The notes under the pieces are model-generated. The model was not told the origin of the DNA and made no database searches. It saw only the letters and a program-made list of their open reading frames with translations. From Snuella sedimenti (lineage in GTDB: Bacteria > Bacteroidota > Bacteroidia > Flavobacteriales > Flavobacteriaceae), in NCBI RefSeq assembly GCF_016428595.1, contig NZ_JAELVQ010000004.1:62001-126000 (forward strand): 64,000 nt of DNA, given 5' to 3'. Below, one piece after another: positions 1-64,000 of the stretch. Both the position numbers and the translations under genes were made by a program. Position 1 is the first letter of the stretch, and every line of letters starts with the position of its first letter.

Positions 1-20
1 AAGAACGATAAAATTTAAAA

Positions 21-416
21 GTGAAGAAAGATATTGAAATTCCTAAAGTAGAAAACGTTTATATAGCTGTAGTGAATGAGTATAACGATATATACAAAAC
101 CCAAGATTGGAATGCGTATATTGTTAATGATAAAGCCGTTGATTTGGAAATTGTGCTTATAGTTACCAGTGGGTATTCCGAATCTAAGACCACTTCAACT
201 TTTAGGAAAAGATTGGATAAATTGCCGGCAAAAAGTTATGCTAAAATTGAGCTGATGCAAGAAGAATTGTTTGCATTGACCAATACCTTTAAAGTGTCCT
301 TTTTTGAAGGCAATAAAATGTTCGACAAAACCTATACTTTTAGAAAAAACACGATTAATGGTAACGCACTACGACCCATTCCTTTAATGCAGGCTAAAGG
401 GGTTTTGGTGAGCTAG
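21..416 (+). CDS. Conserved small flavobacterial protein of unknown function
   Basis: A 131-residue soluble protein with no signal peptide or membrane segment. The frame opens with GTG at 21. An in-frame stop at 9-11 means no longer start is possible, and the next Met is far inside the protein. The sequence alternates charged and hydrophobic stretches, with KLPAKSYAKIELMQEELFAL in the middle and FFEGNKMFDKTYTF near the end, as in a small beta-rich fold. I recall close relatives throughout Flavobacteriaceae that databases sometimes label phenylalanyl-tRNA synthetase alpha subunit; nothing here resembles a synthetase, so I do not adopt that name. It is convergent with the next gene, only 11 bp away. 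Function unknown. Confidence 0.75.
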   Translation: MKKDIEIPKVENVYIAVVNEYNDIYKTQDWNAYIVNDKAVDLEIVLIVTSGYSESKTTSTFRKRLDKLPAKSYAKIELMQEELFALTNTFKVSFFEGNKMFDKTYTFRKNTINGNALRPIPLMQAKGVLVS

Positions 417-427
417 ATTGGCTGTTT

Positions 428-1648
428 TTATTTTTTTGAGAGATTTACTTTTAACGGAATATGTACATTAAAGGAACTGCCGTCTTTGCGTTTGTTTACA
501 TTTGTAAGAGCAGAAGCACAATATAAAGTACTTGGTGATCCATCGGTTTCGATAAGGAGTTGTGGGCGTTCTAAGCGATTAACTTTAAGGGTGTCACCAT
601 TTTTAAGTATGATTTCTTTTTTCATGAAAAAAGAATTAGAAGGTTTTACCCATATAATGCCATCATTCGATTCTAAGATGGCTAACCCAGGTTGATTATC
701 AGTGATTCTTCCTGAGAAATCCTTAAACACCACATAAAATTTTTCGTGTGTTTCATGATACCACACAAAAGGATCTTCTGCAGAAGCTATTGAGCCATCA
801 TCCATTTTTATATCAAAAACATAAGAATCCAATGGTGTAAAAGGGCCTGTTGGACTATCAGAAAGGGCTACACCATGAACCCCACGCCATGAGGGGCTGT
901 ATATATTGCCTTTAAAATACAGTAAGTATTTGCCGTCGGAGGGACGTTGTACGACAGATGGATTAACAACTATAATGTTGTCTGGTTTTGTAACAGTGCC
1001 TTCCGGAGAAGGGTTTATAATATTATTAGGCTTAACACGCGTTCTTGGAGCTAGTAGAGGTGTATTGGAACGTTTAAAATTACCAGCCAGTAATTGTTCG
1101 AAGTTGTCAAATACAATAAGGCCTATTTTTTGGTTTTGCTGTACACGATCCCGCTTGCTCAATTGAGAGCCAGGAGAACCTTCTGGTTGTATTCCTGGGT
1201 CTTTTGAACCTATGTAGTATAGGTAGTATTTGCCATTAAACTTTTTAAGGTGTGGGTTGTGCACCATCTGTGCATCCCAAGCCAGTGAATCTCCCATTAG
1301 CGCCCTGCCCTTAAGCACTATTTTTTGAAAGTTAAAATCCCTATCGGGAAAATCGGAAACGGCATAGGCTATTTTGGAATGGAGCACCCAAGAGTTGCTA
1401 AAAGCAGGGAGTGAGTCGCCACACTCCCAAGTACTATATAACATATGGTATTTACCATCATTGCCTTTAACTACACTGCCACCCCAAACAAAGCGATTGG
1501 GATCGTTTAATACAGATGGTCCTATAAGAATATTACCTTTAATTGTAGCATCTATGGGTTTGGCAATGACCTGTAAACTATCTGTTTTGATAGGGTTGCA
1601 GTAAAAAAGTGTTGTTAGCAAACAGATGCTCAGAAGCCGAAAAACCAT
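428..1648 (-). CDS. Lipoprotein five-bladed beta-propeller glycoside hydrolase-like protein
   Basis: A 406-residue protein with a lipoprotein signal (LLTTLFYC), so it is exported and probably lipid-anchored. It has the repeated blade signatures of the GH43/GH117/GH130 beta-propeller superfamily: GGSVVKGNDGKYHMLYSTWE, NPHLKKFNGKYYLYYIG, NPSVVQRPSDGKYLLYFKG and AEDPFVWYHETHEKFYVVFK. The conserved acidic positions at the blade starts are compatible with a glycosidase, but the family and substrate cannot be fixed by eye. It begins 4 bp after gpsA and is probably co-transcribed with it, far from the other glycan genes and on the opposite strand. It could be a GH43-like enzyme or an unclassified relative. 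Confidence is good for the fold and low for the substrate. Confidence 0.7.
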   Translation of the reverse strand: MVFRLLSICLLTTLFYCNPIKTDSLQVIAKPIDATIKGNILIGPSVLNDPNRFVWGGSVVKGNDGKYHMLYSTWECGDSLPAFSNSWVLHSKIAYAVSDFPDRDFNFQKIVLKGRALMGDSLAWDAQMVHNPHLKKFNGKYYLYYIGSKDPGIQPEGSPGSQLSKRDRVQQNQKIGLIVFDNFEQLLAGNFKRSNTPLLAPRTRVKPNNIINPSPEGTVTKPDNIIVVNPSVVQRPSDGKYLLYFKGNIYSPSWRGVHGVALSDSPTGPFTPLDSYVFDIKMDDGSIASAEDPFVWYHETHEKFYVVFKDFSGRITDNQPGLAILESNDGIIWVKPSNSFFMKKEIILKNGDTLKVNRLERPQLLIETDGSPSTLYCASALTNVNKRKDGSSFNVHIPLKVNLSKK

Positions 1649-1652
1649 ATTC

Positions 1653-2654
1653 TCAGTCCAATTTTTCAGTTAGTTTTTTAAAGGTTTTTTTAGGGTCTTT
1701 GCCTTCGTATAAAATATCATATACAGCATTTATAATAGGTAAGCGTGTTTTCTTTTTGTTTTTTTCGTTAAGTAAATGAGCACTTTTGCTGGCGTAATAG
1801 CCTTCAGCAATCATACTCATTTCCATTTGGGCCGATTTTACTGTGTACCCTTTACCTATCATATTCCCAAACATGCGGTTTCTGGAAAATACGGAATAGC
1901 CAGTAACTAGTAAATCGCCTAGGTAAGCCGAATTATTTATGTTACGTTTCATTTTATGCATTTTTTTAATAAAGCGTTTCATTTCCCTAATGGCATTGCT
2001 CATTAGAACACTTTGGAAGTTGTCCCCATATCCCAGGCCATGTGCAATTCCGGCAGCAATAGCGTAAATGTTTTTGAGCATCACGGCGTATTCTACACCT
2101 ATAATGTCATCACTAATTTTGGTCTTTATATAGTCGCTTGATAGGGCGTTAGCTATATCTTGTGCTTTTTCATCGTCAGCACATGAAATAGTAAGGTAAG
2201 ATAAGCGTTCCAAAGCGACCTCTTCGGCATGGCAAGGTCCTGCAATAACAGCAATGTTTTTATAAGGAATTTTATAAGCCTCATGAAAATGTTCGCCAAC
2301 TAATAAGCCAGTTTCAGGCATAATGCCTTTTACTGCCGATACAATGGTTTTATTTGATATGTCTACGGTTAATTTTTCTAATTCACTGTGGATAAAGGCA
2401 GACGGGATTACAAAAATTAACACGTCGGCATAAGTTGCCATTTCATTAATATCATTACTAAGTTTTAATTGATTTAAGTGAAATTCAACAGAACTTAAAT
2501 AATTTGGATTATGCTGTTCTTTTAATAAGTGCTCCTTTGTGTAAACGCTCCTCATATACCAACCTACTTCATCCAAGTTTTCACAAAGCATTTTTACAAT
2601 AGCGGTGGCCCAACTGCCAGCTCCAAAAACGGCATATTTTAAATGGTTACTCAT
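1653..2654 (-). CDS. gpsA: Glycerol-3-phosphate dehydrogenase [NAD(P)+]
   Basis: This 333-residue cytoplasmic enzyme reduces dihydroxyacetone phosphate to sn-glycerol-3-phosphate for phospholipid synthesis. The N-terminal Rossmann motif is FGAGSWATA, with Ala where most homologues have Gly. The family signatures AVKGIMPETG and IAGPCHAEEVA follow, then the C-terminal helical substrate domain with EYAVMLKNIYAIAAGIAHGLG, which carries the catalytic Lys, and NAIREMKRF. Length is normal for the family. It is the first gene of a two-gene minus-strand unit, with the beta-propeller lipoprotein starting 4 bp downstream. Confidence 0.95.
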   Translation of the reverse strand: MSNHLKYAVFGAGSWATAIVKMLCENLDEVGWYMRSVYTKEHLLKEQHNPNYLSSVEFHLNQLKLSNDINEMATYADVLIFVIPSAFIHSELEKLTVDISNKTIVSAVKGIMPETGLLVGEHFHEAYKIPYKNIAVIAGPCHAEEVALERLSYLTISCADDEKAQDIANALSSDYIKTKISDDIIGVEYAVMLKNIYAIAAGIAHGLGYGDNFQSVLMSNAIREMKRFIKKMHKMKRNINNSAYLGDLLVTGYSVFSRNRMFGNMIGKGYTVKSAQMEMSMIAEGYYASKSAHLLNEKNKKKTRLPIINAVYDILYEGKDPKKTFKKLTEKLD

Positions 2655-2737
2655 ATAAATAAAAATATCATTGAGGTATCAAAAGTACACAAAAATATTA
2701 ACCTCTTTTTAAACATAAAGCCATAGCTTTCTTTTTT

Positions 2738-2754
2738 TTGGCACGTGTTTTGAA
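2738..2754 (+). promoter_or_regulatory. Sigma-54 (RpoN)-type -24/-12 promoter
   Basis: TTGGCACG, four bases, then TTGAA matches the RpoN consensus TTGGCACG-N4-TTGCA in all but one position (A for C in the -12 element). It lies about 30-35 bp upstream of the lipoprotein start at 2783/2789, the expected distance for a -12 element plus a short leader. No enhancer-binding protein gene is present in the window. Confidence 0.55.
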
Positions 2755-2782
2755 TTCCTTGAAATATGAACTTTAAAACAGT

Positions 2783-3724
2783 ATGATTATGAAGCCAGTA
2801 AAATTACTTTTAAGCTTTTCTTTAATTGCGATGTTGTTTACCTCGTGTTATACAGAGGTAGTGGTAGATGATTATGAAGAGCCTACAATTTCAATAAATC
2901 AGTTATTGCGCTCTTATGAGTTGTGGTACGTCGATATTAATAAGACCATAGGTTATGGAGAAACTCCATTTTTACAAAAGGCCTTTACTATTTCATTTAG
3001 AAATGGTACACTATATGCAAACAATAATATTGTTGGGTTAGGAGCTACAGGAAATGGTTTTGGCATTGCAGTGGCCGATTACGATGCTAATGATATGATA
3101 TTGGATGTAAATCATGATATTGATGGTTTTGAGACTTTTGATGTGTTTCAAATCGATAATAACACGATAGAACTTTATAATCCCAATAATGATACGTCTT
3201 ACTTTTTAGAAGGCTATCAGCGTAGCACTTTTGATTACGATTTTGTATTTTATGATAACATTCATTATTTCTTACAGGAATACGAAGCATGGGAAAAAAC
3301 ATATACGAGCGAATATGGTGCTATAAATGAATTTGATAATGAAACATTCTTGCAATTTTTGGCAGGAGGGAACGATTCGACTTTTCAAAGTTCCCAAAGC
3401 GAAAACGGAACGCCCATAGATCAGTTGGAGTGGGATTATACAGGTATTTATGGTGTAGGGGATGTTAACGGGAATATGTATTTGAAAACTTTAACATTAG
3501 ATTATGATTACTTCGACAATGAATTCTTTGAATTGAGCGTTATAAATGATGGAAAGATAGAATTATATCACCCAGCATCGGAGACGGTATATGAATTTGA
3601 GGGTAGAGGCTATATACAGTATTTAAAGAAAGCTAATGTTAAAGGAGAAACTACCACCGATAAGATGCGTAAACATAGAAAAGATAAAGTAGAAAATCCG
3701 AGAGAGCATACTCGGGTTAAGTAA
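2783..3724 (+). CDS. Hypothetical exported lipoprotein, Asp/Tyr-rich
   Basis: A 313-residue lipoprotein: the signal peptide ends in LFTSC, followed by an acidic mature N-terminus (VVVDDYEEPT). The body has two similar halves. Each runs from a short LLRSYELWY- or FLQEYEAWEKTY-type helix into beta-rich Asp/Asn/Tyr sequence (NNTIELYNPNNDTSYFLEGY versus DGKIELYHPASETVYEFEGR), which suggests an internal duplication of a lipocalin-like or immunoglobulin-like unit. The C-terminus is strongly basic (DKMRKHRKDK). Two ATGs six bases apart (2783, 2789) both give a workable signal peptide. It is convergent with nadD and shares a bidirectional terminator with it. Homologues sit next to nadD in other flavobacteria and are sometimes misnamed after it; no adenylyltransferase motif is present. 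Function unknown. Confidence 0.75.
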   Translation: MIMKPVKLLLSFSLIAMLFTSCYTEVVVDDYEEPTISINQLLRSYELWYVDINKTIGYGETPFLQKAFTISFRNGTLYANNNIVGLGATGNGFGIAVADYDANDMILDVNHDIDGFETFDVFQIDNNTIELYNPNNDTSYFLEGYQRSTFDYDFVFYDNIHYFLQEYEAWEKTYTSEYGAINEFDNETFLQFLAGGNDSTFQSSQSENGTPIDQLEWDYTGIYGVGDVNGNMYLKTLTLDYDYFDNEFFELSVINDGKIELYHPASETVYEFEGRGYIQYLKKANVKGETTTDKMRKHRKDKVENPREHTRVK

Positions 3725-3748
3725 TAATTTGGTTGGTTATTTAGTTGT

Positions 3749-3791
3749 GAAACTGTTTAAGATGCTTTTTCTTAGGCAGTTTCTTTTTTTT
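3749..3791. terminator. Bidirectional hairpin terminator between convergent genes
   Basis: Arms GAAACTG and CAGTTTC with a nested TTAAGA/TCTTAG pairing form a stem, followed by a run of eight T on the plus strand. It ends the lipoprotein transcript. A-rich sequence on the other side allows weaker use by the nadD operon. Confidence 0.7.
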
Positions 3792-3806
3792 AATGGTTAG
3801 CTGTGG

Positions 3807-4385
3807 TCATTTATAAAAGCTGGTCTCATCTAAATAGTTCCAAACATTTTCTGGTAACATGGGTTTTACATTTTTACCAGCTTTAATGGCCTGACGAATA
3901 AAAGAAGAAGACAGTTCGATAATAGGGGCATCTATAGGAAGAATGTTATTGTGCTCAATCAAAGGAGGGGTTGTGTTGTCTTGAGTAATTCGGGGATAAA
4001 CATAAATGTGGTGATTTTTCAGAATGAGTTCATAGTTTTTCCATTTATGAAAGCTTTTTAGATTGTCTTGTCCCATAATTAAAGAAAATGTATGTTCGGG
4101 GTGTTTTTCTTGTAAATAAGTGAGCGTATTAATTGTATAGTTGGGTTGAGGCAAGTTAAATTCAATATCACTTGGTTTGAGCTTAGGGTGATCTTTGGTG
4201 GCACGATAAACCATCTCTAATCGTTGATAATTATCAAGCAAAGTACTTTTCTTTTTAAAGGGGCTGTGAGGAGTAACTACAAACCACACTTGGTCGAGGT
4301 TACTGTATTCAACAATATAATTGGCAATGATAAGATGTCCTATGTGTATAGGGTTAAAAGAACCAAAAAACAATCCTATTTGCAT
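3807..4385 (-). CDS. nadD: Nicotinate-nucleotide adenylyltransferase
   Basis: This 192-residue cytoplasmic enzyme transfers AMP from ATP to nicotinate mononucleotide in NAD synthesis. The nucleotidyltransferase signature GLFFGSFNPIHIGH is at the N-terminus, with HIGH as the second half of the active-site motif. IMGQDN lies in the middle, and the C-terminal SSSFIR corresponds to the family ISSTxIR motif. It is the last gene of the yicC-gmk-nadD unit, starting 10 bp after gmk, an order conserved in Flavobacteriia. Confidence 0.95.
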   Translation of the reverse strand: MQIGLFFGSFNPIHIGHLIIANYIVEYSNLDQVWFVVTPHSPFKKKSTLLDNYQRLEMVYRATKDHPKLKPSDIEFNLPQPNYTINTLTYLQEKHPEHTFSLIMGQDNLKSFHKWKNYELILKNHHIYVYPRITQDNTTPPLIEHNNILPIDAPIIELSSSFIRQAIKAGKNVKPMLPENVWNYLDETSFYK

Positions 4386-4395
4386 GATTTACCGT

Positions 4396-4983
4396 TTATG
4401 AATTCACAAAGTTGCCTACTACATTTTCGGCATCGTTAAATGCTTTTTGTAAGTCGTCATTTTCTATAATTACATCAAACAGGGGAGCGGTGGCTAATTC
4501 GGCTGATGCTTTGGCAACACGCATGTTTATTTTGTCCTCGGTTTCGGTTTTTCGTTTTTTTAACCTAATCTTTAATTCATCAATACTCGGCGGTTTAACA
4601 AAAACAGCTAACGTTTGCTCAGGGAATTTGCGTTTAATACGTAAGCCGCCAGAAACATCAATATCAAAAATAACATGTTTTCCTTTTGCCCAAATGCGCT
4701 CTACTTCCGATTTTAGGGTGCCGTAAAAATTATCACGGTATACCTCTTCCCATTCTAAAAATTCGCCGTGCTTGATTTTGTCTTTAAAGGCATCGGCCGA
4801 TAAAAAATAATAATCTTTACCATCTACTTCTGTTCCGCGTTTAGCCCTAGACGTTGCAGAAATTGAAAACTCCAGATTTAAATTATCGATGCCAAGCAAG
4901 TGTCTTACAATAGTTGTTTTTCCCGAGCCAGAAGGGGCAGAAAATACAATAAGCTTGCCTTCTTTTAAATTGTTATTTATCAC
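4396..4983 (-). CDS. gmk: Guanylate kinase
   Basis: This 195-residue kinase phosphorylates GMP to GDP. The P-loop SAPSGSGKTT is near residue 15. The GMP-binding region follows with SATSRAKRGTEVDGKDYYFL and GEFLEWEEVYRDNFYGT, then the lid/core segment HVIFDIDVSGGLRIK. Length and domain order are normal. It lies 22 bp downstream of the yicC-like gene and 10 bp upstream of nadD, all on the minus strand and probably co-transcribed. Confidence 0.96.
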   Translation of the reverse strand: MINNNLKEGKLIVFSAPSGSGKTTIVRHLLGIDNLNLEFSISATSRAKRGTEVDGKDYYFLSADAFKDKIKHGEFLEWEEVYRDNFYGTLKSEVERIWAKGKHVIFDIDVSGGLRIKRKFPEQTLAVFVKPPSIDELKIRLKKRKTETEDKINMRVAKASAELATAPLFDVIIENDDLQKAFNDAENVVGNFVNS

Positions 4984-5005
4984 GCTTCTTTTTAATTTAT
5001 AGTAA

Positions 5006-5863
5006 CTAAAGTACGTTAAGTAGCTGTTCTTTGATTTTTTCGAGCTCGTCTTTCATTTGTACCACTAATTGTTGCATTGGTGCATAATTACTTTTAGAAC
5101 CTATGGTGTTGATTTCACGTCCAATTTCTTGGCCAATGAAGCCAAGTTTTTTCCCGTTGGAATCTTTAGAATTAATACTTTCAGTAAAATAGTTTAAATG
5201 ATTTTTTAAACGGACTTTTTCTTCGGTAATGTCAAATTTTTCAATATAATATACCAACTCTTGTTCAAAGCGGTTTTCGTCGTATTTTTCCTTGAGTTCT
5301 TCAACACCCTTAAGCAAGCGTTCACGAACGCCTTCAATCCGCTCAGGATCCATTGCTATAACTTGATCGAGTAAATCGCCAATAATAGTAATACGGTTGT
5401 TAAAATCGATTTCAAGTACTTTGCCTTCGTCAAGTCTATAAGTATTTAATTGGGCTACAGCTATTTTGATTTCTTCTTCTATAGCTTGCCATTCACGTTC
5501 ATCAATTTCTTCTCTAACAGTATTTAAAGCATCGGGAAACCGAACAGCCATTTTGAGAAGTTCTATTTCGTCACCATTAACAACTTGTTTTAGCTGTTGG
5601 ATGTATTGTTTCACAACAGGCGTGTTAATTTGTGTAGAAGTATCTTCGGCAGTTGCTTCCACATAGATAGAAAAATCTATTTTACCACGTCCTAAAGCAT
5701 CTGCAAGTAGTTTTCTAATGACAAGTTCTTTTTCTCTGTATATGGTAGGCATTCTGGCATTTAAATCCAGATTCTTACTGTTAAGGGATTTTAACTCAAT
5801 TGTGATTTTTTTTGTAGGTAATTGTAAAACAGATTTTCCATAACCTGTCATTGAATAAATCAT
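5006..5863 (-). CDS. YicC/YloC family endoribonuclease-like protein
   Basis: A 285-residue protein starting with the diagnostic MTGYGKS motif just after MIYS. The conserved C-terminal DUF1732 region includes KLGFIGQEIGREINTIGSKS. Characterised relatives (E. coli YicC, B. subtilis YloC) are RNA-binding, RNA-cleaving stress-related proteins; the precise role in flavobacteria is unknown. Long charged helices fill the middle. It is the promoter-proximal gene of the yicC-gmk-nadD unit, whose promoter must lie in 5864-6160. Confidence 0.9.
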   Translation of the reverse strand: MIYSMTGYGKSVLQLPTKKITIELKSLNSKNLDLNARMPTIYREKELVIRKLLADALGRGKIDFSIYVEATAEDTSTQINTPVVKQYIQQLKQVVNGDEIELLKMAVRFPDALNTVREEIDEREWQAIEEEIKIAVAQLNTYRLDEGKVLEIDFNNRITIIGDLLDQVIAMDPERIEGVRERLLKGVEELKEKYDENRFEQELVYYIEKFDITEEKVRLKNHLNYFTESINSKDSNGKKLGFIGQEIGREINTIGSKSNYAPMQQLVVQMKDELEKIKEQLLNVL

Positions 5864-6124
5864 AAACGGATGTTTTTAATTTATGCAAAAGTACATGAAT
5901 TTTTTCATTTGATATGAGCTATAACAAATCTTGATACTCATTCAAGTAAGCTAATCAAAACATAAAGAAGGTAAACCAATAAATTTAAAATGGTTGACGT
6001 CATTTTGGCTATTTGTAAGTAACTTTTTTAATACTTAAAATAATATTGTTTGGCTTACAAGTAATTCTGAAAACACTTTACGACCTTTGGCTCTTGTTTT
6101 AAAGCTTTCCAGGATGAGTTTTCA

Positions 6125-6132
6125 TATATTTG
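6125..6132 (+). promoter_or_regulatory. Candidate Bacteroidota -7 box upstream of the FGE gene
   Basis: TATATTTG fits the TAnnTTTG consensus and lies about 30 bp before the ATG at 6163. A -33 TTTG at good spacing is not obvious. The rest of the 299-bp divergent gap (5864-6162) shows no gene or strong hairpin. Confidence 0.35.
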
Positions 6133-6162
6133 TCGTTTGTCAAAAAAAACATTGATTAGTAA

Positions 6163-7272
6163 ATGAAGGATCGATTGATTGTTATGGTTTCATGTATTGG
6201 GCTTCTGGTGCTTTTTGGTTGTAAGGATCAAAAAGTAGGCAGTGGTACTGATTCAGTAAAAAATAGTAGTATACAAATTGAGGATAAGGATAGTTTGGTC
6301 AATAATCCTCCAAAGGGAATGGTTTGGATTCCTTCTGGCACTTTTTTGCAAGGCGCTGTTCCTCATGATCAGATGGCTATGGCCCATGAAAAGCCTCAGC
6401 ATCCAGTTCAAGTAGATGGATTTTTCATGGATATTACCGAGGTTACCAATGCGCAATTTTCGAAGTTTGTTGAAGCCACTGGATATGTTACGGTTGCTGA
6501 GCGGGAAATTGATTGGGAAGAAATGAAAAAACAAATCCCCGAAGGTACTCCCAAACCTCACGATAGTATATTAAAACCAGGGTCTTTGTTGTTTAAGAAA
6601 ACAAAATCATCAGTACCTAATTTATATGATTTTTCGCAATGGTGGCAATGGTCCATTGGTACTAATTGGCGACATCCTGTCGGACCAGATAGCACTATTG
6701 AAGGGAAAGAAAATTATCCGGTTGTCCATGTAGCTTTTGAAGATGCGCAGGCCTATTGTAAATGGGCAGGAAGACGTTTGCCAACGGAGGCAGAATGGGA
6801 GTATGCTGCAAGGGGAAATAAAGAGAATACTACTTTTTTTTGGGGGAATGATAGAGGTGAATTGTCTAAAAAGGCTAACAGTTGGGAAGGTGAGTTTCCT
6901 GTAAGTAATACATTAGAAGATGGATTTGAAAGAGCAGCACCAGTAAGAACGTATCCGCCAAATGGTTTTGGGCTTTATGATATGGCTGGTAACGTTTGGG
7001 AATTTACTACAGATTGGTATCATTTAAATTATTATAAAACCTTGGCAGAAAAAAAGGGGGCGGTGAATAACCCCAAAGGAGCCGCTAAGGCCTATAACCC
7101 TAACAACCCATATATTCAGGAAAAAGTAATAAAAGGTGGCTCTTTTTTGTGTAGCGATTCGTATTGTGCTAGTTACAGAGTGTCTGCCCGCATGGGAACT
7201 AGTATGGATTCTTCTGCAGAACATGTTGGTTTTCGTACTGTGGCCACTCCCCAAATGCTGTCAGAACATTAA
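6163..7272 (+). CDS. Exported formylglycine-generating enzyme (SUMF1/FGE family) lipoprotein
   Basis: A 369-residue lipoprotein (signal ending LVLFGC) with one FGE-sulfatase domain from about residue 50 to the end. Family signatures are GMVWIPSGTF, ITEVTNAQFSKFV, PVVHVAFEDAQAYCKWAGRR, LPTEAEWEYAARG and GFGLYDMAGNVWEF. The C-terminal KGGSFLCSDSYCASYRVSAR keeps both catalytic cysteines (Cys330 and Cys335, spaced C-x4-C) and VGFRTV. FGE oxidises a Cys or Ser in type I sulfatases to formylglycine. Because both copper-ligating cysteines are present, this looks like a true activase rather than one of the many Cys-less FGE-like proteins. No sulfatase is encoded nearby. It converges on the LytTR regulator gene. 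Confidence 0.88.
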   Translation: MKDRLIVMVSCIGLLVLFGCKDQKVGSGTDSVKNSSIQIEDKDSLVNNPPKGMVWIPSGTFLQGAVPHDQMAMAHEKPQHPVQVDGFFMDITEVTNAQFSKFVEATGYVTVAEREIDWEEMKKQIPEGTPKPHDSILKPGSLLFKKTKSSVPNLYDFSQWWQWSIGTNWRHPVGPDSTIEGKENYPVVHVAFEDAQAYCKWAGRRLPTEAEWEYAARGNKENTTFFWGNDRGELSKKANSWEGEFPVSNTLEDGFERAAPVRTYPPNGFGLYDMAGNVWEFTTDWYHLNYYKTLAEKKGAVNNPKGAAKAYNPNNPYIQEKVIKGGSFLCSDSYCASYRVSARMGTSMDSSAEHVGFRTVATPQMLSEH

Positions 7273-7313
7273 TAAAAGGAATGCTAATTTGTTAATTTGT
7301 TGTCTTAGTGATG

Positions 7314-8024
7314 TTATATGGAGGAGTTTAAGATCTGATCTTTAACTGTATCGAGGTAAGATCTACCTATAACATATTTAATCCCGTCAATTTCAATACT
7401 GTTGCCTTCAATAGCGTCAATTTTGTTAATAGCGATGGTATAAGAGCGGTGGATGCGAATAAAATCTTTTGTAGGCAATAAGTTTGTGAAATCCGATAAG
7501 GTGCTATGAATTATGTATTTACCAGAAGTAGTACTAATTTTTAAATAATCTTTTAGACTTTCAATAATTAAGATTTCATCTAAAAATATCTTTTTCATTT
7601 TTTTCTTATCAATTTTAATAAAAAGATAAGGGCGTTGTTTTTCCCTATTTGTAGAGGCTTTGTTAATATCTAGTCTTCTGTAAATCTTGTTAATGGCTTT
7701 CATAAACCTAGGGAATTCAATAGGTTTTATTAGGTAATCAAGCGCATCAAGTTCGTAGGTCTCAACTGCAAAATCAGTATATGCCGTTGTAATGATTATA
7801 AGCGGTGGATTTTCTAAACTTTTTATAAAATTCAGTCCATCTAAAACAGGCATATTTATGTCTAAAAAGATAACATCTACTGCGTTGTGTTTTAAAAAAT
7901 TTAAGGCGTCAATAGCATTGCCAAATGTGTTTACAAGATCAGCGTCTTCAATTTGTTGCAGGTAGTTTTTCACAACATTAATAGCTAATGGCTCATCATC
8001 TATAATCAAGCATTTTATCTTCAT
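7314..8024 (-). CDS. LytTR-type response regulator
   Basis: An N-terminal receiver domain (IIDDEPLA acidic pocket; phospho-acceptor Asp55 in VIFLDINMP; the Thr of IIITTAYT and Lys of YLIKPIEF also present) is followed by a C-terminal LytTR DNA-binding domain with FIRIHRSYTIAINKIDAI and ALDYLIKP-type linker sequence. I place the start at the ATG at 8024, giving MKIKCLIIDDEPLA; an upstream ATG at 8057 adds 11 residues unlike the family. It lies about 75 bp downstream of the histidine kinase on the same strand and is its likely partner. Target genes are unknown; the divergent glycan locus is the obvious candidate. Confidence 0.92.
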   Translation of the reverse strand: MKIKCLIIDDEPLAINVVKNYLQQIEDADLVNTFGNAIDALNFLKHNAVDVIFLDINMPVLDGLNFIKSLENPPLIIITTAYTDFAVETYELDALDYLIKPIEFPRFMKAINKIYRRLDINKASTNREKQRPYLFIKIDKKKMKKIFLDEILIIESLKDYLKISTTSGKYIIHSTLSDFTNLLPTKDFIRIHRSYTIAINKIDAIEGNSIEIDGIKYVIGRSYLDTVKDQILNSSI

Positions 8025-8098
8025 CTGTAAGGTTTTTATTGACGTGTTAATTGCCAATTTATTTAAACATCTATCTGTTGCGTGAGGAAGGTGTAAAT

Positions 8099-9157
8099 CT
8101 AGGACACCTTGATTTTTAACTTTACAACAAATAGCTTTTTGTCGCTCTTAATTGTTAATTTATAATCGTTACGGTTATAACCCAAGGCCAGTCGTTTTTT
8201 TACATTTTCTAAGCCAATTCCACCAGCTTTATTAAAGCGTTTTTTGTGTTTGGTATTAGATGGCATAGGATTAGATACTGTAAAATAAAGAAAATCTTCC
8301 TTAATAGTAAAGTCAATATCAATTTTAACATTTCCTATATTTTTATTAACGCCATGTTTAAAAGCATTTTCTATAAAAGAGAGTAGTAAAATAGGAGCAA
8401 TGACTTTGTCTTGGATAGATCCGGATATAGACATGTTTACTTCTAGTTGCTCATCGTGTCTTACCTTTTCTAAATCTATATAGTTTTGAATACACAATAT
8501 TTCGTTGGCTAAGGTTTGGCGTTTCTGTTTTGTTTCATAAAGTAAGTAACGCATCAGTTCAGAGAGCTTTAGGATAATCTTTGAGGTTTTATTTGATTTT
8601 TCGAGAGCTAAAGAGTTGATATTGTTTAGAGTGTTGAAAAAAAAGTGGGGTGATATCTGGCTCTTAAGAAACAATAATTCCGTTTCTAGTTGCGCTTTTT
8701 CAAGGTCGGCCACGCGCTTGTGTTCTTCCAGGAAATCTAAAGTCATCTTAATGGCAGTAACAAATGTAACGACATAAAGTTCGCCAATCATCATGTCGAT
8801 GGTGTAGTTTAATGTCAGGCTTTCTGTTACCACCGGCCCTTCAGGCCATACATTGGTACTAACCAAATAGTAAGTTAGGTTGAATTTAACAAGTACCATT
8901 AAAAAAATGGCCGACAAGATTAAAATTATAAAAGGAATGTATTTCTTTTTATATACAAACTTGGGCATTAAGAAATAAATGTTGAAATAACATAAAATCA
9001 TGTGAATGGGGAAACCGAACAAGCTTGTTTTAAGGGCGTAAGTGAAGTCGTTAAAAAAACTTCCCCAACGAAATGTGTTAAATAAAAAATAAATCAACCA
9101 AAATATTACATGGTGTTTTAAGGAAACACGATAAGACCGATTAGTATTAAAGTTCAT
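8099..9157 (-). CDS. LytS-like sensor histidine kinase (His_kinase family PF06580)
   Basis: A 352-residue membrane protein. About four hydrophobic segments in residues 12-150 form a short membrane sensor without a recognisable periplasmic domain. A coiled-coil linker (FLEEHKRVADLEKAQLETEL) leads to the His box SQISPHFFFNTLNNINSLAL and the ATPase region with ENAFKHGVNK (N box) and GGIGLENVKKRLAL (G box). It is probably co-transcribed with the downstream LytTR regulator and is divergent from the first GH92 gene. Confidence 0.92.
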   Translation of the reverse strand: MNFNTNRSYRVSLKHHVIFWLIYFLFNTFRWGSFFNDFTYALKTSLFGFPIHMILCYFNIYFLMPKFVYKKKYIPFIILILSAIFLMVLVKFNLTYYLVSTNVWPEGPVVTESLTLNYTIDMMIGELYVVTFVTAIKMTLDFLEEHKRVADLEKAQLETELLFLKSQISPHFFFNTLNNINSLALEKSNKTSKIILKLSELMRYLLYETKQKRQTLANEILCIQNYIDLEKVRHDEQLEVNMSISGSIQDKVIAPILLLSFIENAFKHGVNKNIGNVKIDIDFTIKEDFLYFTVSNPMPSNTKHKKRFNKAGGIGLENVKKRLALGYNRNDYKLTIKSDKKLFVVKLKIKVS

Positions 9158-9263
9158 GGTTAAAAAATTTATTTTTTTTGATGTTTAACTTAGTTAAGGT
9201 GTCGCCCGTCTAAATTTATTTTATTTCAGGCTAAAATTATGAATTTTTATATTGTTAAATAGT
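9158..9263. promoter_or_regulatory. Divergent promoter region between the two-component system and the glycan locus
   Basis: About 106 bp of AT-rich DNA that must hold both promoters. It contains a short dyad, TTAACT-T-AGTTAA, at 9185-9197. LytTR regulators bind short repeats near promoters, so this is a candidate site. No clear TAnnTTTG box was found. Confidence 0.3.
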
Positions 9264-11516
9264 ATGCTAAATTTCATGAAGAACATTTATTTATTTTTTT
9301 TGCTAGCAGTATTCACTTTAGGATGTAGTAAAGATGGTGAAAAAGAAAAATTAAAAAAGACAAGATTAACGGCACATGTAGATCCTTTTATCGGGACAGG
9401 TGGACATGGACATACCTATCCAGGCGCAACAGTTCCTTTTGGAATGCTACAAGTGAGCCCTGTAAATGGGATAAGTTCTTGGGATTGGTGTTCGGGTTAT
9501 CATTATTCCGATTCCATTGCAGTTGGATTTAGTCACCTTAGTTTAAGTGGTACGGGGATAGGTGACCTAGCAGATATTTTGTTTATGCCGGTTAATAAGA
9601 CTGTTGACTTGTCTAAAATGCCAAAATCACGTGATAGTATAAATTACAAATCCCGTTACAGTCATTCCAACGAAAAGGCTGCGCCTGGGCATTATCAACT
9701 GTTTTTAGAGGATCACGATATAAATGTAGAGCTAACAACGACCCAACGAACAGCTTACCACAAGTATACTTTTAAAGAAGGCGACGATCAAACTGTAGTC
9801 GTCGATCTTGGATTTGCTATTAATTGGGATAATCCCCTTAAGACAGGACTGCAAGTTGAAGATGCCTATACCTTAAGCGGATACCGTTTTAGTAAAGGGT
9901 GGGCAGCAAACCAAAAGGTGTTTTTTGTAGCGAAATTTTCAAAGCCAATAGTTAACCAAAAAATGTTTGCCGATGGAGAAGCATTACAGGGAGCTATTGC
10001 CAATGGCGTTAAAACGGGCGTACAGGTGTTTTTTGATAAAGAAGAAACAAATCAGTTACAGGTAAAGGTTGCTTTATCTTCGGTAAGCATTGAAAATGCG
10101 AAGGACAATTTAGAAACAGGGGATTTGGACTTTGAAGTTGTAAAAGGAGATGCTGAAAGGGATTGGCATAATGCCCTAAGTAAAATAAAAGTAGAAAGTG
10201 CCGTCGATTCATTGAAAACGATGTTTTACACAGCCATGTACCATGCACAGCTTGCCCCAGTGACATTCAGTGATAAAAATGGACAGTTTAGAAAAGAGAA
10301 CGATAGCATTGTTACAGCAACCAATTATACAGCTTATTCAACACTGTCCCTCTGGGATACTTTTAGGGCAGAGCAGCCTTTGTTAACCCTAATTGCCCCT
10401 AATACAGTTTCAGATATCATCAATTCGATGTTGGCATATTATGAAACAAAAAAGATACTTCCTGTTTGGACGCTTTATGCTAATGAAACCAATACAATGA
10501 CTGGCTATCACTCTATTCCGGTAATTGCCGAAGCATATATAAAAGGCATAAGAGGGTTTGATGCAGAAAAGGCCTTTGAAGCGATGAAAACTACCATGAT
10601 GCAAGACGAACGTGGACTGCACCTCTATAAGAAATTCGGGTATATTCCTTACAGTTTATTAGATGAATCGGTTACAATTACTTTAGAATATGCCTATGAT
10701 GACTGGTGTGTTGCCCAAATGGCCAAAGCATTGGGTAAAACTGAAGATTATGAATATTTTTTAAACCGTTCCAGAGCCTATCGCTATTTGTTTGACAAAG
10801 AAACTGGGTTTATGAGAGGTAAATCTGTAGATGGTAAGTCATGGAACGAACCTTTTGATCCTAAACATTCCAATCACAGGGAACAAACCGATTATACCGA
10901 AGGGAATGCCTGGCAACATAGTTGGTTTGTGCCACATGCCGTTGAAGACTTTATTAATTTACATGATAGCAATGCTATATTTACCAGTCGTTTGGAGCAA
11001 CTCTTTACAGAAAGCTCCGAGATTACAGGAGATAATATTTCAGCCGATATTTCTGGTTTAATTGGGCAGTATGCGCATGGCAATGAGCCTAGCCATCATA
11101 TAGCCTACCTGTTTAACCATGCAAACCAACCTTGGCGAACCCAATATTGGGTACGTCACATTTTGGACACACAATACAATACCACACCTAATGGTTTAAG
11201 TGGAAATGAAGATTGCGGACAGATGTCGGCATGGTATGTCTTGAGTTCGATTGGTTTGTACCCATTAAATCCAGCTTCGGGAGCCTATGAAATAGGTAGC
11301 CCCATTTTTGAAAAAGCGAGCATTAACCTCTCAGAAGGAAAAACATTTGTAATAGAAGCGGAAAATGTTTCAGATAAAAATATATATATACAATCTGCAA
11401 CACTTAACGGTGAAGTATTTAACCAAACAAGTATTTCCCATAAAACAATTAAAGAAGGAGGCGTACTTCATTTTGTAATGGGATCAAAACCGAATAAAGA
11501 ATGGGGTATTAAGTAG
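9264..11516 (+). CDS. GH92 alpha-mannosidase 1, lipoprotein
   Basis: A roughly 750-residue exo-acting, calcium-dependent alpha-mannosidase of family GH92, exported as a lipoprotein (FTLGC). The N-terminal beta-domain has DPFIGTGGHGHTYPGATVPF, then the (alpha/alpha)6 catalytic domain. E546 in TEGNAWQ matches the general acid motif. D650 in GNEDCGQMSAW lies in the general-base motif. YAHGNEPSHH (E608) is the loop that contacts the leaving sugar in studied GH92 enzymes. The same loop occurs in GH92-2, so these two may share linkage preference, plausibly alpha-1,2 (inference). The frame is open from a TTG at 9252; ATG at 9264 or 9276 is more likely, and 9276 gives the cleanest signal peptide (MKNIYLFFLLAVF). 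It is the first gene of the glycan array. Confidence 0.93.
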   Translation: MLNFMKNIYLFFLLAVFTLGCSKDGEKEKLKKTRLTAHVDPFIGTGGHGHTYPGATVPFGMLQVSPVNGISSWDWCSGYHYSDSIAVGFSHLSLSGTGIGDLADILFMPVNKTVDLSKMPKSRDSINYKSRYSHSNEKAAPGHYQLFLEDHDINVELTTTQRTAYHKYTFKEGDDQTVVVDLGFAINWDNPLKTGLQVEDAYTLSGYRFSKGWAANQKVFFVAKFSKPIVNQKMFADGEALQGAIANGVKTGVQVFFDKEETNQLQVKVALSSVSIENAKDNLETGDLDFEVVKGDAERDWHNALSKIKVESAVDSLKTMFYTAMYHAQLAPVTFSDKNGQFRKENDSIVTATNYTAYSTLSLWDTFRAEQPLLTLIAPNTVSDIINSMLAYYETKKILPVWTLYANETNTMTGYHSIPVIAEAYIKGIRGFDAEKAFEAMKTTMMQDERGLHLYKKFGYIPYSLLDESVTITLEYAYDDWCVAQMAKALGKTEDYEYFLNRSRAYRYLFDKETGFMRGKSVDGKSWNEPFDPKHSNHREQTDYTEGNAWQHSWFVPHAVEDFINLHDSNAIFTSRLEQLFTESSEITGDNISADISGLIGQYAHGNEPSHHIAYLFNHANQPWRTQYWVRHILDTQYNTTPNGLSGNEDCGQMSAWYVLSSIGLYPLNPASGAYEIGSPIFEKASINLSEGKTFVIEAENVSDKNIYIQSATLNGEVFNQTSISHKTIKEGGVLHFVMGSKPNKEWGIK

Positions 11517-11610
11517 GTTTATGATTACTTTTGCGCGAATTAATTAATAGAACTGTGCTCAGGCATTGAAATCAAACTCGAAATAAGGAGTTAATAATAT
11601 AGAATTATAG

Positions 11611-13488
11611 ATGAATATCATTGACGTTTTAATAATAGTACTGTACATCGTTTTAACTTTGGGTGTGGGTATATGGATATCTAAACGCGCTTCAAAAGGT
11701 TTAGATTCCTATTTTCTTGGTGGAAAAAGTATTAAGTGGTACTATTTGGGCCTAAGTAATGGCTCCGGAATGTTCGATGTATCAGGAACTGCCTGGATGG
11801 TTGGTATCTTGTTCCTGTATGGCGTAAAAAGCTTTATGTTTATGTGGATGTGGCCTATTTGGAATCAGGTTTTCATCATGATTTTTTTGGCAGCATGGAT
11901 ACGGCGATCCAATATAATGACGGGCTCCGAATGGATATTAACACGTTTTGGAGATGATAGGGCGGGCAGGGCGTCACATTTAATTGTAGCAATTTTTGCA
12001 ATTGTTGCTTCGGTAGGTTTCATCGCTTATTTCTTTGAGGGTGTTGGAAAATTTATGACCATTATCCTGCCTTGGGATTTAGCACTAATGTTTAATGATG
12101 GTGTGTTGTTGACTTCCGATCAAAGCTATGCCTTGATAATTATCTTCTTAACCACTTTGTATACTATTAAAGGCGGTATGTTCTCGGTAGTAGCCACAGA
12201 GGTATTACAATACGGTATTATGGTACTAGCAGGTATTTTAATAGCTGTATATGCGTTTGTTACTGTAACGGATGCTGAGATAAGCAGTGTGCTTTCCAGA
12301 GAATGGAATAACGTGTTTTTTGGGTGGGAGCTAGAAGGCTCTTGGTCAGGTAAATATGAGGCTTTTAACAGTTTAATTGATACTCAGGGTTATAAAATGT
12401 TTGGTGCATTTATAGGCATGTCACTTTTTAAAGGCTTTTTTGCAAGTATTGCAGGGCCTACGCCTAGTTACGATATGCAGCGGATTTTATCGACGCGTAC
12501 TGTCAAAGAAGCTGCCTACATGAGTGGGTTTACCAATTTAATTCTTTTTATTCCTCGTTATTTGCTTATTGGAGGGATTGTTGTTTTGGCCCTGGCTTAT
12601 ATTGCTCCCGAGATGGCGGTGTCAAGTACGCTTAGCCTTGGCGATTTGGAGATTATTTTGCCAAAGGTCATTAACAATCATGTGCCTGTTGGGATTAAAG
12701 GTTTGTTGCTGGCAGGTTTATTGGCAGCTTTTATGTCTACGTTTTCGGCTTTTGTTAACTCTGGGCCGGCCTATATTGTAAACGATATTTACAAAAAGTA
12801 CTTTAAACCAGAGGCAAGTAATAAACATTATATAAGAGCAAGCCACATTGCATCATTTGCAGTAGTTATTATAGGTGTCATTATGGGCTTCTTTGCAGAA
12901 TCGATAAATTCTTTAACCCTATGGATTACCAGTGCGCTTTACGGAGGCTACGTGGCGGCTAACTTTTTAAAGTGGATCTGGTGGCGTTTTAATGGTTGGG
13001 GCTATTTTTGGGGGATGACAGCTGGCTTGTTTATAGCAACCTTGCAGTTTTTACTAGATCAAAATAAAGCAAATTTTGAAATGGGTTCTTGGTTATACGA
13101 TTTGGCTCAAATACCGGCAATTTATATGTTCCCAATTATTTTTGGAGTATCTTTATTGGGCTCTTTTTTAGGAACCTTTCTAACACCCGCAACCAACATG
13201 GAAACATTAACGGCTTTCTATGAAAATGTGAGACCTTGGGGTTGGTGGAAACCAGTATATAATACCCTAAAAAAGGAGGATGCAAACATTACTAAGAATA
13301 CAGATTTTACAAGCGATATGTTGAACTGTATTATTGGTGTAATATGGCAGTCCAGTATGATTTTGTTGCCTATCTACTTTATGGTAAGAGAATATCCTAA
13401 GATGTTTGTGGCTTTGTTTGTGTTTTTGATTACTTCAGCTATACTGAAGTTTACCTGGTTGGATAAAGTAAAAAAATATAAAAATTAA
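11611..13488 (+). CDS. Sodium:solute symporter (SSS family)
   Basis: A 625-residue inner-membrane protein with roughly 14 hydrophobic helices. It opens with the family-typical first helix followed by [20 protein letters not shown], then a glycine-rich second segment ([15 protein letters not shown]) and [15 protein letters not shown]. The SSS family uses the sodium gradient to import sugars, amino acids or vitamins. The gene ends 2 bp before the GH130 phosphorylase, the strongest hint of its job: import of the disaccharide that GH130 cleaves, for example Man-beta-1,4-GlcNAc, or of free mannose or GlcNAc. Substrate is inferred from context only. Confidence 0.9.
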
Positions 13489-13490
13489 AT

Positions 13491-14462
13491 ATGAAGATGA
13501 ATTCTATTCCGTGGCAAGATAGACCGGAAAATTGTAGTGATGTAATGTGGCGTTACAGCGAAAACCCTATTATAGATAGATATGCCATACCATCGTCTAA
13601 TAGTATTTTTAACAGTGCAGTTGTACCATTTAAAGATGGTTTTGCGGGGGTTTTTAGATGTGACAATAAGGCGGTGCAGATGAATATCTTTGCCGGATTC
13701 AGTAAAAATGGAATCGATTGGGATATCAATCATGAGCCTATTGTCATGCAGGCAGGCAATACAGAAATGATAGATTCAGACTATAAATACGATCCACGTG
13801 TTGTTTTTATAGAAGATCGTTATTGGATTACCTGGTGTAATGGTTACCATGGACCAACAATAGGGATTGCCTATACCTTTGATTTTAAGGAGTTTTTTCA
13901 GTGTGAGAATGCCTTTTTACCGTTTAACAGAAATGGTGTGCTCTTTCCCCAGAAAATCAATGGAAAGTATGCAATGTTGAGTCGACCCAGTGACAATGGG
14001 CATACGCCGTTTGGCGATATTTATATTAGTTACAGCCCAGACATGAAATATTGGGGCGAGCATCGCTGTGTGATGAAAGCCACGCCTTTTGAAGACAGCG
14101 CCTGGCAATGTACCAAAATAGGAGCAGGGCCAATCCCGATACTTACAGACGAAGGTTGGCTTATGTTATATCATGGGGTTATTAATACATGCAACGGATT
14201 TAGGTATGCAATGGGCGCCGCCATTCTTGAAACCGATGCACCCGATAAGGTAAAATACAGAACACAACCTTATTTGTTGGGACCAGCAAAAACATATGAG
14301 ATGGTTGGCGACGTACCTAATGTAGTATTTCCATGTGCGGCCTTGCACGACACTAAAGAAGATAAATTGGCGGTTTACTATGGTGCGGCCGATACAGTAG
14401 TAGCAATGGCTTTTGGGAAATTGAGCGAAGTGGTTCAGTTTACAAAAGAAAACAGTTTGTAA
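13491..14462 (+). CDS. GH130 beta-mannoside phosphorylase, probably Man-beta-1,4-GlcNAc type
   Basis: A 323-residue protein without a signal peptide, so cytoplasmic. It has the five-bladed propeller of GH130: [20 protein letters not shown] (D101 is the conserved acid in the first half), [20 protein letters not shown], and the phosphate-site motifs [20 protein letters not shown] and YHGV. GH130 enzymes split beta-mannosides with phosphate, giving mannose-1-phosphate. Members in N-glycan loci act on mannosyl-beta-1,4-GlcNAc, the core left after endo-glycosidase and alpha-mannosidase action. It starts 2 bp after the symporter. ATG at 13491 or 13497 are both possible. The precise aglycone (GlcNAc, mannose or glucose) is inferred from the surrounding N-glycan genes. 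Confidence 0.88.
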
Positions 14463-14471
14463 TTTTTTAGA

Positions 14472-15542
14472 ATGGATTTAAAGTTTAAATTCTTAATAAT
14501 TGTTAGTAGTATTTCTTTTGCTGCTTATGCCCAGCAAAAGAAAGAAATTATACCACAAACCTATGTAGCTCATAAAGTTTCTGAGACCATTGTTATAGAT
14601 GGGAAAGCAGATGAGTCTTCATGGAAGCAAGCTCCTTGGACAAATGATTTTATTGATATTGAGGGTGTGGTAAAGCCAACCTATCAAACACAGGTAAAAA
14701 TGCTATGGGATGAAACGTATTTTTACATATTGGCAAAGATGGAAGAACCTCATGTATGGGCAACTTTAAAACAACGGGATACGATCATTTTTTACAATAA
14801 CGACTTTGAAGTGTTTGTAGATCCCGATGGTGACAGTTTTAACTATTATGAGCTAGAGTTAAATGCCCTGAATACGGTCTGGGATTTGTTTTTAACAAAG
14901 CCTTACAGAGCGGGCAATGTCGTTTTAAACGACTGGGATATTAATGGTTTTAAATCGGCAGTACATGTCGATGGAACTTTAAACAACCCAAACGATATAG
15001 ATAAAGGCTGGACATTGGAAATGGCTATTCCTTGGAGTGTTTATAAAACATCCTATCATCACGATGTGGTGCCAAGAGATACATTTTGGCGTGTTAATTT
15101 TTCGAGGGTCAATTGGGATCATCAAATTACCAATGGAACATACGAAAGGAAAAAGGACGCTAACGGAAAACACCTTCACGAGTATAACTGGGTGTGGTCT
15201 CCAATAGGTGTAATTAACATGCACGAACCTGAAAATTGGGGCTATGTGTATTTTTCTTCCAAAGGGCTGGAGGCTCAGGTAGATTTCACCATACCCAACG
15301 ATGAAAAAATAAAATGGGAGTTGTTCAAGCTATATCGAGCGCAAAGAAGCTATTATGCCTCAAATAAGAAGCGAGCAACGACCATAAAAGATATTAATCC
15401 ATTAGCTATTATTGTTGAAGGTGTTGAAATAAAACCAGTATTGGAAAATCACAGTTTTGGTTGGACTATTTCAGTTAAAAGCCCCTTTACAAATGATTTA
15501 CTGATAATTAAAGAAGATGGTGCGTTTTCAAAAAGAAAATAG
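14472..15542 (+). CDS. Exported CBM9-like carbohydrate-binding protein
   Basis: A 356-residue protein with a cleavable signal peptide (ISFAAYAQQ) and a CBM9-like beta-sandwich. Family features are IDGKADESSWKQAPWTNDF at the N-terminus, VKMLWDETYFYILAKM, NDFEVFVDPDGDSFNYYELE, and GWTLEMAIPWSVY. Proteins of this type bind sugar ends or act as accessory factors; a catalytic role is not established. It lies 9 bp after GH130 and 44 bp before GH18 and should be on the same transcript. It may bind glycan at the cell surface or in the periplasm. Confidence 0.82.
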   Translation: MDLKFKFLIIVSSISFAAYAQQKKEIIPQTYVAHKVSETIVIDGKADESSWKQAPWTNDFIDIEGVVKPTYQTQVKMLWDETYFYILAKMEEPHVWATLKQRDTIIFYNNDFEVFVDPDGDSFNYYELELNALNTVWDLFLTKPYRAGNVVLNDWDINGFKSAVHVDGTLNNPNDIDKGWTLEMAIPWSVYKTSYHHDVVPRDTFWRVNFSRVNWDHQITNGTYERKKDANGKHLHEYNWVWSPIGVINMHEPENWGYVYFSSKGLEAQVDFTIPNDEKIKWELFKLYRAQRSYYASNKKRATTIKDINPLAIIVEGVEIKPVLENHSFGWTISVKSPFTNDLLIIKEDGAFSKRK

Positions 15543-15586
15543 TGATTCGATCGCAGCAGGGTTAGTTGTAATTAAATGATATACAG

Positions 15587-16747
15587 ATGCTACAATTAAG
15601 TTTAAAAAATAATACGAATGGATTTGTGAGATCAAGCGTTCTTTTTTTGCTCGCATTAACATTTTTTTCCTGTTCAAAGGCAGAAAAAAAACAAGACGTT
15701 TTAGACAAACCCTTGAAAGTGATTGGATATGTCGCGGGTTATGAAGATTTTGATCCCTCAAAAGTAGATGCAAGCAAACTAACACATATTAATTATGCCT
15801 TTGCGAATATTGTGGATGGGAATGTTCAATTTGAACTAGATGTAGATTCCGTTAAAATAGCTAGTTTAATGGCTTTAAAGAAATCAAATCCCAATTTAAA
15901 AGTGCTGTATTCCGTTGGTGGTTGGGTTTGGTCAGATAAGTTTTCCCATGTTGCTGCTTTCGATAAATCCCGAAAAAAGTTTGCCAATAGTTGTGTGCAA
16001 CTAATGAAAAAACACGGATTTGACGGTGTGGATCTCGATTGGGAATACCCAGGACAACGTGCAGAAGATAATGCCTTTCGTCCATCCGATAAAGAAAACT
16101 TTACTTTACTCCTTAAGGCCATTCGTGAAGCTTTAGAAATACAAGGAGAGAAGGACAACACCCATTATTTATTAACCATTGCTACAGGATCAGATCAAGC
16201 ATATATCGATCATACCGATTTAGGAAAAGCACATCAATACCTTGATTTCATTAATGTTATGTGCTACGATTTCTATCATGGATGGTTTTTCCAAACGGGT
16301 CACCATGCTAATTTGTTCCCATCAAATAAAGAAAGATTTGAAGGCAACAGTGGTTTGCAAGCCATTGAGAGACATATAGAAGCAGGTGTGCCAGCAAATA
16401 AGCTGATAATGGGAATCCCTTTTTATGGAAGACAATGGGAAAAAGTAAACCTAGGAAGCGATGGCTTATACCAGTCGGCCATGTCAACCGGGGTTATTGT
16501 GCCTTATTGGGATATTGTTGAAAAGTTAATGTCTGGTAAGTATAAGAAGGGATACGATGAGTCAGCTAAAGCCTCATACCTATGGAATGAACAGGACAGT
16601 ATTTTTATTTCCTGGGAAACGCCCAAAGAAATCCAATTAAAATCGAAATTCATTAAAGAAAAAGGATTAGGAGGCGCCATGTTTTGGGAGTATAGTTTAG
16701 ATAAAGATCAAGAACTGTTAAATGTACTCTTTGAAAGTTTACATTAA
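15587..16747 (+). CDS. GH18 chitinase-like/endo-beta-N-acetylglucosaminidase lipoprotein
   Basis: A 386-residue lipoprotein (LTFFSC) with a GH18 TIM barrel: THINYAFANI, SVGGW, the catalytic signature DGVDLDWEYPG (D146, D149, D151 and acid E153), INVMCYDFYHGW and GGAMFWEYSLD. GH18 uses substrate-assisted catalysis on N-acetylglucosamine linkages. Sequence features are chitinase-like; the neighbours (GH92, GH130, GH20, glycosylasparaginase) suggest cleavage of the chitobiose core of N-glycans. Chitin-oligosaccharide cleavage remains possible. Confidence 0.88.
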   Translation: MLQLSLKNNTNGFVRSSVLFLLALTFFSCSKAEKKQDVLDKPLKVIGYVAGYEDFDPSKVDASKLTHINYAFANIVDGNVQFELDVDSVKIASLMALKKSNPNLKVLYSVGGWVWSDKFSHVAAFDKSRKKFANSCVQLMKKHGFDGVDLDWEYPGQRAEDNAFRPSDKENFTLLLKAIREALEIQGEKDNTHYLLTIATGSDQAYIDHTDLGKAHQYLDFINVMCYDFYHGWFFQTGHHANLFPSNKERFEGNSGLQAIERHIEAGVPANKLIMGIPFYGRQWEKVNLGSDGLYQSAMSTGVIVPYWDIVEKLMSGKYKKGYDESAKASYLWNEQDSIFISWETPKEIQLKSKFIKEKGLGGAMFWEYSLDKDQELLNVLFESLH

Positions 16748-16790
16748 AGATTAAGTTAAAAGATGAGTTCAATGATAAAAACATTTAGAA

Positions 16791-17912
16791 ATGAAAACGA
16801 AATACATATTATTATTTGCAATAAGCTTGCTTTTTGTTTCATGTAACCAAAAGGAAAGTGAAAAAAATACAGCTCATATAACGCAAGAAGAGCCAGAAAA
16901 AGAAGCATTTAAATTTGGTGTTTGGATTACTTCAAAAAAGGGAAAATCGGATGAAGCCTATGCCGAGGAATTTAAAAAGTATAGCGATGCAGGGATCGAT
17001 GAGGTTTTAATAAACACCGGTACCGATCCTGTAGAATTGAAGCGATTAGTACCTATAGCAGATAAAGCAGGGTTAAAAGTACACGCGTGGATTATGGCTA
17101 TGAATCGTCCGGGCGATACGGTGGCTTTAAAACACCCCGATTGGTACGTTGTAAGTCGCGATGGAAAATCCTGTTTCGACCACCGCCCTTATGTAGGATA
17201 CTACCAGTGGTTATGCCCAACCAGAAAAGAGTCGCGTAATCATGTTTTAGGTTTGGTAGAAGGTTTGGCAAAAGTGGATGGCATAGAAAGTGTGCATTTG
17301 GATTATATCCGTTTCCCAGACATTTTTTTACCGATTGGTTTATTGCCCAAATATAACTTAACCCAAGACACCGAAATGGCAGAATACGACTTTTGTTATT
17401 GCGATGTGTGTATTAGCGAATTCGAAAAAATACACCATAAAAACCCTAAAGAAAGTGAAAATACGGCAATTGATATGGAGTGGAAGAACTTTAGGTTAAA
17501 TGCAATCAAATCCGTTGTAGATGATGCCTATAAAATAGTACACAAATACAATAAACGCTTAACAGCAGCCGTGTTTCCCTATCCAGAAATGGCAGACCAT
17601 ATGGTACGTCAACGTTGGGATAAATGGGATATAGATGAAGTCTACCCTATGATATACCATGGATTTTACAATGAAGAAATAGATTGGATAGGCTATGCTA
17701 CCAAGCAAGGCGTTAGTGATGTTGAAGAAATGAACACAGGTATCAATACAGGTGTCTTTTTACCGGCTTTTGCATCGGCCGATGAATTAAAAGAAGCAAT
17801 TTATTTAGCAAAGGATAATGGCGCAAAGGGTGTAACATTTTTTGATGGACCAGCATTAAAAGAAGATCATTTAAAAGTAATTAAAGAAGCAAAAGAAGAT
17901 ATAAGAAAGTAA
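16791..17912 (+). CDS. Lipoprotein TIM-barrel putative glycosidase (GHL10-like)
   Basis: A 373-residue lipoprotein (LLFVSC). A predicted (beta/alpha)8 barrel carries features of the family-10-like putative glycoside hydrolases: DEVLINTG, GLKVHAWIMAMN, YQWLCPTRKESRNHVL, and VHLDYIRFPD, which ends a beta-strand and carries a likely catalytic Asp. DEVYPMIYHGFY and AKGVTFFDGPAL follow. Two CxxC-like clusters (CYCDVC) could bind a metal. No characterised family can be assigned by eye. Its place between GH18 and GH92 makes an endo- or exo-acting role on N-glycans plausible. Function uncertain. Confidence 0.7.
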   Translation: MKTKYILLFAISLLFVSCNQKESEKNTAHITQEEPEKEAFKFGVWITSKKGKSDEAYAEEFKKYSDAGIDEVLINTGTDPVELKRLVPIADKAGLKVHAWIMAMNRPGDTVALKHPDWYVVSRDGKSCFDHRPYVGYYQWLCPTRKESRNHVLGLVEGLAKVDGIESVHLDYIRFPDIFLPIGLLPKYNLTQDTEMAEYDFCYCDVCISEFEKIHHKNPKESENTAIDMEWKNFRLNAIKSVVDDAYKIVHKYNKRLTAAVFPYPEMADHMVRQRWDKWDIDEVYPMIYHGFYNEEIDWIGYATKQGVSDVEEMNTGINTGVFLPAFASADELKEAIYLAKDNGAKGVTFFDGPALKEDHLKVIKEAKEDIRK

Positions 17913-17965
17913 ACTGCCTCGGAGCAAGTCTCAGAGTATTTAAATCTCGATTATCGAATAAGATT

Positions 17966-20209
17966 ATGCGTAAATATAGTTTCATTGTTGTAGCAATAAC
18001 AGCACTTTTTTTTAATTGTGCCCAAAAGGCCCATGAAACGAAATTAAAACGCACCTCCTTTGTAAATCCATTTATAGGAACCGAAGGACCCGGGAACACC
18101 TATCCCGGAGCAACAGTGCCTTTTGGAATGGTGCAATTAAGCCCCGATATTGGTATTCCTGGTTGGGACCGGATAGCGGGCTATTATTATCAGGATTCCA
18201 TAATTACCGGATTTTCCCATACCCATTTAACAGGAACAGGTGCTGGCGATTTATACGATATTCTGGTAATGCCCACCAATAGACGATTTAACGAACGTAT
18301 AGAAGCCAACAATTTTAAACCCTTTTCTAAATTTTCCCATAAAAAGGAAGCTGCAGCACCAGGCTATTACACGGTTGATCTTTTAGACTATGGCATAAAA
18401 GCAGAACTTACGGCAACCGCAAGAACAGGAATACACAAATACAAGTTTCCTAAAGATTCACTGTCGCAAATCCATATCGATTTGGGCTATGCCCTTAACT
18501 GGGATGCTCCAACCGATACAGGTATAAAGATCGTTAATGATACCACAATTCAAGGTTATAGAAAATCAACTGGTTGGGCAAAAGACCAACGCATTTATTT
18601 TGAAATTAAATTATCCAAACCATTTGATTCGTATCAGCTTTATAAAGGAGATTCCCTTGTAAAAGGTAGTGCTAGTAGTAAGAATACCAAAGTTGTTTTA
18701 AATTATAAGACAGAAACTGATGAGACAATTGTTTTAAGAACAGGTTTATCAACAGCGAGTATTGAAGGCGCAAAAAAGTCTCTAAGCATTGAGGCTCCAC
18801 ATTTTAATTTTGAAGCCTATAGACAAGCAGCCGATAGTATTTGGGAAGCGCAATTACAAAAAATAGAGATTAAAACCAGCGCACCAGACAAAAAGGAGAT
18901 TTTTTACACCATGCTGTATCAATCTATGTTGGCACCCACCTTGCTAAGTGATCTTAATGGCGATTATAAAGGGGCCAACGATACCATTGTTAAAGCCAAA
19001 GATTTTAATAGATACGATACATTTTCTTTATGGGATACCTATCGGGCGGCACACCCATTGTATACTGTTATGCATCCTGCTAGAGTGTCACATATGATGC
19101 GGTCACTATTAGCGCATTATAAAGAAACAGGCTTGCTGCCTGTTTGGTCTATGCAAGGCAATGAAACCAATATGATGATTGGTTACCATGCAGTTCCCGT
19201 TATCGTTGATGCTTACTTTAAAGGCATTAAAGGCTTTGATGTTAAACTAGCTTACGAGGCTTGTAAGGCCAGTGCTATGGACGATGCCCGTCAAATTGAA
19301 GACTATAAAGAATTGGGCTATGTTCCTATAGATGAACATCACGAGAACTGGTCGGTTTCAAAAACCTTAGAGTACGCTTACGATGATTGGTGCATTGCAC
19401 AATTTGCCAAGGCTTTAGGAGAAATGGATGATTATGATTATTTTATGGAGCGCTCCGAAAATTGGAGACATGTATATGATTCGAAAAGTACGTTTATGCG
19501 TCCAAAATTTGAGGATGGTTCCTTTATAAAATCATTTGTTCCAAAAGAGTATACACCATATTTCTGTGAAAGTAATGCATGGCAATATATGTGGTCGGTA
19601 CCCCAAAATATTGAAGGATTAATTGCAGCTGTTGGGGGTAATGAGGCTTTCGAAAAGAAACTGGACTCTATGTTTACATTAAATCCATTGCCTACCGATA
19701 AGTTGCCCATTTTTAGTACCGGCATGATTGGGCAATATGCCCATGGCAATGAACCAAGCCATCATGTTGGATACCTTTATAACTATATAGGTAAACCGTG
19801 GAAAACACAAGAGATTATTAGAGATGTTTTAGAATCCCAATATAAAAACACACCTAACGGACATTGCGGTAATGAGGATTGCGGACAAATGTCGTCCTGG
19901 TATGTGTTTAGTTCATTAGGCTTTTACCCTGTAAATCCAGCGCAAGGGATTTATGCCTTTGGCTCCCCTATTTTTGATAGAGCGGTGATTAATTTAGAAA
20001 ACGGGAGATCGTTTGTCATAGAGACTGTTAATGATTTAGAAGAGAACAAATACATCCAATCGATAGTTTTAAATCGAAAAAAAATAAAGCGAAACTATAT
20101 TACACATAAAGAAATTATGAACGGAGGCACCTTACGTTTTGTTATGGGCAATAAACCTGCTAAAAATAGCAACTACACAATGGCCTTATCATCAAAAATA
20201 TACAATTAA
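17966..20209 (+). CDS. GH92 alpha-mannosidase 2, lipoprotein
   Basis: A 747-residue lipoprotein (LFFNC) with full GH92 architecture. NPFIGTEGPGNTYPGATVPF opens the beta-domain. The catalytic domain has CESNAWQ (acid E535; S replaces the usual G after E), YAHGNEPSHH (E596) and GNEDCGQMSSW (D638). It is the closest paralogue of GH92-1 in the window: both have CSKDG- or CAQKA-type lipoprotein starts, the same +1-loop motif and similar C-termini (LRFVMGNKP versus LHFVMGSKP). It lies between the GHL10-like gene and the glycosylasparaginase, the latter 11 bp downstream. Confidence 0.93.
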   Translation: MRKYSFIVVAITALFFNCAQKAHETKLKRTSFVNPFIGTEGPGNTYPGATVPFGMVQLSPDIGIPGWDRIAGYYYQDSIITGFSHTHLTGTGAGDLYDILVMPTNRRFNERIEANNFKPFSKFSHKKEAAAPGYYTVDLLDYGIKAELTATARTGIHKYKFPKDSLSQIHIDLGYALNWDAPTDTGIKIVNDTTIQGYRKSTGWAKDQRIYFEIKLSKPFDSYQLYKGDSLVKGSASSKNTKVVLNYKTETDETIVLRTGLSTASIEGAKKSLSIEAPHFNFEAYRQAADSIWEAQLQKIEIKTSAPDKKEIFYTMLYQSMLAPTLLSDLNGDYKGANDTIVKAKDFNRYDTFSLWDTYRAAHPLYTVMHPARVSHMMRSLLAHYKETGLLPVWSMQGNETNMMIGYHAVPVIVDAYFKGIKGFDVKLAYEACKASAMDDARQIEDYKELGYVPIDEHHENWSVSKTLEYAYDDWCIAQFAKALGEMDDYDYFMERSENWRHVYDSKSTFMRPKFEDGSFIKSFVPKEYTPYFCESNAWQYMWSVPQNIEGLIAAVGGNEAFEKKLDSMFTLNPLPTDKLPIFSTGMIGQYAHGNEPSHHVGYLYNYIGKPWKTQEIIRDVLESQYKNTPNGHCGNEDCGQMSSWYVFSSLGFYPVNPAQGIYAFGSPIFDRAVINLENGRSFVIETVNDLEENKYIQSIVLNRKKIKRNYITHKEIMNGGTLRFVMGNKPAKNSNYTMALSSKIYN

Positions 20210-20220
20210 TAAGGAAATAC

Positions 20221-21246
20221 ATGTCAGATAGAAGAGATTTTATAAAAAAAGCGGCCTTGGGAACTATAGGAATAAGTACCGTAATAGGATGTAAAGAAGG
20301 GGCGAAAGAAGAAACCATAGCAGCTACCAACAAGCCAATTGACCAAGGTAAGCGCAAACCGGTAATTATTTCAACATGGAAACACGGTTTTCCGGCAAAT
20401 GAAGCGGCCTGGAAAACACTTAGCGGTGGTGGAACTGGGATAGACGCCGTAGAAGCCGGTGTTAGAGTGTCTGAAGCAGACCCGAAAGAACGTAGTGTAG
20501 GGTACGGTGGTTTACCAGATAGAGAAGGTAAAGTAACGCTCGATGCCTGTATTATGGACTCCGATAGTAATTGTGGTTCCGTAGCATTTTTACAAGGGAT
20601 TAAACATCCTATTTCGGTAGCTAGAAAGGTTATGGAAGAAACGCCCCATGTTATGTTGGTAGGCCAAGGCGCTCTGAATTTTGCATTATCAAAAGGCTTT
20701 AAAGAGGAAAACCTGCTAACGCCTGAATCTGAAAAGGATTGGAAAAAATGGCTCGAAAAATCGAAGTATAAACCTGTTATAAATATCGAGAATCACGATA
20801 CCATTAGTATGCTGGCTTTGGATGAAAACGGTAACCTGTCAGGGGCATGTACAACCAGTGGAGCCGCTTGGAAGCTACATGGACGCGTTGGCGATTCACC
20901 TATCATTGGAGCTGGGTTGTTTTTAGATAATGAAGTAGGAGCGGCAGCAGCTACAGGTTTAGGAGAAGCCGTAATACGAACTGCAGGTAGTGCCATGGTA
21001 GTAGAACAAATGCGTATGGGGAAATCGCCAGAAGAAGCATGTAAAATTATTGTAGAACGCATTTTTAATAAACACCAAAACCATAAAGATATGGAGTATC
21101 TTCAAGTAGGGTTTATAGCTGTTAACAAAAATGGTGAATACGGAGGTTACAGCTTGCGATCTGGATTTAATTATGCCGTTTGCGATGCAGAAAAAGGAAA
21201 CAGGATGGAAGATGCCTCATTTAAAATGACTTGGGATGAAAAATAG
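20221..21246 (+). CDS. N4-(beta-N-acetylglucosaminyl)-L-asparaginase (glycosylasparaginase)
   Basis: A 341-residue Ntn-hydrolase that splits the amide bond between GlcNAc and asparagine, the last step in dismantling an N-glycan. The precursor is cut before the nucleophile Thr194 in NIENHDTISML, matching the family HDT motif. GGTGIDAVEAG, SVGYGGLPDREG, GACTTSGAAWK and GDSPIIGAGL are also family signatures. The N-terminus has a twin-arginine motif (DRRDFIKK) followed by a lipobox (TVIGC), so it is probably Tat-exported and lipid-anchored. It overlaps or abuts the GH20 gene. Its presence strongly supports N-glycoproteins as the substrate. Confidence 0.93.
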   Translation: MSDRRDFIKKAALGTIGISTVIGCKEGAKEETIAATNKPIDQGKRKPVIISTWKHGFPANEAAWKTLSGGGTGIDAVEAGVRVSEADPKERSVGYGGLPDREGKVTLDACIMDSDSNCGSVAFLQGIKHPISVARKVMEETPHVMLVGQGALNFALSKGFKEENLLTPESEKDWKKWLEKSKYKPVINIENHDTISMLALDENGNLSGACTTSGAAWKLHGRVGDSPIIGAGLFLDNEVGAAAATGLGEAVIRTAGSAMVVEQMRMGKSPEEACKIIVERIFNKHQNHKDMEYLQVGFIAVNKNGEYGGYSLRSGFNYAVCDAEKGNRMEDASFKMTWDEK

Positions 21247-23584
21247 AAATAAAAATAGAATGGTTAAAACATATAGATTAGTTATTGTAGCTCTTTTTTT
21301 AGGGTTGTTCGCATGTCAGACAAAACACGTTTCATTTACCGAAAGTGATATTCAAATAATCCCGAAGCCAGCTGAGGTAACATTACAAGAAGGTGGTTTT
21401 GCGTTTTCTGAGAGCACACAGTTTGTCGTTTCAGACGAAACGCAAAAGGTTATTTCAGAGGCGCTATTAGCTAAGTTTCAAAAAGCCGCGGGATGGACTC
21501 CCAGTGTAACAAATAGTGCCCCTTCAAAAAATTATGTTCAATTTATAACAGCCAACGAACTTGCAGAAGAAGCCTATAAATTAGAAGTAACTTCAAATCA
21601 TATAAATATTAGTGCCAGTGCAAATGCAGGATTTATTTATGGCTTGGAAACTGTTCGTCAGTTATTGCCTGTAGCTATTGAAAGCCCAGAAGTTGTAAGT
21701 AACATCGACTGGGTCATCCCTAATGTTCTGATTCAGGACCAACCACGTTTTAAGTGGCGTGGTTTAATGTTGGATCTGTCCCGTCATTTTTTTGGTAAGG
21801 AGTATCTTAAAAAGACCATAGATCGATTAGCAATGCACAAAATGAATGTATTGCATTTGCATTTAGTTGATGATCAAGGTTGGCGTATAGAAATAAAAAA
21901 ATATCCAAAACTTACCGAAGTAGGAGCTTGGCGTGTGGATCAGGAACACTTGGCATGGAATGCAAGATTAGCAACCAAACCGGGAGAAAAAGGAACCTAT
22001 GGAGGCTTTTTAACACAAGAAGAATTAAAAGAACTGGTAGCTTACGCAAAAACCAAAAATGTAGAGATCGTACCGGAGATCGAAATGCCAGCACACGTTA
22101 CCAGTGCTATTGCATCCTATCCAGAATATTCCTGTTTAGAGAAACCTGTAGGTGTACCGTCTGGAGGACTTTGGCCTATTACAGACATTTATTGCGCAGG
22201 AAAGGATAGCACATTCGAGTTTTTACAAGATATCCTTACCGAGGTGATGGCAATCTTTCCTTCTAAATACATCCATATAGGAGGCGATGAAGCAACAAAG
22301 ACCAATTGGAAAACCTGTCCGCATTGTCAAAAGCGAATGAAAACAGAAGGATTGCACGATGTAGAAGCATTGCAAAGTTACTTTGTAAAACGTATGGAGA
22401 AATTCATTAATGCCCATGGCAAAAAACTAATAGGCTGGGATGAGATTTTAGAAGGCGGACTGGCACCTGATGCTACAGTTATGAGTTGGCGTGGTGTAAA
22501 AGGAGGCGTAGAAGCAGCAAAGCAAGGACACGATGTGGTAATGACACCCGGAACGCATTGCTATTTTGACCATTATCAGGGCCCTCAAAGTTACGAGCCA
22601 CTTGCTTGGGGAGGGTTTACACCCTTAAGTAAGGTTTATACCTTCGATCCGGTAGTCGATACCATGACACCAGAAGAAGCTAAGCATGTGTTGGGAGGTC
22701 AAGCCAATTTATGGGCAGAATTTATTCCAACCGAAGCACAGTCTGAGTATATGATATATCCAAGATTGGCCGCTTTATCCGAAACCGTTTGGAGCCCTAA
22801 AGAGTTGCGGAATTGGGAAGATTTTTCGTCGCGTATAAGTACCATGTTTAAAAGATACAAACAATTAGGCATCAACTATGCAAAAAGTGCCTATTTGGTA
22901 ACGTCTGAAGCTAAAGTAAATATTGAAGAAAAGGTAGTGGACGTTGTTTTAAAGAATGAGTTTCCTTCAGCAGATATTCGATACACCATTGATGGTAGTG
23001 AAGTAAATGCCAGTTCGGAAAAATATATGAAACCGATAAAACTTACCAAAACAACACGTATAAGAGCCTCTTTGTTCGATGAAGAGCAACCAGTAGGTAA
23101 AGCATTTGATGAAACAATAAAATTCCATAAAGCGGTTGGTAAAAGAGTTGAATACAAAGAGAAGTATAGTGATAGCTATCAAGGAGCCGGTGCCTTTGGA
23201 ATGGTAAATGCATTACGCGGATCAAAAAATTTCCATGATGGGCAATGGCAGGCATGGATAGGAAAAGATATGGAAGTAACGATTGATTTAGAAAATGAAG
23301 AGACCATTCATCAAGTAACAGTGGGAACTTTAGAGAATCAAGGACCAGGTATCTATTTCCCAATTGCTGTTGAGGTTTATGTTTCTAACGATGGCAAAAC
23401 GTTTGAAAAAACTGGACAAATCGAAAGAAGGTATGCTGAAAATTCGAAATCTGAATTAAAAGAGTTTACCGTGAGTTTTACAGAGCGTAAGGCCCGCTAT
23501 GTAAAAGTAAAAGCGATCAATTTAAAGCGAGCTCCAAATGGTGGCGGAACCTGGCTGTTTGTTGATGAAATAATTGTGGATTAG
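21236..23584 (+). CDS. GH20 beta-N-acetylhexosaminidase with chitobiase-C and discoidin-like domains
   Basis: A 782-residue lipoprotein (LGLFAC). The N-terminal GH20b domain covers about residues 30-165. The GH20 barrel follows, with FKWRGLMLDLSRHF, MNVLHLHLVDDQGW, the catalytic pair D351-E352 in HIGGDEATK, and GGQANLWAEF. A chitobiase/hexosaminidase C-terminal unit (IRYTIDGSEVNASSEKYMKP) and a discoidin-like module (VTIDLENEETIHQVTVGTL) follow. It removes terminal beta-GlcNAc or GalNAc. The start at 21236 overlaps the previous stop by 11 bp; an in-frame ATG at 21260 also keeps the signal peptide. The two C-terminal domains recur in two proteins of the next module. Confidence 0.94.
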   Translation: MKNRNKNRMVKTYRLVIVALFLGLFACQTKHVSFTESDIQIIPKPAEVTLQEGGFAFSESTQFVVSDETQKVISEALLAKFQKAAGWTPSVTNSAPSKNYVQFITANELAEEAYKLEVTSNHINISASANAGFIYGLETVRQLLPVAIESPEVVSNIDWVIPNVLIQDQPRFKWRGLMLDLSRHFFGKEYLKKTIDRLAMHKMNVLHLHLVDDQGWRIEIKKYPKLTEVGAWRVDQEHLAWNARLATKPGEKGTYGGFLTQEELKELVAYAKTKNVEIVPEIEMPAHVTSAIASYPEYSCLEKPVGVPSGGLWPITDIYCAGKDSTFEFLQDILTEVMAIFPSKYIHIGGDEATKTNWKTCPHCQKRMKTEGLHDVEALQSYFVKRMEKFINAHGKKLIGWDEILEGGLAPDATVMSWRGVKGGVEAAKQGHDVVMTPGTHCYFDHYQGPQSYEPLAWGGFTPLSKVYTFDPVVDTMTPEEAKHVLGGQANLWAEFIPTEAQSEYMIYPRLAALSETVWSPKELRNWEDFSSRISTMFKRYKQLGINYAKSAYLVTSEAKVNIEEKVVDVVLKNEFPSADIRYTIDGSEVNASSEKYMKPIKLTKTTRIRASLFDEEQPVGKAFDETIKFHKAVGKRVEYKEKYSDSYQGAGAFGMVNALRGSKNFHDGQWQAWIGKDMEVTIDLENEETIHQVTVGTLENQGPGIYFPIAVEVYVSNDGKTFEKTGQIERRYAENSKSELKEFTVSFTERKARYVKVKAINLKRAPNGGGTWLFVDEIIVD

Positions 23585-23727
23585 AGGTCTTTATATTAGA
23601 AATCTTTTGGATGCAATTTTGTATATTTAAAAGATAAAGTGTTGATTAATAGTAATTTGTGTTATTTTGTGAGATTTTTAGTGTTTAGGCCTTTCAATTG
23701 TATTATAAATCAAAATAGGAAGCAGTA

Positions 23728-26085
23728 ATGTCAAATAAACAAGGAAATAAAAAATCGGGGATTTTAATATTATATTTTGCAATACCCTTCATTATTGTGT
23801 TGTTAGTAAAGTATAGTATTAGCATGTCTCGAGATCAGTATCAGGGGCTTGGTGAAAATTCTGCTGGTTCGGAAAAAGAGCAGCTGGCAGACATGGGTAT
23901 GAAGCTTCCAGATACTGTCGATTTTATTTTTCATGTGAAACCAATACTTTCAGATCGATGCTATCTTTGTCACGGTCCCGATGAGGGGACACGTGAAGCC
24001 GGTTTACGATTTGACACCAAAGAAGGGGCTTTTGCAGCTATTGGAGAACATTTAGATAAATACGCAATTGTTCCTGGAGATGCTGCTTCCAGTAGATTGG
24101 TATTTAAAATTAATAGTACCGATCCCGAACAAATAATGCCACCACCAGACTCCAACCTTACTTTGTCGGAGTACGAAAAGCAAATCCTTACCAAATGGAT
24201 AGAACAAGGAGCTGTTTGGAAAGATCATTGGTCGTTTGTGCCACCCAAGAAAAAGGAAGTGCCTTCCATTTCAAATCCCGAATGGGCTAGTAACGAAATA
24301 GATTATTTTATCGCAAAACGTCTAGAACAAGAAGGATTAGCACCTTCTGAAAAAGCAACTAAGGAAAAACTAATACGAAAGGTATATTTTGATCTTACAG
24401 GGTTGCCGCCGTCTATAGAGGAAATAGATACTTTTATAAATGATAAGGATGCAAATGCATACGAAAAAGTAGTTGATCACTTGTTGGCCTCTCCTGCTTA
24501 CGGAGAGCATATGGCATCAGGTTGGTTGGATCTCTCCAGATATGCCGATACACACGGTTATCAAGACGACCTGGAACGGGTTATGTGGCCCTGGCGAGAT
24601 TGGGTAATAAGTGCTATTAATAGAAACATGCCTTACAATCAATTTGTAAAATGGCAGTTGGCAGGCGATTTATTGCCAGATGCAACACTCGAACAAATTG
24701 TAGCAACAGGTTTCAACAGAAATCATAAAATAACACAAGAAGGCGGGGTGATAGATGAAGAATACCGTGTAGAATACGTAAAGGACAGGGCCAATACTAC
24801 CGCTAAAGCACTTATGGGCTTAACCATGGAGTGTGCGCAGTGCCATGACCATAAATACGATCCTATTTCACAAAAAGAATACTACGGCTTTTATGGGTTT
24901 TTTAATAAAGTAAATGAAAAAGGGCGTATTGATTATAATGAAATACCCGAGCCTAATGTAAAGATAACGCCCAAAGAGGTTAAAGAAACACTGTCGTTTA
25001 TAAACTTGCCGGACTCTATTAAGGAAGTACGTCTCATGGTTATGAAGGACGATGCGCCAGATAGAAAAACACATATATTAAAGCGCGGACAATATGACGC
25101 ACCATCAGAAGAAGTCTCTTTGAGTACTCCAGAAGTCGTATTTGTTTACTCCGATTCGCTTCCTAAAAACAGACTTGGATTGGCAGATTGGTTCTTTAGT
25201 GAAGGGAACACTTTAACGTCCAGAGTTGCAGTAAACAGGATGTGGCAACACATTTTTGGTGTTGGTATCGTTTCTACTTCCGATGATTTTGGAAATCAGG
25301 GAGCCCTACCATCCCACCCCGATTTGTTAGATTGGCTAGCCGTTACCTTTAGGGAAGACGGATGGGATGTAAAGAAAATGTATAAACGCATGGTCATGTC
25401 CAGCACTTACCAACAAACATCAAAAGTTACGCCACAGCTTTTAGAAGCCGATCCAGATAATGTTTTGCTGGCCAGAAGTTCTCGTAGTAAACTAACTGCC
25501 GAAATGATCCGGGACAATGCATTAGCTGTAAGTGGCTTGTTAGTTAATAAAATTGGTGGACCAAGTGTGAAACCCTATCAACCACCAGGGTTATGGGCTG
25601 AAACTACCTCTGGTCAGGGGCTTACAAAGTATATACCCGATACGGGAGAGAACCTTTATAGGCGTAGTTTATATACGTTCTGGAAACGTACAGTTCCCCC
25701 TCCGTCTATGATGACTTTCGACGCACCTACCAGGGATTTTTGTGAAGTGAAGCGCCAAAAAACAAGCACACCTTTACAAGCCTTGGTAATGCTTAACGAT
25801 CCGCAGTTGATTGAGGCAGCAGAGCATCTGGCTATGAATACACTGGAGAATGAAGCAACCACAGACGAGGAACGCGTTAAAACCATATTTAGAAAAATAA
25901 CCTCTCGTTTCCCAGAAGAAAACGAAATAGACGAATTAGTGCAATATCTAGAATATGTAAAAGATAGTTACGATACAACTAACAGCGATGTAACAAAAGC
26001 AGAGGGGCCATCTAAAGACGTTTATGCTTACACCGTTTTAACAAGTATGATTTTTAATCTGGATGAAGCTATTATAAAAGGGTAA
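23728..26085 (+). CDS. Membrane-anchored PSCyt1-DUF1549-DUF1553 c-type cytochrome protein
   Basis: A 785-residue protein with one N-terminal transmembrane anchor. Three domains known mainly from Planctomycetes and Verrucomicrobia follow. The PSCyt1 cytochrome domain has heme motif CYLCH (78-82) and likely Met ligand in IMPPPDS. DUF1549 (about 190-400) has LIRKVYFDLTGLPPS, DLSRYADTHGYQDD and a second heme-type motif, CAQCH, at 369-373 in CAQCHDHKYDPI. DUF1553 (about 483-750) has SRVAVNRMWQHIFG, HPDLLDWLAV and STYQQTS. A redox role is implied by the heme motifs; the substrate is unknown. It starts 143 bp after GH20 and runs tightly into the DUF1501 gene (4 bp), its usual partner. Confidence 0.88.
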   Translation: MSNKQGNKKSGILILYFAIPFIIVLLVKYSISMSRDQYQGLGENSAGSEKEQLADMGMKLPDTVDFIFHVKPILSDRCYLCHGPDEGTREAGLRFDTKEGAFAAIGEHLDKYAIVPGDAASSRLVFKINSTDPEQIMPPPDSNLTLSEYEKQILTKWIEQGAVWKDHWSFVPPKKKEVPSISNPEWASNEIDYFIAKRLEQEGLAPSEKATKEKLIRKVYFDLTGLPPSIEEIDTFINDKDANAYEKVVDHLLASPAYGEHMASGWLDLSRYADTHGYQDDLERVMWPWRDWVISAINRNMPYNQFVKWQLAGDLLPDATLEQIVATGFNRNHKITQEGGVIDEEYRVEYVKDRANTTAKALMGLTMECAQCHDHKYDPISQKEYYGFYGFFNKVNEKGRIDYNEIPEPNVKITPKEVKETLSFINLPDSIKEVRLMVMKDDAPDRKTHILKRGQYDAPSEEVSLSTPEVVFVYSDSLPKNRLGLADWFFSEGNTLTSRVAVNRMWQHIFGVGIVSTSDDFGNQGALPSHPDLLDWLAVTFREDGWDVKKMYKRMVMSSTYQQTSKVTPQLLEADPDNVLLARSSRSKLTAEMIRDNALAVSGLLVNKIGGPSVKPYQPPGLWAETTSGQGLTKYIPDTGENLYRRSLYTFWKRTVPPPSMMTFDAPTRDFCEVKRQKTSTPLQALVMLNDPQLIEAAEHLAMNTLENEATTDEERVKTIFRKITSRFPEENEIDELVQYLEYVKDSYDTTNSDVTKAEGPSKDVYAYTVLTSMIFNLDEAIIKG

Positions 26086-26089
26086 GGCC

Positions 26090-27547
26090 ATGGAAGAATT
26101 ATCACAACATTTTATTAATAATAACAGAAGGCATTTTTTAAAGAAAATGGGGTTAGGCATTGGTGGGATAGCCGCTGCTTCTTTGTTGGACCCGTTTAGT
26201 TCTGTTGCAGGAAGTAATCCCGCGGATGAATTGGCATTAAAACTGCCACATTTTGCTCCAAAAGCAAAACGGGTTATATACCTGTTTCAAAGTGGAGGGC
26301 CTTCTCAATTAGAGCTTTTTGATTATAAGCCCCTATTGGATAAATTAAGGGGTGAAGACTTGCCCGATTCTGTCAGAAATGGACAACGCTTAACAGGAAT
26401 GACCTCTGGACAAGATAAATTTCCTCTGGTTGGAAGTAATTTCAAATTTGACCAATATGGACAATCCAGGGCATGGGTTAGTAGTTTGATGCCATACACT
26501 GCTAAAGTGGTCGATGAACTCTGTTTTATAAAATCGATGCATACAGAGGCTATTAACCACGATCCGGCTATTACCTTTTTTCAAACAGGCTCCCAACAGG
26601 CTGGACGTCCTAGTATGGGGTCATGGATGAGTTATGGTTTGGGAAGCCTAAATGAAAACTTACCAACATTTACGGTACTGCTATCAAGGGGTACCGGGAG
26701 ACCTTTTTCACAACCCCTATACTCTAGGCTTTGGGGCAATGGCTTTTTAAGTTCTTTGCATCAGGGTGTACAGTTCAGGTCAGGTAAAGATCCCGTACTA
26801 TACCTTAAGGATCCGGAAGGTATGTCCAGGAGTGAACGTAGAAAGATGTTAGACCATATAAATGAGTTAAACCAGAAGCAAGAAGCAGAATTTGGAGATC
26901 CGGAAATAAATAGCAGGATTGCGCAATACGAAATGGCATACCGCATGCAAACATCAGTTCCGGATACCATGAATATTGATGATGAACCCGAGCATATTAT
27001 CCAGATGTACGGTATGGATGCCCTAACACCGGGGACTTATGCCGCTAATTGTTTGTTGGCAAGACGTATGGTAGAACGCGATGTTCGGTTTGTTCAGTTG
27101 TATCATATGGGATGGGATCAACATTTTGATCTGCCTTCACAGATAGAAAAACAAGCCAAAGACATCGATCAGGCGACAGCAGCCTTAATCATGGATTTAA
27201 AGCAACGTGGTTTGTTAGAAGATACTTTGGTTATATGGGGCGGTGAATTTGGAAGAACAAATTACAGTCAGGGTGTGCTAACGGAAACAAATTATGGTAG
27301 GGACCATCATCCTAAATGTTTTACCATGTTTATGGCAGGAGGTGGTGTAAAACCAGGCTTTACATATGGTGAGACAGATGATTTTGGGTATAATATTGTA
27401 AAAGACCCGGTACATGTACACGATTTACAAGCTACGGTTATGCATCTAATGGGAGTTGACCATACAAAATTTACCTATAAGCATCAGGGAAGACGATTTA
27501 GACTTACCGACGTATCCGGACATGTTGTTCACGATCTTTTATCTTAA
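26090..27547 (+). CDS. DUF1501 family Tat-exported protein
   Basis: A 485-residue protein with a twin-arginine signal (NNRRHFLKKMGLGIGG). It has the alkaline-phosphatase/sulfatase-like fold of DUF1501: VIYLFQSGGPSQLELFDYKP near the start, TEAINHDPAITFFQTGS, and GRDHHPKCFTMFMAGGGV near the end, with His and Asp residues in metal-site positions. DUF1501 genes almost always pair with DUF1549/DUF1553 genes, as here. Activity is not established; possibilities include a hydrolase on sulfated or phosphorylated glycans or an accessory to the cytochrome partner. Confidence 0.88.
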   Translation: MEELSQHFINNNRRHFLKKMGLGIGGIAAASLLDPFSSVAGSNPADELALKLPHFAPKAKRVIYLFQSGGPSQLELFDYKPLLDKLRGEDLPDSVRNGQRLTGMTSGQDKFPLVGSNFKFDQYGQSRAWVSSLMPYTAKVVDELCFIKSMHTEAINHDPAITFFQTGSQQAGRPSMGSWMSYGLGSLNENLPTFTVLLSRGTGRPFSQPLYSRLWGNGFLSSLHQGVQFRSGKDPVLYLKDPEGMSRSERRKMLDHINELNQKQEAEFGDPEINSRIAQYEMAYRMQTSVPDTMNIDDEPEHIIQMYGMDALTPGTYAANCLLARRMVERDVRFVQLYHMGWDQHFDLPSQIEKQAKDIDQATAALIMDLKQRGLLEDTLVIWGGEFGRTNYSQGVLTETNYGRDHHPKCFTMFMAGGGVKPGFTYGETDDFGYNIVKDPVHVHDLQATVMHLMGVDHTKFTYKHQGRRFRLTDVSGHVVHDLLS

Positions 27548-27553
27548 CTAATT

Positions 27554-28597
27554 ATGAGTCGTAGAAAGTTCTTAAAACAATCCTCTTTATTGTCACTTGG
27601 TGTGTTAACTACTTCAATGTATGGTAGTGCCTTTTCCTTTAATGCAAACAGTGATGTGATAATAGGCCATAATTCGCATCGCTACAAAGTGGATATGGCA
27701 TGGGGGAATTTGGATGCATCCAAAACGCCGGTTAAAGACTGCCATGAGATGGTACAGGATTCCAAAGGACGTATCGTTTTACTTACCAATCACACTAAAA
27801 ACAATGTGATTATTTACGACAAGTCCGGGAAGTTCATTTCAAGTTGGGGAACCGAATACCCCGGAGGGCACGGTCTTACTTTAGTTAAGGAAAATGGTGA
27901 GGATTTTTTATTGATAACCGATTACGAGCGACATCAGGTCATAAAGACGACAATTGATGGTAAAGTCGTTTTTGAAATAAATTACCCTGCAGATACTGGA
28001 AAATACAATAACAAAAACGAGTTCAAGCCAACAGAAACAACCGTTTTGGAGAATGGCGATTTTTATGTGGCTGATGGCTATGGTAACCAGTATATTACAC
28101 ATTACAATCATAAAGGAGAGTTGCTCAATATATTTGGTGGCAGGGGGATTGAAGATGACAAGTTTTTAAATGCACATGGTATTTGTTACGATAACAGGGA
28201 CAAGAATAACCCCTCGCTGTTAATATCGGCTAGAGAATTAAATATTTTAAAGCGCTTCGATTTACAAGGTAACTATTTAGAATCGGTTCCCGTACCCGGA
28301 GCTTTGATCTGCAGACCGGTAATCCATAAGAACGACATCTATTTTGCCGTCCTAAAATCGAAAAATGCACCAAATAGCGATTCGGGCTTTTTGTTGATTA
28401 TGAATGAAAAGAACGAAGTGGTTTCTTGTCCGGGAGCTACCGCTCCATCATATGCCAATAACAAATTGGAAGAATTATACCAAACGGTTAGGTTGTTTCA
28501 ACACCCGCATGATGTCTGTATAGATGATGATGAAAACATGTATGTAGCACAATGGAATTCAGGTCATACCTATCCAATAAAACTAATACGTGTATGA
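27554..28597 (+). CDS. Tat-exported NHL-type six-bladed beta-propeller protein
   Basis: A 347-residue protein with a Tat signal (MSRRKFLKQSSLLSLG). Repeated NHL-like blades follow: GRIVLLTNHTKNNVIIYDKS, HGLTLVKENGEDFLLITDYE, LENGDFYVADGYGNQYITHY and HPHDVCIDDDENMYVAQWNS. Such propellers act as peptidylglycine-lyase-like, lactonase-like or binding proteins; nothing here picks one. It lies 6 bp after DUF1501, and its stop overlaps the next ATG by 4 bp, so it belongs to the heme module. Confidence 0.8.
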   Translation: MSRRKFLKQSSLLSLGVLTTSMYGSAFSFNANSDVIIGHNSHRYKVDMAWGNLDASKTPVKDCHEMVQDSKGRIVLLTNHTKNNVIIYDKSGKFISSWGTEYPGGHGLTLVKENGEDFLLITDYERHQVIKTTIDGKVVFEINYPADTGKYNNKNEFKPTETTVLENGDFYVADGYGNQYITHYNHKGELLNIFGGRGIEDDKFLNAHGICYDNRDKNNPSLLISARELNILKRFDLQGNYLESVPVPGALICRPVIHKNDIYFAVLKSKNAPNSDSGFLLIMNEKNEVVSCPGATAPSYANNKLEELYQTVRLFQHPHDVCIDDDENMYVAQWNSGHTYPIKLIRV

Positions 28598-29382
28598 GAC
28601 TGTTACTGGTGTTTTATTGTTTGGTGTTTTTTAACTGTACCCAAAAAAGAAGTACGCAATTTTTACAACCCAATCAGGTTAGTTTGGCACAGCCCAGAGT
28701 AGTAGCTAACAGTACCTTAATAGATTCTTTTGTTACTATTAAAGCCAATTTAAAATTGGACGACGTGTCTATTTATTATACCTCTAATGGAGAAGAGCCT
28801 AGCAGGTCAACAACAAAATATGAACATCCAATCAAGGTGTCAAATCCAGGAACCTTTAAATTTAAGGCCTATCATACCGATTGGAATCCCAGTGAATTTA
28901 CCGCGCTGACACTCTATAAAAAGGGGCTGGATGCAGATACTATTGTATGGCATTCTAAAAGCAGTGAAAAATATAAAGGACAAGGTGAAAACACGTTAAT
29001 TAATCAAACCAAAGCCTCATTGAATTTTAGTGATCCCCAATGGGTTGGCTTTGATACCATTGCTTCCGCAACCGTTTCATTTAAAGACAATACGTTTGTG
29101 AAATTATTAACCGTAAGTTATTTAAACGATGCAGGCTCTTGGATATTCCCTCCAGAGTCTATAACCGTGATTTTAAACGAAGATATATCTACCAAGAAAA
29201 CAGAAACTATAAAATCTTTAAATTCCCTAACGGCAAGAAAAATGGAAACTGTAAAGATTCCTATTGAAGCAGAAGTTAAGTCTTTAAGGGTAGAAGTACA
29301 TAATTTACAGTCTATACCAGAATGGCATGAGGGACATGGTACAAAAGCGTGGTTGTTTATGGATGAATGGATTTTAAACTAA
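28594..29382 (+). CDS. Lipoprotein with chitobiase-C-type and discoidin-like domains
   Basis: A lipoprotein of about 262 residues. The proper start is the ATG at 28594, in an ATGA overlap with the previous stop; it gives MRLLLVFYCLVFFNC, a clean lipobox. A longer frame from 28552 would put 14 unlikely residues first. It has a chitobiase/hexosaminidase C-terminal unit (SIYYTSNGEEPSRSTTKYEH) followed by a discoidin-like sandwich ending AWLFMDEWIL, with no catalytic domain. The same pair of domains ends the GH20 enzyme and the next gene product. It may bind glycan or scaffold the neighbouring redox proteins. Confidence 0.8.
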   Translation: MRLLLVFYCLVFFNCTQKRSTQFLQPNQVSLAQPRVVANSTLIDSFVTIKANLKLDDVSIYYTSNGEEPSRSTTKYEHPIKVSNPGTFKFKAYHTDWNPSEFTALTLYKKGLDADTIVWHSKSSEKYKGQGENTLINQTKASLNFSDPQWVGFDTIASATVSFKDNTFVKLLTVSYLNDAGSWIFPPESITVILNEDISTKKTETIKSLNSLTARKMETVKIPIEAEVKSLRVEVHNLQSIPEWHEGHGTKAWLFMDEWILN

Positions 29383-29389
29383 AGAAAGT

Positions 29390-31516
29390 ATGTTAAAAGA
29401 TTTAAGAAACTTTAAGGAAAGTCTTTTATTTGCAGTATGTTTATTAGTATCGGGTTATTCCAATGCTTCTAATGGAGATGATGTTCCCAGAATAATACTG
29501 GCTTTAGGACGTTTGCATCCGTTGATTTTACACTTGCCTATAGGAGCCTTGCTGTTAACGTTTTTTCTGGATATTGTTGGAAGAATAAGAAAGAATTACC
29601 CAAAGCAAATTATAAAATATGCATTAGGTTTTTCGTCGCTATTTTCAATCATGGCGTGTGTTTTTGGTTATTTTCTTTCTTTAGAAGATGGTTATTCTGG
29701 AAAAACCCTAGATATCCATTTTTGGACAGGTATCTTATCAGCTACATTAATTACGCTGCTTTTTTTATTATGTGATAAAGAGAATAAACAATTAAAACGA
29801 TTATTCTTTCCGCTATTTGTTGGAACGATTGTTAGTATAAGTGTCGCTGGCCACTACGGTAGTGTTTTAACACGTGGTGATAATTTTTTAACAGAATATA
29901 TAAAAGCACCACCTAAACTACAAACTATAGAGCATATAGACAGTCTAAATATGTATGACAATGTGGTGTTAAAGATATTTGATGATAAATGTACGCAGTG
30001 TCATAATACCACAAAAAGAAAAGGGGATTTGGCATTAATTTCTAAAGAAAGTTTACTAGAGGGTGGTGAATCGGGAGACGTGATCTCTTTGGGGAATTCC
30101 AGGGAGAGTTTGCTGTACAAGCATATCATGCTTCCCATTTCAGACGAGGATCATATGCCGCCGGAAGGTAAACCCCAACTAACAAAAGATGAGTTATGGC
30201 TTATAAAATATTGGTTAGATAATAGTGGAGAGGTAGATAATAAAGTGGTTGCCATCGCAAAAAATGATACCTTAAACAAGTTATTGAAGAAGTATCTGGT
30301 CTTTGAAGAAAAGCATATCGAGGAAGCTGCCTTAGGAGCTATCCAAGATGTAGAAGACGAAGGTTTCTTAGTCCGAAAGCTGGTGCCTACAGAACCCGAA
30401 CTTTGGGTGAAATATAATAATAAGGTAATTGCAAAAGAAGCAGTAAAGACATTGGTCGATCTAAAAGATCAAATTGTTGAATTGGATCTAAGCAATACGT
30501 CTTTAACCGACGATATGACAAGCGGGTTGAGAAAACTAAAGAATCTGGAAAAGCTGGAATTAAATAATACGCAAATAACAGATAAAGCTTTAAAACACTT
30601 AAAACATTTAAAAGCACTTAAAATTTTAAATCTTGTCGGCAATGATATTAGTGAACAAGGGTTGGAGAATTTGTTGACTTCCATAACTCCCGAGCACGTG
30701 TATGCCTGGAAAACAAAAATAGACCAAAGGCTGGCTCAAAAGTTAAGTAATGACTTTGATGTTAAGATAAACAGTGGTGTTACAGGCTTTGTAGAAACGA
30801 CGCAGTTAAAAGTACCTTTTATGGTAACAAAAAAGGCATTGTTTGTTGATACCATAAGCATTAAGCTCGATTCCAAGTTAAGAAACACAAAAATATTTTA
30901 CACCTTAAACGGGGACGAACCAGATACCACTGCCTTACAGTATACCAAACCTATCATGCTTGATACAAATGCAACTATTGCAGTTAAAGCCTTTAAAAAA
31001 GGATGGAATCCAAGTGAGACATTAAAGCGTGATTTCTATAAAGTAAACCATAAAGTTTCGGATTATACAATCACACATCAACCAGAAAAACAATATCCCG
31101 GATCCGATAAACTATTTGATCTAGAATTGGGAACTTTAAATTTTAAAGATGATAAGTGGACTGGGTTTTTGGGTAATGATATTAATACGGTTATCGATTT
31201 AGGAGCTGTAAAGCCCGTAACCAAAATAGCGGTCGATTGTTTAGGACAACCAAAACAGTGGATTTTGTTTCCAACAGCTGTAGAGGTTTATGCTTCTAAC
31301 AATAAAGCCTCTGGTTTTAAACGAATTGGAACGATGAAAACAAATAAGGACAATACCAACGATATGCCACTTATTGAAAGGTTTTTCGTTGAAATTCCCA
31401 AAACAGAAGCAAGATATTATAAAGTTGTAGTCAAGAATCCAAAGGTGTTACCTAAGGGGCATGAAGGCGAGGGAAATGCATCCTGGATTTTTGTGAGTGA
31501 AATCATGTTTTGGTAA
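29390..31516 (+). CDS. DUF2231-cytochrome c-LRR-chitobiaseC-discoidin fusion protein
   Basis: A 708-residue membrane protein with an unusual domain series. An N-terminal hydrophobic segment is followed by a DUF2231-type membrane domain (LHPLILHLPIGALLLTFF and three further helices, to about residue 165). A PSCyt1-type cytochrome c domain has heme motif CTQCH (201-205) and DHMPPEGKP as likely axial Met. Leucine-rich repeats (LDLSNTSLTDDM, LELNNTQITDKAL) span about 360-435. A chitobiase-C-like unit (FYTLNGDEPDTTALQYTKP) and a C-terminal discoidin-like domain ending ASWIFVSEIMF follow. It may pass electrons between membrane and surface proteins of the module (inference). Confidence 0.85.
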   Translation: MLKDLRNFKESLLFAVCLLVSGYSNASNGDDVPRIILALGRLHPLILHLPIGALLLTFFLDIVGRIRKNYPKQIIKYALGFSSLFSIMACVFGYFLSLEDGYSGKTLDIHFWTGILSATLITLLFLLCDKENKQLKRLFFPLFVGTIVSISVAGHYGSVLTRGDNFLTEYIKAPPKLQTIEHIDSLNMYDNVVLKIFDDKCTQCHNTTKRKGDLALISKESLLEGGESGDVISLGNSRESLLYKHIMLPISDEDHMPPEGKPQLTKDELWLIKYWLDNSGEVDNKVVAIAKNDTLNKLLKKYLVFEEKHIEEAALGAIQDVEDEGFLVRKLVPTEPELWVKYNNKVIAKEAVKTLVDLKDQIVELDLSNTSLTDDMTSGLRKLKNLEKLELNNTQITDKALKHLKHLKALKILNLVGNDISEQGLENLLTSITPEHVYAWKTKIDQRLAQKLSNDFDVKINSGVTGFVETTQLKVPFMVTKKALFVDTISIKLDSKLRNTKIFYTLNGDEPDTTALQYTKPIMLDTNATIAVKAFKKGWNPSETLKRDFYKVNHKVSDYTITHQPEKQYPGSDKLFDLELGTLNFKDDKWTGFLGNDINTVIDLGAVKPVTKIAVDCLGQPKQWILFPTAVEVYASNNKASGFKRIGTMKTNKDNTNDMPLIERFFVEIPKTEARYYKVVVKNPKVLPKGHEGEGNASWIFVSEIMFW

Positions 31517-31555
31517 ATAGTTGATTAAAGTAAAAGAGTAAATTAAAGATTATAA

Positions 31556-33877
31556 ATGAATACGATGAATTTAAAATATTTGGGATTCCTGATACTAATA
31601 GTATGTTTTTCCTGTAAAGATCAGACAGAGGAAATAGTGGTAAACAAACGAACTTCCAATGAGCTTGTAGATTATGTCAATCCACTTATGGGAACCGATT
31701 CTGAGTTCAAATTGTCTAATGGGAATACCTACCCAGCAATAGCAAGACCATGGGCCATGAATTTCTGGACGCCACAAACAGCTAAAATGGGAGATGGTTG
31801 GGCTTATAAATATGATGACACCAAAATAAGAGGAATCAAGCAAACCCATCAGCCCAGTCCGTGGATTAATGATTATGCAGCCTTTTCATTAATGGCCGTA
31901 ACGGGTGACTTGAAGTTTCAAGAAGATGAGCGCGCCTCTTGGTTTTCCCATAAGGCCGAAACGGTAAAACCTTACCACTACTCGGTGTATTTAGCCGATC
32001 ATGATGTAGTGGTCGAAGTGACTCCGACAGAGCGTGCATCGCAGTTCAAATTTACCTTTCCTGAATCTGAGCAATCCTATATTATTTTGGATGCTTTTTT
32101 TAAAGGCTCTATGGTTAAAATTTTGCCGAACGAACGAAAAATAATAGGCTATTGCAGAAATAATAGCGGTGGTGTACCCGATAATTTTCATAACTATTTT
32201 GTTGCAGAATTCGATCGGGATTTTGAGATAACACATACTTGGCACGATGACTGGGAATTACAAGAAAATGCTAATGAAAGTGAGGGCGAACATGTTGGGG
32301 CCATCATAGGTTTTAAAACCATAAAGGGCGAAGTTGTTCATGTAAAAGTAGCGTCATCCTTCATCAGTCCTGAGCAGGCAGCTTTAAATTTAAAAAGAGA
32401 AATAGGAGATGATACCTTCGATCAAACTAAAGAAAAGGCAAAACAAGCCTGGGAGAAGGAATTGAACCGTATTCAAATTGAAGATGACAATATAGATCAT
32501 ATTAAAACCTTTTACTCTAGCCTGTACAGGGTGTTATTATTCCCAAGAAAATTTTATGAATTCGATGCCAATAACGAAATTGTGCATTACAGTCCTTATA
32601 ATGGCAAGGTATTACCCGGATATATGTTTACTGATAATGGCTTTTGGGATACGTTTAGGGCTGTATTCCCATTTTTTAATATGATGTATCCAGAGCTGAA
32701 CAGTCATATAATGGAAGGCTTGGCCAACACCTACAAAGAATCGGGTTGGTTGCCCGAGTGGGCAAGCCCGGGACATCGTGATTGTATGATTGGCTCCAAT
32801 TCGGCCCCTATCATAGCCGATGCTTTTTTGAAAGGGAATGTAAAAGAAAAAGATGTCGATATACTGTTTGAGGCTATGCTAAAAAATGCAACCGTATCCG
32901 AAGGCCGTCCCGTTAACTCGGTGGGTCGCGCCGGACTGGATTATTACAATTCGCTTGGTTATGTGCCTTACAATGTTGGGATTCATGAAAATGCAGCCAG
33001 AACTTTAGAATATGCCTATGCCGATTATACCATTGCCCAAATGGCCGAAAAGCTAGGAAAAAAAGATATCGCTCAGAAATATTTTGAGAAGGCCATGAAT
33101 TACAAGAAATTGTTCGACCCTTCAAGTAGTTTAATGCGTGGCAAGAATGAGGACGGAACTTTTCAATCGCCTTTTAATCCGCTTAAATGGGGAGATGCCT
33201 TTACCGAAGGTAATAGTCTGCATTATACTTGGTCCGTTTTTCAAGATGTTCAGGGACTTATAGATCTTATGGGAGGAAAAAACGCCTTCATTGCAAAATT
33301 GGATGGAGTATTTTCCATGCCACCAGATTTTGACGATTCCTATTATGGACAAACCATTCATGAGATCAGGGAAATGCAAATTGTAAATATGGGTAATTAT
33401 GCGCATGGTAATCAGCCTATTCAGCATATGATCTATTTGTATAATTATGCAGGAGCCCCTTATAAGGCACAAGCTCGTATTCGTGAGGTACTTACTAAGT
33501 TATATTCAGCTACGCCAGATGGTTATTGTGGTGATGAGGATAACGGACAAACATCGGCATGGTATGTATTTAGCTCTTTAGGGTTTTATCCAGTAACCCC
33601 GGGAACCGACCAATATGTAATTGGAAGCCCATTATTTAAGAAAGCAACACTGCACCTTGAAAATGGGAACACCTTCAAAATCCTTTCGGAAAACAATTCA
33701 GATGCTAATTTTTATATTCAATCTGTAACCTCGAACGGTACATCTTACAATAATAGTTACCTGAATTTTGAAACCATTCAAAAAGGAGGCGAATTACAAT
33801 TTAATTTAGGAAACACACCAAATAAAGACTGGGCAAGTAAACCAGAGAATGCCCCGTATTCATATAGTAATCAATAA
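31556..33877 (+). CDS. GH92 alpha-mannosidase 3, lipoprotein
   Basis: A 773-residue lipoprotein (IVCFSC). GH92 features are present but diverged: VNPLMGTDSEFKLSNGNTYP at the N-terminus, TEGNSLHYTW (acid E551), and GDEDNGQTSAW (base motif D662). The leaving-sugar loop reads YAHGNQPIQH, with Gln620 where GH92-1 and -2 have Glu. That change predicts a different linkage or leaving group, for example alpha-1,3, alpha-1,6, or a substituted mannose (inference). It starts 39 bp after the heme module and 16 bp before the fucosidase. Confidence 0.92.
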   Translation: MNTMNLKYLGFLILIVCFSCKDQTEEIVVNKRTSNELVDYVNPLMGTDSEFKLSNGNTYPAIARPWAMNFWTPQTAKMGDGWAYKYDDTKIRGIKQTHQPSPWINDYAAFSLMAVTGDLKFQEDERASWFSHKAETVKPYHYSVYLADHDVVVEVTPTERASQFKFTFPESEQSYIILDAFFKGSMVKILPNERKIIGYCRNNSGGVPDNFHNYFVAEFDRDFEITHTWHDDWELQENANESEGEHVGAIIGFKTIKGEVVHVKVASSFISPEQAALNLKREIGDDTFDQTKEKAKQAWEKELNRIQIEDDNIDHIKTFYSSLYRVLLFPRKFYEFDANNEIVHYSPYNGKVLPGYMFTDNGFWDTFRAVFPFFNMMYPELNSHIMEGLANTYKESGWLPEWASPGHRDCMIGSNSAPIIADAFLKGNVKEKDVDILFEAMLKNATVSEGRPVNSVGRAGLDYYNSLGYVPYNVGIHENAARTLEYAYADYTIAQMAEKLGKKDIAQKYFEKAMNYKKLFDPSSSLMRGKNEDGTFQSPFNPLKWGDAFTEGNSLHYTWSVFQDVQGLIDLMGGKNAFIAKLDGVFSMPPDFDDSYYGQTIHEIREMQIVNMGNYAHGNQPIQHMIYLYNYAGAPYKAQARIREVLTKLYSATPDGYCGDEDNGQTSAWYVFSSLGFYPVTPGTDQYVIGSPLFKKATLHLENGNTFKILSENNSDANFYIQSVTSNGTSYNNSYLNFETIQKGGELQFNLGNTPNKDWASKPENAPYSYSNQ

Positions 33878-33893
33878 ATAATTATAAGCAAAG

Positions 33894-35372
33894 ATGAAAA
33901 AGAAATTACTCATTGTTACAGTACTATTTTCAATGCAATTGTTCTCACAGGCAATTTATGAGGATGAACGTTATGTTCCGGAAACCGATCCTTTGGTTTT
34001 GGAAAAATTGGATCAATGGCAGGGACTTAAATTTGGATTGTTAATGCACTGGGGTACTTATAGTCAATGGGGTATTGTGGAGTCCTGGTCGTTATGTCCG
34101 GAAGAGTATGGTTGGTGCGAACGCAAAAAAGGAAGTAATCCAAACGACTATTTTGCCTATAAAAAGGAATACGAAGCATTACAAACCACGTTTAATCCAG
34201 TAAAATTCGACCCAGATAAATGGGCAAATGCAGCTAAGGATGCAGGAATGCGATATGTGGTTTTTACAACGAAACATCACGATGGATTTAGCATGTTCGA
34301 CTCCAAATATACCGACTATAAAATAACCTCCCCAAAAACCCCTTTTTCGACCAATCCTAAAGCAAACATTGCAAAAGAAATCTTTAGTTCCTTTAGGAAT
34401 CAAGGACTTTGGGCGGGAGCCTATTTTTCAAAGCCCGATTGGAATGTTAAAAGTTACTGGGATCCGTATTTTCCACCGAAAGACAGGAATGTAAATTATT
34501 CACCTGTTGATTATCCCGAAAAGTGGCAGGAATATGTAGATTTTACCCATAATCAAATTATGGAATTGATGACAGACTACGGAAAGATCGATATCCTTTG
34601 GTTAGATGGCGGTTGGGTGGCTAAAACACCTAAAGCAGAGATTACCGAATGGTATAAGCATACTGTTGCTAATGACGAAGAAGGTTATTTAAAGCATCGA
34701 ATTATCAATCAGGATATAAAGATGGACGAATTGGTTGTTAAAGCTCGTAAAAAACAACCTGGTTTAATTGTAGTCGATCGCGCCGTTCACGGTAAAAACC
34801 AAAATTACCTAACACCCGAAAACCGAGTGCCAGAGAAAACATTGCCCTATCCATGGGAGTCCTGTATTATTTCCGGAGGCGGATGGTCTTACACCCCAAA
34901 TGCAAAATATATGAGTGCCAGAGAAGGCATTCATATGCTTGTTGATGTTGTTGCTAAAGGAGGGAATTTGTTATTAAATATAGCACCAAGTCCCGAAGGA
35001 GCGTGGCAACAAGGCGCTTACGATCTTTTAAAGGCCTATGGCGATTGGATGGCTGTTAATAGTAGTGCCATTTATGAAACAAAACCAATTGCACCCTTCA
35101 AGGAAAATAATATTTGTATGACTCAGAATAAAAAAGGTAATGTCTTTTTATTCTATTTGGCAGCAGAAGGAGAAGATAAAATTCCGTCAGAAGTAACCGT
35201 AAAATCCATTACACCAAAAAGAGGATCAAAGATTACCATGCTGGGATCGAATAAGCGATTAAAATGGGTAAAACAGGATGAAGGCTTTAAAGTGATCATC
35301 CCCGAAAGTTTGAGAAATAATTTGCCTTCTAAATATGCTTGGACATTAAAGATTGAAGCCGTAAATCAGTAG
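33894..35372 (+). CDS. GH29 alpha-L-fucosidase
   Basis: A 492-residue exported protein (signal MKKKLLIVTVLFSMQLFSQA) with a GH29 barrel: FGLLMHWGTYSQWGIVESW, YVVFTTKHHDGFSMFDSKYT, and the nucleophile Asp238 in ILWLDGGWV. A C-terminal beta-domain follows GGNLLLNIAPSPEG. GH29 releases alpha-linked fucose with retention. In an N-glycan locus the likely target is core fucose, whose removal would also free GlcNAc-Asn for glycosylasparaginase. It is followed by a hairpin terminator at 35380-35423. Confidence 0.93.
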   Translation: MKKKLLIVTVLFSMQLFSQAIYEDERYVPETDPLVLEKLDQWQGLKFGLLMHWGTYSQWGIVESWSLCPEEYGWCERKKGSNPNDYFAYKKEYEALQTTFNPVKFDPDKWANAAKDAGMRYVVFTTKHHDGFSMFDSKYTDYKITSPKTPFSTNPKANIAKEIFSSFRNQGLWAGAYFSKPDWNVKSYWDPYFPPKDRNVNYSPVDYPEKWQEYVDFTHNQIMELMTDYGKIDILWLDGGWVAKTPKAEITEWYKHTVANDEEGYLKHRIINQDIKMDELVVKARKKQPGLIVVDRAVHGKNQNYLTPENRVPEKTLPYPWESCIISGGGWSYTPNAKYMSAREGIHMLVDVVAKGGNLLLNIAPSPEGAWQQGAYDLLKAYGDWMAVNSSAIYETKPIAPFKENNICMTQNKKGNVFLFYLAAEGEDKIPSEVTVKSITPKRGSKITMLGSNKRLKWVKQDEGFKVIIPESLRNNLPSKYAWTLKIEAVNQ

Positions 35373-35379
35373 ATATTAA

Positions 35380-35423
35380 GCTGGCATGTTTAAGAAGAGC
35401 AGTAGAACATGTCAGCCTTTTTT
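35380..35423 (+). terminator. Hairpin terminator after the fucosidase
   Basis: Arms GCTGGCATGTT and AACATGTCAGC pair with one G-T wobble and are followed by a T run. It lies between GH29 and GH92-4, so it may end the long transcript or attenuate read-through into GH92-4. Confidence 0.75.
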
Positions 35424-35439
35424 AAAATAAAAGAAACAG

Positions 35440-37707
35440 ATGAAGATCCTTAGTCTCAAAATTTTTTGTTTAAAGAAAAGATTCCAATACAGTTATTTAC
35501 TTTCCATAATTGTGCTGTTATCGCTTTGCGATATGCATGCTCAACAACCCGCCGATTATGTTAATCCGTTTATTGGCACCTCAAATTATGGAGCTACATA
35601 CCCAGGACCCATAGCGCCCAGGGGGATGGCGAGTATCAGTCCCTTTAATGTGGCAGGACCTCAAAACCTACCATCGGAAAAGGATAGTGGTTGGTTGTCT
35701 AATCCCTATGTACACCAGAATACTTTTCTAACAGGATTTAGTCAGGTGAATTTAAGTGGTGTTGGTTGCCCCGACCTGGGTGTTTTATTATTGATGCCTA
35801 CTACTGGGACGTTAGAGACGAATCATTTAAAGTATGGATCCACCTATTCAAACGAAGTTGCAAAAACAGCCTATTACAGTACAGAAATAGATAAGTACAA
35901 TACAAAGGCAGAGTTTACAACCTCTAAACGTGTGGGTGTGAGTAAATTTACCTTTCCAAAAGGACAGGCTAATATTTTACTGAATTTAGGATTAGGCCTT
36001 ACCAATGAGCAAGGAGCGATGGTTAAAATAGTGTCTTCAACAGAAATAGAAGGCATGCGCACCGTTGGTTCATTTTGTTATAATAGCCCTGAAGCGGCTT
36101 ATCCGGTTTATTTTGTTGCTAAATTTTCTAAACCTGCCGATCGTTATGGTGTTTGGAAAACACCATATACATACGAAGGTGTGGAAGCACAATGGATGGG
36201 TTACAATGGAAAAACCCGTATTATGGAAAACGCGACCAGAATGGTGGTAGGAGACAGTATAGGGACTTACTTTACTTATAAATTTGATAAGCAGGAAACC
36301 GTTGAGGTTAAAATAGGTGTATCGTATGTAAGTATTGAGAACGCCAGAGAAAACTTAAAAAAAGAAACGGCAAACAAATCGTTTGAGGACATTCATAAGG
36401 AGACTTATGATGAATGGAATAAACTGCTTTCAAGAATTAAGGTTGAAGGAGGCACTGTAGATGATAAAACCATTTTCTATACCGCTTTATACCACACTTT
36501 AATCCATCCCAATACGCTCAACGACAGTAATGGTGATTACCCAGAGATAAAAACAGGTAAGATAGGTAATACCTCCGGAACACGGTTTACCGTATTTTCA
36601 CTTTGGGACACCTATAGAAATTTACATCAGTTAATGTCGTTGGTGTATCCCAAACAACAATTAAACATGGTTAATAGCATGTTGAATATGTACGATGAAA
36701 ATGGCTGGTTGCCCAAATGGGAATTAAACTCAACAGAAACCTTTACTATGGTTGGTGACCCGGCAAGTATTGTCATTACAGATACGTATTTAAAGGGCAT
36801 TCAGGATTTTGATGTGGAAAAAGCCTACGAGGCTATGCTGAAAAGTGCCGATCAAATTAAAGAAAATCCCCTACGCCCCGGATTAAAGGACTATATTGAA
36901 AAAGGGTATTTAACCACAGATAATGGAGGGCCGGTTTCTACAACCCAGGAGTATAATGCAGCGGACTATTCCATTGCGCTGTTAGCGAAAGCACTGGGAA
37001 AAGATGAAGATTATAAGCGGTTTAAAAAGCGTTCAATATCCTATCGAAAACTGTTTGATAAAGATTTGAAGTTACTAAGGCCAAGATTACCCAATGGCAA
37101 TTGGTATGAACCATTTAACCCCAATGCAGGTGCTAATTTCACCAAAAATGTTGGCTTTATTGAAGGAAACGCATGGCAATATGCCTTTATGGTACCTCAT
37201 GATATTGAAGGCCTTGCAAAACTAATGGGAGGAAAAAAAGCCTTTTCAAAGCAATTGCAAAAGGTATTTGATATGGATCAATTTGATATGGCTAACGAGC
37301 CTGACATCGCCTATCCGTACTTGTTCAATTATGTAAAAGGAGAAGAATGGCGCACACAGAAATTGGTAAAGGAACTTGTTCATAAGTATTTTCAAAACAA
37401 GCCAGGAGGCGTTCCCGGTAATGACGATACAGGAACCATGTCTGCTTGGTTGGTTTATTCCATGATGGGAATTTACCCCGTAGCTCCCGGAGAACCAAAG
37501 TATGCCATAACAACCCCTATGTTTGATAAGATCACCATTCAATTGGATTCAAAATACTATAAGAATAAAGAATTAGTAATAAAGAAAGCACGCAATAATG
37601 ATGGTTACATTAAACAAGTAAAGCTTAACGGTAAGATCCATAAAGGGTATTTTATAGATCATGGAACATTGGTTAATGGAAACACATTGGAGATTATATT
37701 AAAATGA
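35440..37707 (+). CDS. GH92 alpha-mannosidase 4, exported
   Basis: A 755-residue protein with a longer signal region but no clear lipobox (cleavage likely after DMHAQ), so it may be periplasmic rather than lipid-anchored. GH92 features are VNPFIGTSNYGATYPGPIAP, IEGNAWQYAF (acid E575) and GNDDTGTMSAW (D663). The leaving-sugar loop is FDMANEPDIAY (E620), unlike the HGNEPSHH and HGNQPIQH loops of the other three. It is the most divergent GH92 here and probably prefers a different linkage (inference). It lies 17 bp beyond the terminator after GH29 and is followed by a repeat-bearing gap. Confidence 0.92.
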   Translation: MKILSLKIFCLKKRFQYSYLLSIIVLLSLCDMHAQQPADYVNPFIGTSNYGATYPGPIAPRGMASISPFNVAGPQNLPSEKDSGWLSNPYVHQNTFLTGFSQVNLSGVGCPDLGVLLLMPTTGTLETNHLKYGSTYSNEVAKTAYYSTEIDKYNTKAEFTTSKRVGVSKFTFPKGQANILLNLGLGLTNEQGAMVKIVSSTEIEGMRTVGSFCYNSPEAAYPVYFVAKFSKPADRYGVWKTPYTYEGVEAQWMGYNGKTRIMENATRMVVGDSIGTYFTYKFDKQETVEVKIGVSYVSIENARENLKKETANKSFEDIHKETYDEWNKLLSRIKVEGGTVDDKTIFYTALYHTLIHPNTLNDSNGDYPEIKTGKIGNTSGTRFTVFSLWDTYRNLHQLMSLVYPKQQLNMVNSMLNMYDENGWLPKWELNSTETFTMVGDPASIVITDTYLKGIQDFDVEKAYEAMLKSADQIKENPLRPGLKDYIEKGYLTTDNGGPVSTTQEYNAADYSIALLAKALGKDEDYKRFKKRSISYRKLFDKDLKLLRPRLPNGNWYEPFNPNAGANFTKNVGFIEGNAWQYAFMVPHDIEGLAKLMGGKKAFSKQLQKVFDMDQFDMANEPDIAYPYLFNYVKGEEWRTQKLVKELVHKYFQNKPGGVPGNDDTGTMSAWLVYSMMGIYPVAPGEPKYAITTPMFDKITIQLDSKYYKNKELVIKKARNNDGYIKQVKLNGKIHKGYFIDHGTLVNGNTLEIILK

Positions 37708-38102
37708 TCCGAATGTTGTGGCGTGCCACGATTTAAGTTGGCGTGTTGGGTGTTTAATGTTGTCATCCCGAACGAGGAACGAGGAGGGATCTCGATCTTA
37801 TTAAGATGTCTCACTTCGACTTCGCTCAGTGCAGGCTTAGTTTGTTCCCTACGCTGTCGAATTTGACAAGTTGTATCAACACTTTAAATTAACGTGAATC
37901 TTGGATAAGAAAATTTATGCCAGTTTGAGTGATTTTTGAAAAAAATCGTATCGAAAACGAGTAAATTTTTCGACTAAAAAAGCTTCTCGATACAAAATTC
38001 TTTCAGAATTTTACAGAAGTGACATCTTGAACTCCTAAATAGGATTCGCGTTAAATTATTCAAAACTGAGGTTATTAGCAATGAAATTAAAATACCTGTA
38101 AG
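37708..38102. repeat. Intergenic region with a dispersed flavobacterial repeat
   Basis: No gene is seen in these 395 bp. From about 37763 it has GTCATCCCGAACGAGG, then CTTCGACTTCGCTCAG, TCTTGGATAA (37899-37908) and an inverted repeat ACAAAATTCTTTCAGAATT (from 37992). The last three elements recur at 49200-49440, TCTTGGATAA in the opposite orientation. These look like copies of one mobile or REP-like intergenic repeat. A promoter for the GH163-type gene may lie in the last 60 bp but is not recognised. Confidence 0.6.
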
Positions 38103-40349
38103 ATGAAAAATACTGTTTTAAACCACCTATTTGTATGTTTTTTTGCTGTCATAATTGTATCCTGTACTTCTAGTAATAAGTTAGAATTAGTGACTAACGG
38201 CGAGGCAAATTATGAAATTGTAGTCCTTGACAATGCTTCAAAGAAGAGTCACGGGTCAGCCGAAATATTACAAAATTATATTCGACAAATAAGTGGGGTT
38301 AACCTTGCCATTGTTAGTGAGAGTGCGCAAAGTGCGGATATTGCTAAAATTTATGTTGGCACCCCATCCGAAGAAAATATTGAGGAACATGCCATTCATA
38401 TTTATACGGATAAAGATAATCTGATTATTACTGGTGGTTCGGATTTGACGGTTCGGCAAGCCGTTTATGAATTTTTAGAGGTGTTTTTAAATTGTAAATG
38501 GTATGCGCCAGATGCAGAAGCCGTTCCAAATAATAAAATCATCGCATTAAATAAACCGATTGATTATAAATATACTCCGGAAATTACCACACGAACGGTA
38601 CATTCCAGATTGTTCTACGAAAACCCTGATTTTGCAGATAAGCATAAAGTTACAACAGAGGCCTTTCCTTATTATGTCCCTACGGCCAGGGTACATACGT
38701 TTCACAAGTTTGTGCCGGAAGAAGTCTTTTATAAGACACACCCGGAGTATTTTGCTTTACGCGGAAATAAGCGGTTACCCACACAATTATGTCTAACTAA
38801 TGAGGAGGTCTATAACATTGTTAGAGATTCTGTTGCTGCTTTATTTGATCAATTCCCAGAGGCTTCGGTTATTTCGGTGAGCCAGAATGATAATCAGCAG
38901 TATTGTACTTGTGAGCATTGTAAAGCTATTGATGCAGCAGAAGGAAGCCCCTCGGGGACTATGATTCAGTTTGTAAATAAAATAGCTGCAGACTATCCGG
39001 ATAAGACCGTTTCAACATTAGCCTATCAATACACCCGAAAGCCTTCAAAGACCAGACCTCTGGATAATGTATTGATTACATTGTGCTCCATTGAGTGCGA
39101 TAGAAGTGGACCCATAGAGGAAAAATGTGTCGATTTTGCCAACGATTTGAAAGGTTGGAAGGAGCTAACCGAAAACATCAGAATTTGGGATTATACCACC
39201 CAGTTCACTAATTTTTTAGCACCTTTTCCTAACATTTATACCCTTCAACCTAACATTAAATTCTTTAGGGAGAACCATGCGAGATGGATCTTTGAGCAGC
39301 ATAGTAGTAACCCGAGTGAGTTGTTCGAACTACGGTCTTATATTATGGCCAAGTTATTATGGAATCCTGATAGGAATATGGATGAATTAATCACCGAATT
39401 TACCAATGGTTATTATGAAGAGGCAGGCGTTTATATAAAGCAATACGTCGATTTGATCCATGATAAAATACAAGAAGATAATAACTTTTTCCTTTTTTTA
39501 TATGGCGATCCGTCGCAGGCGTTTTCATCATTTTTAAATTCTGAACTATTAGCAACATACGATGGTTTTTTTAACAAGGCAGAGGAAGTGGTTGCCCAAA
39601 ATAATACTGTTTTAAAACGGGTGAAAGAAGCAAGGTTAAGTGTGGACTATGCTATTCTTGAAGCCTACAAAAAGAATTTGGACAACGATTTTTCTATGGT
39701 GCTCGTGAATGCCGATGACAGTAAAATGATTAATCCAGATGTAGTTAAACGTTTAGAACGATTTTACCAAACATGCAAAGGTGCCAATATTACCTTAATG
39801 AACGAAATGCGGTTTACGGTTGACGAGTATTATGCAAATTACAAAAACACCATGACAGTAGCCACGCAACCTAATAAGGCACTTGGGAAGAAGGTTACTT
39901 TGCTTACGAAGCCGAAAAAATATGCTAACGAGGATTCGCAAGTGTTAACAGATGGGGCTCTAGGAGGCAATAGTTTTTATGCCAACTGGTTGGGGTTTGA
40001 GGGTAATCATCTGGAAGCTGTAATCGATCTTGAAGAGGAACAAAGCATCCGTTCCATTTCTACGGCCTTTTTACAAGTTACCAATCATGTGGTGTTTTTT
40101 CCAAAATCAGTTACGTATTACTATTCTAACGATAATGAACATTTTTATAAAGTAGGAACAGTCGTTAATGATGCGCCGTTAAGTAAAACAAGTAAAATCA
40201 ACGATATTAAATATTTTGAATTGGAGTTTCCAGAGGTGAAAGCACGGTATATTAAAATAATAGGTGAAAATAGGAATGAACCACCGTATTGGCATCATGC
40301 GGCCGGGCTTCCTTCGTGGATTTTTGCCGATGAGGTTATTGTTAATTAA
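38103..40349 (+). CDS. DUF4838 protein, GH163-type endo-beta-N-acetylglucosaminidase, lipoprotein
   Basis: A 748-residue lipoprotein (VIIVSC). An N-terminal GH20b/alpha-glucuronidase-like domain (about 40-160) is followed by a DUF4838 barrel: VISVSQNDNQQYCTCEHC, GTMIQFVNKIAADYPDKTVS and ITLCSIECDR (E331). A discoidin-like C-terminal domain (about 600-748) ends LPSWIFADEVIVN. Family GH163, built on DUF4838, contains endo-glycosidases acting on complex N-glycans, which fits this locus. DUF4838 as a whole is wider than GH163, so the activity is probable rather than proven. It is followed after 7 bp by the EEP gene. Confidence 0.82.
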   Translation: MKNTVLNHLFVCFFAVIIVSCTSSNKLELVTNGEANYEIVVLDNASKKSHGSAEILQNYIRQISGVNLAIVSESAQSADIAKIYVGTPSEENIEEHAIHIYTDKDNLIITGGSDLTVRQAVYEFLEVFLNCKWYAPDAEAVPNNKIIALNKPIDYKYTPEITTRTVHSRLFYENPDFADKHKVTTEAFPYYVPTARVHTFHKFVPEEVFYKTHPEYFALRGNKRLPTQLCLTNEEVYNIVRDSVAALFDQFPEASVISVSQNDNQQYCTCEHCKAIDAAEGSPSGTMIQFVNKIAADYPDKTVSTLAYQYTRKPSKTRPLDNVLITLCSIECDRSGPIEEKCVDFANDLKGWKELTENIRIWDYTTQFTNFLAPFPNIYTLQPNIKFFRENHARWIFEQHSSNPSELFELRSYIMAKLLWNPDRNMDELITEFTNGYYEEAGVYIKQYVDLIHDKIQEDNNFFLFLYGDPSQAFSSFLNSELLATYDGFFNKAEEVVAQNNTVLKRVKEARLSVDYAILEAYKKNLDNDFSMVLVNADDSKMINPDVVKRLERFYQTCKGANITLMNEMRFTVDEYYANYKNTMTVATQPNKALGKKVTLLTKPKKYANEDSQVLTDGALGGNSFYANWLGFEGNHLEAVIDLEEEQSIRSISTAFLQVTNHVVFFPKSVTYYYSNDNEHFYKVGTVVNDAPLSKTSKINDIKYFELEFPEVKARYIKIIGENRNEPPYWHHAAGLPSWIFADEVIVN

Positions 40350-40356
40350 GTAAAAC

Positions 40357-41217
40357 ATGTATAAGATGAAATCAGAAAAACATTTTTTCCTGGTACTTAT
40401 AGTATTTGGAGCCTTTCAAATTGCCCTTGGGCAGAATTACAAGTTTATAACTTATAACATTCGTTATGACAATCCAAATGATGGTGAGAACCAATGGTCG
40501 AAGAGAAAAGCGTTTTTGTGTCAACAACTAGCTTTTTACAAACCAGATGTTTTTGGTATACAAGAAGGTTTGCAGCATCAAGTACAATATATAGATAGTA
40601 CGCTTTTAGATTATAATTATATTGGGGTAGGAAGAAATGATGGAAAAACAAAAGGAGAATACAGTGCTATTTTTTATAATTCAGACAAGTTACAAGTCAT
40701 TAATAGTAATACCTTTTGGTTATCAGAAACACCTCAGGGAATATCTGTTGGATGGGACGCATCTATGGAGCGTATCTGTACATATGCTCTATTTGAAGAT
40801 ATAGACACTAAACAGCAATTTTGGGTATTCAATACTCATTTTGACCATAGAGGGCTAAAGGCAAGGGAAGAAAGTGCCAAACTTATAGTAAAAAAAGTTA
40901 ATGCATTAAATCAGAACAACTTACCGGTTATCCTTATGGGAGACTTTAATTTAAAACCAGACAGCGTCTCAATAGCATATTTGTCAGGTATTTTTAATGA
41001 TACAAAGGAAGTAAGTCAATCTAAACCTTTTGGGCCAGAAGGAACCTTTAACGGTTTTAAGTTTAAAAAACCGGTAAAAAATAGAATTGATTATATTTTT
41101 GTTAGTAAGGATAATATTAAGGTAAATAAGTATGCAGTGTTGAGCGATTCTAAGGATTGTAAATACCCCTCAGATCATTTACCTGTATTTGTTGCGGTTC
41201 AATTTAATAAGCTATAA
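40357..41217 (+). CDS. Exported endonuclease/exonuclease/phosphatase (EEP) family protein
   Basis: A 286-residue protein with a signal peptide (FGAFQIALGQ) and a complete EEP fold: ITYNIRYDNPNDGENQW, FGIQEG (metal-binding Glu), NTHFDHRG, MGDFNLKPDS (Asp/Asn pair) and YPSDHLPVFV (catalytic Asp-His). The family cleaves phosphodiesters in nucleic acids, lipids or sugar phosphates. Export and a place in a glycan locus favour a sugar- or lipid-phosphate substrate over DNA repair (inference). ATGs at 40357 and 40366 are both possible. Confidence 0.88.
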   Translation: MYKMKSEKHFFLVLIVFGAFQIALGQNYKFITYNIRYDNPNDGENQWSKRKAFLCQQLAFYKPDVFGIQEGLQHQVQYIDSTLLDYNYIGVGRNDGKTKGEYSAIFYNSDKLQVINSNTFWLSETPQGISVGWDASMERICTYALFEDIDTKQQFWVFNTHFDHRGLKAREESAKLIVKKVNALNQNNLPVILMGDFNLKPDSVSIAYLSGIFNDTKEVSQSKPFGPEGTFNGFKFKKPVKNRIDYIFVSKDNIKVNKYAVLSDSKDCKYPSDHLPVFVAVQFNKL

Positions 41218-41439
41218 TATTATGTTTAGTACATGACAAAAATTGAAACATCATATATAATGCGCTGATTTTTAATAAGTATATTTTTTTTATTTTTATA
41301 GATTTGACAGGTTCCAAGAAGCACTACTAACGTTTTATGGAGGTAAAATTGGTTTTTGCCATGTACTTTTAACCTGAGTTTCTATGTTAAAAACCAAATA
41401 AAAAGGCATTATTTGTTGTTTTATGGCATTGAAATCCTA

Positions 41440-41469
41440 GGAACGATTTTCAGTTCCGTTTTATATTTT
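41440..41469 (+). terminator. Weak hairpin terminator candidate
   Basis: GGAAC, eight bases, GTTCC, then a T-rich tract. It sits about 220 bp after the EEP stop and just before the insertion element. The rest of 41218-41479 is AT-rich with no gene seen. Confidence 0.35.
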
Positions 41470-41495
41470 TGCCCTATTTCTTAAATAACCTACCT

Positions 41496-41649
41496 CCCAG
41501 ACTTCTATCAACAGACTAATTTGTTTACAATTAGCTGCAACTTTGTATTATGGATAAGTAGGAAGGGAGCTGTAAACTCGATTAAAACAGACTTCTCTAC
41601 GACAGAGTGCTGCAACTCAGGTGAACAGATCTCCCATCCAAATTAAGGT
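41496..41649 (-). ncRNA. Candidate bridge RNA (seekRNA) of the insertion element
   Basis: Non-coding DNA between the transposase stop and the inner end of the left repeat, where IS1111-group elements encode their guide RNA. On the transposase strand it begins with a GGGAG...CTCCC enclosing stem and contains a CTAATT/AATTAG hairpin (41516-41534). Two related blocks, CAGACTTCT...CAACAG (41498) and CAGACTTCTCTACGACAG (41588) on the plus strand, each lead to GCTGCAACT (41534-41542 and 41609-41617). They could frame the target and donor loops. Inferred from position and structure only. Confidence 0.45.
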
Positions 41650-42717
41650 CTATAGGTTATAAGAATGTTTTTGTTGGTTCTTCCAAACGAACCTTACCCT
41701 GTTCATTAGTTTTTTGGCAATCCTAACAATAGCCTTATTGCTCTTCATCGTCTTGCATAGATTGATATAGTCCAATCCCAATCGGGGGTCGGCCTTCACG
41801 GCCCTCCATGCACATTGTATAAGCACAGGCCTTAAAAATGCATTGTGCCTTTTGGTAATTCTACCTACTCTTTCAGTTTCTCCTGAAGCATACACATTGG
41901 GAACCAGCCCTACAAAACTATGTAATTGATCTTGTGTTTTAAAACGCTTAATATCTGCAATTTCTGTAGCTAGGGTAATGGCTCCTAAGAGCCCTATTCC
42001 CGGAATACTTTGCAATAATGTGATTATGGGCTTATAATCCCTACTGGCCAATGTGACTATTTGCTTTTCCAATACCTTCTTTTGATGCTCAATTTGTTGC
42101 ATTTCTTCCAGCAAGGCCTGAATTAACACTTGTGCTGAACCAGTAAACAACTTTGTGGTCAACCAAAGACGAAATGCTTTACTCCAATAAGGTTTATCAA
42201 GCTCTTTAGGTATTTTTATGCCAAAATAATTCAAATGGGACTTTATCCTGCACTTACACCGTTTTATATCGGATAACAGTTTTTGCCTTGTGCGAACTAA
42301 AAGCCGGTCCTCCAATATTTTCTGGTTGGGAACATAAATCCCCTTTAACGTTTTATTTCTTAACGATCTCGCAATCTTACGAGCATCCCGTTTATCACTT
42401 TTCTGTTTCTTTTCTTTATTGGTAGTAGGAATGTCCGATGGGTTCACTACCAAATTACGAATACCCAACCTTTCTAGCTCGTGAGCTATCCAAAATCCGC
42501 AAAAACCTGCCTCATAGGCACTATAATAATTTCCCTTTGGAAAATTTCTATGAAGATAGTTCATCAGAACTAAAGGTTCTGGCGGTTGTGAAAACACTTT
42601 ATGTTCATAGTAATCTGTCAAAATACAGATGCCCCAACTTTTCTTGTGCACATCTATTCCAACGTAGATGCTCTCGTTGGAATAATCTTCTTTTTTCGTA
42701 AATTGTAGTTCTTTCAT
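41650..42717 (-). CDS. IS110 family transposase
   Basis: A 355-residue protein, normal length and uninterrupted. The N-terminal DEDD RuvC-like domain has D22 in YVGIDVHKKSWGI, Glu in YSAYEAGFCGF and the Asp pair of SDKRDARKIA. A coiled-coil middle region leads to the C-terminal Tnp_20 domain, with LLQSIPGIGLLGAITLATEI and SFVGLVPNVYASGE; Ser278 there matches the conserved catalytic serine position. The enzyme works with a non-coding guide RNA. The intact frame suggests a recent or still active copy. Confidence 0.93.
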   Translation of the reverse strand: MKELQFTKKEDYSNESIYVGIDVHKKSWGICILTDYYEHKVFSQPPEPLVLMNYLHRNFPKGNYYSAYEAGFCGFWIAHELERLGIRNLVVNPSDIPTTNKEKKQKSDKRDARKIARSLRNKTLKGIYVPNQKILEDRLLVRTRQKLLSDIKRCKCRIKSHLNYFGIKIPKELDKPYWSKAFRLWLTTKLFTGSAQVLIQALLEEMQQIEHQKKVLEKQIVTLASRDYKPIITLLQSIPGIGLLGAITLATEIADIKRFKTQDQLHSFVGLVPNVYASGETERVGRITKRHNAFLRPVLIQCAWRAVKADPRLGLDYINLCKTMKSNKAIVRIAKKLMNRVRFVWKNQQKHSYNL

Positions 42718-42720
42718 GTC

Positions 42721-42772
42721 AGGTGGTATTATTTAAGTTAATTTTATCTTTAACAAGTTAATAATACCTCCT
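42721..42772. repeat. Inverted repeat at the transposase-proximal end of the IS
   Basis: AGGTGGTATTATT (42721-42733) and AATAATACCTCCT (42760-42772) pair in 12 of 13 positions around a 26-bp loop. It starts 3 bp upstream of the transposase ATG and may be its leader hairpin or part of the right end. From there to 43267 no gene is seen; the 530-bp gap holds a short repeat and the SusC promoter region. Confidence 0.6.
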
Positions 42773-42857
42773 GGTTTTAGAACGACGCTTTAAACATACA
42801 AACTCTATGTTAATTGAGCGGTTAAAATTGTTATAAATACCTGTTTTTTAGGCGCTT

Positions 42858-42887
42858 GTCATTATGACGGAGTGAGGAAAGAATGAC
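42858..42887. repeat. Short dispersed-repeat hairpin
   Basis: GTCATT at one end and AATGAC at the other, with a GA-rich interior, form a short stem. It resembles the ends of the repeats near 37763 and 57781 (GTCAT/GTCAC starts) and may be a remnant of the same family. Confidence 0.4.
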
Positions 42888-43140
42888 GAGAAATACCATA
42901 ATTATATGATTCCCCTCATTTGTTTCGTAAAGTACTTTCAATCAAAATATATTTTAATTTCAGTAACGTTTGGATGAACTGTGCTTAAAAACAATATTTA
43001 TAAAATCTAACTCAGTTTTTTAGTATGATGTTTTTACTTAAACTGAAACAATTTATAATATAATTCTTGCTTTTTTTTAATGTGATTTGAATCCAATAAA
43101 AAAGTTAGTAGCACAACATTTGTATCGTATTTTAAGCGTT

Positions 43141-43158
43141 TAGTTAAACGTTTGATCT
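43141..43158. promoter_or_regulatory. AAACGTTT-type operator half-site upstream of the first SusC
   Basis: TTAAACGTTTGATC shares the core AAACGTTTGATC with the perfect palindrome upstream of the second SusC, but the left arm is degenerate. LacI-family proteins commonly bind such CG-centred dyads. It lies about 110 bp before the SusC start, like its counterpart. A related AACGTTTGGAT occurs at about 42966. Confidence 0.45.
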
Positions 43159-43267
43159 TGTTTTTTTTACCTCCGTCATTTTAGAGTTGTTACTGGTCGA
43201 AAAAATACCTGTTTTTTTTGTTTAAAATTGTTAATTCAGCAATTATTAACTCAAAAACTAAGAATGT

Positions 43268-46200
43268 ATGATTCAAAAAGTACTAAAATTACTGTTTGTG
43301 TTTTGCTTATTCGGTTTTCAATATGCCGAAGCTCAAACAACAGTAACTGGAGTTGTTACCGACGGTAATAGCGGAGTTCCTCTTGCAGGAGCTAATATTG
43401 TCGAAAAAGGAACCTCGAATGGGGTGTCCACTGATTTTGATGGAAATTATAGTATTAAAGTTTCCAGTCAATCGTCTGTTTTGGTAATTTCTTATGTAGG
43501 TTATGTTGTGCAGGAGATTACTGTCGAAAACCAAACGAAAATTAATGTGTCTTTGGTTGAAGACGCAAGCCAATTAGACGAGGTAGTTGTAACTGCCTTA
43601 GGAATTAAAAAGGAGGCAAAAGCACTTGGTTATTCTGTTGCTAAAGTCGATAGCGAACGTATTCTTGCCAGTGGTACACCTGTTAATGCATTACAGTCAT
43701 TGTATGGAGCAGCTTCTGGTGTTACTGTTGCTGCAACGGCTACGGGGCCTTCTGGGGGGATGAAAATTAACATTCGTAATGCTGTTTCTTTTGATGCAGC
43801 TTCCACTACGAGACCGCTAATTGTTGTAGATGGTATTCCAATTCATGATGAGAATTCAAATATCAGCTATAATGCTAGATCAGGGAGAGATAATGGTACG
43901 GGGATTAATGATATTAACCCTGACGATATCGAATCTGTTCAAATACTTAAAGGAGCCAAAGCATCTGTATTATATGGTAGTGAAGGAGCTAATGGTGTTA
44001 TGTTAATTACAACTAAAACAGGATCTAAAAGTCGTGGACTAGGTGTGTCGTTTTCATTGACGACTACTATGGAAAAAGCAGCATTTTTCCCAGAGTTTCA
44101 AGATCAGTACGGTACTGGTAGAAGTGCCAGTTTAAGTGTGACAGATGATGAAGGCTATTTTCTTGATGAAAATTTGGAAAGAGCCTTGGATCCAGCTGGA
44201 GCGGCATTTGGGCCAAGATTTGATCCCAATGTTAGCTTAAAATGGTGGGATGGGTCGACTAGACCATGGGTCGCCAATAAGGAATCGGTTTACGAGCAAT
44301 TATTTAGAACGGGCTCACAGCAGGTAGCTAATGTTTCTCTAAGTTCAGGTAGTGACAAGGGGTCTGTGCGTTTTTCGTATACGAATACGCAGTATAGCCC
44401 AATAAACTTGGGTGCTAAGTATACCAAAAATGCCTTTAGTATAGCTACTTCGTATGATTTAAATGATTTTATATCTGTAAAATACTCGGGTAATTATTAT
44501 ACAACAGACAACCTTAATGCTTCTTATGCTAGTTCATTTGATGCTCAAGGAGCCAGAGCGAGCTTAGGAGCCTATGCAAGAGACATTGATGTAGATTTGT
44601 TAAGAGGGTCTTTAGTAACTGAAAATGGATATAATTATTTTGCGAATCCAAATTTTAATAGCAATTTTATTTCGCCGGGTAGAGCGTCTGTTGTAGGTAC
44701 GCTTTGGGATTGGACACAAAATGAATCCATTTTTAACCGTGTCCACAGTCTCCAATCGCTAACTGTTGATTTTACGTTTTCTGATAATTTAAGTCTTACT
44801 GTACTAGGAGGTTTAGATAATACTGTTGAACGTAACGAATACAAAGGAAAGCTGCAGGATCCTGCGCTTATAGGTCCTAATAGTGGTTCAGTATATAGGG
44901 ATACGAACAGGATTATCCGTAAAAATTATGGACAGGCTACATTGAACTTTAATACTGAAGTTAATGATTTTAACCTGTCTGGGTTTGTTGGTGGTGTTAT
45001 AAGAAAAAATTATTCTGAATCTAAAGGTGCTGAAAAAATAGGAGGTTTTGTTATTCCTAACTATTTTTCATTTACTAACCTACCTTCTGGTGTACAGCCT
45101 GTTTATAATTTTGATAACGGTGAGGATATTTTATACAGTTTGTTAGGTTCTTTCCAAGTAGATTGGAAAGGTCAGGTATATGTTGAAGCTCAGGCACGTC
45201 AGGATTGGTCATCAATTTTACCTCCAGAAAACAACAGTTATTTTTATCCAGGATTAAGTGCAACATGGATTGCTTCTAATACTTTGGAGTTGCCAGACGC
45301 AGTTAAGTTTTTGAAATTAAGAACATCTTGGGCAGATGTAGGACGTCCGGGGCCACGTTATTTTAGTAATGTGAATCTTGGTGTGTCTGCCTCTGGAGGA
45401 GGCTTTATTTTATCGCCTCCTAGTGACCTTCCTCCAATTGATGATAATTTTGTTCCTAACTTAAAGCCTGAAAGAAAGCGTGAATTTGAAGTAGGTCTTG
45501 AAGGATATTTCTTTGAGAATAGACGTTTGGGGCTTGATTTCTCTGTGTATCATTCTAATACCTACGATCAGATTATGAAAATAACGGCGCCTCCAGGATT
45601 AGGTGTAAACAATATTAGAATTAATGCAGGTGACGTTGCCAACACTGGTTGGGAATTAGGTATTAAGACAAAACCAATTTTTAACAACGATTTCCAATGG
45701 AATCTGGATATGACGTTCTCTGGTAGCAAAACGAAAGTTAAGCGATTAGATGGTGAGTTACAAGGGTTAAATCTTTGGTCAACAAATGGCTTAAATGCTG
45801 TAGCAAGAGTTGGTGGCGAATATGGTTTAATTTATCAACAAAGAGGTTGGCAGCATTATATAAATCCTTCTGATGATAACGATTCCAATAATGGTGAACG
45901 TATTGTAGATAATAGTGGTACACGTTATAGTTATTCTACGAGCAGTAACCGCGTAGTAGGAAAACTATTGCCAGATGTGTTTGGTGGTGTTTTCAGTAGG
46001 TTTAGTTATAAGAACTTCAGTTTAGTGTTGAATATGGATTACTCTTTCGGAGCTACTTTTATTCATGAAGCAGAAACTTATATGATGGCTGCCGGTGTTT
46101 TAAATGAAAGCTTGAAGTATAGAGATGCAGATACAGGTGGTATGGCCTATTATTTAAATGGTAGTACAAAGGTAGCAGGAACAAACCCTAGTGGTCCTAC

Positions 46201-46576
46201 GTATTATGATGGTGTAATGTTAGATGGTGTCAAAGCAGATGGTACACCTAACAATCAAGTTGTTGCGGCACAGGATTACTATTACGATTCTTATTTTTCT
46301 AATGGGTTTTACCCAGAAGATCGTTTGTTTAAAAGTGATTACATTGCTTTACGTAATATAGCCTTAGACTACAGGTTACCAGATTTTTCTAAAAAAATTG
46401 GGTTGAGAGATGTTGTTGTGTCTGTTTTTGCCAACAATGTTGGTTATCTTTACAAGGCAGCTCCAAATACAGTGCCAGAATCTTCTAACGGTACAGGTTG
46501 GTCGGATAGCTCTTATGGAACTACGGCTTTACCTTTACAACGTACATTTGGATTGTCGATTAAAGGCAAAATTTAA
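43268..46576 (+). CDS. SusC/RagA TonB-linked outer-membrane transporter 1
   Basis: A 1102-residue outer-membrane protein. A signal peptide (FGFQYAEA) is followed by a CarboxypepD_reg-like domain (VTDGNSGVPLAGANIVEKGT), a TonB-box-like segment near EVVVTALG, the plug with PLIVVDGIPI and IESVQILKGAKASVLYG, and a long beta-barrel ending in a hydrophobic terminus (LSIKGKI). It imports oligosaccharides with its SusD partner, which starts 17 bp downstream. The first ~125 residues and the leader are closely related to SusC 2; the plug and barrel have diverged, pointing to different cargo. Confidence 0.95.
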   Translation: MIQKVLKLLFVFCLFGFQYAEAQTTVTGVVTDGNSGVPLAGANIVEKGTSNGVSTDFDGNYSIKVSSQSSVLVISYVGYVVQEITVENQTKINVSLVEDASQLDEVVVTALGIKKEAKALGYSVAKVDSERILASGTPVNALQSLYGAASGVTVAATATGPSGGMKINIRNAVSFDAASTTRPLIVVDGIPIHDENSNISYNARSGRDNGTGINDINPDDIESVQILKGAKASVLYGSEGANGVMLITTKTGSKSRGLGVSFSLTTTMEKAAFFPEFQDQYGTGRSASLSVTDDEGYFLDENLERALDPAGAAFGPRFDPNVSLKWWDGSTRPWVANKESVYEQLFRTGSQQVANVSLSSGSDKGSVRFSYTNTQYSPINLGAKYTKNAFSIATSYDLNDFISVKYSGNYYTTDNLNASYASSFDAQGARASLGAYARDIDVDLLRGSLVTENGYNYFANPNFNSNFISPGRASVVGTLWDWTQNESIFNRVHSLQSLTVDFTFSDNLSLTVLGGLDNTVERNEYKGKLQDPALIGPNSGSVYRDTNRIIRKNYGQATLNFNTEVNDFNLSGFVGGVIRKNYSESKGAEKIGGFVIPNYFSFTNLPSGVQPVYNFDNGEDILYSLLGSFQVDWKGQVYVEAQARQDWSSILPPENNSYFYPGLSATWIASNTLELPDAVKFLKLRTSWADVGRPGPRYFSNVNLGVSASGGGFILSPPSDLPPIDDNFVPNLKPERKREFEVGLEGYFFENRRLGLDFSVYHSNTYDQIMKITAPPGLGVNNIRINAGDVANTGWELGIKTKPIFNNDFQWNLDMTFSGSKTKVKRLDGELQGLNLWSTNGLNAVARVGGEYGLIYQQRGWQHYINPSDDNDSNNGERIVDNSGTRYSYSTSSNRVVGKLLPDVFGGVFSRFSYKNFSLVLNMDYSFGATFIHEAETYMMAAGVLNESLKYRDADTGGMAYYLNGSTKVAGTNPSGPTYYDGVMLDGVKADGTPNNQVVAAQDYYYDSYFSNGFYPEDRLFKSDYIALRNIALDYRLPDFSKKIGLRDVVVSVFANNVGYLYKAAPNTVPESSNGTGWSDSSYGTTALPLQRTFGLSIKGKI

Positions 46577-46593
46577 TTAAAAAAAATATCACT

Positions 46594-48579
46594 ATGAAGA
46601 ATTTATTTTTAAGATTGACGCTGTCAATATTAATGGTATTCAGTGCTACTAATTGTAGTGAACTGGAGGATTTGTATCAAGACCCTGATGGATTTTCAAA
46701 GGCTCAGGCAGATGCTGCTGGGGTTAGTATTATTGCAGGGTACTTTACATCACAACTCACTCGAGGGTTTTTCCTAAGAGGAGAATATGGAGCTTCTTAC
46801 CATCAGTTAAGAAGTGGCTCTCGCGTTATGGGAACAGGTGTTCAGCTTTATTATACTACTGCCGATTACGGATTGTCTCTTGTACTTAGGGATGTAGAAA
46901 ATGACTGGGGATCCAATGCTTTTAATCGTACGGTTTTTAATAAGATTAATAGTGACTGGATAAAGCAATATTTATGGGCTCAAAAGGAATATAATAAAAT
47001 TCCAGAGGCGGATCGTACAACAAGTGATGAACTTTATATGCGATTACTTCATATCTTGAAAGCAGTAGCATACCAACGTGCAACCGATTTGTATGATGAG
47101 GTACCCTATTTTCAAACAGGTACAGCAGGAGCTCTAGATGGTGAAAAAGCTGAATGGATCGGTCAGGAAGAAATATATCCAATTATTCTTGAAGAAGCCA
47201 AGGAAATTGAAGCTTACTTAGCGAGTTTACAACTTGGTTCGTCAGAACAGACCTCTTTTTCTCAGCAAGATGTTATTTTTAATGGCAATATCATGCAATG
47301 GAGAAAGTATATCAATTCGCTTCGTTTAAGATGGGCAATGAATGTTAGTGAAGTACAGCCTAGCTTAACGTCTACTGTACTTGCAGAGTTGAATGGAAAA
47401 CCATTGTTTGATCAGGCTGAAGATGTTGCAGGTTTGGCCGATATTGCGATTGTCGAACCTTACAGATTACAAGTAGAATTAGGGATTACCAGAGCATTTA
47501 GAGAACGTGCTGATGAATGTCGTGCTCCTAAACGCTTTTTAGAAGATGTATTGAATTGTGAGCCTATAGAGAAAAGTGCTTTAGTAAATGGAGAGCTGTT
47601 ATATTACTTTGATGGTGATAACTCTGCACAAGGACTAATGGATGGCACGGTTGACCCTAGAGTAGCTTATTTGTTTTCTAAAGATATTTTAGGAAGATAT
47701 GTAGGAGCGGAAACAGGTTGGGATGATGGAAGTGATCCAAATAGCTATTACAGTAAAGCCATGAGGGGTTATTATATTAACCATCCAATTATGACAGATA
47801 TTAGTGTAACTGAAATTACTTTTGGAAAGCCTGGCAATGAAATGACCATAAAGCTAAGTGAAGAGGCTGCTGGAGATTTAACCAAGCGTGAGGCATTTTT
47901 ATTAAAGGCGTTTAGAACGTATTGTTCTCAGTATCAAGATATAGGTTGGACAATTGGAACAGATAGAAATATGATCTCTGAGTATAATGTTCGTCCTCAG
48001 TATAATTTTGATATTCGTTATCCTACCTTACATGCTGTTGAGTCGGAACTTTTATTGGCTGAGGCTGCAGTTAGAGGATTTGGTAGTGGTAATGCTGCCG
48101 ATCATTACAAAAAAGCAATAGAATTATCATGTGCATATTGGTACGATAAAAATGCAAATAATACATACTCACAACAGACTACGCCATCGTTCCCAAGTAA
48201 TATGGATCAATCTAGGATTGATAGAGACCGTCCATCAATGGAGTATAACTCAAGTGCTTATGCCGATTTTGCTGCCCAACAGTTTAATGCTATGACAGAT
48301 CAAGAGAAGGTAAAAGCTATATTCGATCAAATGCAATTGCATTACAATATGTTTAATTTTGAAACACCTTATGCAACAGCACGACGTTTGATTAAATACT
48401 TAGGCGATAACCCTGGTGCGCCTTTTGATACTTTTGCTTGGAAAGAGCGCATGCTGTACAATCCAAATATACAGGCAACCGATCCGGAAGCTTGGGCTCA
48501 AATTAGTCAGCACGATGACTATAATTTACCACTTTGGTTTACGGGACGCCAGACGAAATGGTCGAATGTTCTTGAATAA
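46594..48579 (+). CDS. SusD/RagB-like surface glycan-binding lipoprotein 1
   Basis: A 661-residue lipoprotein (SATNC), longer than a typical SusD-like_2 protein. Helical repeats include YMRLLHILKAVAYQRATDLY and the family-typical MQWRKYINSLRLRWAMN; the C-terminal part has ESELLLAEAAVRGFG. It caps the SusC 1 channel and binds the glycan to be imported. A small lipoprotein follows 28 bp downstream and ends the transcript. Confidence 0.92.
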   Translation: MKNLFLRLTLSILMVFSATNCSELEDLYQDPDGFSKAQADAAGVSIIAGYFTSQLTRGFFLRGEYGASYHQLRSGSRVMGTGVQLYYTTADYGLSLVLRDVENDWGSNAFNRTVFNKINSDWIKQYLWAQKEYNKIPEADRTTSDELYMRLLHILKAVAYQRATDLYDEVPYFQTGTAGALDGEKAEWIGQEEIYPIILEEAKEIEAYLASLQLGSSEQTSFSQQDVIFNGNIMQWRKYINSLRLRWAMNVSEVQPSLTSTVLAELNGKPLFDQAEDVAGLADIAIVEPYRLQVELGITRAFRERADECRAPKRFLEDVLNCEPIEKSALVNGELLYYFDGDNSAQGLMDGTVDPRVAYLFSKDILGRYVGAETGWDDGSDPNSYYSKAMRGYYINHPIMTDISVTEITFGKPGNEMTIKLSEEAAGDLTKREAFLLKAFRTYCSQYQDIGWTIGTDRNMISEYNVRPQYNFDIRYPTLHAVESELLLAEAAVRGFGSGNAADHYKKAIELSCAYWYDKNANNTYSQQTTPSFPSNMDQSRIDRDRPSMEYNSSAYADFAAQQFNAMTDQEKVKAIFDQMQLHYNMFNFETPYATARRLIKYLGDNPGAPFDTFAWKERMLYNPNIQATDPEAWAQISQHDDYNLPLWFTGRQTKWSNVLE

Positions 48580-48607
48580 ATCTTTATTAACATTATAATT
48601 TAGTAAT

Positions 48608-48949
48608 ATGAAAAAAATATTAATATTAATACTTTCGCTTATTTTGTTTGTTTCGTGTAGCAAGAAGAACGATGGTTCAATTGTAGGAACTGCATCAGCA
48701 GGTGGAGGAACTGTTTTATCGGGAATCACTGTTAAATTATACTCGGAGAACACATCATTTCTCAGGGATACTCAAACCGATAGTGAAGGTAACTTTGCGT
48801 TTACTGGTCTTGAGTCAGGCAACTATTATATAGGAGCGACTGTTACAGTAGAGGGCGATGTTTGGGATACAGGGAATAGACCTCGTATTGTATATGTAAG
48901 TGATGAAATTGTTGAAGAAGTTGCTTTAACACTCACACAAAAACAGTAG
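48608..48949 (+). CDS. Small lipoprotein with carboxypeptidase-regulatory-like beta-sandwich
   Basis: A 113-residue lipoprotein (LILFVSC) with one prealbumin-like domain: GTVLSGITVKLYSENTS, QTDSEGNFAFTGLESGNYYI. It is the third gene after SusC 1/SusD 1, the slot often held by an extra surface binding protein, but at this size it is more likely an accessory or anchoring subunit. A hairpin terminator follows. Function unknown. Confidence 0.75.
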   Translation: MKKILILILSLILFVSCSKKNDGSIVGTASAGGGTVLSGITVKLYSENTSFLRDTQTDSEGNFAFTGLESGNYYIGATVTVEGDVWDTGNRPRIVYVSDEIVEEVALTLTQKQ

Positions 48950-48975
48950 ATAGAAAGACTTGATTGTTAATTTTG

Positions 48976-49018
48976 AAAGCTAAGGTTCGATGAGTATTAA
49001 TTATTGACCTTAGCTTTT
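48976..49018 (+). terminator. Hairpin terminator after the first Sus operon
   Basis: Arms AAAGCTAAGGT and ACCTTAGCTTT form an 11-bp perfect stem about 27 bp after the small lipoprotein stop, followed by TTTTAAT. Confidence 0.75.
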
Positions 49019-49199
49019 AATATAAATTGAACTTGTATTAATCATACGATGTCTTGAAATCAAGTTTTAAGTAATTATTACTTCTTTTGTAATAATAGAT
49101 GAATATAAGTTGCGACAACACTATGTAAGGTGTTGTTTTTTGGTTTTAATTAACCTTTAATAATGTGAATCTTCTATGCTAAAGTTCAAGTATGTATTT

Positions 49200-49440
49200 T
49201 CTAGTAAGATTCTGCAAGAATTTTGTACTTCGGCAATCTCAGCGGAACTTTTGAGAAGTGTTTTAAACTTATGAATTTCTTACCTGCTCATCGGTAGACA
49301 TGTTGTCGAAAGCTCTACTGAACCCTTCGGCTTCGCTCAGGACAAACTAAGTCGAAGTACACCAAATCAAGATTTGGCACTCTAACTTACTCAAATTCAT
49401 TATCCAAGACTCAGGGTAAGTAGTTATTTTCTATTATTTT
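49200..49440. repeat. Second copy of the dispersed intergenic repeat
   Basis: GTAAGATTCTGCAAGAATT (from 49204), CTTCGGCTTCGCTCAG and TTATCCAAGA (49400-49409) match elements of the 37708-38102 repeat; TTATCCAAGA is in the opposite orientation. The whole 48950-49659 gap has no gene; it holds the terminator, this repeat, and then the SusC 2 promoter. Confidence 0.55.
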
Positions 49441-49530
49441 ATCGATTTACCTTTTTACTTGCCCTTTAGGCATTTTTTTAGAGCATAACTTTAAAGTTTC
49501 TTTAGGAACAAATAATTCATGTTTAATTAA

Positions 49531-49552
49531 ATTGATCAAACGTTTGATCAAT
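49531..49552. promoter_or_regulatory. Perfect 22-bp palindromic operator upstream of the second SusC
   Basis: ATTGATCAAAC joined to GTTTGATCAAT is a perfect dyad centred on CG, typical of a LacI-family operator. It touches a -7 box at 49552-49559, so a bound protein could directly control the promoter. The in-window LacI operators have a different sequence, so another regulator is likely. Confidence 0.6.
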
Positions 49553-49559
49553 AATTTTG
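49552..49559 (+). promoter_or_regulatory. -7 promoter box for the second Sus operon
   Basis: TAATTTTG fits TAnnTTTG. A TTG at 49532-49534 could serve as the -33 element, though the spacing (17 bp) is slightly short. The leader to the ATG at 49660 is about 90 nt and is conserved with that of SusC 1 (shared TGGTCGAAAAAA and AATTATTAACTCAAAAACTA). Confidence 0.45.
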
Positions 49560-49659
49560 ACAACCTTCAGCATTTCAAGACTGTCGTTGGTCGAAAAAAA
49601 AATAGTTTTTTTCTTTAATTTTTGTTAAATTACTAATTATTAACTCAAAAACTAAACTT

Positions 49660-52600
49660 ATGATTAAAAAAGTACTAAAATTACTGTTAATTTTTTGTTT
49701 GTTCGGTTTTCATTATGCCGAAGCACAAACAACAGTAACGGGAACTGTTACCGATGGTAACAGTGGAATCCCTCTAGCAGGGGCAAACATTATTGAGAAG
49801 GGGACCTCGAATGGGGTGTCTACCGACTTTGATGGAAATTATAGTATAACGATTTCCGATCAATCAACAACACTTGTAATTTCCTATATAGGCTATGTTA
49901 CACAGGAAGTTGCTGTTAATAACCAAACGGTTATTAATGTGTCGTTGGTTGAAGATGCAAGCCAATTGGAAGAAGTCGTTGTAACTGCTTTGGGTATAAA
50001 AAGAAGCACTAAAGCACTTGGTTATTCTTTAACTGAAGTTGGTGGAGAGGAAATTTCTACAGTAAAAACTACTAATGCAATTAATTCTTTGCAAGGGAAA
50101 ATTGCGGGAGTTAGCATTTCTCAAAATGCAACAGGTGCTGCGGGATCCAGTAGAGTGATAATTAGGGGAAACAGTTCATTAACAGGTAACAACCAACCAT
50201 TATATATTGTAGATGGTGTGCCAATAGGTAATAGAAATAATGGTTCTGCCGGTCTATGGGGTGGTTCTGATGGTGGAGATGGGATCTCAAGTCTTAACCC
50301 AGATGATATAGAATCTATAAATGTTCTTAAAGGTGGTGCTGCATCAGCATTATATGGTTCTCGTGCAGCCAATGGAGTTATTATTGTTACGACCAAATCT
50401 GGAAAGGGTCAAGAAGGATTAGGAGTAGAGATTAGTAGTTCTGTGACTTTTGATAACGTAGATACGTCACTTACAGATTATCAAACAGAATATGGGCATG
50501 GTATTCAGGCAAGAAAGCCTGCAAATATTGACGAAGCTAGAGATAATGGGTTGTCATCTTGGGGAGCACGATTGGATGGCAGTAGTGTTGTACAATGGGA
50601 CGGTGAATCAAGACCTTATTCTTATGTTGGTAATAATTTGGATCATTTCTATAGAGTTGGAACGACCTTTATTAATACGTTAGCTTTAACAAATTCATCA
50701 GATAAAATGAATTATAGATTTTCTGCTTCAGACTTAACAAATGAGGATATCATGCCAAATGCAGGATTAAACAGAAAAACTTTTTCATTAAATTCAAGTG
50801 CTATTTTAGCCGATAAGTTGACAACAACAGTGAATGCTAAATACATTATAGAAAATGTTCAAAATAGACCAAGATTGTCTGATGCTCCTGGAAATGCTAA
50901 TTTTACTGTAGCCAATTTACCTGCTAACGTAGATGTTCGTACTATGAATCCAGGTGCAAATGAGGACTTGACAGAGCGAACCTATTCTACTAATACATTT
51001 TCGCAAAATCCATACTTTGCGGCCTATAATTTTAGAAATGAGGATACTAAAAATAGAATTATAGCTAATTCTACATTAAGGTATGATATTACAGATTGGT
51101 TATATGCCCTAGTTAGAGGGGGAGTTGATCATTACACTATTAGAAGAACGGCAGTTGAACCTTTTGGTACAGCATATAAACCCTTGGGAGGAATAAATGA
51201 AACAGAAATACGTTACTCTCAGATTGATGCAGATTTTATGATAGGTGCGGAAAAGGATATTACAGATAAAATTTCTACCGTAGCTGTATTTGGAGCAAAT
51301 AGCAATAGCGTGAAAACTGAACAGTTAAATTTGGGAGGTAATGATTTTATTGTCCCTGGTTTAGAAGATATTGGTAATACATTAACCCAAAGTAGAAGCA
51401 TTAGTGATTTTGGTCAAAGAAAAATAGGCTCGTTATATGGTTCAGTAGAAGTTTCATATGATAATTGGGCTTACCTTACGTTTACAGGAAGAAACGACTG
51501 GTTCTCTACTCTGTCGGCACCTGGGAAAACATCTCCTAATGATGATTTTTATCCTTCAATAAATACAAGTTTAATTCTTTCAGAAGTTTTAGAGATGCCA
51601 GATTTTGTTAACTTCTTAAAGTTAAGAGGAGGCTATTCTGAAGTAGCAGGAGGAGCTCAAGATCCTTATGCTTTATCTTTGACGTATGAAATTTTTGGGA
51701 ACCCTGTAAATGGACAACCTTTAGGACGCGTTAATGGGGGGACTGTACCAAATGCTAACTTAGTGCCCTTCAGTAAAGAAGAAACAGAGATTGGTATAGA
51801 TGCTAGATTGTTTAATAATAGATTATCTTTAGATTTAGCTTATTATTCTAATACAACAACGAATGATATAGTAGATGTTTCAACATCTGTTTTTTCAGGA
51901 TATAATGGGGCAAAAGCTAATTTAGGAAAAATTGAAAATAAAGGTTTTGAATTCTTATTAGGATTCACACCTATAAAAACAGAGGACTTTACATGGTCAG
52001 CTAGTTTTAATGGTGCTCATAATAATGGAAAAATATTAGCTACAAATGAAACTAACTCCGATGTTAATTTAGATGAGCCACGCTCTAGAAATGTTCGTAT
52101 AACGCATATTGTTGGAGAAGCTTATGGAACTATTGTAGGAGTGTCTTATGAAAGAGATAATAATGGTAATATTATTTATGAAATTGACGGAGATGGTGTG
52201 CCTTTAGCAGTTCTTGGAGCACGTAAAATTTTAGGAGAAGGTGTGCCTCCATTAACTTTGGGTTTAAGCAATACATTTAGATATAAAGATTTTAGTTTAA
52301 GCTTTTTAATTGATGGTAAATTTGGGGGGCAAGTTTTCTCTGGAACGAATACATCTCTATATGGTAACGGATTACATAAAGTCACTCTCGAAGGTAGAGA
52401 GAATGGGTTGTCTGTTACAGGAATTGATGTAGATACTGGAAACGAATTTACAACTACTGTTGCACCAGAAAACCTAGCAACTTACTATGGTAGAATTAAT
52501 GATATTGCAGAAGAGTTTGTTGAAGATGCAGATTATATTAAGTTTAGACAGTTAAGTATTGGATATACTTTTCCTAAAAGTATTTTGGAAAATATCTTTT

Positions 52601-52770
52601 TAAAGGATGTCAATATTTCCTTTATAGCTTCTAATTTATTCTATTTGAAAAGAAGTGTAGATAATATTGACCCTGAAAGTGCTTATAATGTTGGAAATTC
52701 TCAAGGGCTTGAATATTTTGGTGTGCCTTCTGCTAGGAGTTATGGATTTAATTTAAATGTTAAGTTTTAA
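49660..52770 (+). CDS. SusC/RagA TonB-linked outer-membrane transporter 2
   Basis: A 1036-residue outer-membrane transporter: signal peptide (FGFHYAEA), CarboxypepD_reg-like domain (VTDGNSGIPLAGANIIEKGT), plug with PLYIVDGVPIG and IESINVLKGGAASALYGSRA, and barrel ending FNLNVKF. The plug has the canonical GSRAANGVIIVTTK sequence, while SusC 1 has GSEGANGVMLITTK. It pairs with the SusD-like gene starting 10 bp downstream. Confidence 0.95.
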   Translation: MIKKVLKLLLIFCLFGFHYAEAQTTVTGTVTDGNSGIPLAGANIIEKGTSNGVSTDFDGNYSITISDQSTTLVISYIGYVTQEVAVNNQTVINVSLVEDASQLEEVVVTALGIKRSTKALGYSLTEVGGEEISTVKTTNAINSLQGKIAGVSISQNATGAAGSSRVIIRGNSSLTGNNQPLYIVDGVPIGNRNNGSAGLWGGSDGGDGISSLNPDDIESINVLKGGAASALYGSRAANGVIIVTTKSGKGQEGLGVEISSSVTFDNVDTSLTDYQTEYGHGIQARKPANIDEARDNGLSSWGARLDGSSVVQWDGESRPYSYVGNNLDHFYRVGTTFINTLALTNSSDKMNYRFSASDLTNEDIMPNAGLNRKTFSLNSSAILADKLTTTVNAKYIIENVQNRPRLSDAPGNANFTVANLPANVDVRTMNPGANEDLTERTYSTNTFSQNPYFAAYNFRNEDTKNRIIANSTLRYDITDWLYALVRGGVDHYTIRRTAVEPFGTAYKPLGGINETEIRYSQIDADFMIGAEKDITDKISTVAVFGANSNSVKTEQLNLGGNDFIVPGLEDIGNTLTQSRSISDFGQRKIGSLYGSVEVSYDNWAYLTFTGRNDWFSTLSAPGKTSPNDDFYPSINTSLILSEVLEMPDFVNFLKLRGGYSEVAGGAQDPYALSLTYEIFGNPVNGQPLGRVNGGTVPNANLVPFSKEETEIGIDARLFNNRLSLDLAYYSNTTTNDIVDVSTSVFSGYNGAKANLGKIENKGFEFLLGFTPIKTEDFTWSASFNGAHNNGKILATNETNSDVNLDEPRSRNVRITHIVGEAYGTIVGVSYERDNNGNIIYEIDGDGVPLAVLGARKILGEGVPPLTLGLSNTFRYKDFSLSFLIDGKFGGQVFSGTNTSLYGNGLHKVTLEGRENGLSVTGIDVDTGNEFTTTVAPENLATYYGRINDIAEEFVEDADYIKFRQLSIGYTFPKSILENIFLKDVNISFIASNLFYLKRSVDNIDPESAYNVGNSQGLEYFGVPSARSYGFNLNVKF

Positions 52771-52780
52771 AAAAAAAGAT

Positions 52781-54265
52781 ATGAGAAATTCAATTTATAT
52801 ATTACTAATTGCACTGCTTTCTTTTAGTGCATGTGACAATGGTTTTGAGGAACTAAATGTTAATCCGACTAAGCCAGTACAAGTTAGTGTAGCGAATAAA
52901 CTAACAGCTACACAAAAATTCATGTCAAGTGAACGTTATGATAATTGGAGGGCAAATCTAATTTATCAATCTACCATGATGCAGCATATATCTACGACTG
53001 CAGGTTATTGGAGTGGTGATAAATATACTTGGAATAAAGGGTATGCATCTTCTTTAATCGATAGATATTATGAAAATGCAGTAAAAAGCATTGAAGATGT
53101 TATGTTTCAATTGAATGCAGAAGAAGCTCCAGATGAGATGAAAGCTATCGCCAGAATAATGAGAGTATATATTTATTCTAGATTGACAGATTTATATGGA
53201 GATGTTCCTTATTCTGAGGCAGGGCAAGCCTTTATTAGTGGTATTTTGAAACCTAAATATGATGCACAAAGTGTAATATATCCAGATTTATTAAAAGAAT
53301 TAGAAGAATCTGCTGCGGCATTGGGTTCCGGCACATCTGGTTTTGGTGCTGCTGATGTAATTTATCAAGGAGATCAAGCAAAATGGAAGCGTTTAGCAAA
53401 CTCATTAATGTTAAGGTTAGGATTTAGGTTAATAAAGGTGGATCCAAGTAGTTCTCAAGCTTGGGTTACTAAAGCTATAAATGGAGGTGTAATGCAGTCT
53501 AATGATGATGTGTTCTTTTTTCCTCATGATGATACTAATAACAGAAATGGAAATAGTGAGGCATTTGATGCTGATGGAAATCAACGTTTGAGTAAAACAT
53601 TTGTCGATTGGATGCAAGCAACAGGAGATCCAAGGTTGCCTGTGCTTGCTAGAAGAAATAGTGATGAGAGTACTAATCCTGTCGATTTAAAAGGTTTGCC
53701 AAATGGTTTGGATTCTAATACATTAGAAGGGGCGACAGGTGAAACAAGTACGGATGCATTTGCAGAACCAAACATTACAAATATAGGGCAAATGAATGCG
53801 CCGATGTTTTTTCAAACTTATGCTGAGGTTGAATTTATGTTAGCTGAAGCTAATGTTAGATGGGGTATTGGTACAGATGCGGAAGCACATTATAATGCAG
53901 GAGTAACAGCTGCAATGAAAGTTTTATCTATGTATGGTGATGGGGCGGTTATTAGTGATTTTGATATTGCCGATTATTTAGCGAATAATCCGTACGATTC
54001 TGGAAATGCCATAGAACAAATTAATAATCAATATTGGGCAGCTACATTTTTAAATGAGTATGAGACCTTTGCAAATTGGAGAAGAACGGGCTTTCCTGTT
54101 TTAACACCTGTAAATTATCCTGGTAACGTTACAAACGGAACAATCCCAAGACGCTTAACTTACCCAGAAAGTGATCAAAGTAATAACCCTGAAAATTATG
54201 CAGCTGCTGTTGCAGCGCAAGGTCCAGACGAACTTACTACTAGAGTATGGTGGGATAAACAGTAA
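52781..54265 (+). CDS. SusD-like_2 surface glycan-binding lipoprotein 2
   Basis: A lipoprotein of about 494 residues (LSFSAC). The start at 52781 gives MRNSIYILLIALLSFSAC; an upstream in-frame ATG at 52757 overlaps SusC 2 and adds eight unlikely residues. SusD-like_2 features are ELNVNPTKPVQV, RIMRVYIYSRLTDLYGDVPY, WKRLANSLMLRLGFRL and FQTYAEVEFMLAEANVRWG. It is the partner of SusC 2, with a strong terminator 23 bp after the stop. Confidence 0.94.
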   Translation: MRNSIYILLIALLSFSACDNGFEELNVNPTKPVQVSVANKLTATQKFMSSERYDNWRANLIYQSTMMQHISTTAGYWSGDKYTWNKGYASSLIDRYYENAVKSIEDVMFQLNAEEAPDEMKAIARIMRVYIYSRLTDLYGDVPYSEAGQAFISGILKPKYDAQSVIYPDLLKELEESAAALGSGTSGFGAADVIYQGDQAKWKRLANSLMLRLGFRLIKVDPSSSQAWVTKAINGGVMQSNDDVFFFPHDDTNNRNGNSEAFDADGNQRLSKTFVDWMQATGDPRLPVLARRNSDESTNPVDLKGLPNGLDSNTLEGATGETSTDAFAEPNITNIGQMNAPMFFQTYAEVEFMLAEANVRWGIGTDAEAHYNAGVTAAMKVLSMYGDGAVISDFDIADYLANNPYDSGNAIEQINNQYWAATFLNEYETFANWRRTGFPVLTPVNYPGNVTNGTIPRRLTYPESDQSNNPENYAAAVAAQGPDELTTRVWWDKQ

Positions 54266-54287
54266 GTTGTATGCAAGAAATAATGTT

Positions 54288-54323
54288 AAAAAAGGGAGTG
54301 GTTTTTGTACCCTCCCTTTTTTT
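54288..54323 (+). terminator. Strong hairpin terminator after the second Sus operon
   Basis: AAAAAAGGGAG and CTCCCTTTTTTT enclose a short loop, ending with seven T. It separates SusC 2/SusD 2 from the large FG-GAP gene, which must have its own promoter in 54324-54423. Confidence 0.8.
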
Positions 54324-54423
54324 ATCCATTTAGTGTTTCGTTTTTATTAAGAGTTATTTTATTTTAGTTGATAGCGTAATTTTTTGGAAAATAAAATATC
54401 CAGTATTTAAATTAAAAGAAATA

Positions 54424-57400
54424 ATGAGCAGGTTTTTAATGTTTTTATTAAAGTCCTTAATAGTGATTTATTCTGTGGGGGTCTGTGCTCAAAACAGTAA
54501 ATTATTTACAAAGGTTTCTGCATCAAAGAGTGGCTTAAGCTTTAATAATACCATAAAGGATGACAAAGAGAAAAATATTTTAATTTATTCTAATTTTTAT
54601 GGAGGAGCAGGTGTTGGTGTTGGAGATTTCAATAATGATGGTTTAGAAGATATTTTTTTTGCAGGCAACATCGTTGAAGATAAACTTTATTTAAATGAAG
54701 GAAGATTAACATTTAAAGATATCTCAAAAAAAGCTGGATTAATTAATGATGGAGGCTGGTCAACTGGTGTAACTATAGCAGATGTAAATAATGATGGGTT
54801 TGATGATATCTATGTAAGTAGGGAACTATTCGACCATAAGCCAGAACTTAGGAGGAATTTGCTATATATAAATAATGGAGATTTAACTTTTACAGAGTTA
54901 GCAGAAAAGTATGGGGTTGCTAACAGGGGGAGGACTAGACATGCTACGTTTTTAGATTATAATAAAGATGGTTTTTTAGATCTTTTTCTATTGACACAAC
55001 CACCAAATCCAGGAAGTTATTCAGAATTTTTTGGATCTACACTTTTAAAGCCCGAATTTCATTTGGTCTTATATAAAAACGATGGAAAAGGTAAGTTTAT
55101 TGAAGTAACACAAGAAGCGGGAGTAAATATGACCGGATTTCCCAATGCTGTCTCTGCAAGTGACTTTAATAATGATGGTTGGACAGATCTTTATGTAGCA
55201 AACGATTTTTATGCTCCAGATTTTTTATTTATAAATAACCAGGACGGATCATTTACCAATATAGGAAATCAAGCGTTAAACCACATGTCATATTACAGCA
55301 TGGGAGTAGATGTCTCTGATATCAATAATGATGGGTTTTTAGACGTGTTTGTTGTAGATATGGTAGCAGAGGATAACTTTAGGCTAAAGGCTAATATGAG
55401 TGGCATGAATCCAAATGCGTTTTGGAAAGTGGTCAAAGATGGGGGGCATTACCAATATATGTTTAATAATTTTCATTTGAATAATGGAAATAACACCTTT
55501 AGTGATATAGCTCAAATAACGGGTATGGCGGCTACAGATTGGAGTTGGGCTAATTTAATTGCCGATTTTGATAATGATGGTCATAAGGACGTCTATATTA
55601 CCAATGGTTTGTTAAGGGACATAAGAAATACCGATGCCGATAAAAAAGTTGGTAAACATATCATAGAAGTAGCCAACAAATGGGTGAAGGAAAACCCCCA
55701 AGGGGGAGACATCAGTATTTGGGATATTCTCGATTTAGATGAAACCTTATCACTTTTACCTTCACAACCTATTAAAAATTATGCTTATAGAAATCTAAGC
55801 AATTTGAATTTTTCAGAGACAAGTGAAAGTTGGGGGCTTGATGATGAATCCTTTTCTAATGGTGCAGCTTATGCCGACTTTGATAATGATGGAGATTTGG
55901 ATATTGTTGTCAATAATATTAACAAAACAGCTTTTTTGTACAGAAATAATTTAACCAATAAAAACTTTTTAAGAATAAACTTAAAATCAAAAAATAATAG
56001 ACCTGTCCTTGGCTCCAGAGTTGAAATTCGTGTTAATGGAGAAAAGCAATTTTTTGAAACAACTAATGTAAGGGGCATATATTCTACAAGTGAAGATATA
56101 GTACATTTTGGATTGGGGCAGACATTAGAAGTTGATTCTCTTAAGGTTATTTGGCCCAATAGAAAAGTAACAATATTAGAAGGAGTAAAAGCCAATCAAG
56201 AACTCACGCTTTACCTAGAAGATGCTAGTGAAGAACTACACAATAAAAGTAATGAACATCAAATGTTCAATGATATAACTTCAACGGCAGCTCTAAAGCA
56301 TAAGCACATCGAAAATATATTTAATGATTATGATTTTCAGGTGTTATTGCCTCATAAACTATCCCAGTTTGGACCTGCATTAGCTGTGGCTGATGTCAAT
56401 AATGATGGTTTTGACGATGTATTTATTGGTGGTGCAGCCAATAAGGAAGCAACGTTATACACATACAAGGATAATGCCTTTGTTAAATCGAACGAATTAT
56501 TATGGCAGAATGAAAAAGAATATGAAGATATAGATGCGTCGTTTATAGACATTAACAGTGATGGGTTTTTGGATCTCTATGTTGTGAGTGGTGGTAATGA
56601 ATTTGAAGCAAATAATAAAACTTATGCAGACAGGTTATATTTAAATAATGGAAAAGGAATATTTACAAAAACGACAATAAAAGATCTGCCAAGTATAAGT
56701 GGGAGTGTTGTTAAAGCTAACGATTTTGATAAGGATGGCGACCTCGATGTTTTTGTAGGAGGAAGGCTGTCGCCTCGTGACTATCCAAGACCTACTTCAT
56801 CCTTTATTTTAAAAAATGACGAGGGAGAACTTATTAATGAAACGAATACTATAGCCAAAGAATTGAATGATATTGGTATGGTGACAGATGCGGTTTGGAG
56901 TGATTATGATCAAGATGGCTGGACCGATTTAATTGTTGTTGGCGAATGGATGCCCATAACCTTGTTTAAAAACAACAAAGGGATATTAAAGAAACAGTCA
57001 ATAGAAGATTTGGAGGCGACGAAGGGTTGGTGGTTTAGTATCGAACAAGGCGATTTTGATAACGATGGGGATTTGGACTTTATTGCAGGTAATTTGGGGC
57101 TTAATTACAAATACAAAACAGCAACAGATAATCCTTTCGATGTATATTATCATGACTTCGATAATAATGGTAATTTAGATATCGTTTTGGGGTATTATCA
57201 AGAAAATAAACACTACCCTTTAAGAGGTTTTTCTTGTTCATCCCAACAGGTGCCTAGCTTAAAAAAAACCTTTAAAAAATATGATGTTTTTGCCTCATTG
57301 GAATTAAAGGATGTATATGGAGAAGATAAGCTTCGGGAGGCTTTGCATTATAAGACAGATACATTTGCTTCTGTGTTTATTGAAAACAAAGGAAAAGGTA

Positions 57401-57735
57401 ATTTTAATGTGACTAGTCTACCAAATATGGCACAATTGTCAAATATTAACGATTTCGTAATAGACGATTTTAATAAAGATGGAAATTTAGATGTATTGTG
57501 TGTTGGTAATTTATTTGTTTCAGAAATAGAGACGACACGTAATGATGCAGGTCATGGTTTGGTGCTCTTAGGAGACGGTAAGAATAATTTTAAATCCTTA
57601 CATTTTTTAGAGAGCGGTATATTTTGTAATAAAGATGCAAAAAAGGCAAAATTATTATCCTATAAAAATCAAAAATTACTCCTTGTAGCAAACAATAATG
57701 ATATACTACAAGTATTCAAGGTTATTAAAAATTAG
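54424..57735 (+). CDS. Giant exported FG-GAP/VCBS and ASPIC-UnbV repeat protein
   Basis: A 1103-residue secreted protein (signal SVGVCAQ). FG-GAP/VCBS propeller repeats fill about residues 50-500, with many calcium-binding loops of the type DFNNDG, DVNNDGFDDIYV, DYNKDGFLDLFL and DFDNDGDLDIVV. An ASPIC/UnbV domain (about 525-600: GSRVEIRVNGEKQFFETTN, VDSLKVIWPNRKVTIL) follows. A second set of FG-GAP repeats runs to the C-terminus. These CRTAC1-like proteins are common next to SusC/D pairs in marine flavobacteria and may bind or process glycans at the surface; activity is unknown. It is convergent with the oxidoreductase gene. Confidence 0.88.
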   Translation: MSRFLMFLLKSLIVIYSVGVCAQNSKLFTKVSASKSGLSFNNTIKDDKEKNILIYSNFYGGAGVGVGDFNNDGLEDIFFAGNIVEDKLYLNEGRLTFKDISKKAGLINDGGWSTGVTIADVNNDGFDDIYVSRELFDHKPELRRNLLYINNGDLTFTELAEKYGVANRGRTRHATFLDYNKDGFLDLFLLTQPPNPGSYSEFFGSTLLKPEFHLVLYKNDGKGKFIEVTQEAGVNMTGFPNAVSASDFNNDGWTDLYVANDFYAPDFLFINNQDGSFTNIGNQALNHMSYYSMGVDVSDINNDGFLDVFVVDMVAEDNFRLKANMSGMNPNAFWKVVKDGGHYQYMFNNFHLNNGNNTFSDIAQITGMAATDWSWANLIADFDNDGHKDVYITNGLLRDIRNTDADKKVGKHIIEVANKWVKENPQGGDISIWDILDLDETLSLLPSQPIKNYAYRNLSNLNFSETSESWGLDDESFSNGAAYADFDNDGDLDIVVNNINKTAFLYRNNLTNKNFLRINLKSKNNRPVLGSRVEIRVNGEKQFFETTNVRGIYSTSEDIVHFGLGQTLEVDSLKVIWPNRKVTILEGVKANQELTLYLEDASEELHNKSNEHQMFNDITSTAALKHKHIENIFNDYDFQVLLPHKLSQFGPALAVADVNNDGFDDVFIGGAANKEATLYTYKDNAFVKSNELLWQNEKEYEDIDASFIDINSDGFLDLYVVSGGNEFEANNKTYADRLYLNNGKGIFTKTTIKDLPSISGSVVKANDFDKDGDLDVFVGGRLSPRDYPRPTSSFILKNDEGELINETNTIAKELNDIGMVTDAVWSDYDQDGWTDLIVVGEWMPITLFKNNKGILKKQSIEDLEATKGWWFSIEQGDFDNDGDLDFIAGNLGLNYKYKTATDNPFDVYYHDFDNNGNLDIVLGYYQENKHYPLRGFSCSSQQVPSLKKTFKKYDVFASLELKDVYGEDKLREALHYKTDTFASVFIENKGKGNFNVTSLPNMAQLSNINDFVIDDFNKDGNLDVLCVGNLFVSEIETTRNDAGHGLVLLGDGKNNFKSLHFLESGIFCNKDAKKAKLLSYKNQKLLLVANNNDILQVFKVIKN

Positions 57736-57819
57736 TTTAAATGCTATATTCTTAAACTGGTCTAAAAAGTGATTTATTTTGTCACCCAGAGCCTTTCAGC
57801 TGTGGCTCAATACAGGCTA

Positions 57820-57877
57820 AAGTGAAGAATCTTAAAATATAAATCACTAGTGATTTATATTTTAAGATTCTTCACTT
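57820..57877. repeat. 58-bp perfect palindrome between convergent genes
   Basis: Two 29-bp arms pair without mismatch around the centre CTAG, with arm ends AAGTGAAGAATC and GATTCTTCACTT. It lies between two converging genes and can act as a terminator in both directions. Flanking GTCACCCAGAGC (57781) and CATTCAGAATGAAC suggest it is the core of a dispersed repeat. Confidence 0.85.
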
Positions 57878-57918
57878 CATTCAGAATGAACTTTTCAGAC
57901 TTTTTATAAAAATGGCAT

Positions 57919-59262
57919 TTACAACTTAGGCTCCCACCCGGGCTCATAAGTACGGGACCATAATTTCATGGCATCGCGATCGAATATGCGACCACTTGTT
58001 TCATCAATATCAAATGATTTTCCTATTCGGGAAGCAATATTGGCATAATGCGTCATCGCCTGACTGATGGCACCTTGCAGTATAGGTGAGTTTAGGGTTT
58101 CCTTACCGCGAATGGTTTCAAAAAAGTTAACGGCATGTCGTGTTGTTAAATTACCGCCACCACCAAGAGCAATACCGCTTTCTTTACTTGCGGATTGGCT
58201 GTCTTTAACCAGTTTTCCTTTCAGATCATATAAGCTGTAACCACTGCGGTCTACAAATACAGAACCATTAGAACCATGAATAATGGTACCACGTCCTTTT
58301 CCATATTTGTTGTAGTTGTTTCTACTCTGGCAATCCCATTGTATAACGCGATTGTTGGCGAATCTAAAAGTTGCTTCCATGGTATCGTACATCTCCCAGC
58401 CATCATCTTTATAATGGTATTTCCCTGATAATACATCTACATGTTCTGGGTATTCTACATCTAAGGCCCAACGCGCAATATCAAGCTCATGGGTGGCATT
58501 ATTTCCCATTTCGGCTGTTCCGTAATCCCAACCGTACCAATGCCAGTTATAGTCCCATGTATTGTCCGTATACGCTCTTCGTGGTGCAGGTCCCTGGAAC
58601 AGATCCCAATCCAGCCCATCTAGAGGTGCTGTTTGCGTTTGTTTAGGAACTTCACCTCGGCTATTAACGTAAAAGGCTATGGCTTTATAAACATCACCAA
58701 TTATTCCGTTGTGGATGTCCTTTATAATTTCCGTAGTTTCTAGGGAAGAACGTTGCTGGTTGCCCATTTGGACCACCTTGTTGTATTTTTCTTGGGCGGC
58801 TACGACCAATTCGTTTTCGCGTCCGTTATGGCTACATGGCTTTTCTAAATACACATGTTTCCCCGCCTGCATGGCCATAATCGCTCCGGGGGTGTGCCAA
58901 TGGTCGGGAGTTGCCATGAAAACGGCATCCACCTCTTTGTCTTCTAGTACTTTACGAATATCATTTTCCAAAATGGGCGCCTTCTTAATATGCTTTGCTA
59001 CATAGGTGGCGGCCTTTTCTCTTTGGCTTTTCATAACATCGCACAAATAGAGTAGGCGAACGTTGCTTTTTCTGTGAGCGATGGGTTCTATGTAAGCGCC
59101 ATAACGCCTTCCTAAGCCTTGAATAGCTATATTAATACGATCGTTGGCACCTATTATGTTAGAATAGCTTTTTGCAGACATGGCATTAATGCCGTTACTA
59201 AAAGCAAGCCCCATGGCTCCTGCTGTTGTTTTTTTTATAAAATCTCTTCTATCTGTACTCAT
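57919..59262 (-). CDS. Tat-exported Gfo/Idh/MocA family oxidoreductase
   Basis: A 447-residue protein with a Tat signal (DRRDFIKKTTAGAMG) and an N-terminal Rossmann domain (INIAIQGLGRRYGAY). The family motif EKPCSHN (Lys in the active site) and a C-terminal GFO_IDH_MocA_C-type domain with GNNATHELDIARW follow. Such exported, bound-cofactor enzymes oxidise or reduce sugars, often at C3. It is 6 bp downstream of the double-DUF1080 gene, a domain now linked to 3-keto-sugar hydrolysis or elimination, so the pair may attack glycosides by oxidation (inference). GH109, a sister group, is less likely. Confidence 0.9.
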   Translation of the reverse strand: MSTDRRDFIKKTTAGAMGLAFSNGINAMSAKSYSNIIGANDRINIAIQGLGRRYGAYIEPIAHRKSNVRLLYLCDVMKSQREKAATYVAKHIKKAPILENDIRKVLEDKEVDAVFMATPDHWHTPGAIMAMQAGKHVYLEKPCSHNGRENELVVAAQEKYNKVVQMGNQQRSSLETTEIIKDIHNGIIGDVYKAIAFYVNSRGEVPKQTQTAPLDGLDWDLFQGPAPRRAYTDNTWDYNWHWYGWDYGTAEMGNNATHELDIARWALDVEYPEHVDVLSGKYHYKDDGWEMYDTMEATFRFANNRVIQWDCQSRNNYNKYGKGRGTIIHGSNGSVFVDRSGYSLYDLKGKLVKDSQSASKESGIALGGGGNLTTRHAVNFFETIRGKETLNSPILQGAISQAMTHYANIASRIGKSFDIDETSGRIFDRDAMKLWSRTYEPGWEPKL

Positions 59263-59268
59263 AACTCA

Positions 59269-60669
59269 TTACTTTTTGTCGTTGTTAATTGGGCGTATTT
59301 TTATATTTCTAAAGAATACAAGATCACCGTGGTCTTGAAGTAAAATTTGGCCTTTTTCTGCCTCTCCAAAATTTGGCCATTTGGCATATTTACTTTCTTT
59401 TACTAGCTTGCGATAGGCTTCACTTTTACGTTCGTACTCTAACACCTTTACACCATTTAACCAATGTTCTACATGGTTGTTTTTAGAGATAATACGAGCA
59501 GTATTCCATGCGCCTATTGGGTTTACAGGCTTAGTAGGATCTGCTTGTATTAAATCGTAAAGAGAGGCAACTGTTCTACTGCCCTCGTGATTTCCAAGTT
59601 TTGCATCTGGGTGCTTGGCATCGTCGAGTATTTGGAATTCTAACCCGATCGAAGATCCAGGGCCTTTATTAAGTTCGGTATCTACATAATATTTAATACC
59701 ACTATTGGCACCTTCGGTTAATTTAAAATCTACTTTCAATTCAAAGTCACCAAAAAGTTCGTTCGTAACGATGTCGCCGCCTGCATTCGATTCGGCACCA
59801 CCCGATGCAAGAACAGCTAGTACGCCATTTTCAATTTTCCAACCCTTTTCAGGAAACGTATCTAGTCTGGCGCCACGCCATCCATTGGTGGTTTTTCCGT
59901 CCCATAGCAGTTTCCAGCCATTTTTTTCTTCATCAGCAGTTAAATTGTTTTTAGTGGTAATAGGTGGAGCCGTTGATGGTGTACTATACTTTTCTACTTG
60001 ATCTGTTATTATTTTTACGTTTTTCCACATGACTTGTGTGCCATTTTTTTCTTCGTTATTTCCAATGCCGTGTACCTGCAAACCAATAAAACCACTCGCA
60101 GTTTTATCATCTATTAAATAAGAAGCAGGTGTGCCATTAATCCATGTTTTAATGGTGTCTCCAATAGCTTCAATTCTATATTTATTCCAATCATTTTGTT
60201 TAAATGCCTTTTGTGCAGTAGGGTTATTCGATAGAGGATATAACCAGCCTCTTCGCGCTTCATCATAAATGCCGCAGCTCCAAGCTCTTTCCGAAGGGTC
60301 AATTTCTATTTGATACCCATGAACTCTTCCATTATTATAGGAAGGGAGGCTATTACTGCGTATTTGAATACCTGAGTTAAGTTTTGGGTCTACTTTGTAT
60401 TCGAGTTCTAGGATAAAATCGCCGTACATCTCGTTAGAGCATAAAAAGGTATTAGGGGTATTAAGTGTAGAGGTTCCTATAATTGTATTGTCCTTTACTT
60501 CATAAGTTGCTTTTCCTCCTTTAATGTGCCACCCATCTAATGTTTTGCCATCAAATAAGTAAACCCACGGTTCTGATTCTTTTTTAGTATTGTTACAGTT
60601 GGTAAACAATAACAATGCAATAAATGAAAAGAATGCTGTCATTTTTAGTTGTTTCATGTTAGATATCAT
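59269..60669 (-). CDS. Lipoprotein with two DUF1080 (3-keto-disaccharide hydrolase-type) domains
   Basis: A 466-residue lipoprotein (LLLFTNC). Two concanavalin-like DUF1080 domains lie in tandem. The first (about 30-220) has [28 protein letters not shown] and [10 protein letters not shown]. The second (about 245-462) has [28 protein letters not shown] and [19 protein letters not shown]. The double arrangement is less common than the single one. ATGs at 60669 and 60657 are both possible. It heads a two-gene unit with the Gfo/Idh/MocA gene, behind an operator at 60740-60753. Confidence 0.88.
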
Positions 60670-60739
60670 TTTAGTATTGTGCTTTAAGTGTATGACTTAT
60701 GGTTTTAAGTTTATATGAATTATGATTAAGTTAAAAAAA

Positions 60740-60753
60740 CGTGTTCGCACACG
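60740..60753 (-). promoter_or_regulatory. LacI-type operator at the DUF1080/oxidoreductase promoter
   Basis: On the minus strand CGTGTGCGAACACG directly follows CATATTTT, a near -7 box. The identical operator, in the same relation to its promoter, precedes the SDR gene at 61920-61933. The site would cover the transcription start, so repression by the adjacent LacI protein is expected. Confidence 0.7.
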
Positions 60754-60787
60754 AAAATATGAAATAATTGATAATTAACCCCATTCT

Positions 60788-61828
60788 TTAGCTAAAATTT
60801 ACATTTTCCTTGGTTAGTATTTCTATGGGCGAATAAATTTTTTGTTCTGGCGTTTTCTTTTCAATTAAGTAGTTGGTCATTAAGGTAATGGATTTGTGTC
60901 CTTGGATAAAAGGTTGCTGCGATATCAAAAATGAAACCTTATCTTCGTTTAGGCATTTAATATTTTGTTCTGTATTATCAAAGCCTATTAGTGCTAGTTC
61001 TTTTGACGTAATATTATTTAGGCAATTGGCGAAAACCGAAATTCGACTACTAGGGACATAAACACCATTTATGGAGGGGTTCTCTTCTAGAATGAGCTTG
61101 AGGTCCTTTTTGAGTTGCTCGGTGTTGTTTAGGTCGATAATGTTTGCGATACTGCTTTTTATGGGTAACCTATTGTTTAGGAAATAGTCATTGAAACCGT
61201 GAATACGTTCGGAAATTGCTTGGTGATTATCTACGTTTAACCGTGTGTGAATAATTAAAATAGAATAATCGTCTTTTAAACATAAGTGCATTAGTTTTCC
61301 CGCTAAAAGTCCAGCTTTAAAAGCATCCTGACCTATAAAGGAAATGTTGTTAAAGCCTTCAAGTTCTACGTTAATAAACACATAAGGAATGTTATTGTCG
61401 TCTAGTGTTTTGGTTATTTGATGCGTTTCTTTAATAAATATTGGAGCAATAACAACACCGTCTGGATTGGATTGCATTAAAGTTTCGAAAGTATTTAAAT
61501 AGGAAGAGGCATCAAATTGGTCGAAGCTAAAGTTGTTTACAGTAATGCCAAATTTTTCAACCTCCTCTTGAGCACTTTGAGTGCCCATTAAAGGCGCTTT
61601 CCAAAACGTATTGTCGGCATTAGATTGAGGGATTAAAGTAGTTATTTTAAGTTTTTTGTTAAGAGCAAGTGAGCTTGCAATTTTATTGGTTTTAAAGTTG
61701 TGTTTTTTTATAATAGCTTTGACTTTTTTAGCCGTTTTTTTAGACACGCCTTCCCTATTGTGGAGGACTCTGTCTACTGTTCCAACAGATACATTGGCTT
61801 CTTTTGCTATGTCACTTATTGTTACCAT
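60788..61828 (-). CDS. LacI family transcriptional regulator
   Basis: A 346-residue regulator. The N-terminal helix-turn-helix reads VTISDIAKEANVSVGTVDRV, with a hinge-like helix near KTNKIASSLALN. A periplasmic-binding-protein-like sensor domain follows (DGVVIAPIFIKE, NISFIGQDAFKAGLLAGKLM, ALIGFDNTEQN). It lies between two transcription units that carry identical operators. The effector is probably a sugar or uronate intermediate of the uxu-like pathway (inference). Confidence 0.93.
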   Translation of the reverse strand: MVTISDIAKEANVSVGTVDRVLHNREGVSKKTAKKVKAIIKKHNFKTNKIASSLALNKKLKITTLIPQSNADNTFWKAPLMGTQSAQEEVEKFGITVNNFSFDQFDASSYLNTFETLMQSNPDGVVIAPIFIKETHQITKTLDDNNIPYVFINVELEGFNNISFIGQDAFKAGLLAGKLMHLCLKDDYSILIIHTRLNVDNHQAISERIHGFNDYFLNNRLPIKSSIANIIDLNNTEQLKKDLKLILEENPSINGVYVPSSRISVFANCLNNITSKELALIGFDNTEQNIKCLNEDKVSFLISQQPFIQGHKSITLMTNYLIEKKTPEQKIYSPIEILTKENVNFS

Positions 61829-61911
61829 CTGTTTTTCTTTAAGATACGCTCTATATGGTCTCCAAAGGTATACAAAACTATTGTTTGTACTAATAAAATC
61901 ATTTTTTATGT

Positions 61912-61919
61912 TATATTTG
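61912..61919 (+). promoter_or_regulatory. -7 promoter box of the SDR-uxuA operon
   Basis: TATATTTG, followed by C, is a full match to TAnnTTTGY. It directly abuts the operator at 61920. A TTTG at 61884-61887 may be the -33 element, with slightly long spacing. Confidence 0.6.
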
Positions 61920-61933
61920 CGTGTGCGAACACG
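61920..61933 (+). promoter_or_regulatory. LacI-type operator at the SDR-uxuA promoter
   Basis: CGTGTGCGAACACG, an imperfect CG-centred dyad, starts at the base after the -7 box, so it covers the expected transcription start. It is the same sequence as the minus-strand site at 60740-60753 and lies between the LacI gene and the SDR gene. Confidence 0.72.
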
Positions 61934-61962
61934 AAAATAAAATACAAATAAACAAAAAAATA

Positions 61963-62778
61963 ATGAATTCGCTTTTTAATATTAAGGATCAGATTATTCT
62001 AGTTACAGGAGCCTGTGGGGTGTTGGGAGGAAGTATTGCAGAATACTTATTGAAAAAAGAAGCAATAGTGGTGCTTTTGCATTACAAAGAAGCACCTTTG
62101 TTGACAGCTATAGAGGGGTTAAAGGCCAAAGGGTATAATGTTGATGGATTTGTTTGTAATGTTCTGGAGGAAAATAGTTTGAGGTTGGTTCGCGAAAAAA
62201 TTGTAGCAAAATACCATAGAATTGATGTGCTTATCAATGCCGCAGGGGGTAACAGACCGGGAGCGACCATTGGTGAAGATCAAACGGTTTTTGATTTAAA
62301 TATGGATGATTTCAAGGCTGTAACAGATTTAAACCTAAACGGAACGGTGATTCCTTCAATCGTTTTTGGAGAAGTTATGGCCAGACAAAAGAAAGGTGTC
62401 ATTATTAATTATTCGTCCATGGCTGTAGATAGAGCGATCACTAGGGTGGCAGGGTACTCTGCAGCAAAAGCGGCAATGGAAAATTTCACACGTTGGATGG
62501 CTGTTGAGATGGCTACAAAATTTGGAGATAGCGTTCGGGTGAATGCCATAGCACCAGGTTTTTTTGTTGGAAATCAAAACCGCCGTTTATTGATTAATGA
62601 TGATGGCTCTTATACAGAAAGAGGAAACGATATTATTAGAAACACACCGATGAAGCGTTTTGGAGAGGCCAATGAATTGCATGGAGCTGTTCATTTTTTA
62701 TGTAGCGAAGCTTCTAAATTTATTACAGGGGCTGTTATACCCGTAGATGGAGGGTTTAGTGTTTTTAGTGGGGTTTAA
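61963..62778 (+). CDS. SDR family oxidoreductase, probable D-mannonate/fructuronate reductase
   Basis: A 271-residue short-chain dehydrogenase: glycine motif VTGACGVLGGSIAEYL, NAAGGNRPGA, catalytic Ser in INYSSMAVDR and the YSAAKAAMENF Tyr-x3-Lys pair, with PVDGGFSVFSG at the end. The start at 61963 gives MNSLFNIKDQIILVTG; a GTG at 61921 lies inside the operator and is rejected. SDR-type D-mannonate oxidoreductases (UxuB role) commonly precede uxuA, as here, converting fructuronate to mannonate. Confidence 0.88.
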   Translation: MNSLFNIKDQIILVTGACGVLGGSIAEYLLKKEAIVVLLHYKEAPLLTAIEGLKAKGYNVDGFVCNVLEENSLRLVREKIVAKYHRIDVLINAAGGNRPGATIGEDQTVFDLNMDDFKAVTDLNLNGTVIPSIVFGEVMARQKKGVIINYSSMAVDRAITRVAGYSAAKAAMENFTRWMAVEMATKFGDSVRVNAIAPGFFVGNQNRRLLINDDGSYTERGNDIIRNTPMKRFGEANELHGAVHFLCSEASKFITGAVIPVDGGFSVFSGV

Positions 62779-62793
62779 ATATTAAAAATAAAC

Positions 62794-63957
62794 ATGAAAG
62801 AGACGTTTAGGTGGTATGGTGTTAAGGATACGGTAAGTTTGCAAGACATAAAGCAGACTGGGGCAACGGGTGTAGTAACGGCATTACATCATGTCCAAAA
62901 TGGAGCGGTTTGGGAAGTTGAAGAAATTAGAAAAGTAAAAAATGCAGTTGAGGAGGCAGGGTTGGAATGGACCTTTATAGAAAGTATTCCCATTCATGAG
63001 AATATAAAGCTAAGAAGAGGTGATTATTTAGAGCGCATTGAAAATTATAAGCAAAGCATTATTAATGTAGCACAATGTGGTATTAAGTACGTATGTTATA
63101 ATTTTATGCCGGTATTGGATTGGACACGTACCCATCTATTTTGGGAATTGCAGGATGGGAGTACAGCCTTGCGTTTCGATAAAGTAGATATGGCTGTTTT
63201 TGAATGTCATATTATAGCCTTGGAAGGTAGTGAGGCATCTTATTCTGAAGCCATTTTAAAAAAAGCCAAAAACAGATTTGCTTCCATGACCCCTGAAGAA
63301 AAACAGCGGTTAGAAGATGGTGTTTTAAAAGGCTTGCCCGGTACGGTCGATGATCTTACAATTCCAGTGTTTAAAGATATGATCGCACAGTACGAAGGTG
63401 TTACCCATGAAGATTTAAAAGCAAATCTATCGTACTTTTTGAATGAGGTCATTCCAGTAGCCGAAGCACATGGTGTTAAAATGGCCATTCATCCCGATGA
63501 TCCTCCATTCGATATTATGGGCTTGCCAAGAATTGTAAAATCCGAAGCAGATTTAGAAGATTTATTGAATTTTATTGATAGTCCTTCAAATGGTATAACA
63601 TTTTGTACTGGCTCATTAGGAGCCAATCCAGAAAATGATCTGCCACGCATGATAGAAAAATTTGGAGACCGCATTCATTTTCTGCACTTACGCAATGTAA
63701 AAAGAGAACACGATGGTAGTTTTTATGAAGATAACCATTTAGAGGGGTCGTCCGATATGTACGAAATTGTAAAGGCCGTTTTAAAAGTTGAAAACCGTAG
63801 AGGTATTTCTATTCCAATGCGACCAGATCACGGGCATCAAATGTTGGACGATTTAAAGAAAGAAGAGATTCCAGGCTATTCGGCTATTGGAAGATTACGC
63901 GGTCTAGCGGAAATTCGAGGTCTTGCCATGGGAATTAAACGAAGTTTGGACTTGTAG
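62794..63957 (+). CDS. uxuA: Mannonate dehydratase
   Basis: This 387-residue cytoplasmic enzyme dehydrates D-mannonate to 2-keto-3-deoxygluconate in hexuronate breakdown. The family-typical N-terminus MKETFRWYGVKDTVSLQDI is followed by TGATGVVTALHHVQNG, CYNFMPVLDWTRTHLFWELQ, MAIHPDDPP, ITFCTGSLGANPENDLP, FLHLRNVKRE and IPMRPDHGHQMLDD, which carry the metal-binding Cys, His and Asp residues. It lies 15 bp after the SDR gene in one operon. The remaining 43 bp of the window hold no gene. Confidence 0.95.
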   Translation: MKETFRWYGVKDTVSLQDIKQTGATGVVTALHHVQNGAVWEVEEIRKVKNAVEEAGLEWTFIESIPIHENIKLRRGDYLERIENYKQSIINVAQCGIKYVCYNFMPVLDWTRTHLFWELQDGSTALRFDKVDMAVFECHIIALEGSEASYSEAILKKAKNRFASMTPEEKQRLEDGVLKGLPGTVDDLTIPVFKDMIAQYEGVTHEDLKANLSYFLNEVIPVAEAHGVKMAIHPDDPPFDIMGLPRIVKSEADLEDLLNFIDSPSNGITFCTGSLGANPENDLPRMIEKFGDRIHFLHLRNVKREHDGSFYEDNHLEGSSDMYEIVKAVLKVENRRGISIPMRPDHGHQMLDDLKKEEIPGYSAIGRLRGLAEIRGLAMGIKRSLDL

Positions 63958-64000
63958 TGGATTTAATTATTTAAGGCAAAGTGACTCAGGTTAACGAATA

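Follow-up and report, generated by a model that had tools for sequence, protein, structure and literature searches.

Planctomycete-specific cytochrome proteins (PSCyt1/2/3, accompanied by PSD1-5) have been described from Verrucomicrobia, and according to He et al. (2017; PMC5615132) nothing is known about the functions of the PSCyt genes. In the part of that source drawn on here, PSCyt2 genes usually adjoin a gene of another unknown family, and carbohydrate-binding modules and F5/8 domains are fused to PSCyt proteins. Further relatives come from N-glycan use, in which GH92, GH18 and GH20 enzymes act (PMC10154615): BT0459 (6q63), a GH20 enzyme of Bacteroides thetaiotaomicron, is described in the portion of that paper used here as having broad specificity for the antenna GlcNAc of N-glycans, and it ends in a tandem chitobiase-C plus discoidin tail.

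We analysed a window of 64,000 nucleotides from Snuella sedimenti, in which one open reading frame (29390-31516; hereafter the 29390 protein) has the PSCyt1 heme domain in common with the verrucomicrobial proteins and the tandem tail in common with BT0459. It differs from the former in that PSCyt1 is part of a separate membrane protein, which has DUF2231, a leucine-rich repeat (LRR) part, and a GH20-type tail, DUF2231 being unmentioned in the part of PMC5615132 drawn on here, and from the latter in that the GH20 catalytic domain is absent and the tail is carried by a membrane cytochrome, grouping with its own kind. Among the titles and abstract openings listed from PMC literature under CC0, CC BY and CC BY-SA, no description of a DUF2231-cytochrome with PSCyt2 was found. 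Measured against these, the parts belong to known families and the union of PSCyt proteins with binding modules is already in print, and what appears new is the DUF2231-cytochrome as a near-obligate partner.

Domains and predicted topology of the 29390 protein

The reading frame starts with ATG and has zero internal stops over 708 aa (Table 1). Pfam identified, all above the curated cut-offs, DUF2231 (PF09990; residues 42-160, E 2.7e-8, 34.4 bits against a cut-off of 26.4), PSCyt1 (PF07635; residues 201-260, E 1.6e-9, 38.7 bits against 22; CTQCH at 201-205), LRR_8 (residues 363-420, E 5e-7), Fn3_assoc (491-548, E 1.7e-12), and CHB_HEX_C_1 (488-544, E 3.8e-11). F5/8 type C (PF00754) gave no Pfam match, even at E<=1, and the last domain was assigned in another way: residues 490-706 match BT0459 by sequence (E 2.6e-14), and in an AlphaFold2 model the tail aligns with BT0459 with a Z of 23.4 over 230 residues at 23% identity. 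Residues 551-708 of the model have the fold of CBM32 domains (Z about 13) and of the DDR1 discoidin domain (Z about 16), a likeness at the level of fold (Z about 13-16 overall). On this homology and modelled fold, residues 549-708 are a discoidin/CBM32-fold domain, and both lines extend over the two domains of a GH20-type chitobiase-C plus discoidin tail. Since the mean pLDDT of the model is 88.4 but its pTM 0.40, the single domains are reliable and their mutual arrangement is not predicted.

Table 1. Features of the window on the forward strand (positions in the 64,000-nucleotide stretch; residues numbered in each protein).
Feature	Position	Strand	Remarks
N-glycan-type degradation locus around 29390	9252..41217	+	four GH92, SSF, GH130, GH18, GH20, Asparaginase_2, GH29, DUF4838
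PSCyt1-PSCyt2(DUF1549)-PSD1(DUF1553) partner	23728..26085	+	785 aa; two CxxCH; hydrophobic N-terminal helix 10-34
DUF1501 protein	26090..27547	+	twin-arginine N-terminus; weak sub-cut-off Sulfatase and Phosphodiest matches
NHL-repeat propeller	27554..28597	+	RR N-terminus
Lipoprotein-like chitobiase-C protein, paralogue of the 29390 tail	28594..29382	+	inferred ATG overlaps NHL stop; listed ORF start 28552
DUF2231 - PSCyt1 (c heme) - LRR - chitobiase-C - discoidin/CBM32-fold protein	29390..31516	+	708 aa
DUF2231 membrane part	29513..29869	+	residues 42-160, four helices 43-67, 72-97, 104-127, 133-160
PSCyt1 c-type heme domain	29990..30169	+	residues 201-260; CTQCH 29990-30004; invariant M256
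Leucine-rich repeat part	30365..30772	+	residues 326-461 of model
CHB_HEX_C_1 / Fn3_assoc domain	30851..31033	+	residues 488-548; Pfam
Discoidin / F5-8-type-C / CBM32-fold domain	31040..31513	+	residues 551-708; assigned by fold

The sequence-only reading of this DNA had placed these five domains on one polypeptide, in an intact frame rather than an assembly artefact, and had pointed to structure prediction and a database search as checks. The domains were borne out by Pfam and, for the C-terminal part, by BT0459 homology and fold; the full-chain model returned C-terminal parts of chitobiase-C and discoidin type. The two sugar-associated beta-sandwiches of that reading are likewise both there, and are better described as a single tandem tail of the kind known from GH20 enzymes, chitobiase-C followed by discoidin. 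As for the frame, two further genera of the family (G115 and G006) have full-length relatives that are 62-63% identical, and 57 further sequences align across the full length. Across 199 family genomes, seven proteins (counting the query) are at least 44% identical over most of the length, and more match in this way at about 30%. A genome scan covering the best 80 loci of 565 relatives found these mostly in Bacteroidota, with one in Balneolota and one in Calditrichota; the architecture recurs across Bacteroidota.

Conservation was followed in an alignment of 127 sequences, which includes the window and some genomes twice. H43, H48, H110, and H155 of the DUF2231 part, which sit on three membrane helices, and C201, C204, and H205 of the CxxCH motif together with M256, are invariant in 127/127. 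The conservation of the histidines is partly by construction, since loci L078-L157 were found with patterns containing H43/H48 or H155/H162; all 40 loci from L038 to L077, which were found by whole-protein similarity and not by motif, keep the four histidines, CxxCH, and M256. The heme motif, whose loss in close homologues would have counted against the sequence-only reading, is thus kept in both samples. At codon 162 (29873-29875), the window has Arg (CGT) and the other 126 of the 127 aligned sequences have His, either a real variant or a base error.

Mean K+R per loop over the 127 sequences is 3.3 between TM1 and TM2, 3.1 between TM3 and TM4, 0.3 between TM2 and TM3, and 1.3 after TM4; the charge of the first two is positive and that of the last two negative. 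Since there are four helices and the loop charges follow the positive-inside rule, both ends of the bundle are placed on the periplasmic side. Maturation of c-type heme requires a periplasmic heme domain, and on this ground together with the loop charges the tail is predicted to be periplasmic and not at the cell surface. The 29390 protein is thereby predicted to be anchored in the inner membrane and to face the periplasm. In such a topology H43, H48, H110, and H155 would all lie near the periplasmic face, where they may hold a b-type heme or form a quinone site. COX15/CtaA-type membrane heme proteins gave a weak Pfam match to the membrane part of one relative (L050), below the cut-off (E 4.6e-4, 19.8 bits against 29.9). 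The proposal that the chain couples a membrane electron path to a glycan-contacting surface end is therefore supported in its first half, the path being plausible, and unsupported in its second, the C-terminus being predicted in the periplasm; the predicted helices with their positive-inside loops would likewise speak against an outer-membrane or surface cytochrome for extracellular electron transfer.

Association with PSCyt2-PSD1 proteins

In 199 family genomes, 45 encode both a DUF2231-cytochrome and PSCyt2, none the former only, one (G112) PSCyt2 only, and 153 neither; here the DUF2231-cytochrome was counted at E<=1e-30, a threshold set after seeing the matches, which were listed to about 1e-20, and the Fisher p of the association ignores kinship. 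A second set of 296 genomes of the phylum, at least 90% complete and counted at E<=1e-12, gave 37 with both, none with the DUF2231-cytochrome only, one (G459) with PSCyt2 only, and 258 with neither; four genomes are common to the two sets. G112 and G459 were each searched alone and no DUF2231-cytochrome was found in either; the G112 assembly is 64% complete and its PSCyt2 is a fragment at a contig end. With a looser cut, one of the 199 family genomes (G172) has a DUF2231-cytochrome (9.0e-30) and no PSCyt2, the protein being joined to PSCyt3 in a single frame of 1202 aa. The membrane module thus also serves another PSCyt class, and since the exception belongs to that other class it leaves our estimate for the main reading unchanged. 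S. sedimenti itself encodes a protein of this kind (L039; contig C1, 6682-10326, minus strand; 1215 aa), in which DUF2231 and PSCyt1 are joined to PSD3, PSD5, PSD4, PSCyt3, and PSD2, which places the module with both PSCyt classes; one-frame pairs like it are also present in G020 and G172.

The S. sedimenti genome has four PSCyt2 genes and four DUF2231-cytochrome relatives, paired as neighbours. In 18 genomes (10 of the family and 8 more), a single open frame holds a DUF2231-cytochrome match with a PSCyt2 match next to it, although in one of them (G259) the first match begins only at TM4; a one-chain DUF2231-PSCyt1-PSCyt2-PSD1 protein was confirmed by Pfam in L050 and the fusion in L051 by phmmer. 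Linkage to PSCyt2 and co-occurrence with it, as would be looked for in a membrane subunit, were thus both found for the 29390 protein. The sequence-only reading, which had proposed a pull-down with the 23728 product, missed how tight this partnership is: with counts of both, DUF2231-only and PSCyt2-only genomes of 45/0/1 and 37/0/1, that product is the natural partner.

The 29390 gene belongs to a conserved operon that also encodes the diheme 23728 protein and DUF1501; the listed frames from 23728 to 31516 are separated by gaps of 4 to 7 bases or overlap. In a comparison of 120 loci, which include some genomes twice (e.g. L060/L080 and L062/L081), genes no more than 9 kb away and on the same strand included PSCyt2 and DUF1501 at 98 loci, an NHL gene at 67, and the 28 kDa tail paralogue at 42. 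A near PSCyt2/DUF1501 cassette was absent at 22/120, partly from short contigs or fused genes. At six loci (L065, L088, L090, L091, L118, and L124, of which L090 and L118 are short contigs), the fusion protein gene directly follows an AGA gene and PSCyt2/DUF1501 is absent from the stretch examined; L088 has a Pfam-confirmed sulfatase upstream, and the only PSCyt2 in the genome of L065 (G004) is on another contig.

The two heme motifs of the partner (C78/C81/H82 and C369/C372/H373) are invariant in an alignment of 45 sequences, and two CxxCH were found in 95 of 96 partner sequences. All 112 DUF1501 proteins have an RR pair, 61 of the 68 NHL proteins have an RR-x-F motif, and TatC is encoded in the S. 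sedimenti genome, which fits export of both by the Tat route. Among solved structures, Foldseek found no relative of the partner at E<=0.001; the VIA-align comparison was limited to 153 chains, with rows mainly for residues 682-785 and the heme part, so that a new fold is not implied. The cytochrome domains of FoxE and of hydrazine synthase alpha resemble the PSCyt1 part of the partner only, and the rest is without a clear solved relative. Invariant residues of the partner fall in low-confidence loops of its model (273-283, 336-339, and 654-674), as might be expected had the model left out a cofactor. For the DUF1501 protein, no solved relative was found at E<=1 except a match of residues 10-57 at 0.15.

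The surrounding glycan locus and the tail

By gene content (GH92, GH18, GH20, GH130, a glycosylasparaginase-like protein, and SusC/D), the locus around 29390 would be of the N-glycan utilisation type, its Asparaginase_2 protein being consistent with a glycosylasparaginase. An IS110-family transposase (41650-42717, minus strand) separates the glycosidase genes from two SusC/D pairs (43268-54265). Near the locus lie a 3-keto-disaccharide hydrolase and Gfo/Idh/MocA pair (57919-60669, minus strand), and similar genes occur near several other PSCyt cassettes. N-glycan-type genes were found near 11/18 fusion loci of the window clade and its sister, 15/49 other fusion loci, and 1/21 core-only/insert loci; for tail-less loci the counts were 2/3 in the window clade and 0/1 elsewhere.

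A paralogue in the same genome (L076; G000:C34:196236-197546), 58% identical in the core and adjoining GH92 and GH2 genes, has no tail, and the core can thus do without one. A quick tree was built from 75 tails, taken from 37 hand-picked loci out of the 120 plus the window, in which several rows of the 28 kDa paralogue are long-branched. In it, each of the three kinds, the 29390-type tails, the 28 kDa paralogues, and the GH20 tails, largely keeps together (3, 2, and 1 changes, respectively), and a single clade of 29390-type tails is not rejected (AU p 0.478). A recent graft of the tail from the GH20 gene of the same operon was considered and is unsupported, given this grouping.

Core-only systems were compared with tail-bearing ones in 95 pairs with both genes complete and on the same strand, an insert being a partner region of at least 200 aa between PSCyt2 and PSD1. 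Seventy pairs have the tail and no partner insert, 21 are core-only with an insert, four (L038, L075, L076, and L086) have neither, and none has both; in other terms, the insert is present in 21/25 core-only and 0/70 tail-bearing pairs. L075, L076, and L086 are nested in the fusion clade and look like losses. Pfam analysis of five insert-bearing partners returned Laminin_G_3 in L042, L043, and L054, a sub-cut-off CBM_6 in L077, and nothing recognisable in the insert of L044. This pattern does no more than suggest that the PSCyt2-PSD1 system needs one binding-type module somewhere. As proof of one complex, the mutual exclusion of tail and insert was dropped: a quick tree, which covers the window besides 92 loci (three loci with identical cores were removed), needs 4 changes for the tail and 2 for the insert, only 3 (starred) or 4 (all) independent pairs remain (p 1), and the pattern is mostly one old split.

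Proposed function and alternatives

Since it nearly always co-occurs with PSCyt2 enzymes, the 29390 protein is probably their membrane electron link. We put at about 60% the reading in which it serves the PSCyt2-PSD1/DUF1501 system as an electron-transfer subunit anchored in the inner membrane and facing the periplasm. Electrons would pass between the diheme PSCyt1-PSCyt2-PSD1 protein, the PSCyt1 domain of 29390, and the quinone pool, most likely from an oxidised substrate to the two hemes of the partner, then to the PSCyt1 heme, the DUF2231 histidine site, and quinone. What points to a physical complex and electron transfer between the two proteins is the one-frame fusions only. The tail would keep the complex close to its substrate or to glycosidases encoded in the same locus, and the substrate in the window locus would probably be an N-glycan-derived sugar, a glycopeptide, or a released product.

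The direction of flow is fixed by nothing in the sequence, and the same complex could run in reverse, from quinol through the DUF2231-cytochrome to a PSCyt2-PSD1 protein acting on glycans as an enzyme that uses oxygen, peroxide, or another acceptor. Where a membrane-bound chain has periplasmic heme domains, electrons more often go from substrate to quinone or an oxidase, and no oxygenase family was matched by Pfam; we therefore hold reverse flow to be unlikely, even if a PSCyt2-PSD1 body without a clear solved relative leaves room for an oxygenase and if, in the part of He et al. (2017; PMC5615132) drawn on here, epilimnion Verrucomicrobia are richer in PSCyt genes and electron-acceptor availability is suggested to matter. 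Still less can be said for a redox or glycan sensor in place of an electron carrier: LRR and binding-fold domains could signal, yet Pfam found no signalling domain, and the near-obligate pairing with a diheme protein and the invariant heme motif and Met make this reading highly improbable. That the gene lies here by chance, as part of a PSCyt cassette that is functionally unrelated to N-glycans and landed in a glycan locus, would agree with the absence of N-glycan-type genes at 7/18 window-clade fusion loci examined (L060, L061, L062, L069, L084, L109, and L120) and at 34/49 other fusion loci in the stretch examined. Against such an insertion stand the recurrence of these genes at 11/18 loci of the window clade and its sister and the six loci without near PSCyt2 that put the fusion gene directly after AGA, and we regard it as improbable.

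A structural or protein-docking tail that binds no sugar, with the 28594-29382 lipoprotein or the GH20 or DUF4838 proteins as its partners, has a better claim, and we give it somewhat less than an even chance. In its favour, LRR parts generally bind proteins; a tail paralogue is encoded by the neighbouring gene, and the two kinds stay largely apart in the tree of selected loci; and three loci nested in the fusion clade (L075, L086, and L076, the last being the own-genome paralogue) have no tail. It is countered by several CBM32 fold matches whose entry titles name structures solved with GlcNAc-, GalNAc- or galactose-type ligands, by the LamG or CBM6-like domains that partners in core-only systems often bear instead, and by the closest solved fold, BT0459, a GH20 enzyme reported to act on N-glycan antennae (PMC10154615, in the part used here). 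Glycan binding by the two beta-sandwiches is accordingly offered as a fold-level lead only.

Beyond the electron-transfer subunit as such, we tentatively suggest, as an idea that is less probable than its negation, that the PSCyt1-PSCyt2-PSD1 protein, DUF1501 protein, NHL propeller, and DUF2231-cytochrome may form a periplasmic complex linked to the respiratory chain, which would oxidise or oxidatively cleave glycan-derived substrates by means of interchangeable substrate modules: either the membrane subunit would carry a GH20-type tail, or the enzyme itself would contain LamG/CBM6-like domains. PSCyt2-PSD1 and DUF1501 proteins are present in Bacteroidota and in PVC bacteria. A near-obligate membrane cytochrome partner turns an "unknown domain" into a testable electron-transfer system, and N-glycan-type loci supply a candidate substrate for it. 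If real, the oxidising complex would give glycan use a widespread redox branch alongside the hydrolases.
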